A stretch of DNA of 33,546 nt, from positions 1-33,546 of the forward strand of contig JAEUWP010000267.1 in assembly GCA_018524725.1 (NCBI GenBank), read 5' to 3'. Positions 1 through 33,546 of the stretch are shown here, piece by piece. A program made the translations under genes and the position numbers. How positions within the stretch are numbered: the first letter of the stretch is position 1; each line of letters opens with the position of its first letter. Origin of the DNA: Podaxis mareebaensis. Taxonomy: Eukaryota > Basidiomycota > Agaricomycetes > Agaricales > Agaricaceae. Below the pieces are notes generated by a model. The model made no database searches and had not been told where the DNA came from. It was given only the letters and a program-made list of their open reading frames with translations.

Positions 1-76
1 TCAGCAGAGCAGCACAAGCGGCTCTGCACCATCAACATTCCAAGGACCCTGGACAGGTCCTGGGAGGGGGAGGGAG

Positions 77-2430
77 TTGATGGACACGACTTCAGACCCC
101 ACTCCAACATTTATGAGTCAGCCTGAGCATCAGCAAGGGCACCAAGACCCTCATCATGCCTTACTGTCGACAATACCAATGTTGACGTCTCAACACCCAC
201 AATTCGAGCAATGGCCGAATCAACAATTCAGCCACCCACCATTCAATCCATATCTGCAGGGTTACCCGAACCCTGCATACTACCCTCCACCACTGCCGAC
301 ACTCCATCATCCGACGACAATGCCTTATCATCCATATCATGCATCGCTGCCACCGCCAACTGCACTTCAGTTGGCACACCACCACCATTACCCAACTGTG
401 CTGAGTGAATACACTCAGCAACTACCTCACCCTACACCCTCGACGACAGCCAGGCCGTCAAGAGCCAAAGGCAAACAATGCGCATCAGAGCAAGATTTGC
501 TCCACCAACAATACAAGGAACAGAACTCGGGCCTCGTATCCCGATTATGCGAGGTAGGACTAAATGACCACCTCATCGACATGATTGACCCGTTCGACGA
601 GTTGATCAATCAAGTTCTCAATGAGCTCGTTGAGATTATACAAAATAAAAACATGCACATCAGTGTCCTCGAAGGACGCCTCCACTGCCTCAACGATACA
701 CTCTCCGCTTTACAGCAATCAAGAGAGTATGAGCTCGAGGCCACGATTCATGCGTCTAAAAAGAGGACCTTGTCTGGTTCTCTAACACCTCCCAGTGGAA
801 CCACTCCGACTCCACTACAACAGCAACAACAATCTGTGTCGAGCTCATCAGCTCGACCTAAATCATATGCTTCAGCTGCGAGTAATGCAATGACTCGCAC
901 ATCATCTACATCTTCCAAAGTGAGCACCAGTAGTGCTTGCTCATCATCCTCATCCTCAAAGGCAGGTACACAAACCAAGCTACCACCTTCCACCTCCAAG
1001 AAGGCGAGTCTCCCAGCACTTGCCTAACCACAACCTCTTCCAAGACTAGTGTGCCTAGTACTAGTCAAGAACCAACACCTGTCAAAAAGTCGTTCAAGCG
1101 AAGGTGACAGGAGTCACCCGTCAGGACGACTGATGAGTTGGTCGCCCAAGAACCAGATGTCACACTCATCTATGATGACGTCCCGATGGACAACACCCCA
1201 CTCCCGCTGACGACCACTTCTGAGCAGTCATCGCATATTGAAGAACTACTGTCGGGACCTGGGATTCCAGGTCCCACCTCCCCCACATGCAACTACGGAC
1301 CACTCATTTTGGTCTGTCTCCCCACCAAACTCGAGGACGCTCCTTGAGTTGTCCCTGACTACCTCACACCTGAGGATGTGACGCCCATGTCCTCCAGTGA
1401 GGAAGAAGATGCGGCTGAAGACTTCAAACCCAAGAAGGGTAAGAAGAAGGCCCCTCAATTGTCGACCTCTAGGTCGACATCTCGACCAATTATCCATGAC
1501 CTGCCAGGTCATAATGGCATTATTCCGTCCATGTGGGGACTATGGCAACACAGCCAAGTCCATAGTCGCGAACGTGACAACAGCATGCAGAACATGTTAT
1601 CACAGTGAGTTCATTACTCGTGACAAACCAATACCGTGTTTGCTGGAGCCACTGCCACCATCACCGCAATGATGGAATACAAAGGCTGGGAGTTTGAAAT
1701 CCCGGCCACTCATCCAGTTTATAAGGCAGCCCGTCGTGGACTGCCTATGACACCCCGTGAAGTAGAGAAGCTGATCAAGCTTCTCAATAATCATCATGCC
1801 AAAGCTGAGCATCGAGCTGAGGCACACCACCTCCTGACTGAGCTATACAAAATAGCTCAGCACACGGAGGAAGAGCACTACGATGACGCAATGATCTTCC
1901 TGTTGTGCCATAGTGGCTTCCACCCGGACACACACCCATCTGGAATAACCACTGAAATAAGGGAAGAGCACCAACTGTTGTGAGCGTATGAACAAGCTCG
2001 CATCTCAAATCCCAAAAATCAGACCCAGGGCATGGGTTTCACCCAGCCCACAGGAGCCGGCCTCTTCAATATCGACCATCTTGGTCGATATCTTCTTACT
2101 CATAGCCGCCCGGGGTCCAACAACCCTGTTAATGGTATCTTGTTCGAGCATAGACGGCTCATACACCATCGAACCACTTTTGGGTATGGCCTAGCTCGCT
2201 TCTTTGGGCCACCCAAACGTGGTCCTAACCACGCAGGCCAGGTGAGATTCACCCGGCTTTTTGCTGTCCTAGTCACATCACCGCGACTTTATAGAGAGTA
2301 TATTGAGCATTGGAACGCTTGGCATCCTGAACGCCCCTTTGTCCCTCAACTGGGACCAACATGTTACTTCTGATCACTTGACATTGACGATAGTCAAGTG
2401 CCAAACATGAACCTCAACACTGTTGCCAAG

Positions 2431-2435
<5 letters not shown>
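77..2435 (+). pseudogene. 5' part of a long ORF of unknown function carried by the LTR element
   Basis: I do not recognise the product. The first 316 codons (77-1027) are open. The N-terminal ~130 residues are rich in Pro, His and Gln, about residues 135-220 are a helical, probably coiled-coil segment, and the next ~95 are Ser/Thr-rich. The frame then shifts by one somewhere around 955-1027; a small intron beginning GTACAC near 965 could explain this instead. From there to 2435 a single frame continues, interrupted by six stops, all TGA (1105, 1345, 1606, 1621, 1981, 2371). The downstream part has an acidic segment (SSSEEEDAAEDF) and a helical segment (VEKLIKLLNNHHAKAEHRAE). The frame continues directly into 9394 once the LINE is removed. 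Short perfect inverted repeats occur every few tens of bases. The TGA-only pattern suggests CGA decay rather than random drift. Gag-like or accessory protein are possible roles, but nothing here proves either. Confidence 0.55.
2421..2435. repeat. Target-site duplication of LINE copy 1, 3'-side copy
   Basis: TGTTGCCAAGGTTCT matches 9379-9393 (TGTTGCCGAGGTTCT) in 14 of 15 bases. The one difference (A2428 against G9386) is a CpG to CpA transition, so the two copies were probably identical at insertion. The last T may belong to the poly-T tract. Confidence 0.85.
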
Positions 2436-2467
<32 letters not shown>

Positions 2468-2782
2468 ACATTTATTGCAATAGACTAGCTACTACAAACA
2501 GGTGCACGATAGCAGTCCCAAGATCCGAAACCTACAGAAAAGAGAAAGAAATAGGAAGAAAAGAAGAGAAAAAGAAAAAAGGGGGGGTATGGGAGTGAGG
2601 GAGCTAGCTAGAGACAACCAACACAAGATAGAGAGTACAATTAGTCAGACATATGGAGAGAGAAGAGACGAAGATGAAGAGATGAGGGAAGAGGGAGCTA
2701 GCTAGAGGCAAGCGTAATTGAGAGATGAAAAGGAAAAGACCCCTTAGTGAATGTCAGGAGCGCCATGTAGAGCCAGCCTCTC
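2435..2782 (-). other. LINE copy 1 3' UTR with polyadenylation signal and poly-A tail
   Basis: On the minus strand the end reads GCAATAAATG then a poly-A run (T at 2435-2461). The AATAAA complement is at 2471-2476. The preceding ~60 bases (GGGACTGCT, GTGCACCTGTTTGTAGTAG) are shared with copies 2, 3 and 4, so this is the family's conserved tail, probably the part recognised by the reverse transcriptase. Between them lies a purine-rich + strand tract (2520-2700) that contains a spurious small ORF. Confidence 0.8.
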
Positions 2783-5629
2783 TCATCGAGTAAGCCGTCG
2801 GGTATTGTAGTCCTCAAAGGTGATTGGTCCTTGTATCTGGTCAGTGAATGAAAAGGCTGCTGGGTTTTCACAGAGGAACGAGATGAGCCAATGGATGTTC
2901 GTGCGAATGCCATATGGCCGGTGGTAGAGGGGACAATGGTGGATGATGTGGTCCCGTGTCTCAAGTTCCTCACCGCAAGGGCAGGAGGTGATGTAGCGCC
3001 CTGGGAAGAAGCGCTGTCTGAAGGCGCCGATTGGTGCGTGGTCGGTTACACATCGGGCGAAGTGCGCGCATAAGTTAGGGTCAGCACCAAGGCTTGAAGA
3101 AAGCCATGTGCCACTGTTGGTGTATTTGGGTTCCAGTGGTTGATCCGTAGAATTGGTAAGGGGAAGCCAGTTGTGGCCTCGATGTTTAGGAACGTTCATC
3201 TTTTGTCTCCAGAGAGCAAGACATTTGGTAGTGTAATGGTTACGAACGTACCCTAGTGAGGTGCGGATGGGAAACCGTGGGTTGTTAGGGATGCGCAACG
3301 ATTTGGCGAGGTTATGCGCTTGGAAATGTACTGACCATTTTTCAGAGGAGGGGACCGACCAGAAGTGGATATTGTTGAGGGGAGAGGAAGACAGCCACTC
3401 TCGAAGAAGAGGGATGATAGCTAAGGCATCCTTGTGAGCACTATGAGGGCCATAATTAAAAAGTAGTTTGGCAGAAGAAATAGAATCAGTGAAGAAACAA
3501 ATAGAAGAACAGCCACGAGAGATGGCAAGAGATATAGAAGAAAAGAGACCGAGACGAATAGCATATGATTCGGAATCAGAAGAAAGTACTTCCCCACAGG
3601 GGCGGACAGATGAGGAAAGAATATCAGAAGCGGAAGACCCGAAAACTAAATATGCAGAAGTGGCAGAAAGCCGAGGATTGAGAGGAACCGAGCCATCAGA
3701 AGAAATGACTAGAGAGACAGGAGAAGAAAAAGAAAAGTCTCTAGCTACATTAAGAGATTGTATATAGCGAGTTTTAATATTGTTATCAGTGGGGGTAGGA
3801 CATTGATGAAAGTGGATTTGAGAGTCAAAATGGTCAACGAGATGCTGGCCTGGTTTGGCACTGGGGTGAAGACGGTTGAACCGATCCGAAACTAATTGGG
3901 CGTCGGACACAAAATCCAGCGCTGTGGACCTGGTTTTTGTAGAGCGTGCATCAAGCGGGTTAATGTCACAAGTGAGGATTTTGAGGGGATGGGAAGTGGG
4001 GAGGGTCTGGAAATGGAGTGAGCATCGTTTGGCGAGCTTGAATAAATGAAGTTGGATGGGGATGAGACCAGCAATAGCCTCAATTCCACCTGTGGGTGTT
4101 GTGCGAAATGCACCGGTGATCCAAAGGGCTGCAGACCGTTGCATTTGTTGGAGTTGTTTGATGAGGCCTTTGTATCGGCCATTACGATTGAACCACAGAC
4201 GGAAACCGTATATGGCTATGGGGACGACACAAGACCTGTAGAGGAGGCGTTTGTGAAGTGGGGAGAGGCCTCGGATGGAGTTGCTGAGAAGGCGCATGCA
4301 CTTGACTGTGGAAAGCGCTTTTGTAGAGTAGTAACGGATGTGTTCTTTGAAAGTAAGTGCCCAATCGAAATAGAATCCCAGATATCTGAGATGACGCTTT
4401 GGGATGAAGATGAGACGACCATCTGTGGGATGATCGACGATGATGTGTGGGTCGGGTTCCGCCCAAGGGCGGTTGGAAAAATGAAAGGCCTCAGTCTTGT
4501 CGTGTTCAAGAACGAGTCCCATCGAGGTTAGTAATTGTTCGCAACTAAGATATACGGAGGCGAGTAAATTACAGTTTGTATGAAAAGAGTCAGATTGAAC
4601 AATAATGAGGCCATCGTCTACAAAAGAAAGTAGTTTACACCGAGCATCGTTTGAGAATTTATGGATGAAAGGTGAAAGATAAAGAGCAGTGAGAATAGGG
4701 GACAGAGCAGATCCTTGGCCTACGCCTACAGAAGCAGGGAAAGGGGGAGAAGTGTCGTTGTTCCAAGAGTACTTAGTAAAATGATTGACTAAATAGTCTG
4801 AGAAGAATGAAACTATGGATGAGTTAAAACCATGTCTTTTGAGAATCTCAATTAAAAGAGAGTGGTTAATAGAAGGAAAGAATTGAGCGACATCAAAAGT
4901 GAGGACACTCGTTTTCAGGTTCTTTTTCCATCCAGTACGGACCATATGGGTGACAAAGACTCCTGCATCTTCAGTGGAACGGTGGATGATGCCCCCGAAT
5001 TGCAAAGGGTGAACCAATTCGAATTGGGTGGATTCGAATTGAAGACGATTAGAGATCATCTTCTCGATAAGTTTACCTAGGGTGTTAAGAAGGACGATTG
5101 GCCGAAACATTTTAGGCATCGAATAATGGGATTTGTTCGGTTTAGGAATAATAACCGAAGTAGACGTTTTGAAATATTCAGGCCATGTGTGGAATTGGAT
5201 ACACGCAGAGGCAAAGGATGCGAAGTTCGACTTGATAACATCATCGGACATGAAGAATTTAATGTGAGCCCATGTAAGATGGTCTGGGCCTGGGGTGGAG
5301 GAGTTGGCGCAAGGTTGAAGAGCATCTGTCAATTCCCTGGATGAGAAAGGGGGCCAGGGTCGCTCGTCTTGTTCAGGAGCGATGTTGGCTGTATTGAGAT
5401 TGACTGGTCTATTAGACGCCGTGTTGTACGTTTCATTGAGCGCCTTCCATAGGTTTTCGGGTTCGTCACATGGTTGTCCTTTGTGAAGGATGGATTGGGA
5501 TGGGGGGAGGTTCCGCTTTTTAACCCATGACATAAGATCCCAAGGTCGTCTTTTTTCCTTTGAGATTTCCAAGATTTTTGCATCAAAGAAGGCTCTTTTT
5601 GCTTTCCTCGTAGTATGTCTGAAGTTGCT
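2783..5629 (-). pseudogene. LINE copy 1 ORF2, reverse transcriptase-RNase H half
   Basis: This is the 3' part of ORF2, open from the amber stop at 5630-5632 to 2783. Counting from the ATG at 5572, reverse transcriptase motif A is TFDVAQFF (D about 227), motif B is GQGSALSP (about 285-292) and catalytic motif C is FVDD (317-320). An RNase H domain follows with SSDGS (D 626), DSESYA (E 668) and FTDS (D 696). The fourth acidic position, normally in an A-D-x-L-A context, reads AHNLA. A CPC-x8-H-x4-C zinc knuckle sits at 864-880. The product copies element RNA into DNA at the nicked target and removes RNA. Sequence upstream of 5572 is in the same frame as the endonuclease half and similar in style to the usual linker, so the two halves were one 1301-codon ORF broken only by the TAG. 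Confidence 0.92.
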
Positions 5630-6676
5630 CTAATTGCGTTTGGTGCGGTGAGCATTAAAGGCATATAAGGCGTCTGAACACTGGTTGTTCCACCAGGGTT
5701 TAGACCGACGACAAATTTTGACTTCTACAGAATTTGCATTCCATTTGTCAGAGACGATATTGAAGATAGAGGATGCGTATGTGTTGACATCATTAGAAGA
5801 TTCAAAATTTGGGGAGAGTGCCTTGAAGCGTAAGGAGCAATTGTATAGAAAAAGAGCTTCTTCTTCAGAATCTCTAGGTATAGTCCGTTTGACAGTGATG
5901 GGAGTGGCAATGGATGACAGCGGAATGTGTGTGAAAAGAGGAACATGATCGGATCGGGATCTCCAATCATGTTGATAGGAATGTGTAGGGGCGGGGAGAT
6001 CCGTCAGAGATACAGCGAAGATGAGATCGATGACTGTGGCTGATTTGTTAGGATCGTCGGGAAAATGCGTAGGGGAATAATTGATCAGGGTGGATCTGGT
6101 AAGTCCGATCGTGTCCATGATGTCACTCAATAAATCAGCTCGTGCAGAGTGATAGGGTGCATTGTGATCCCAGTCGGGAGACCTCGTGTTAAAGTCGCCT
6201 CCTGCATAACGAATGTTGCTAGGGAAGGAGGGGATGCAAGACTCTAAATAGTCTATGGAGGATGAGTCGTTTGTTTTGAAGTAACAATTAAGGAAGTATT
6301 GTTTACTAGGAATAGAAAGGGAGAATATTTGGAAGTCAGGAGAAGAGATTATGTTGGGGTGTATGGTAGGATTAAAAGAATGCATAGACTTGCAAACATA
6401 TGTAAGAACGCGAGGTTTGGAAATGGATTGGTCGTGAAGTAAGAGCCAATCCCTATGAATAGGTGGTCCTTCCATCGGGTCTCCTTCAGAGGCTGATGTG
6501 GACGGAATGTTACGAATGAACCTGAAAGCAGGTTCTTGCAGGCATAAAATGTGAACATCTTTGAGTAATGGGGAATTTAAAAGGAATTCTACAGTGGACC
6601 AGTTCTTTTGTACATTAAATGAACAAATCGAAATGTTAGATAATGAAGCAGTGTTGTTAGGAGAACGTTCAGACAT
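5630..6676 (-). pseudogene. LINE copy 1 ORF2, APE-type endonuclease half
   Basis: This is the N-terminal part of ORF2. I chose the ATG at 6676; an open GTG lies three codons upstream. It encodes an exonuclease-endonuclease-phosphatase domain. Counting from that GTG, the metal-binding Glu is in LQEPAF (E 51), GDFN is at 163-166, TVIDLIF at 217-223 and the catalytic SDH at 245-247, so the usual active-site motifs are present. It nicks the target DNA to prime reverse transcription. It ends at an in-frame TAG (5632-5630). The next codons continue with a basic linker (RKAKRAFFDAKI) typical of the endonuclease-RT junction, so TAG replaces one codon, most likely Trp or Gln. The start lies 56 bases after the ORF1 stop. 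Confidence 0.9.
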
Positions 6677-6731
6677 TGACAGCACGGGCGTTGAAATCAG
6701 ACTTTGCCTTCTTGGTTTTCATTTCTCTGAG

Positions 6732-9290
6732 TCAGTTGATGATCCATTCTTTGTCAAAGCGGTGACGGAAGAATGGGCATTTGTCGCTGTTCACGTGGTG
6801 ATCTTTGGAGCCACATGACAAGCAGTTGAATGAAGTCACATGAGGACATTCAGTGACGTTGGTGGGGGTAGGGGGGCGGGGGTTGGGACCAGGTTTGCCA
6901 CGACAGCAGTACCCATTGCGGCAGTGGTTGTTGGTGTGATGAGGGTCACCACAAATGGCACATCTGGGGTTTCGTGCCTTACACAAGTGAGTGGGGTGTC
7001 CCCACCTCCAGCATCGGTTGCACAAGGGGCTTGCGACCCTCATGCTAGCTCCTCGGAACGTACATACTCTGTTGTCGAAGAGGATGGTGTGATTGATATA
7101 TAATTTGGCCCTCGATGCTGTTTGAGAGTCCCAAAGATCGAAAAAGAGGTTGGCCGAGTCTGAATGAGGTGAAATTCGACAGAATCTGGGTTTACCGACG
7201 ATGTGGTTAACGATATCGGCATAGGGAGAAGCGTTGATGACAGGTTTGATGTCATCGGCGGTATATGGGGTACCGTCCTCCTTCAGGTATGGGAGGTTGG
7301 TTAGTTTGATAAAGGATTTGGACATCGGAAGTGATGGGTTTACTGCATTCCTGATCTCCGGGGTAGCAAAAGCCGACCTATTAGAATCGGAGATGCCTTT
7401 TTTGATAGCAATAAGTTCAGCCTCAGTTGCGACAGAACTAGTATTGAGCCAGAGAGTACGCTCATTCTTCTTCGCCGACTCGACGCGAAGAGGGAGGTTT
7501 TTTTGGTAGAGTTCATTATTACAGCATCGGACTATAAGGTCTAATGATGTAACCATGAGATGAGTGAACGTGTCGTTGAATGGGACAACAACATTCTTGC
7601 GAGATGGGCCTTGTGTGGCCTTTGGTTGGGAGGAGTGAGGGGATGGAGTAGATTTGGGGGCAGGTGATTTGATATCGCCCACGTTACAGAGGAAATTGAT
7701 GATGTCGACTGGTGACATTGAGGGAAATTGATTTTGAAGAGCTGCGTATTTTTGAAGCTCCTCTACCTTAAGTGGCGTCTGGGATGCTGCCTTGGAATAC
7801 GATGTCCTCTGGGTGGAAGGGGACGGTGCACCAGACCTGTACTGAGGTTTGGTGGCTTTATTGATAAGGGGAGGGGTGGAGGAAGGGGGGGAGGGGTGAG
7901 GGAGAGAGGGGGGAGATGGGAGAGTGTCTTTAGGGGGGAAGGCGGACGCCGCAATAGGCTTACGCTGAGTAGGGGCGGCTACTGCTTTACGAGGTGCCCG
8001 GTGATGCTTAACAATGGACCAACTGTTATGGTTAGGGTTTGTCTTGTTGTCCTGACTGGATGGATCAGGAGCAGTAGGGACAGTGGATTGAGGAGGAGGG
8101 GGGGGAGGGAGCATGTCAGCGTCTTCATTAGACTTAGAAGACTCACCTGGTTTGTTAAGATTAGCCGGTGGAAGCTGTGAGAGGGCAATTGCACGTGCAG
8201 TATCCCCTTCGAGTTGCGAATCTGAGCTTTGGGACTGCCCAATAGCATCAGAAGGAGTAAGGAAGGTGACGCTCTGGGACTTCCCAGTAGCATCACCTTT
8301 AAGGGAGGGGGAGGATACTGCCGGTGCTTTTTCAGCCCGGCATTCTTGACGGTGGCCCGTTGACATGGGAGAAGGAGTGGGGGACAGAGTGTGAGCGGGA
8401 GGGAATTGCATGGAGATGGCGTCATAGAGGCGCACAGTGTGGTTATTGAAAGGGACGGATTTGCCCCGGAGTTGCTCAGAATGAGCGATTGTTTGGATTA
8501 GATGGATGAGGGATGAGGTGCCCTCGAAAGTGGAAAAGTCGCCTCCATTGTTAGCCCATGAGGAGAGCCAACTAGAGGTGTAGGAGAGAAGCACAGTCAT
8601 AAGACTTAGCGCTTTGGGATCGGAAGTGGAAGTGACATCAATGTTACCAAATATGTCACATAGAGGGGAATGGATTGCTGACCAATCCATTCCATGGGAC
8701 GCAGGGTCCTCGCCTTGAGGCTGAGAGGCGGTAAGAGGAGAGATTGGGGTGAAGGTAGGGAGAGCTGGGAGGGGGTCGGAAGGTTGAGATTCATCCCAGG
8801 CTGTATTGGGGGTTGGAGGGACAAAGCCATAAGCGGATGCGATGGCTTGAGCAGGGGAAAGTACCCTTTGGGAGGGGGCTATTTTGGGGGAGAGGTCGAT
8901 GTCTTCACGAACCAGCGCGAGGGATTGGGCAATGGATTTAGGGGTAGAAGTGCCTTGGGAATGCTCCTCGACTTCTTCGGCTGACGAGACTGACGCGGCA
9001 TCATCGTCTTCTCTCAGTTTCATGCTCTTCTCAAGTCGATTTGAGAGAGAGTGGTCAGTTGAATAAGAGCGTTTAGCTCCAATAGAGGGGGAGGGTGAGG
9101 GGGGTTTCTTGAGAAAGTCTTCAGAAACCTGGAAGTCGTTGAAGAGAGGGACAGAAGCCTCTCGAGGAAGAGTGGGGTTGGGCGCTATACTGGCGCTTGA
9201 ACGCCGACGACAAGCGATGCCGGAATGAATGCTGCTGGCGGTTTTCTTGAGACCTCCAAAGAGACCACTAGACTCTTTGGTATCTTTCAT
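6732..9290 (-). CDS. LINE copy 1 ORF1, gag-like zinc-knuckle protein
   Basis: This is an intact 852-residue ORF from ATG at 9290 to TGA at 6734-6732. The N-terminal ~500 residues are rich in Pro, Ser and Thr and probably disordered. A conserved globular region follows from about residue 590 to 745. The C-terminus has three CCHC knuckles: CNRCWRWGHPTHLC (757-770), CAICGDPHHTNNHC (777-790) and CLSCGSKDHHVNSDKC (823-838). Proteins of this type bind element RNA and form the retrotransposition particle. Copy 2 has a clear homologue over the last ~150 residues. No stop or frameshift is visible. Several + strand ORFs over 7.7-9.1 kb are shadows of its low-complexity half. Confidence 0.92.
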   Translation of the reverse strand: MKDTKESSGLFGGLKKTASSIHSGIACRRRSSASIAPNPTLPREASVPLFNDFQVSEDFLKKPPSPSPSIGAKRSYSTDHSLSNRLEKSMKLREDDDAASVSSAEEVEEHSQGTSTPKSIAQSLALVREDIDLSPKIAPSQRVLSPAQAIASAYGFVPPTPNTAWDESQPSDPLPALPTFTPISPLTASQPQGEDPASHGMDWSAIHSPLCDIFGNIDVTSTSDPKALSLMTVLLSYTSSWLSSWANNGGDFSTFEGTSSLIHLIQTIAHSEQLRGKSVPFNNHTVRLYDAISMQFPPAHTLSPTPSPMSTGHRQECRAEKAPAVSSPSLKGDATGKSQSVTFLTPSDAIGQSQSSDSQLEGDTARAIALSQLPPANLNKPGESSKSNEDADMLPPPPPPQSTVPTAPDPSSQDNKTNPNHNSWSIVKHHRAPRKAVAAPTQRKPIAASAFPPKDTLPSPPSLPHPSPPSSTPPLINKATKPQYRSGAPSPSTQRTSYSKAASQTPLKVEELQKYAALQNQFPSMSPVDIINFLCNVGDIKSPAPKSTPSPHSSQPKATQGPSRKNVVVPFNDTFTHLMVTSLDLIVRCCNNELYQKNLPLRVESAKKNERTLWLNTSSVATEAELIAIKKGISDSNRSAFATPEIRNAVNPSLPMSKSFIKLTNLPYLKEDGTPYTADDIKPVINASPYADIVNHIVGKPRFCRISPHSDSANLFFDLWDSQTASRAKLYINHTILFDNRVCTFRGASMRVASPLCNRCWRWGHPTHLCKARNPRCAICGDPHHTNNHCRNGYCCRGKPGPNPRPPTPTNVTECPHVTSFNCLSCGSKDHHVNSDKCPFFRHRFDKEWIIN

Positions 9291-9378
9291 AGCTATTTAG
9301 AACAGAAATGTGTATTCCTTGTACTACGAATAACCTGGCCACTGAGATGATTGTGGTGGTTACTGAGAAAGGAAGGTG
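9291..9378 (-). promoter_or_regulatory. LINE copy 1 5' UTR, probable internal promoter
   Basis: Eighty-eight bases lie between the 5' TSD and the ORF1 ATG. Copy 2 has a 59-base equivalent (19728-19786) sharing CCTTCCTTT, CAGTAACCACCAC and GTTATTCGTAGTA. Conservation of so short a leader between diverged copies suggests that it holds the internal promoter LINEs need; promoter activity is inferred. Confidence 0.5.
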
Positions 9379-9393
9379 TGTTGCCGAGGTTCT
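9379..9393. repeat. Target-site duplication of LINE copy 1, 5'-side copy
   Basis: TGTTGCCGAGGTTCT is the partner of 2421-2435. It retains the CpG lost in the other copy and marks where the LTR element's ORF resumes in frame. Confidence 0.85.
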
Positions 9394-9976
9394 CATCCAC
9401 AATGGAGTCGACCTGTCCTGGGTCGACCATGCTTACCTCTTTGGGATCCATTACTTGGATCAATCCTATACTGGTGAACCTAGTCACCAGTCCATGTATC
9501 ATGACTGGGACGACGAACGTATCCATCGTCTCGACCTATATGGACCACCTCCAGCCATCGAGAGATGGGACGGATGGTTCTACCCCAATGACCACGACCT
9601 TCTCAGGTCGTATTTCTTTGAACAATGAGAATTCCTTCGCACCGGGAAGGAAATGCAAGATGACCCTGGCTGGCTAAAGGCTGGGGGCCCTACTCACTTC
9701 CGCCTTCTAAGTAAGTGGGAGTACACCCCACACCTGCTCAAGCCCCCAACCACACCTGCAGTTGATGGGCCCAGCAACTTGACTCTGCCTGTTGCATCTA
9801 GTGAGGCTCAGGTTGAGGATCACCCCTCAACTGAAGCCCGACCGATGGAGGTTGATCGCCCCTCCATTCTTCATCCCGAAAGCAAGTCATCACCCCCCGA
9901 CGCATCTGACGACGATATTGTGTCATCAAACAGCTCCACACCCAGGGCTGGGGGAATTTCATTACCCCCTGCCTAA
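9394..9976 (+). pseudogene. 3' part of the LTR element's long ORF
   Basis: This continues the reading frame interrupted at 2435. The codons run VAEVLIHNGVDLSWVDHAY into a segment rich in aromatic and acidic residues (LFGIHYLDQS, RWDGWFYPNDHD). An in-frame TGA occurs at 9626-9628 and the next stop is a TAA at 9974-9976, which I take as the natural end. The last ~100 residues are rich in Pro, Ser and Asp and probably disordered. Perfect inverted repeats continue (9407-9427, 9470-9491, 9594-9611, 9632-9652, 9812-9831, 9845-9867). The open frame seen upstream to 9308 is LINE sequence and not part of the original gene. Function unknown. Confidence 0.5.
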
Positions 9977-10315
9977 CTTCCTATCGACAACAGGGGAGCG
10001 ACCTAGTCGCTCCGCCATGTAACTACCCTTGTCAAGTCTCACGACTTGATCCCACTCGTATCCTCTTCCAGGCATCACCGCCTGGCCCCTACCATGGTCA
10101 AGTCTCATGACTTGACTTCCTTCACACCTGGCCAAGGGACTTTACCCCTTCGGCCTCACCACTTATTAAAACTGTATCCAAGCGACCTAGTCGTCTCGGC
10201 CATATACCCTATACCCTAAAACTGAGCATCATATTCATCTCGGACCTATACCCTATCATACACGACTATTTATTAATCCTCTTCTCTCTCACACTAAGAG
10301 ACTGTAAAATGGTCT
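9977..10315 (+). other. 3' non-coding region of the LTR element, hairpin-rich
   Basis: No ORF. It holds perfect inverted repeats: GGAGCGAC/GTCGCTCC (9995-10013, loop 3), TCAAGTC/GACTTGA (10032-10049, loop 4), CCAGGC/GCCTGG (10068-10085) and GTCAAGTC/GACTTGAC (10097-10116, loop 4). A second GCGACCTAGTCG copy lies near 10174. The last 120 bases are pyrimidine- and A-rich without clear stems. Confidence 0.6.
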
Positions 10316-10325
10316 GGAGGGGGGG
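10316..10325 (+). promoter_or_regulatory. Polypurine tract (plus-strand primer)
   Basis: GGAGGGGGGG lies two bases before an LTR beginning TGTAAGGG, the position expected for the primer of plus-strand DNA synthesis. It sets the + orientation of the element. Confidence 0.65.
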
Positions 10326-10327
10326 TG

Positions 10328-10568
10328 TGTAAGGGCACGCCCTTACACTTAATTCGAAAATCAATTAACCCATGTCATTGTGTTATATTTTGCTATCAGT
10401 CTTGTTTACCCATCACTCCATCACATGTTTGTATCTACTGTTTATTAGGGCACTTCGGTTGTCGGTGACAACTGACCTTTGCTTGTGCCACATAGTCTCC
10501 CAATAAATGGGTTTGAACTATTTGGCGTGAGTGTGAGGTCTTCTAACCATAAAGCATAAAGCTTTACA
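10328..10568 (+). repeat. 3' LTR of the non-autonomous element
   Basis: A 241-bp block starts TGTAA and ends TTACA (5-bp terminal inverted repeats). It opens with a perfect 8-bp hairpin (TGTAAGGG/CCCTTACA, loop CACG). A nested structure follows, GGCAC/GTGCC (10449-10489) enclosing GTTGTC/GACAAC. AATAAA at 10502-10507 is a good polyadenylation signal. From memory, LTRs of many Agaricomycete retroelements begin this way. Its downstream TSD cannot be checked because the solo LTR begins one base later. Confidence 0.65.
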
Positions 10569-10569
10569 C

Positions 10570-11907
10570 TGGTTCAGAATGAAAACAGTAGTTAGAAATG
10601 CAAAAACAAAGTGTTTTGTGAGAAACAGGGAGTTGTGAAGGAATGGGGGGAGTATGTTATGTGCTTTGTGCTTTCAAGGAACATGAGGTTTTTTATAGAA
10701 TGCTGTCATGAGATGGCCTCTACAATTTTCCTAGTTCAAAGCTGAACTAAGACTGTTTGTTCTAGGGAAGGAGTCTCTCTTGTAGCATCACTACAATTTA
10801 TAAGTACTAAGAAATCACAGTAGTGAGAACCTTTCCTCACTACAACTAGTAATATACTGACTTGTATCGATAAGTCCTTCTGACCATCAGTATGCAGCTG
10901 CAATGTATCTCTAGCTAGTCCTGCTAAGACTATCTCTGACTTCTCAACTTATGGAAACTTCTGGGAACTACTGACTCTTATGTTCTGCTTTTCACTAATA
11001 GGTTGCGTCGACTGAAGAAAACTCCTATAAATGCTTTAACTATCACTTATTAGTTGTCAAATACACAACAACCCTCTAAGCAGAGCTTCAGCAGGAATTC
11101 CCTTGCTTTACCTTGCATCATTGAGGGGATTTTATATTTTAGGCTGAGGAGTGATTACAATCTAATGTTACAATATTCTGACTCAACAAATGATTACATG
11201 TACAAGTACAGAGTCATATAATTTATAATCTACATTATTCTCTGCCCAATAGGATGTTCTGACAGTGAACACATATACATTTCTACTGGACATGTGGACT
11301 GATAAAGTACACATGTATGATATTTATCAGTTTCTGCTGACCAAATCTACTGTATGTGTAACACTATTCATCATTCCTAACTCGATAGTATTATAAACCT
11401 TCATTCCCCATGTTCTGGACTGCTTTGGGTCACCAGTGGTTAATGAGTCACATGGTTGGCATCTTTGTGAGATTAGTGAATCTCATCTACTGAGAGGATG
11501 TGTTGATCCCTTAGTTAGGTAGTCTGTTTTCTGACTCGGATTTTGTCTGCTGAGGTCATAGCTGAACTAAGCCTTTTGATACATAGTGGCAGCTAAGCAT
11601 ACTACTGAATGAGGTAGTCCTTGGTGTTGTTTATGTGATAAAGGATCTTCGCGAGGATGGGATTGGTGGATATTCTTCAGTAATATAGTCCTGACTTCAA
11701 TAAGAGTATTGAGTCAATGGCATATGGATACTTCTAGTTGGTACAGTTTTCCCAATCTAGGTGCTTAGACTAACTACTGGGGAATCCTCATGAGGTACTG
11801 AGGTCACTTCTAGTGTAAGTTCATAGTCTGTTATCTTAGCCACTAAAATTGATTATATTCTAATCCAGTTACTGTTTTCATGACTGAAAACTGTTGCAGC
11901 CATAACA
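10570..11907 (-). repeat. Solo LTR of the second LTR family (reverse orientation)
   Basis: The reverse complement aligns along its length with 31030-32388. Shared landmarks are the start TGTTATGGC, the block CCTAGATTGGGAAAACTGT, GTCATATAATTTATAATCTACA read on this strand, CTTCACAACT near the 3' end and a terminus CTGAAYCA. Length is 1338 bp against 1359 bp. No gag or pol follows it on either side, so it is a solo LTR, presumably left by LTR-LTR recombination. The flanking 5-mers (TACAC left, GTGCT right) do not match, so the simple insertion model is not confirmed. Confidence 0.8.
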
Positions 11908-12134
11908 GTGCTACCTCAAGAAGCATGTTGAAAATGATGACACCACATGTCAAAAGTGGGCAAGGTGTTCCAAATGAGCTCTCAAGTTCATTTGCAATCA
12001 ACTTCAGATCGCTCATGAAGAAAAAGAAATGAACATAAAACTTGCTCAGCACCTCCTAGCATGGGTACAACAGCTCTTTTTGATTGGTGTACAAGAACTA
12101 ATGGCAATTGATATAGTGTGTAGAGCAGCCAGAA

Positions 12135-13353
12135 TTGCCTAAAAACCCTGCACCTCTGGGTGCTGTCATCTCAGAGATGGAACTTCGGGAGATATGGTCA
12201 GATATCTCTGAAATGGTGATGCCTTCCTGGACAACATTGGTCCCCAATGACATTGGAATGGGCAGGCATGGGAAATTGAAGGCTGACCAGTGGCACCTGC
12301 TTGGGACAACATATCTACCAGTTACATTGATTCAGCTTTAGAGCAGGGTTGAAAGTGATAACCCCTGGTCTGCCCACTGTCACCAGATCCTACAAGCTAC
12401 TATGTCTCTAGTCTCAGCAGTAATCATTGCAACTTTGCGTGTAACTTCAAAATCACATGCTGCCACATATCTTCAACATATGCACCATTACATTGAAACT
12501 ATCAAGCAACTCTTCCCTGAATATGACTTTCACCCCAATCATCACATGGCACTCCACCTACCTGAATATCTGCTTCAATATGGTCCAGTACATGGCTGGT
12601 GGACCATCCCCTTTGCGTGCATAATTGGTATTCTACAGCAAATCCCAAATAATGCGAAATCTGGTGTGTATCCAGCAGTCACCTCCCTTTTCATTCCTAA
12701 CAGTGTCTCTAGGTGAATATGAAGAAACCATTGGACATTCTTACACCTGCATGACTAATCTCCAGGCCATCATCCACAAATCAGGATCAGAAGCTCTGTG
12801 GAACTGCGAGCCAATTTTCAACAAACTTGTGGAACCCCAAAGTTGAAACATGCTGGTTACTGACATACTGGCTACCCCATTGTCTCTCTTTCTCAATGAC
12901 TCCAATGAGCAGACCTGGAGACTATCAGAACTCCCTGATGATTTGAAAGTAGCCTACTGAGAGACTTTCACAGCAGCACCTCTGGCCAAGGCTCATTTTT
13001 GCTCTTCATACACTGTTTCCAGAGTCACATATTCACCTACAATGAAGCACAAAGGGAATGCACAAGTTTTATTACTCCAAGACTCAACCATGACACCATA
13101 TCCAGCTGTGATCACATACATATTCAGAAGGGACACAAATCCCTACCTTGCAGTCCAGCAGTACCTTCCCCTCCCCTTTGTCCATGATCCATTTAAGCAG
13201 TACCTGATGCTCAGGTCAAGCCTTTATAGCCCACAAGTTGGGAAATTGGAGATTGTTGCTATTGAGAAAGTTTCATCACAGTTTGCATGCCAGTCTTTAG
13301 AGTGGCACAGCCAGTGGGTAATCATAGTTATTTCCTTGTCACATATCCTATAA
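12135..13353 (+). pseudogene. Plavaka/tnp2-type DNA transposase relic (C-terminal half)
   Basis: Conserved blocks occur in the order expected for this CACTA-related family: MELREIWSDISEMVMPSW, GKLKADQWHLL followed by a T-x-YLP-x-TLI segment, then FHPNHHMALHLPEYLLQYGP with VHGWWTIPF, which corresponds to the family's well-known PNHHyALH...yGPvhswW block. A further block near 13120-13240 (PYPAVITYIFRR, then PLPFVHDPFKQY) fits the family's C-terminus. The frame is broken by a TAG at 12339 exactly where a Trp is expected, by a frameshift near 12650-12720, and by stops near 12844 and 12958. The N-terminal half and terminal inverted repeats were not found; sequence from 11908 to 12134 may be more of it. 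The gene is dead. The protein once cut and pasted its own element. Confidence 0.75.
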
Positions 13354-13842
13354 ACCATAGATAATGCAGAATGTATGGAATCAGCAGGCATTGAAAGTGC
13401 AAAGGATGACCTAGAAATGATACAATCATATGAGATGAAAATGTCAGTGAAATACCTCAACAGAATCAAATTGGATACTCACAAATATAGGCAATGATAG
13501 TGGCTTTGGTGTGTTCAGCATTGTAGCTGTCTTTAATCATTCTACATGTGTCTGTTCAGGTGTCAGGCATGTGGCCAAGGTAGTATACACCCAAGAGGAC
13601 ATGCAAATATGATGTGCTGTGGGAATCTGCATAGCAAAAACCTCAACAAAGGTCAAGAGGAGTTGGAGACACGAGGTGTACCACTGAGATGTACCACTGT
13701 ACAATTGGATGAGCCACCAAGACATTCATGTAGGGAGCCAATCATGTTCTGGTCCATGGTAGTTGAGTTGCTGCAATGGTCAGCCTTGAGTAAATCTTGC
13801 TATTGCTGTCAATTGTTGGAGTGTATAGAAAGGTGGGATGTC
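13354..13842. other. No recognised gene; probable 3' flank of the transposase relic
   Basis: Only short, mutually overlapping ORFs on both strands and no motif I recognise. It may be the non-coding end of the DNA transposon. Confidence 0.3.
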
Positions 13843-14524
13843 CTGGAGATGCCCAGTGACAAGAACCTTGTCTGTGGGAGCTTGATGGTCTTGAGTCATG
13901 AGGACAAAAGTGACACAGACAAGTGGTGAAGCTCTGGTGATGCCCAGTAGCTACAATTTTTTGGTGCCTTGGTGATACCCAATGGCACAGTATTTACAGA
14001 GCAGGCACAACACTTACCTTGCCATATACCATAGAATGGATGAGGTGGTTTGGCATCCAGAGGAGTGGATGAGGAGGAGTGGATGGTAGATGAGAGGTAG
14101 ATGATGGGTAGATGATGAGGAGGAGATGAGGAGGAGATGATGTAAGTGCGTGACAAAGCTGTGATTCTGTAAGCCACTGAAACATTGTCTGAATTGTGCT
14201 TACGTTTGGCACCCAGTGTCTTTTCTTTGTTCAATCCAGTTTAACTGCCATCTATTGTTTTAGTAGCCCCACACTGTGGGCTAAGCTCAAGGTAAGTTCA
14301 ACATGACATTCAACCAGAACCCTGCTGACTTCTGCCTCAATAGCCACACCTCCTGTCTCACCAAGTGCACTCCAATCCTCCTTCAATTCAGCTGGGTATC
14401 TCCAGAGAATCCAATTATTGTAGTTACTGGGCATCACCAGAACTACTTTTCCTCCTCTACAACTACACTGCTGGGCATCACCAGAGCTTCTACTTCATCT
14501 AATATATGTGTGCCTGCTCTGTGA
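13843..14524. repeat. Six-copy 15-bp motif in two opposed clusters
   Basis: The motif CTGGTGATGCCCAGT occurs in near-copies forward at 13843-13857, 13934-13948 and 13968-13983, and reversed at 14392-14405, 14426-14440 and 14471-14484. The second forward copy and the last reverse copy share a perfect 20-base inverted match including flanks (13929-13948 against 14471-14490). A separate inverted pair, ACAGAGCAGGCACA (13996-14009) with TGTGCCTGCTCTGT (14509-14522), does not nest with the others, so this is not one clean palindrome. Opposed motif clusters are typical of subterminal repeats of DNA transposons. Confidence 0.4.
14041..14139 (+). repeat. Purine-rich GATGAGGAGGAG low-complexity tract
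   Basis: Imperfect repeats of GATGAGGAGGAG, GGTAGATGAT and GGATGGTAGATGAG lie between the two motif clusters. The opposite strand has apparent ORFs rich in Ser, Pro and His that are composition artefacts. Confidence 0.6.
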
Positions 14525-15319
14525 AATCATAATGGAAGGCTGTGCTTGGGTAGTCAATGGTGAGGTCTACGTTTCTCCAAATAGTGACAGGGAGGTCTAA
14601 ATTCCACCTGTGGATCAGGGCCCTGTGACTCTCACTCCATGTGTTTCCAAAGCAGAAGACTTCCAGGAGTGGCATTGGTGGGGAGAGGAGGCAAAATGGC
14701 TGGGATCTTGATTCAGGTCTCACCTGTATTCCACTGCTGTTCCTCAACAAGGTGGTTCTCAGATGCACCATGCATTCATGCCAATGTCTTGCTTCATTAC
14801 CTGAGGTATGCATGTTCTCCCAGACCTTGCAAATTGACTTTACTGAGACTGGTGACTAGTATACACCTGCCTTTCATTATTGCACAAACATCTTGTTGGT
14901 CCATAACAGAGAATTGCAAATTCTGGTTTCCTTGTCTCCATCTCATTAATGCAACACTGATGTCAGTATCATCACCTTGGATGGATCTGAGGCTGACCCT
15001 GTGTGGCACATTTCCTGGCCTGTGTATCACACCATAGACTTCCCTCATCCTCTCCAGTCTCCCAGATATCAGTGCCTGGTTCTCAACATTCCCTCTTTGG
15101 TGTTTTTATTGGACCTGCTACATCTCCATCCAGAGACAATTGCAACATTATATACAAAGCAAGAGGTTTGTGAAGTCTTCAAAGGGTGTCATTGGATTCC
15201 TGGTCTGATGATCAATTAGAGTCCTCATATTTTTTGGCCTTGATGCATCTTGATAGACTTGTTATCATTGCATTCTGCTTTGCTCTGTCTGATATAGCCC
15301 ACTTTTCTGTATAATTTTC
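14525..15319. other. No supported gene
   Basis: Several overlapping ORFs of 70-132 codons exist on both strands, none with a motif or composition I recognise. A + strand frame around 14830-15220 reads somewhat like degraded coding sequence but is too broken to name. Confidence 0.3.
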
Positions 15320-16333
15320 TCATGAATTTGTGGCCACCTCTTTGCAACTGCATCCCAGTTTACCAATTTGCATACACATAGATTCAGAGGCAAGTATGGA
15401 CAGTATACTGTGTAAACTCTGCAGTGAAAGCAAGTATTTGTAATAGTCATCAAAACTACAGTGCCTGAGGCTGTCCCAGTGTTGTTGCACCAGAAATATC
15501 CTAGGGCGTGTAAACAGGCCAACACCATTCAAGAAGCAGCTAGCATAGGCAAAATGAATGGGACAGCAGAGACAAGATAAGTGTCTGATAGTAGGTCCTT
15601 AACAAGGATATTGCTTCCAACTTGCCAAGTGGGGCTTGTATGACTTAAGTCCTGCACAGTCAAGATATGACTGGATGCAAGTAGCTATTTTGTTGTTGAG
15701 AAGCTCACGAGTGGAAATTGGAGAGTCGGACTCGAGACAGACTATGAGGATGGTTGGTTTGACAGTGTCATCAAGATTGTGTATATCAGCACCATATTTG
15801 TTCAAGAGGTCATCATAAAGGAAGTCCAGCATGAGGGTGTATTCTTTGCACTTGTATGATTTCCCTGTGAGATGGTAAATGAGGTCAAAGACCTGAGAGG
15901 AGGTGATTGTATAGCCAGCAGTGCAGTAGGGCATGGTTTGTGTTAGACAGGCAGTGTGTATTAGTGCTGGAGTGGTGGCAAAAATTGATGATGCTAAACA
16001 AGCAGCAGGCATGGTGTGGAGTGATTAGGCAGGCACAACATGAGGAGCAAAAACTATATCAACCTTGATGGTTGGGCCAGAGGGTGCCTCCAGGTGGATG
16101 CTGCAAAGGGTCATATGATTAGTTGAACACTGTGAAAGCAGAGAATATACTGACTCATTCACACCAGAAGCACTCAATGCCTGATGGGGTTTGTAGAATG
16201 GAAGTGGAGTGCATGTTGCTGAGAGAAAGATGGAGGGAAAGTAGTGGTGATGTGATGTAGTGGCACTAAGCAGCCCTGAAGTGTGAGCCAAACAACAAAC
16301 AGCCAATATATACTTCTGTGGGTCCAAATTCAA
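15320..16333 (-). pseudogene. Unidentified minus-strand coding relic
   Basis: Three successive minus-strand open stretches (16333-16025, 16012-15599, 15532-15320) could be pieces of one gene separated by small lesions or introns. The middle one has protein-like composition with regular hydrophobic spacing (SSQVFDLIYHLTGKSYKC, then EYTLMLDFLYDDLLNKYG) and SDSPISTRELLNNKI. I do not recognise the family. The first piece starts with a plausible ATG. It could equally be chance ORFs. Confidence 0.3.
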
Positions 16334-17690
16334 TGAAGAGCAGGTAGGTGGGAGAATGGAAAATCACAGTGACTTCATCTAAGCATATGCATCGATATAA
16401 TACATGGATGACCTGGGGAGGAATGTGTGTGACCTCTGAGGCATGGAATGGTAAGTTACTCCCTCAATGTTGGAGCCCACCCCTCAAATGAACCTTAGTC
16501 TCCAAAACACTATAAGCAACAACATACCCTTTCATTGCCTTCATTGCCCTTTAGCCCAGGCAAATGCATCATCCTCACCCTCCAGCTCTCATTCCCAACA
16601 ACTTGTCCTCACTGTTCTGCCACAGTGCCAAGGCAAGCTCTACTCCTCCAGCACAGGTTCCACCTCAGTACAAACTATCATCAACCACCTGGACTGGCAA
16701 TTCCTCCTCTGCATGAACTAATTCCTCAAATGCCTCCATGCACAGTAACATGAGCATGAATGAGATTGCCAACTATGTGAATAACAAGACCTGGCATTCC
16801 AAGAAGCCACCCAATGTGTAGAATGCATCAATACCAGAATTGCTGTGGAAATAGCAGAATTAGAGGTGAAGCCCAAGGTCAATGATTTGGTAGGGGGTCG
16901 AGGGTGTGACAGATGAGCCTGAGGAGTTCAACATTGTTTGGGAGGTGTTGGACCTTGCAAGGGCACTCTGTAGGTGCAGTCACTATCTACTTGATATTTA
17001 AATGAATGTATCTGGATGCTGGCTATGAAGAAAACTTCAAGAAAACTGGGTCAGGGCAGAGATTGAGGGCATGAGAACAGCTATCACTTTGTCAGTGATT
17101 TGTATGGTGTGCACAGGAGATCTCTCTCTTTGCTTCTTACAACTCACACAAGATGCTCCACCTCACCCTCTATACCCTCAAGGGCATTCCTAAAAACCAC
17201 CTCACAACTGAATACACTAATACCCTCACACTCGCCATTCAAGAGTGCTGGAAGCTGCTCATGAGGAGAAAAAGAAGGGAAGGTACCCATGGACATCTGA
17301 GATTCATGCTAGTGTAAGTACTTTTGACGTTGTAAATTGCTGTGTTTTGACATTGCTTGTTAGTTCATTACCTCACATTTTGTGCTCAGCACAACACCTC
17401 CATTCCACAATGAGAGTATTCAATAGCAGCGACCACCTCTTCACAACAATTCATTTCCCACCACTGCTGAATAAAAGACAAAGACCATTGTGGAGTCTGT
17501 CCACAACTTGGGTGGATTTTGATTTTGACGAGAAATTTGAGCACTCATTAGATCTGCACGTAGATGTATAGAATGTTGATCATCTCTTTCTTGGACTTCA
17601 CTTTCTCTTTGCTTTTCTTGGTAGTTGGGGCTGATTGTTGGACAGACCAATTCAATCACACAGCACTTGCACTCTGATCATGCGCTGTGA
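16334..17690. other. Unassigned, weakly coding-like relic sequence
   Basis: Short + strand stretches look protein-like, e.g. around 16750-16820 (MNEIANYVNNKTWHSKKPP) and 17245-17310 (EEKKKGRYPWTSEIHAS), but stops and shifts separate them. No family recognised. It may be decayed transposon sequence continuing from the left. Confidence 0.25.
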
Positions 17691-18120
17691 GGGCATGCAG
17701 CATGCAAAGGATATTGCACATTGTGATATGTAGAATATGTATCATAGTATCTTGGGATTCTATATATAACATGAACTATGTATAACATCTCATTCCCAGA
17801 TATCTTCCATAATAACCAACTTATTGTTTTGCATATCTCCCATCAAGATATCTAACTTATTGTCCATATCATATGTAACTCAGTAATAGTTCTGATATGA
17901 ACTGTTGATATAATCCATAGATACAATACATATCTTTTGTCCAGATATATTAGCTGATATGTTAGTTTCCTTAGCTCTTTATATCTGAATGAAATGTATA
18001 ATATCTATTGAATATTAAGGGATAAGATACCAGTTGGAAATTAAAAATATCTGGTTCTAAGATAAAGTTTGTTGATATTTCGACACATAAGTACAGGATA
18101 TCTGCATGTCTTATATAATT
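17690..18120. repeat. AT-rich island enriched in GATAT/ATATC words
   Basis: About 430 bases are strikingly AT-rich compared with both sides and contain roughly sixteen occurrences of GATAT or ATATC, several as AGATATCT or GGATATC. There is no ORF. The edges carry GCATGCAAAGGATATTGCAC on the left and GGATATCTGCATG on the right, a possible weak inverted pair. It may be a decayed LTR, a MITE or a matrix-type region; the sequence alone does not decide. Confidence 0.45.
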
Positions 18121-18350
18121 GCACACCAGCAGTGTGAGGCAGGTACAGCAAGTTGCTTCCTTGGTGAGTCACATGACATGATCTGCTGACCAGTCTTGTC
18201 ACTTTGATCTTTCCAGTCCTGGACTTTTCAATTGTGGGGACAGCAATAACATGGCCACTTGATCAAAGACATGTATTAATGTCTTACACAAAGCAGGTAT
18301 CAAGTAGCACTGGCCACACAGCAAGCGCTCTGAACTGTATTGACTATCTA

Positions 18351-18620
18351 TCACCTTACATTGATCCCCCATTTCTCAGTGATGGAAGTTAAGGTCTAGT
18401 CCAGATGAAAGCTTGTGTTTGTTGGAATGAGAGGTATTTTGATGTTATCTAGATGCCTCAATCCATGTGTCTAGGTTAATTCAGCTAGAAGTGCCCAAAT
18501 CCACATTTGCTTACCCCAATGTATTTGTTGGAGGTGACACACTGAATGTGATAGGTGGCACAAAGTTGGGTGGAGACTCTTGAATGTGAACCCAGGAGAG
18601 ATGGAAGGTGATATTAGCAC
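18351..18620 (+). repeat. Left arm of a ~270-bp inverted repeat
   Basis: Aligns with the reverse complement of 19405-19676 at roughly 80% by eye. Landmarks are TCACCTTACATTGATCCCCC, TTATCTAGATGCC, ATCCATGTGTCTAGGT, GGGGTAAGCAAATG (as its complement) and GGTGACACACTGAATG. The outer boundary may extend further left, but the match weakens before about 18345. Confidence 0.7.
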
Positions 18621-19404
18621 ATCACTACTACTGACTATTGCCCCAAAATGCTCACATCATACATGCATGTCCAAGAGGCTTAGATTCTAGAAGAGTATTG
18701 TGTAGTTGATCTCCTAGAATGGGTATGACAAGATAAATGCACTGCAATATGCCATAGTGTTTGGTTGCAGCTCTTCTATTCTAACCATCATACAAATAAG
18801 TATTGTGGCACTGAGTATCAAGGGAGGATAGGGTCACAATGCAATGATGACCAGGTAAACTTTTCCATTTGAGACTTTGTCAAATTGACCAGAACTTGAT
18901 AAAAAAGAGACAGGACCCTTGCAGTACAAGCTGACCTGGGATCACAAAATGGAGAGCCTGAAGTCAACCTTGCTCTCCTCTGAAAAATAATCAAATTGAG
19001 TCCATCTGGCATCCCCTACTGAGGTCTTTACAATGCAATACATTGCTATAAATAGCATAGCTGATCCTTACAATGTCCTAGAGTTACTGACCAAACCATA
19101 TCCTTTGGGTCTGCTTTGGACCTAGTCAGGCCATATTCACTGATGCCTCAGGGACCCACACCAAGGTAGAGGAAGGGCAAAGGAATCTCCATCATATCTA
19201 CTGGCTTCTATTGGGATTCAAAAGCTTTCTTGAAAGGGACTACTTGAAGCCTTTGCAATGTGATATATGTGTAACAAGGAAACATTTGAGTCTGGTCCTG
19301 ACAACATCCTGTACAGATTTGGAAACTTAGGATCTTATTGATAGTGACAGTTATGTAGTCAATCTGCAAGTGTTAAATCCTACAGCCTCGAGCCTCAAAT
19401 CATT
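18621..19404. other. Spacer between the inverted arms; no supported gene
   Basis: 784 bases with no ORF longer than 64 codons and no recognised motif. No evident internal symmetry. Confidence 0.35.
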
Positions 19405-19676
19405 CTGCTATTGCCTTCTGTCCCTCTCAGGCTTGCATTCAAGAGCCTTCACCTGACTTTGCACCACCTACTGCATTCAGTGTGTCACCTCTCCACTGAA
19501 TACATGGGGTAAGCAAATGCACTTTCAGGTGCTTCCAGCTGAATTGACCTAGACACATGGATTGGGGCATCTAGATAACACTGAAATACCAGTCATTCCA
19601 ACAAACCCAAGCTTTCACCCAGGCCAGACTCCATTTGACTACCATCACTGTGAAATGGGGGTTCACTGTAAGGTGT
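19405..19676 (-). repeat. Right arm of the ~270-bp inverted repeat
   Basis: Partner of 18351-18620 in opposite orientation. LINE copy 2 was inserted just outside it (TSD at 19713), so the arm is older than that insertion. Joining 19727 to 21838 rebuilds the original flank. Confidence 0.7.
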
Positions 19677-19712
19677 AGTATGAGCCATTTCTGATCTGTC
19701 CTAATGGTGTCT

Positions 19713-19727
19713 GACTGCCATATATCC
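19713..19727. repeat. Target-site duplication of LINE copy 2, 5' side
   Basis: GACTGCCATATATCC, identical over 15 bases to 21823-21837. Confidence 0.92.
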
Positions 19728-19786
19728 CTCCTTCCTTTTCCAGTAACCACCACCATCTTCCTCCATGGTTGGTTATTCGTAGTAGT

Positions 19787-21565
19787 ATGGGTAAATGAAG
19801 GAACAAATTCGAACCCCTCAACTTATCTGAGGTCCCTGAGACCCCTCAGCAGCAGCACCTGACCACCTCCAGCTGGTCAGACTTATCGTACAAGCCCCCA
19901 CAACCTGTATTTGAGGAACCTGCATCCTCGAACCCTCCTTCTCAGTCAAGCTCAAGTGGCCAACAAACCCCCCCTCATATCTCAGGCAGGGATCTATTCA
20001 AGGCTGGATTCCCCTCCTCCTCACCACTCAGGCATGCTACTGGGCATCTCCAGAGCAGGCCTTCCTTTGTGATGGAGCTCGACACCTCCCCCCCACCCTT
20101 CCATGAGCAGACTACCCCCAAGGCCAAGACTGCTCCTTCTGCTCTTCCCTCCTCCCCCACCCCCACCAAGGTCCAGGATGAGAAGGAAGAGGAACCCACC
20201 ACTATGTCATCTATCATTTTAGAATGGACTCAAGACATTCTCAAGGCGAGCCAGGAAGATCTCCCCCCTGACTCTCACCTCTATGCTGCCATCTGCAACT
20301 TCATTGCTGTCATGGAGTCAAAGAACATGTTCGCCAATTGTACACCCCCCATCCGTTGATCCCCCCCTTCCCCAGACAGTATTACTGCCCTGTTATTCCC
20401 AGTGCAGCAGCCTCACCTCAAATACATGCTGTCCCATGGAATGGCTGACTCAGCAATGACAGATGCTCAACCAGCACCTGCTTCCCAACCTTCTACCCAG
20501 GCCCCAGTGCTCCCTCAGCCCCCCCCTGTGACTCCCATTTCATGTGACAGGCCCAGACCTCCCTCACATGCCCCTCAACCTCCATACAACAGGCCCAGCC
20601 CTCCCTTGCATGATGTCAAGACCGGTCCTTCTGGACCCAACTCCTCCACAAGGCACAAGCCTTACTTTGTGACCTGGGGACCTACCTGGCGTCAATTCTT
20701 CTTGAGTGCCAGTGCTAGCAACCTAGCTAGCTCCTGTGTCTCCCTCCAGTCTCTTGCCATGTGCTTCAACCAAGCACTTGTCCAGGCCAAGTCAGCACTT
20801 GTTGTTGACTCTGGCCGCTTCCACTCTGGTGTCATCACCTTTTCCACAGGTGGTGTCCCTTCCCAAGCAGACCTCGATACCCTGTCTGCATGCCTCCCCA
20901 CTGTGCTCAAAAGTGCCTCCATCACCCTCCCTGTGCCCTGATCTTTCATCAAGATTGTGGATGTCCCCTTTTTCTCAGCTGATGGATTCACCCTCATGGC
21001 TGACCAGGTCAAGACTGAGGCTTCCACCTCCCCCTTCTTCCCCACCTCTGATGTGCATCACTTGCACATTGTCCACAATTCGGCCAAGTCTGATACTGCC
21101 ACTGTGTGAATCAACTTGGTTGACTCTCAATGAGGCACCCTCGCCTCTTCCCTTATCAACAGACACATCATGATCAATGGCATGTCTTGCCTCATCAAGG
21201 GTGCTTGAGCCCACACTGGCACACCTCAATGTCAGCGATGCTGGCACTGGGGTCATCCTTCTGATGCTTGCTGTGCGCATGCACCCAAGTGTCCTCTCTG
21301 TGGGGGTCCTCACTCCAAGGCCTCTCACTGCTCCATGGCAGGGTGTTGCTGAGGTAACCCCAAGGCCAACCCCCCCATCCTACCCACCCCTGGGGGTGAT
21401 CCGTGCCCTCACACTCCCAGGTGCCTGAACTGTTTGGGTGCCCACTCCTCCAATGACTGCCGGTGCCCATACTGGTGACATCATTTCAACTGTGATTGGA
21501 TTCATGGGAGATACCAATGCGATGCAGAGGCCAAGAAGGCTCCCTCTGGGGGCTGGAAGGGCTAA
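19787..21565 (+). pseudogene. LINE copy 2 ORF1, gag-like zinc-knuckle protein with eight in-frame TGAs
   Basis: One frame runs 593 codons from ATG 19787 to TAA 21563-21565 without a frameshift. It is interrupted by eight stops, all TGA: 19796, 20357, 20939, 21107, 21131, 21206, 21350 and 21476. The N-terminal 300 residues are Pro/Ser/Gln-rich, like copy 1. The C-terminus matches copy 1 knuckle for knuckle: CQRCWHWGHPSDAC, CPLCGGPHSKASHC and CLNCLGAHSSNDC. At two TGAs the aligned copy 1 residue is clearly Arg (GYCCRGKPG against GCC-stop-GNPK; CPFFRHRF against CPYW-stop-HHF). This supports loss of CGA codons by C to T change. Before decay it would have bound element RNA as the copy 1 protein does. 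Confidence 0.85.
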
Positions 21566-21822
21566 TGCATCACCATATGCTTTTCCTTCTCTCGGCGTGC
21601 TACTTTGTGGCCATGGACTGGCCTTTGGTGATCCATTTCATTTTCATTCATGTTGTTCGGGGCACCTGTATTTTTGTGTTTCCGTTTTTCTTTCCTTTTC
21701 TTCTCTTTTCTCTCTTTATACATTGGGACTGCTACTGTGCACCCGTTTGCCTAGATACTCTTTGTAGTAGATCGATGATGGCAATAAATGTCAATTTCAA
21801 AAAAAAAAAAAAAAAAAAAAAA
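21566..21822 (+). other. LINE copy 2 3' UTR and poly-A
   Basis: Contains a T-rich stretch (21640-21720), the family tail GGGACTGCT...GTAGTAG, AATAAA at 21783-21788 and a poly-A run at 21799-21822. Confidence 0.85.
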
Positions 21823-21837
21823 GACTGCCATATATCC
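21823..21837. repeat. Target-site duplication of LINE copy 2, 3' side
   Basis: GACTGCCATATATCC, perfect partner of 19713-19727. Confidence 0.92.
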
Positions 21838-23509
21838 TTACAGGTAGTGTACTAGCAATGTGGTAGCTGGTTATGGCAAATGTGACATGTCATGTCCCCA
21901 TCTTTTCTTCCAACCTATTGACCTCACATGCATGACACTTGTGCTCAGGTTATGATTCATTTTTCCTATTACTTCTTCTCTTTTGGCTCCTATGGTTTTC
22001 ATTCTTTCCTCCTCTTAAAGCCCTATGAGAAACTACTTTACACTTTCTCTTGACTCACTGACTTTGAAACAAGAGAGCTCTCTGTACAATTTGCTCTGGT
22101 GTAACCTCTTCTAAATGTCATCTTCAGACCAACATACAATCCCCAAGTGTACCAGTACTGTTGGTTTAGCTTTGAGACTGTTGTTTACTGGAATACTTCA
22201 GCTCTTTTTTCTTGCCTCAAACACAATCTCTGTTGAAAGTAATGTAATACAGGTCAGAATGAGAGTAATAGAGTAATAGATACAGGCATCTGATAGTACA
22301 ATGTGCTCCAATACAAAGAGCCCCACATGCCCTGGGGCACTTAGGAGGACTGTGCATCTCTTCCTTGCTTGCTTTGTCATTGCTCCCCTTCTTTGATTTC
22401 ACCTCTGTTGAAAAGCCTTTTCAATAGGTGAATCCCCTGACATATGCTGCTCAACCAGAGTTGACAAATCATCCCACTGCCTCCAAAGATAACATAGTAG
22501 TAAAAGATGAGTGTGCCCTGAAAGAAAGTGACCAGGGAGACAACAACTTTGGTGATAGTGAGAGTCCCAAGAAGACACATGAGGAGGAAAGCTACCAGGA
22601 AAGGCACCACCCTAATGAAAGAAGAAAGTAAGTATCCCATTGGTTATTGATGGGATCCAGGGCTTACAACCACAAAATGACCAGATGGGGCAAGCTCCAA
22701 AGGATGACAAGATGCCCCAGGTGACATTGTGATCCTGACTTGGTCCTCTTGAAGATGAGGTCCAACTACTCTGGGACATCAGAACAGTAAAGACCAGTCA
22801 AAAATATACATGCTTACAATATCTTGGGCAGTCTCAGGCATGTTGACCTTGTACTGCCAATACAAGATTATGCTCAAGATGAAACCCAAAATACTTGTAG
22901 AGAGTGATAAATAACTTGCCACCTATGCTGGGGAACTGTGTGCAGCTGATCCAGAATTTTGTGGGTCAAATATTGGGATAGCCAAAAATGCACAGTTTGC
23001 AGCTAACATGATCATTGCCTTCTCCCTGTTAGTTAAGAAAGTGTGAGTTGCTGTAGTTAACTCATGAGTATCATTGTCTGGGCCAGTTCATTGAGAAGTT
23101 CCTGGAAAAATTGGTGCCAAACAATTATGATCATGGTCCTATCAACTACCAGAGGTTCTATGCACATCATTTGCACATGAGGGAGGAAGAATAGGAAAGG
23201 GGAGAGGATGGTTAAAAGGGTGGAGGGCAGCTCAGGGTGCATAACTTGGAGAATGGATTGACCTCTTGACAGTCTAGCACCCCATGCACTGTAATAATTC
23301 CAAAACTGATCCTGGACTATGTGGAAGGGGTGACAGTATCAGTGACACCAATAATCTAGTGGCACTAGCTCACCCAGGTTTTTGAGGAATCAACCTTTTA
23401 CAAATTTTGTCAAAATCATAGAATACAAGAGAGGACCATGAAGCTGTTACCTATGTGCCAATTGGAAGTCTTGTGATCTATAGGGTTGTTACACTTAAGA
23501 GTATGTTCA
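21838..23509. other. No supported gene; scattered coding-like fragments
   Basis: A charged + strand ORF at 22428-22631 ends at a canonical-looking splice donor (GTAAGT near 22629) but has no recognised relative. Around 22915-23030 and 23080-23190 protein-like + strand fragments appear (e.g. NAQFAANMIIAFSLLVKK), separated by stops. I cannot assign a family and treat this as degraded sequence. Confidence 0.3.
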
Positions 23510-24683
23510 TTACTTGCCAACTTGCACACCTTTTGCCACCTGGATAATTTTCATCATATTTTCCAACTTCTCATATGTATATGTAATGGTGGAACTTGAC
23601 AATAAAACCACATCTATGGTTGATTGAGGATCTGCTTGCAACTCTAGGCTTTGGGAAGGCTCACCCATCATGGCAGATGCAATAATACCCACAATATAAT
23701 CATATATCTTGGGTGTAAGCATCTGCACATCTGGAAAAGAGTCCCAGTAGCTCCTGTGTTGTGGTGTTAAGTGGTTAAAGAGAACAGATAAGAGATTGGC
23801 ATACCAGTACTCATACTCCAGACATGTTTCTAAAATGTTTGATGTAAGGGGGCCTCTATCACAGGATGAAACAGGACTCTCACTGGTTTGATATCCAGAC
23901 ACTTGTCCATTGATCTCACAAAGGGTGTCAGACTGTAATGTGAGGTCAGTCTGCTCCAACCAGTAGATTGATTGTGTTGGGTGGTGTGCCAAGTAATAAC
24001 CACAGTGGAATTTTGAGTCATCAATGGGATATAGCTCAAGGATGAGGTCACTTTCAGGTAGTATAGGTGGTTTGTAGCTATGAACTGTGCTCTGTATTTC
24101 TTGAAGAAAATCTCTAATCAAGTCTGCTGTTGTTTGATTGAAAAGCCACTCTTCTGTGAGGATCCTCTGAAGGGAGGTCTTTAATCAGCTAGTGCCAGTT
24201 TCAAGAACCCTTCTTCATACTGTCAGGTGACCACCTAACTTGATTTCTGAACAAAAATATCACAGACCTTCTGGGTGGATATAACACTGCCAACTGTGGG
24301 AACACTCACTAGGATGACATCAGCTTTATGAAAAACTGAGTTTAATTGTGGGTTACTAACTCAATGAAAGATGCAGTCAAAGGGTCAAGGATGCATATAG
24401 GGGGTATATCTTGCCTGTCAGTCAAGTGTGAGTGAGCCAGAGCAATAGGATGAGGACCAGAGCCAACATACACAGGTCTCTTCAAGGAGTATCTCCTTGT
24501 CAGTGACAGTGATGCAGGATATATTGTCTCTGGCAATTTTACTCCTTGAGAAGGATATGAGCTAGTTGCCAAGGACTCCTGAGGGCTAATATTCTGGATC
24601 AGATTATTATCACAATGGGAGGTAGCAGGAGGAAGGTTCATAGTTGTCTGTTGTGCAGGGATGTCCATGGTGTGATGTGGCAT
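23510..24683 (-). pseudogene. Relic of an uncharacterised Agaricomycete protein with a WW-like motif
   Basis: Two minus-strand open segments, 24683-24342 (113 codons) and 24121-23510 (203 codons), read like parts of one protein. The first has a Pro/Ser-rich start and an RRYSLKRPVYV segment. The second has DLILELYPIDDSKFHCGYYL, AHHPTQSIYWLE and later YEYWYANLLSVLF. The pattern LEL(Y)...CGYY-x-x-H-x3-(I/F)(Y/F)WL followed by a helical YxYWY segment is, from memory, typical of a large set of unnamed Agaricomycete proteins with a WW-like domain and often a C-terminal membrane helix. No membrane helix is visible here. Stops in 24122-24341 and loss of frame after 23510 (GTAATG there could be a splice donor) suggest a broken copy, but introns could explain part. 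Confidence 0.4.
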
Positions 24684-25001
24684 TGCACTTAAGGATGGTT
24701 TTTTTTTTTTTTTTTTTTTTTTTAAATTGACATTTATTGCAATAGGCTAGCTACTACAAACAGGTGCATGATAGCAGTCCCAATACCAAATCTAGAAAAG
24801 GAAAGAAAAGAGAGAAGGGAGATGGAAATGAAGTAGATAGGAGCAGTAGAGCTATGCTAAAGAGATGAGAGATGAGAAGAGAGTATGAACTAACTTAACA
24901 AGATGTGAATAGGAGAGAAATGGATCAGAAATTGAAGAGGTGTAGGAGTGGGGAGCTAGCTATGAAATAATGAAGAGAAGGGCCTTTTAGTGAACATCGG
25001 G

Positions 25002-25016
25002 GACTCCATTTCTTGC
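25002..25016. repeat. Target-site duplication of LINE copy 4, 3' side
   Basis: GACTCCATTTCTTGC, identical to 26984-26998. It lies within LINE copy 3, which dates copy 4 as the later insertion. Confidence 0.92.
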
Positions 25017-26983
25017 TTTTTTTTTTTTTTTTTTTTTAAATTGACATTTATTGCAATAGAACTAGCTACTACAAACAGGTGCACAATAGCAGTCCCAATA
25101 TCGAAACTAAAGAAAAGGAAAAGAGAGAAAGAGAAATATGGAAAAAGAGAAGTATGAGAGCAGGTGAAGCTACTCTATATACAGATGAGATGAGAAGAGA
25201 GTAAAAACTAACTTATCAAGATGCGAGTGAAAGAGGAATGGTTTAGAAAGTGAAGAGATGTAGGAGCGTGGAGCTAGCTATGAGACAAGTGAAAATAGAG
25301 GAAATAAAGGTCTTCAGTGTACATCCGGGACTCTGTTTCTTGTAAGTCGCTCTCTACAGTTGAGGCAGCAGGTGGCGAACTCCTCTTGGGTGACGGGTCC
25401 TTGAATCTGGTTGGCGAAGGAAAACACTGCAGGGTTCTGGTCTAAGAACTGGATAACCCAATGAAAGCCATCACAGGCCCCATATGGGTATCGGAAGTGG
25501 GGGCAGGCATCGAGTATGTGGTCTCATGTTTCGAGCAGTTCACTGCAAGGGCAGGAGGTGATGTGGTGCCCAGGGAAAAAGTGCTGTCAGAAAGCGCCAA
25601 TGGGTGTGTGATTGGTGACACAGCACGTGAAGCATGCACATAAGTTGGGGTTTTTCCCCAGGGGCAAATTGAGCCAAGTGCCACCTTTGGAGTATTTGGG
25701 CTGGAGGGGTTTCTCCACACTGTCAACTAGGGGGAGCCACAAGTGGCCGCAATGGGTGGGGTCATTCATTAATTGATGCCACAACAATAGGCATTTCTGG
25801 GTGTAGTGGTTTCAAACGAACCCCAGGGATGTGCAGAAGGGCTGGCATCATGGGTTAGGGAGGTGGAGGGACTTGGCTAGGGTATGCACTTTGTGGCGAA
25901 TAGACCAGTTGGCAGAGGAAGGGATTGACCAGAAGTGGACATGGTTTAGAGGAGAGGAAGAGAGCCAGGAGTGAAGGAGGGGGGTGACTGCGATGGAGTC
26001 CGGGTGTGCACTGTGGGGTCTGTAAGAAAACAGAAGTTTAGTGGAGGAAATCAAGTCTGTAAAAACTATAATTGAAGAAATGTTGAGAGGTTGGGAGAAG
26101 GAAATGGAGGAGAAAAGTCCAAGATGGAGTGCATATGATTCAGAATCAGAAGAAGTTACTTCCCTGCAGGGGTGAATAGCAGAGGAGAGAATGTCTGTAT
26201 CAGAAGAATTGAAAACAAGAAAAGCAGAAGTGGCAGAAAGAGAAGGATTAGAGGGGACTGAACCATCTGTAGCTAAGAGGAGGGAGACAGGGGAGGAAAA
26301 AGCGAGGTCGCAGGCACAGGAGGCATTGGCAATGTGGAGGGCCATGGCTCCTTCTTTCAAAGGGTCAGGGCACTCGATAAATTTGATTTGGTCGCTAAAC
26401 AAGTCCAGCAGGTGCTGACCAGGTTTGGCATTAGGATGAAGGCACTGGAACTGGTCCATGACCAGTTGAGCATCTGAGATGAAATCGAGTGCTGATGAGT
26501 GCTGTTTGGTTTGGCACGTGTCTATGGGGTTGATGTTGTGCATGAGGAGTTTGAGAGGGTGGGATGAGGGGAGGGTGTGAAAATGGATGGAGCATCGTTT
26601 AGCAAGTTTGAAGAGGTGGAGTTGGATGGGGATAAGGCCTGCAATAGCCTCAACTCTGCCAGTGGGGGTGGTATGAAACGTGCCAGTAATCCAGAGGGCA
26701 GCTTGTCGTTGCATGCACTGTAATGACTTAATAAGTCTGCAGTATCATGCATTGTGATTGAACCAGAGGTGGAATCCATACATGGCAATGGGGACGACAC
26801 AGGATCAATAAAGGAGTCGTTTATGGAGGGGGGATAGTCTGCATATGGAGTTACTGAGCATGTGCATGCATTGGACAGTGGAGAGAGCCTTGGTTGAGTA
26901 GAACTGGACGTGTTCTTTAAAGGAAAGGCTTCTGTCAAACCAGAAGCCAAGGTAGTGGAGGAAGGGTTTAGGGTGGATGGTGA
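25017..26983 (-). mobile_element. 5'-truncated LINE (copy 4) nested in copy 3
   Basis: Poly-T at 25017-25037, the family 3' tail, then ORF2 C-terminal coding sequence on the minus strand, ending abruptly at 26983 against a perfect 15-bp TSD. Its ORF2 portion starts downstream of RT motif C. Very similar to copy 3, so both belong to one subfamily distinct from copy 1. Confidence 0.9.
25314..26983 (-). pseudogene. LINE copy 4 ORF2 remnant (RT thumb, RNase H, zinc knuckle)
   Basis: Aligns with copy 1 ORF2 from about residue 405 to the end. RNase H motifs are visible: ATDGSVPSNP, SDSESYALHL and FTDL. The position of the fourth catalytic residue reads VHTLAK, again His as in copy 1. The frame is broken by shifts near 25790-25850 and 26700-26820. 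Near the C-terminus the codon at 25349-25347 (minus strand) is CGA, where copy 3 has TGA. Many Arg positions of copy 1 are Cys, His or Gln here, in line with CpG loss. Not functional. Confidence 0.82.
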
Positions 26984-26998
26984 GACTCCATTTCTTGC
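26984..26998. repeat. Target-site duplication of LINE copy 4, 5' side
   Basis: GACTCCATTTCTTGC, perfect partner of 25002-25016. Confidence 0.92.
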
Positions 26999-27001
26999 AA
27001 G

Positions 27002-28810
27002 TCACTCTCTATGGTTGAGGCAGCAGGTAGCAAACTCCTCCTGTGTAATAGGTCCTTGGATCTTGTCAGCAAAAGAAAACACCACTGGGTTCTGGTCTAG
27101 AAACTGGATAACCCAGAAGAAGCTGTCATGGGCTCCTACTGGGTAGCAGAAGCAGGGGCAGTCATCAAGAATATGGTCTTGCATCTCAAGGGGCTCACTG
27201 CATGGGCAGGAAGTGATGTGGCACCTAGGGAAAAAGTGCTGTTGGAAGGCACCAATAGGTGTGTGATTGGTAACACAGCATATGAAGCATGTGCATAATT
27301 GGGTGTTCTTTCCAAGGGGTGATTTGAGCCAAGTTCTGCCTTTGGCATACTTGGGTTGGAGGGACTGCTCAGCAGGATTGAGGAGAGGGAGCCAAGAGTG
27401 GCTGCAGTAGGTTGGATCGTTCATGCAATGCTGCCAGAGCAACAAGCATTTCTGCATATAGTGGTTGTGAATGAAACCAAGGGAGGTGCAGATTGGTTGG
27501 TGACATGGATTGGGGAGACAGAGGGACTTGGTGAGGGTGTGTGCCTTGTGATGGATAGACCAGTTGGTGGATGATGGGATGGGCTAGAAGTGGACTTGGT
27601 TGAGAGGAGAGGAGCGCCAGGAATGTAGGAGAGGGGCAACTGTGATGGAGTCAGGATGCACACTATGGGGCCTATAAGAGAAAAGTAATTTAGCAGAAGA
27701 AATTGGGTCCATAAAAACTACAATTGAAGAAGAGTTGAGAGAAGAAGTGTGAGAGATGGAGGAGAAGAGACTGAGATGTAGGGCATAGGATTCAGAATCA
27801 GTAGAAGTAACTTCACTGCAGGGGTAAATGGCAGAGGAAAGAATATCTGAATCAGAAGAATTAAAGACAAGAAAGGCAGAAGTGGTGGAAAGAGAAGGGT
27901 TGGAGGGAATGGAACCATCTGTAGCTACAAGGAGGGAAACTGGAGATGAAAAGGAAAGGTCCTGAGCATGGGAGGCATTGGCAATGTGGAGCACCATGGC
28001 ACCTTCTTTCAAAGGGTCAGGGCACTCTATAAATTTGATTTGGTCACTAAACAGGTCCAGCAAGTGCTGGCCAGGTTTGGCATTAGGGTGGAGACACTGG
28101 AACTGGTCTGTGACCAGCTGGGTGTCTGAGATGAAGTCAAGCACAGTGGAGTGCAGTTTGGTTTGATGTGTGTCTAAAGGATCAATGTTGCATGTAAGGA
28201 GTTTGAGGGGATGGGAGGGGGGGAGGGTGTGAAAGTGGAGAGAACAGCATTTGGTGAGTTTAAATAGGTGGAGCTGGATAGGGATGAGGCCAGTGATGGC
28301 TTCAACCCTACCCAAAGGAGTAGTGCAGAATGCACCAGTTATCCAGAGGGCAGCCTGGCATTGCATGCATTGAAGGGACTTGATGAGTCCACAGTGTCTA
28401 GCATTTTGGTTAAACCACAAGCAGAAGCCATAGATGGCAATGGGGACCATGCAGGACTGGTATAGGAGCCTCTTGTGGAGAGGAGAAAGACCATGTATGG
28501 AATTGCCAAGTATGCACATGCAGCAGACAGTGGAAAGTGCCTTGGTAGAATAAAACTGGACATGTTCTTTGAAGGTGAGGCCTCTGTTGAACCAGAAGCT
28601 GAGGTATCAGAGGTATGGTTTAGGGTGGATGGTGAGGGAATTGTCAATGGTGATGGGAGGGTTAGGGTCTCAGGAGAGTTGGTTGGAGAAGTGGAAGGCC
28701 TCAGTTTTGTCTCTTTTAAGAACAAAACCAAGGCAGCAGAGATAGTCTTCACAGTTTTTGTAAACCTGTGTGAGGAGGTCGCAGTTAGTAGAAAAAGATT
28801 CAGATTGAAC
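27002..28810 (-). pseudogene. LINE copy 3 ORF2 remnant (RT thumb, RNase H, zinc knuckle)
   Basis: The longest open stretch (28519-27584, 311 codons) aligns with copy 1 ORF2 residues ~425-740 and includes the RNase H motifs ATDGSIPSNP and DSESYALHL; the third acidic motif reads FMDP. The stretch 27457-27002 carries the terminal zinc knuckle CPCSEPLEMQDHILDDC. The present stop is TGA at 27004-27002, where copy 4 reads CGA, so this stop is secondary. In the first 71 aligned residues seven of nine copy 1 arginines are Cys, His or Gln. Frameshifts near 27460-27590 and 28520 also disable it. Confidence 0.82.
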
Positions 28811-28815
28811 CTGTT

Positions 28816-29631
28816 ATGAACCCTCCCAGCACACCCCACTGCAATCGCATCTACAATGCCCTAGTCCATGAACTTGGACTCCCTAACACCTCCTGCCACA
28901 CAACCCAAGATATGGGTATACCAGCTGAAGACACCATATGCTACCACAATGAAGCCTTTGCCAACTGTCGCCTTCCTGGGCATGCATCTCTATTCTCACA
29001 AGACTGGCCAATGCCTGGACCACTATTCTACTCAACTGACTGTATGATGACTGAAATACTCTGCATTGCTTGGGAGAACGCTCCCTTCACTCACATCTTC
29101 GATCCCAATGGGTTATACGTCCAAACCATCCACAATAACTTCGACTCCACCTGGGCACACAGTTGGAAGATGATCCCTTATGCTGGAGAGCTGATCGTAT
29201 TCCTTCACCCCTACATGATGTATCCACCCGAGGTCGTCCCACATATTATCAAATACAAAGTCACTCACAGACTCTACTTCTGAGAAGTAGAAGTCTATCA
29301 CCTTGATCCTAACTCTGACAAGCCTCTGGCCATCCCCCCCCACAGATCACAGCTTCCTCCACTTTGCAGCATCGACTCCAATGTCCCCAGCATCGACGAC
29401 TCAGAACCCACTGCAGATCCTCCCCCTTATCCACCTCCCTATGTCACCACAGATATTTCCTCATCATCATTGTCATTGTCATCGCCGCACCACAGCATGA
29501 TTGTCATTCACAAGTCAGATTCCTCTGACTCGCCCCTCATAGGGAACTTCACCGTTCCCAGCTCTGCCTCATCACCAGACTCTTACTCCTCTGATTCCAG
29601 TGGACAACTTCATCCTGATATGGACTTGTAA
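28816..29631 (+). pseudogene. Unknown ORF similar in style to the hairpin-rich LTR element's ORF
   Basis: One frame runs 272 codons to a TAA at 29629-29631, with a single in-frame TGA at 29281-29283. I do not recognise the product. It has a mixed globular region rich in aromatics (HASLFSQDWPMPGPLFY, APFTHIFDPNGLYV) followed after the TGA by a Ser/Pro/Asp-rich, probably disordered tail. The ORF at 77-9976 shares this layout, including a TGA directly after Tyr-Phe and a tail of the same composition, but I could not align the two. The TGA lies in a 9-bp perfect inverted repeat (TCTACTTCT/AGAAGTAGA, 29273-29291). Other stems are at 29513-29530 (7 bp) and 28863-28880 (6 bp). The start codon is uncertain because LINE copy 3 ends five bases upstream and may have removed the true 5' end. 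Confidence 0.5.
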
Positions 29632-30243
29632 TATAACTAGTAAACAGTTTCCTTTCTACCTCATTACAGACTATTCATCTAGTATTCCTGTATCTCGCTT
29701 GAACTCTGTCTTGTACTATTTCCTTAGTTAGTTAGTTTCTTTTCTTGTCTAGTCTCATCCCTGTTCTATTCTCATCCCACTCTGCTCCATAGTTTCACTT
29801 CTATTGACTCTTGGACTCATAGCACTACTTTGTCATAGTTACCTTCTTAGGACATTAGAAGTAAAGCTTAAATAGCCACCCATGTACTGGAAGCACAAGC
29901 TTCCTATATTCTCAAATCTCAAGTTATTGTTTACCTTTAACTTCTGATTGATGTTAGCTCATGATCAGTGTGGTAGTAAACATCTTATTGGTCATACTCT
30001 CGACTGATAAGCATTCGACCTCCTGAGTGTACTTAACTGGACACTTGCCTCGCCACCTTCTTATCATGATCCTTCTTGCTAGATCCTAGCACCTCTGCAA
30101 ACCATCTAGTGAGATAGCTGCCCCCTAGCAAAGCTTAGGTGACCAGTGATAAGGACCAACCTAACATTATATAGGAAGCTTCCCTCAGTGACCCTCATGT
30201 CTGTTGTAAGTGACTAGAAGACGCACAATATCTCTAGGGTGTA
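29632..30243 (+). other. Non-coding sequence downstream of the unknown ORF
   Basis: No ORF above 60 codons. T- and C-rich in its first half. Short inverted repeats include GGAAGC/GCTTCC at 29889-29904 and the palindrome GGAAGCTTCC near 30176. No polypurine tract followed by a TG...CA LTR could be identified, although GGGTGTAATGGGCCC at 30239 has some resemblance to an LTR start. Confidence 0.35.
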
Positions 30244-30785
30244 ATGGGCCCTACTCCCATCATGGACCTAGCCAACACTAGACCAGATCTGCGAGTAGAC
30301 TGCAAATCTATGTCAGGAGATATGCCCAAACATGGTGATCAGGATAGCAACCTAGATCTTAAAGGCCCACAGATTGGAGAGAGGAAACTGCTCCATCTAA
30401 AGCAATTTAGACAGATTGTAGGAACCTTGGTGAACCCGGAAAACAACTGCAACCTACTCCAGACCAATAACAAAGGGCAGAGCCAATCCTTGAATGCCTG
30501 GATAACTGGCCATTATCTTGGACAACAAGTAAAGGAGAAAAGCACCCACATCAAGCACTAGACCAGCTGTGGGAGACAATAGCCATGCTGTGGAATAACT
30601 CTAAGCCATGTACAAAGAAAGAGTATCTGATTGAAGGGTAACTGGAAAGGAAAGATAGACCCCTAGCACAAGTGTGGATTTTGCACACTACAGGAATCAT
30701 CCACCATCCAGAAGCACAACTGGATTCAAGAAAGATTAAAGCCATACTGCAAGAAATCCCAGAGATACTCGGAATCAAGATAGGA
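30244..30785 (+). pseudogene. Unidentified coding relic
   Basis: An open stretch of 105 codons (to 30561) is followed, after a one-base shift, by a second protein-like stretch (DQLWETIAMLWNNSKPCTKK, then AQVWILHTTGIIHHPE and ILQEIPEILGIKIGF). Hydrophobic spacing suggests real former coding sequence, perhaps retroelement gag, but no diagnostic motif is present. From 30786 to 31029 I see nothing definable. Confidence 0.28.
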
Positions 30786-31029
30786 TTTTGTCCAAGCTAG
30801 TCAGCAACCACCCCACAACACCTTCATCACCACAGATTCTTCAATGCCACCCTGTTCTCAGGAAAAGGAAAGCAGCGAGCTCAGACTGAGCCCAATCCTG
30901 ACCAATCTTCCTCCTCACAATCCAGAAAATCCAAACAACCCTGACAACACCAACTGACCCCGCCCTCAGATCCCTCACTTCGGCTTCATACCTGCTCACC
31001 AGAGCAAACCCCATATTCACCACCCCCAC

Positions 31030-32388
31030 TGTTATGGCCTAAACTGTTTTCAGTCATGAAAGTGGTACTTAGATTATAATACAATCAAGTTTTACAGCTA
31101 GAATAACAGACTATGAACCCACACTAGAAAAGGCCACAGCACCTCACAAGGGTTAACCCAGTAGTATAATCTAGGCACCTAGATTGGGAAAACTGTACTG
31201 ACTAGATGCATCCATAAGCCATTGATTCAGTGTTATCACTGAAGTCAGGATTATATTATTGAGAACTATTCATCAATAACAACCTTGCAAGGATCCTTTC
31301 TTGTGCAAGTGACACTAGGGATTATCTCATTCAGTAGTATGCTTAGCTGCCACTATGTACCAGAGACCTAGCTCAGCTATGACCTCAGCAGATGGAGTCC
31401 GAGTCAGAAGAGAGAACTACCTAACTAAGGGATCAACGCATCATCTCAGTAGAAGTGATTCATTGACCTCGTGAGATGCCAAAACCATGCGACTCATTAA
31501 CAGTCAGTGATTCAAATCAGCTTAGCAAGAAATGCAGAGAATGAAGATTCATAATACTATTGAGTCAGAAATGGCAAAGGGTATTACACATGCAGTAGAC
31601 TTGGTCAGTGAAAGCTGGTAAATATCATACACGTGTACTTTATCAGTCCATGTGTCCAGTAGAAACACATATGTGTCCCCTATCAGAACACCCTATTGGG
31701 CAGAGAACAATGTAGATTATAAATTATATGACTCTGTACTTGTACATGTAATCCTTTATTGAGTCAGAACATTGTAACACTAGATTGTAATCATTCCCCA
31801 ACTGATAATATAAAAACCCCTCAGTGACACAAGGTGAAGCAAGGGAATTCCTGCCGAGCTTCACTTAGAGGGTTGTTGTATATTTGACAATCATTGAAGT
31901 GATAGTTAAGCATTTATAGGAGTTTTCTTCAGTCAATGTGACCTACTAGCAAGAGCCAGAACAAAGACCCAGTAGTTCCCTCAGAAGTTTCCACAAGTTG
32001 AGAATCAGAAGTTAGCCTTAGCAGGGTTAACTAGGAGTACATTGCAGCTGTGTATCACCAGTCAGAGCACTCATCGATACGAGTCGGTATATTTCTGGTA
32101 GTAGTGAGGGATTGCTCTTGCTACCTTCGGTTCTTTGGTACTTGTGTATCATAGTGATGCTACATCAGAGACTTGTCAATTTAAGAACAAACAGTCTAGT
32201 TCAGTCTTGAACTAGGGAATCATTGAGACCACCTTGCGACAGCATCCAGAAGTCCTCACATCAAGTGAAGATAGCACCAAGCACATACACATTCCCCACT
32301 CCTTCACAACTCTTTTACTTACCTTTTTACATTCCTAGCGAATGTTTCAATCTTGCATCACTTTATTATCCCTTTCATTTCTGAATCA
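31030..32388 (+). repeat. 5' LTR of the Gypsy-like element
   Basis: Starts TGTTATGG and ends CTGAATCA. Limits are set by comparison with the solo copy, since similarity stops at both ends. It contains TATAAATTATATG near 31718, a plausible TATA region, with the same motif in the solo LTR. Confidence 0.75.
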
Positions 32389-32641
32389 GAGTCCCCCATG
32401 AACTTGCTAGGGTGTGGCTTTTGGTAATACTATTTTATATTTCACTTCACATTATCACCTTTATCTGTTATATTCTATAGTAATCCATTTGCTGCCCCAT
32501 CATCTGGAGCCCACCATGAGGGGGAGTTTCAGTTTTGATTGAGGTAGTAGTGTGATACTTTTTATTTTCTTTTATTTTCGTTTTATTTCCAGTCTAGCGA
32601 CCATACATCTGTACAGGGGCAACCCATACTACAGAGCAAAG
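32389..32641 (+). other. Leader between LTR and gag
   Basis: Primer-binding-site position. I see no convincing match starting TGG directly after the LTR; the nearest is TGGAGCCCACC near 32504. T-rich at 32440-32480 and 32555-32590. The gag frame may already be open from about 32582. Confidence 0.4.
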
Positions 32642-33546
32642 AGGTCTTTTACAGACTTAGTAGACAATGAGTGAGTCACTGCACTGGAACAGGGCAGAAG
32701 AACGTGAAATTCGCAGAGAGCCAGTTTATCACTGATATTAGACAACCCAGAGCATCCCTTAGGTCGCCTGATTAGAAGGTCACGAGCACCATCTAGCATC
32801 CCTTTGAATACCAGTTCTACAGAAATAAAAATAGAGCTTGGTTCATTATCTGAACCAAGTATTTCATTTGATCCTACAATGACCAGTAGACAGACAATAC
32901 CAGGTCAATTCGACCCATTCATGAGTACCAGTTCACAACCACAATATTTGGTGTGACTGTTGAATAATAACCCAACCAGTACTACCAGTCACACGAACTC
33001 CAGCAGCAAAATGACAAAGGCACCACACATGCCTCAGCCATTCACTAATGGTGCACCCAGATGGGATGGACACTTGTCCACCCTTAAAGATTACATATGG
33101 TGATTAAACAGCCATTTTGAAATATCAGAGGTCAATAATGACACTGAGAAAATTAAGTGGGCTGTTCACTATTTAGAACCAGAACTACATGAAGAATGGG
33201 TCAGTCTACCTGAATACACAGGTGCAGACTGGGACATATTCACATGTAAGATTAACAAAGATTATGGAGGTGCTCTTAATGATGACCAAGGTCATGTTGA
33301 GGATCTTCATAACCTGTGTAGAGAATACAGCGGCATCACACTACATGATGCAGATGATCTAATTGCTTTCAAAAGAAAGTTTAATTATATTGCAAATAAA
33401 TGTCTAGTGGATCCCACAGTAGTATCTAACAGAGAATTAGTCGAAGTGTTCATCAGGATGCTCAGCCCCGACTTCTGTGATGCCTTGAATACCAGACTTA
33501 GTATTCAAGGAACACTAAAAGTTAATCAGCAAGGCAAGAGCCATGC
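32642..33546 (+). pseudogene. Gag of the Gypsy-like element (partial, four in-frame TGAs)
   Basis: A single frame runs off the window end with stops at 32672, 32705, 32954 and 33101, all TGA. After 33000 it has the layout of basidiomycete retroelement gag: MPQPFTNGAPRWDGHLSTL, a basic/helical HFEISEVNNDTEKIKWAV segment, then LEPELHEEWVSLPEYTGADW and a long helical domain (AFKRKFNYIANKC, VSNRELVEVFIRML). The codon before LNSHFE is TGA where a basic residue would fit, suggesting lost CGA. The start codon is uncertain; candidates are ATG at 32667 (other frame) and 32879 (in frame). No zinc knuckle has been reached yet. Confidence 0.65.

Follow-up and report, generated by a model that had tools for sequence, protein, structure and literature searches.

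Short perfect hairpins crowd a retroelement copy at the start of a contig (JAEUWP010000267.1) of Podaxis mareebaensis, and we asked whether the element keeps them, in which molecule they pair, and whether composition or copying errors could have produced them. The stretch analyzed, 33,546 nucleotides (hereafter, the window), starts at the contig start and holds the 3' third of a Ty3/gypsy LTR retrotransposon of ~11 kb, not of 3.6 kb as first assumed. The element comprises gag-pol, an extra 3' ORF (hereafter, ORF3) and 241-bp LTRs; its 5' LTR, gag and pol are missing from the window (Table 1). Copy L013 has two LTRs with TG...CA ends, 97% identity and a 5-base duplication (CAGTA) on each side. 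It is the only one of 18 loci in which self-comparison showed both LTRs (the window shows one), and it alone represents the first ~1.7 kb of the element (5' LTR and gag start). The purine run next to the 3' LTR may be the polypurine tract, given its position.

The Pfam domains of pol in copy L010 run RVP_2, RVT_1, RT_RNaseH, Integrase_H2C2 and rve (protease, reverse transcriptase, RNase H, integrase). An SH3_Tf2-1 domain scored well over its cut-off, and a chromodomain match (PF00385) at the integrase C-terminus reached 22.6 bits in L010 (E 1e-4) and 20.5 bits in sister copy L057, against a cut-off of 25.1. This domain order, the Tf2-1-like SH3 domain, the chromodomain-like end, the TG...CA LTRs of 241 bp and the 5-base target duplication are shared with fungal Ty3/gypsy chromodomain elements, from which our element differs by its ~1,000-codon extra ORF after pol, its ~11 kb length and its dense hairpins. 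ORF3 occupies two stop-to-stop frames in L010 (5439-7778 and 7779-8678) and had no convincing Pfam match, the single sub-cut-off one being Prominin (E 0.0013). Its C-terminal 299 aa gave a 51% match to one Agaricus bisporus hypothetical protein, and the predicted fold of this piece (mean pLDDT 42) was left unused; none of the 7972 candidates scored as homologues of the N-terminal piece reached E 1e-3. At the protein level, Agaricus bisporus, Agrocybe, Leucocoprinus and Phanerochaete have relatives of pol or ORF3. An Rfam search of the window gave no match, and a search of viral contigs yielded no relatives of the element. The LINE inside ORF3 (Pfam RVT_1 and Exo_endo_phos_2) lies between the two copies of a 14-base target duplication (2423-2436 / 9380-9393, read directly in the sequence), which show one difference; the insert is absent, for example, from copies L009-L012.

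Table 1 Features of the element copy in the window, with the state of each hairpin in other copies
Feature	Position	Strand	Observation
ORF3, first part	77..2373	+	ORF listing; interrupted by stop codons in the window copy
LINE, inserted in reverse orientation in the element	2423..9393	-	starts with poly-T; ORFs for an endonuclease and a reverse transcriptase
ORF3, continuation and end	9394..9976	+	joins 1-2434 directly in other copies
Purine run directly 5' of the 3' LTR	10316..10325	+	sequence
3' LTR, 241 bp, TGTAAGGG...GCTTTACA	10328..10568	+	boundaries taken from copy L013
Hairpin, 9 bp, loop 5	255..277	+	perfect in 2/11 copies
Hairpin, 8 bp, loop 5	355..375	+	perfect in 8/13 copies
Hairpin, 9 bp, loop 4	399..420	+	perfect in 2/14 copies
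Hairpin, 8 bp, loop 4	838..857	+	perfect in 2/14 copies
Hairpin, 9 bp, loop 4	1254..1275	+	perfect in 7/14 copies; one unpaired in the remaining 7
Hairpin, 9 bp, loop 2	1460..1479	+	inner 8 bp perfect in 7/15 copies
Hairpin, 8 bp, loop 1	1496..1512	+	perfect in 5/15 copies
Hairpin, 8 bp, loop 14	1538..1567	+	perfect in 8/15 copies
Hairpin, 8 bp, loop 5	1765..1785	+	perfect in 15/15 copies
Hairpin, 9 bp, loop 5	1838..1860	+	perfect in 8/15 copies; one unpaired in the remaining 7
Hairpin, 10 bp, loop 3	2069..2091	+	perfect in 4/15 copies; loop TCT -> AGA in L022, L023, L024
Hairpin, 8 bp, loop 10	2375..2400	+	perfect in 12/16 copies
Hairpin, 8 bp, loop 6	9470..9491	+	perfect in 13/16 copies
Hairpin, 8 bp, loop 3, 3' non-coding	9995..10013	+	perfect in 5/14 copies
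Hairpin, 8 bp, loop 4, 3' non-coding	10097..10116	+	perfect in 3/14 copies; one unpaired in 9
Hairpin at LTR start, 10 bp, loop 2	10327..10348	+	inner 9 bp perfect in 8/16 covered copies
Hairpin at LTR end	10548..10568	+	core TAAAGC/GCTTTA unchanged in the 18 rows (of 19) that cover it

All 16 stems named in the initial annotation were found where it had placed them, 14 with the same ends and two of them 1 bp longer (1460-1479 and 10327-10348), and their loops are indeed mostly 1-6 bases (up to 6 nt in 14 of 16). It had also mentioned at least eight 7-bp stems; nine of exactly 7 bp exist, one of which (4-27) precedes the start it gave. Counting perfect stems of at least 8 bp with a loop of up to 15, dinucleotide shuffles predicted ~0.7 rather than 16. 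The region 1-2434 had 12 stems (20 shuffles, mean 0.55, maximum 2) and the region 9300-10568 had 4 (20 shuffles, mean 0.15, maximum 1). The LINE (2470-9299), suggested as an internal control, served as one except for a small excess of its own, with 3 stems in 6.8 kb versus a mean of 0.7 (maximum 2) in 10 shuffles. Among four stretches of the remaining window, three were near their shuffles (2 stems each vs 2.3, 1.3 and 1.2), and positions 29000-33546 held 5 vs 1.5.

The other copies are similarly packed. Copy L010 has 53 stems of at least 8 bp in 9.4 kb (5.6 per kb), each of six 10-kb loci has 45-53, and the divergent L023 has 32; perfect 7-bp stems are in 17-22-fold excess. In seven loci, most 500-bp bins contain stems, coding and non-coding alike, which bears out the proposal that they are a property of the entire element; no regular spacing was found in three copies. 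An artefact of composition, coding or alignment could be suspected, given that the sense strand is A/C-rich and most copies are CpG-decayed. The excess nevertheless survived dinucleotide and codon-preserving shuffles, the latter run on L010 (CpG o/e 0.97) instead of the broken window copy: its gag-pol had 25 stems vs a mean of 1.16 (maximum 6) and its ORF3 stretch (5439-8678) 23 vs 1.08 (maximum 4), in 200 shuffles each. The CpG-intact L010 and L057 are rich in stems, and other Ty3 families of the same genome lack such density (no stems in 6/6 loci of one family, 0-2 in 4 loci of another and 0-5 in 20 loci of a third). With the shuffles, the stem-free family and the CpG-intact copies taken together, we regard an artefact as ruled out for practical purposes.

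The folding-energy excess over shuffles (MFED) was 33.5% in L010 (16.6% in its lowest fragment), 24.4% in the CpG-decayed L018 and 30.4% in L057, and codon-preserving shuffles gave 27.9-36.5%. For comparison, two loci of the hairpin-free Ty3 family had -2.2 and -4.6% and the LINE 11.9%. The single-stranded RNA phages MS2 (26.8%) and Qbeta (31.1%) come close to L010; however, MS2, Qbeta, PP7 and AP205 contain only 0.5-2.0 perfect stems of at least 8 bp per kb, far below the densities of L010 and L057 (6.1 per kb).

The folded strand is likely RNA, as predicted from sequence. In the informative strand comparison (350-nt windows, codon shuffles) the sense strand exceeded the antisense strand in folding excess by 6.3 +/- 2.8, 18.2 +/- 3.4 and 3.1 +/- 1.9 points in three pieces, the last, from the sister copy, being within noise and the other two beyond it. 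Windows of 60 nt, in which gains were similar on both strands, were set aside as uninformative because the element and MS2 behaved alike in them. Pairing could instead act in DNA, where hairpins of single-stranded cDNA or cruciforms would act in strand transfer, in protection or in targeting to chromatin. The antisense strand is strongly structured too (20-25%), and hairpins sit at both LTR ends, terminus included; at the terminal one, the 5-nt loop takes seven sequences across 18 covered rows. Stems, moreover, did not clearly favor G-U over A-C: shared variants numbered 22 vs 26 and singletons 52 vs 67, and one-mismatch stems were enriched 5.9-fold (G-U) vs 3.6-fold (A-C) in L010 and 4.2 vs 5.8 in the sister copy. 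E. coli rRNA does show wobble preference (2.2-fold enrichment of one-G-U stems, 0.9-fold of one-A-C stems); if sense RNA alone were responsible here, more wobble would be expected than we observe. We count this against RNA, although as a case against RNA structure it is weak since four RNA phages show no preference either (2.5 vs 2.7). Besides the sense-strand bias, DNA pairing is opposed by the lack of a common motif among stems and loops on inspection and by the loop sizes, which in L010 peak at 3-6 nt with just 5/53 of 0 or 1 nt. Overall, we consider pairing in DNA improbable.

In other copies, 232 copy-by-site cells cover the 16 window stems and 109 of these hold a perfect stem, with a range from 2/14 to 15/15. 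Stems were kept above the identity-based expectation in 18/18 comparisons (in L023, 11 of 42 stems vs 1.0 expected), but in individual copies a good many particular stems are disrupted. The sister copy L057, at 65% DNA identity, has 24 stems in 3.9 kb; only 2 of 22 L010 stems are matched in this one sister copy examined, one of them by overlap only. Stem density is thus kept while positions turn over. Apparent compensatory changes between copies were left uncounted since CpG decay in the two arms accounts for most of them, and fixed subfamily differences (279/1033 pair columns scorable, 1 paired double change) were too few for a test. Non-CpG compensatory double changes are few, a point against selected folding: cells with both arms changed were paired in 14/19 cases vs 14/35 in slid controls (p 0.024), cells that share ancestry.

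Stem arms are constrained. Their raw divergence is about half the non-stem rate, which may reflect ascertainment, and this measure was replaced by a test in which stems were ascertained in the outgroup L023-L025 and variants scored inside the main subfamily (Fisher tests treating columns as independent). Shared, that is older, non-CpG variants occurred in 16/1309 arm columns vs 127/2984 flank columns (odds 0.28, p 5e-8), ~3.5-fold rarer in arms, and loops varied at the flank rate (20/454). At third codon positions, shared variants were found in 9/415 arm, 14/149 loop and 202/2195 other columns. The depletion holds for transitions (odds 0.30) and transversions (0.17, from only 2 arm columns with shared transversions). 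Columns that form stems only in the sister copy, a negative control, showed no constraint (11/363 vs 74/2259). Arm singletons had odds of 0.72, CpG-type changes 1.27, and singletons in arms of 7-bp stems were also slightly depleted (p 0.03). Older variants are thus depleted in arms, and recent ones and CpG-type changes show little or no such effect, so pairing appears to have been selected while the element moved.

Neutral persistence would follow if paired bases escaped damage in reverse transcription, so that arms mutate less. Such in-cycle shielding would give strong depletion limited to pre-insertion variants, as found. It leaves unexplained, however, the excess of perfect 7-bp stems and the new-site stems of the sister copy, and the deficit of transversions, in the few columns available, is no smaller than that of transitions. 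We therefore consider shielding very unlikely.

The initial annotation had also raised palindrome-generating copying errors, and these have left traces. At four loops, some copies carry the exact inversion of what others have (TCC/GGA, CAACA/TGTTG, CCC/GGG and TCT/AGA), in every case within a stem, at 4/113 stem sites vs 12 of ~9330 other positions (p 3e-5, approximate denominator). Loop inversion is described as a signature of template switching in PMC8794818. Sites 1359 and 2896 were flagged and proved not to be inversions, GCAA/CTGC at 5751 is one base off and was uncounted, and inverted 14-nt windows at stem centres 4484, 6466 and 9221 and off-stem at 340 were uncounted because every change in them is a transition, the pattern expected from CpG decay. 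The hairpins might then be a mutational by-product, near-palindromes made perfect by template switches of reverse transcriptase or DNA polymerase without benefit to the element, and the tolerance of mismatch types without clear wobble preference would fit. But among 44 stems (21 from L010, 23 from L057, nearly all in one copy only) both arms differ in 37, and no overwritten arm is evident (mean smaller and larger numbers of differences 2.18/3.57 vs 2.04/3.48 at random places). Amino-acid change is not raised either (0.240 and 0.289 in arms vs 0.288). Unbiased arm correction should, by reasoning, not reduce the number of changed columns, yet shared variants are depleted in arms, and the shared non-CpG changes of the main subfamily include zero paired double changes. 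Copying errors therefore do not look like the main maker of the stems, and a pure by-product seems unlikely, if somewhat less so than pairing in DNA. The inversions within perfect stems resemble the template-switch mutations, creating or mending hairpins, that PMC8794818 treats; here they are rare, and arms look kept by selection instead of overwritten. Template switching at hairpins looks like a side process.

We think it probable that selection made this ~11 kb Ty3/gypsy genome fold up locally, as numerous short hairpins, the property that RNA virology calls genome-scale ordered RNA structure (GORS). Among the roles first listed, a structured genome fits best, given the folding-energy excess, the constrained arms with free loops and the density kept at changing positions. 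Four properties of GORS are found: folding energy below shuffles, genome-wide spread including coding sequence, poorly conserved pair positions and less variable paired sites. Coronaviruses (PMC7642675) are alike in several respects: their coding sequence is filled with stem-loops, it folds more stably than shuffled sequence, relatives share the property but few of the pair positions, and paired sites are less diverse. The fungal LTR retrotransposon differs by its DNA stage and its mostly perfect short hairpins. Its MFED of 24-34% compares with ~15% for SARS-CoV-2 and 23.4% as that paper's highest recorded value, at the same fragment length and with different shuffling, step and shuffle number.

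The folded molecule would chiefly be sense genomic RNA. The benefit may be general, not one function per hairpin: a compact, protected RNA could pack into virus-like particles and resist cleavage or recognition, and rare template switching at hairpins, which inverts loops, may mend some stems. A more specific version, which we hold only tentatively, is that self-folding, as in phage genomes, serves to package or protect the 11-kb RNA, with particle proteins (Gag or the ORF3 product) reading the shape and not the sequence of dozens of dispersed hairpins, so that single hairpins turn over and density is held.

Selected whole-genome RNA folding has been discussed for RNA viruses, with its purpose open and shielding from cell recognition as one idea (PMC7642675). 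Among the top open-access matches listed, no report of genome-wide RNA structure along an LTR retrotransposon was found. Judging by its family, this fungal retrotransposon presumably lacks an infection stage and would not be exposed to an animal-type immune system; the element could therefore separate packaging and stability from immune shielding. The other Ty3 families of the same genome, one stem-free in six loci, provide natural controls, and the loop inversions together with the kept density provide a record of stem gain and loss in coding sequence.

The genome assembly (36.95 Mb in 429 contigs, with the window as contig C65) contained at least 20 places matching the element in a DNA search, the window included. 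Its structure, read from 18 fetched stretches, is LTR, gag, protease, RT, RNase H, integrase, ORF3 (an extra 3' ORF after pol) and LTR. By our own reading, gag carries a zinc knuckle; integrase has an SH3 domain plus a chromodomain match scoring under its cut-off. Both LTRs (241 bp) are present at locus L013 with a CAGTA duplication, and the summed coordinates of L013 and a second locus, L009, give a length of ~11.1 kb; the window copy is without all parts upstream of ORF3. The ORF3 C-terminus showed a 51% match to Agaricus bisporus. In the best 120 of 1811 matches, the named pol relatives were all fungal, from what we take to be mushroom-forming basidiomycetes; together with the A. bisporus match, this makes a basidiomycete host likely.

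The initial annotation had proposed that the element is packed with short perfect hairpins. All 16 stems it named were located in the window sequence, and both element parts there far exceeded dinucleotide shuffles, as the table details. Stretches outside the element (≥600 bases, around copies and within the window) had 36 stems in 62 kb, ~0.6 per kb as a sum over 18 rows, and two of them were somewhat stem-rich (L013:1-3469 and a LINE-containing stretch of locus L026). In seven 10-kb loci of the element, the number of stems reaching at least 8 bp was 47, 53, 45, 51, 45, 46 and 32. The excess also held against codon-preserving shuffles of the CpG-intact copy L010 (200 for each region), with 25 stems vs. 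1.16 in gag-pol and 23 vs. 1.08 in the ORF3 stretch; perfect stems at 7 bp were 17-22 times the codon-shuffle mean. Loop lengths peaked at 3-6 nt, and allowing loops up to 80 gained few extra stems.

Features in the window and at locus L013 (element stem counts: perfect stems ≥8 bp, loop ≤15, against dinucleotide shuffles)
Feature	Location	Strand	Observation
Element, first part	window 1-2434		12 stems vs. mean 0.55 (20 shuffles)
Element, second part	window 9300-10568		4 stems vs. 0.15
LINE (internal control)	window 2470-9299	minus	3 stems in 6.8 kb vs. 0.7 in shuffles; two perfect stems ≥10 bp
LTR-end hairpin	window 10548-10568		core TAAAGC/GCTTTA kept in 18 covered rows; 5-nt loop has seven sequences
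Inverted copy pair	window 10981-11910 and 31027-31963		77-87% alike in pieces, ~19-20 kb apart
LINE 3' tails in tandem	window 24703-25283		318-bp unit, 1.8 copies, poly-T
Stretch adjoining element	L013:1-3469		2.0 stems per kb (seven, 8-12 bp long)

Where a 9-bp stem had one internal mismatch, A-A outnumbered T-T six-fold on the sense strand (96 vs. 16; loci L009, L010, L016, L018, L019, L022 and L023), a surplus larger than base composition suggests. The sister copy L057 had no excess of A-A mismatches.

Dense hairpins are not common to every Ty3 element of this genome. Thirty integrase-centred loci (~3.2 kb each, the best-scoring of 150 matches) represented three other families: the first had no stems in any of its 6 loci, the second 0, 2, 0 and 2 (expectation 0.1-0.4), and the third, large and AT-rich (20 loci among L028-L056), showed a mild excess with 0-5 stems (expectation 0.2-1.5). 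The focal element had ~18 per ~3.2 kb. The folding-energy excess over shuffles (MFED; each family represented by one or two loci, each fragment shuffled 10 times) ranked the families likewise, at -2.2 and -4.6%, 2.7%, and 12.6 and 6.2% in the same order and 33.5% for the focal element. The LINE sense strand had an MFED of 11.9%.

Retention of stems in other copies was above the identity-based expectation in 18 of 18 comparisons, including 28 of 47 stems kept in L018 (89.6% identity; 7.1 expected) and 11 of 42 in L023 (80.5%; 1.0 expected). In the sister copy L057, 3.9 kb contained 24 stems; its DNA identity is 65%, and its amino-acid identity is 72% across 1085 codons that aligned well. By our own rule, 2 of 22 L010 stems matched at the same site in L057, one being an overlap rather than homologous pairing; other A copies share one additional site, CTTTGACAT. 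Between L010 and L057, stem density stays while positions shift. Certain stems arose purely by silent changes, such as CATCGTTT-tac-AAACGATG in His-Arg-Phe-Thr-Asn-Asp (own reading).

Copy-to-copy differences at stems were mostly CpG decay. We set CpG-type changes apart and split the remainder into variants shared by at least two main-subfamily copies, taken as old and from the activity period, and singletons, taken as mostly post-insertion. Stems (≥7 bp, 106 sites) were ascertained in the outgroup copies L023-L025, so main-subfamily variants carry no ascertainment bias. The test used 14 main-subfamily copies (≥6 demanded per column) star-aligned on a single copy; it took columns to be independent, filtered CpG changes heuristically and relied on subfamilies self-named without a tree. 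Shared non-CpG variants fell in 16 of 1309 columns in arms, 20 of 454 in loops and 127 of 2984 in flanks (arm vs. flank odds 0.28, p 5e-8). Third codon positions gave 9/415 in arms, 14/149 in loops and 202/2195 elsewhere (odds 0.22, p 7e-8); with codon position matched, 16 were seen vs. 53.3 expected in arms and 20 vs. 18.7 in loops. The trend was the same, though not significant alone, at first and second codon positions and in the non-coding arm columns, of which there were 64. Both substitution classes were depleted in arms (odds 0.30 for transitions, 0.17 for transversions). Arm odds for singletons were 0.72 (p 0.03), or 0.88 (p 0.58) when restricted to 8-bp stems, and CpG-type changes were slightly commoner in arms (1.27, p 0.008). 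Columns of stems found only in the sister copy, a negative control, showed no constraint (11/363 vs. 74/2259). This pattern is the one predicted if pairing was selected while the element was active and no longer thereafter.

Palindrome-generating copying errors, another origin offered initially, left some trace. A scan for 3-nt words swapped for their own reverse complement between copies found 16 centres; four had inverted windows of ≥11 nt (TCC/GGA, CAACA/TGTTG, CCC/GGG and TCT/AGA), all four in stem loops, and inversions occurred at 4 of 113 stem sites vs. 12 of ~9330 other places (p 3e-5). Loop inversion is described as a footprint of template switching in part of one report (PMC8794818). 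Switching does not look like the chief maker of the stems, because at 44 coding-sequence stems (21 in L010, 23 in L057) arm differences resembled random places and amino-acid change was not in excess.

Strands were compared in 350-nt fragments with six codon-preserving shuffles. Sense and antisense gains were 30.3 vs. 24.2% in gag-pol (difference 6.3 +/- 2.8 points), 36.5 vs. 20.3% in ORF3 (18.2 +/- 3.4) and 27.9 vs. 24.8% in the sister copy (3.1 +/- 1.9); for the RNA phages MS2, Qbeta and PP7 the differences were 3.3, 0.1 and 1.2, none of them larger than 1.1 standard errors. The strand difference favours sense RNA as the folded molecule, chiefly through ORF3. Counting against sense RNA, element stems showed no consistent preference for G-U over A-C. 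This preference was present in rRNA stems and absent in the RNA phages, perhaps since both phage strands are single-stranded at some time, like the element's RNA and cDNA.

The nearest known property is genome-scale ordered RNA structure. Sections of one coronavirus study describe it as genome-wide, with poorly conserved pair positions and less variable paired sites, and report MFED of ~15% for SARS-CoV-2 and 23.4% at most (PMC7642675); the element's values are higher than those, by a similar though not identical measure. The folding excess of L010 was level with Qbeta and above MS2, and its perfect-stem density was three or more times that of the phages. Part of a 2016 review gives Ty3 RNA structure as uncharacterised, with a model available for Ty1 RNA (PMC4974528). 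Stem excess, family specificity, arm constraint and turnover are established here; by inference, a compact, self-folded genomic RNA may aid packaging or in-cell survival of this unusually long element; among packaging, stability and shielding, we tentatively suggest packaging or compaction as a possible main benefit, with considerable doubt.
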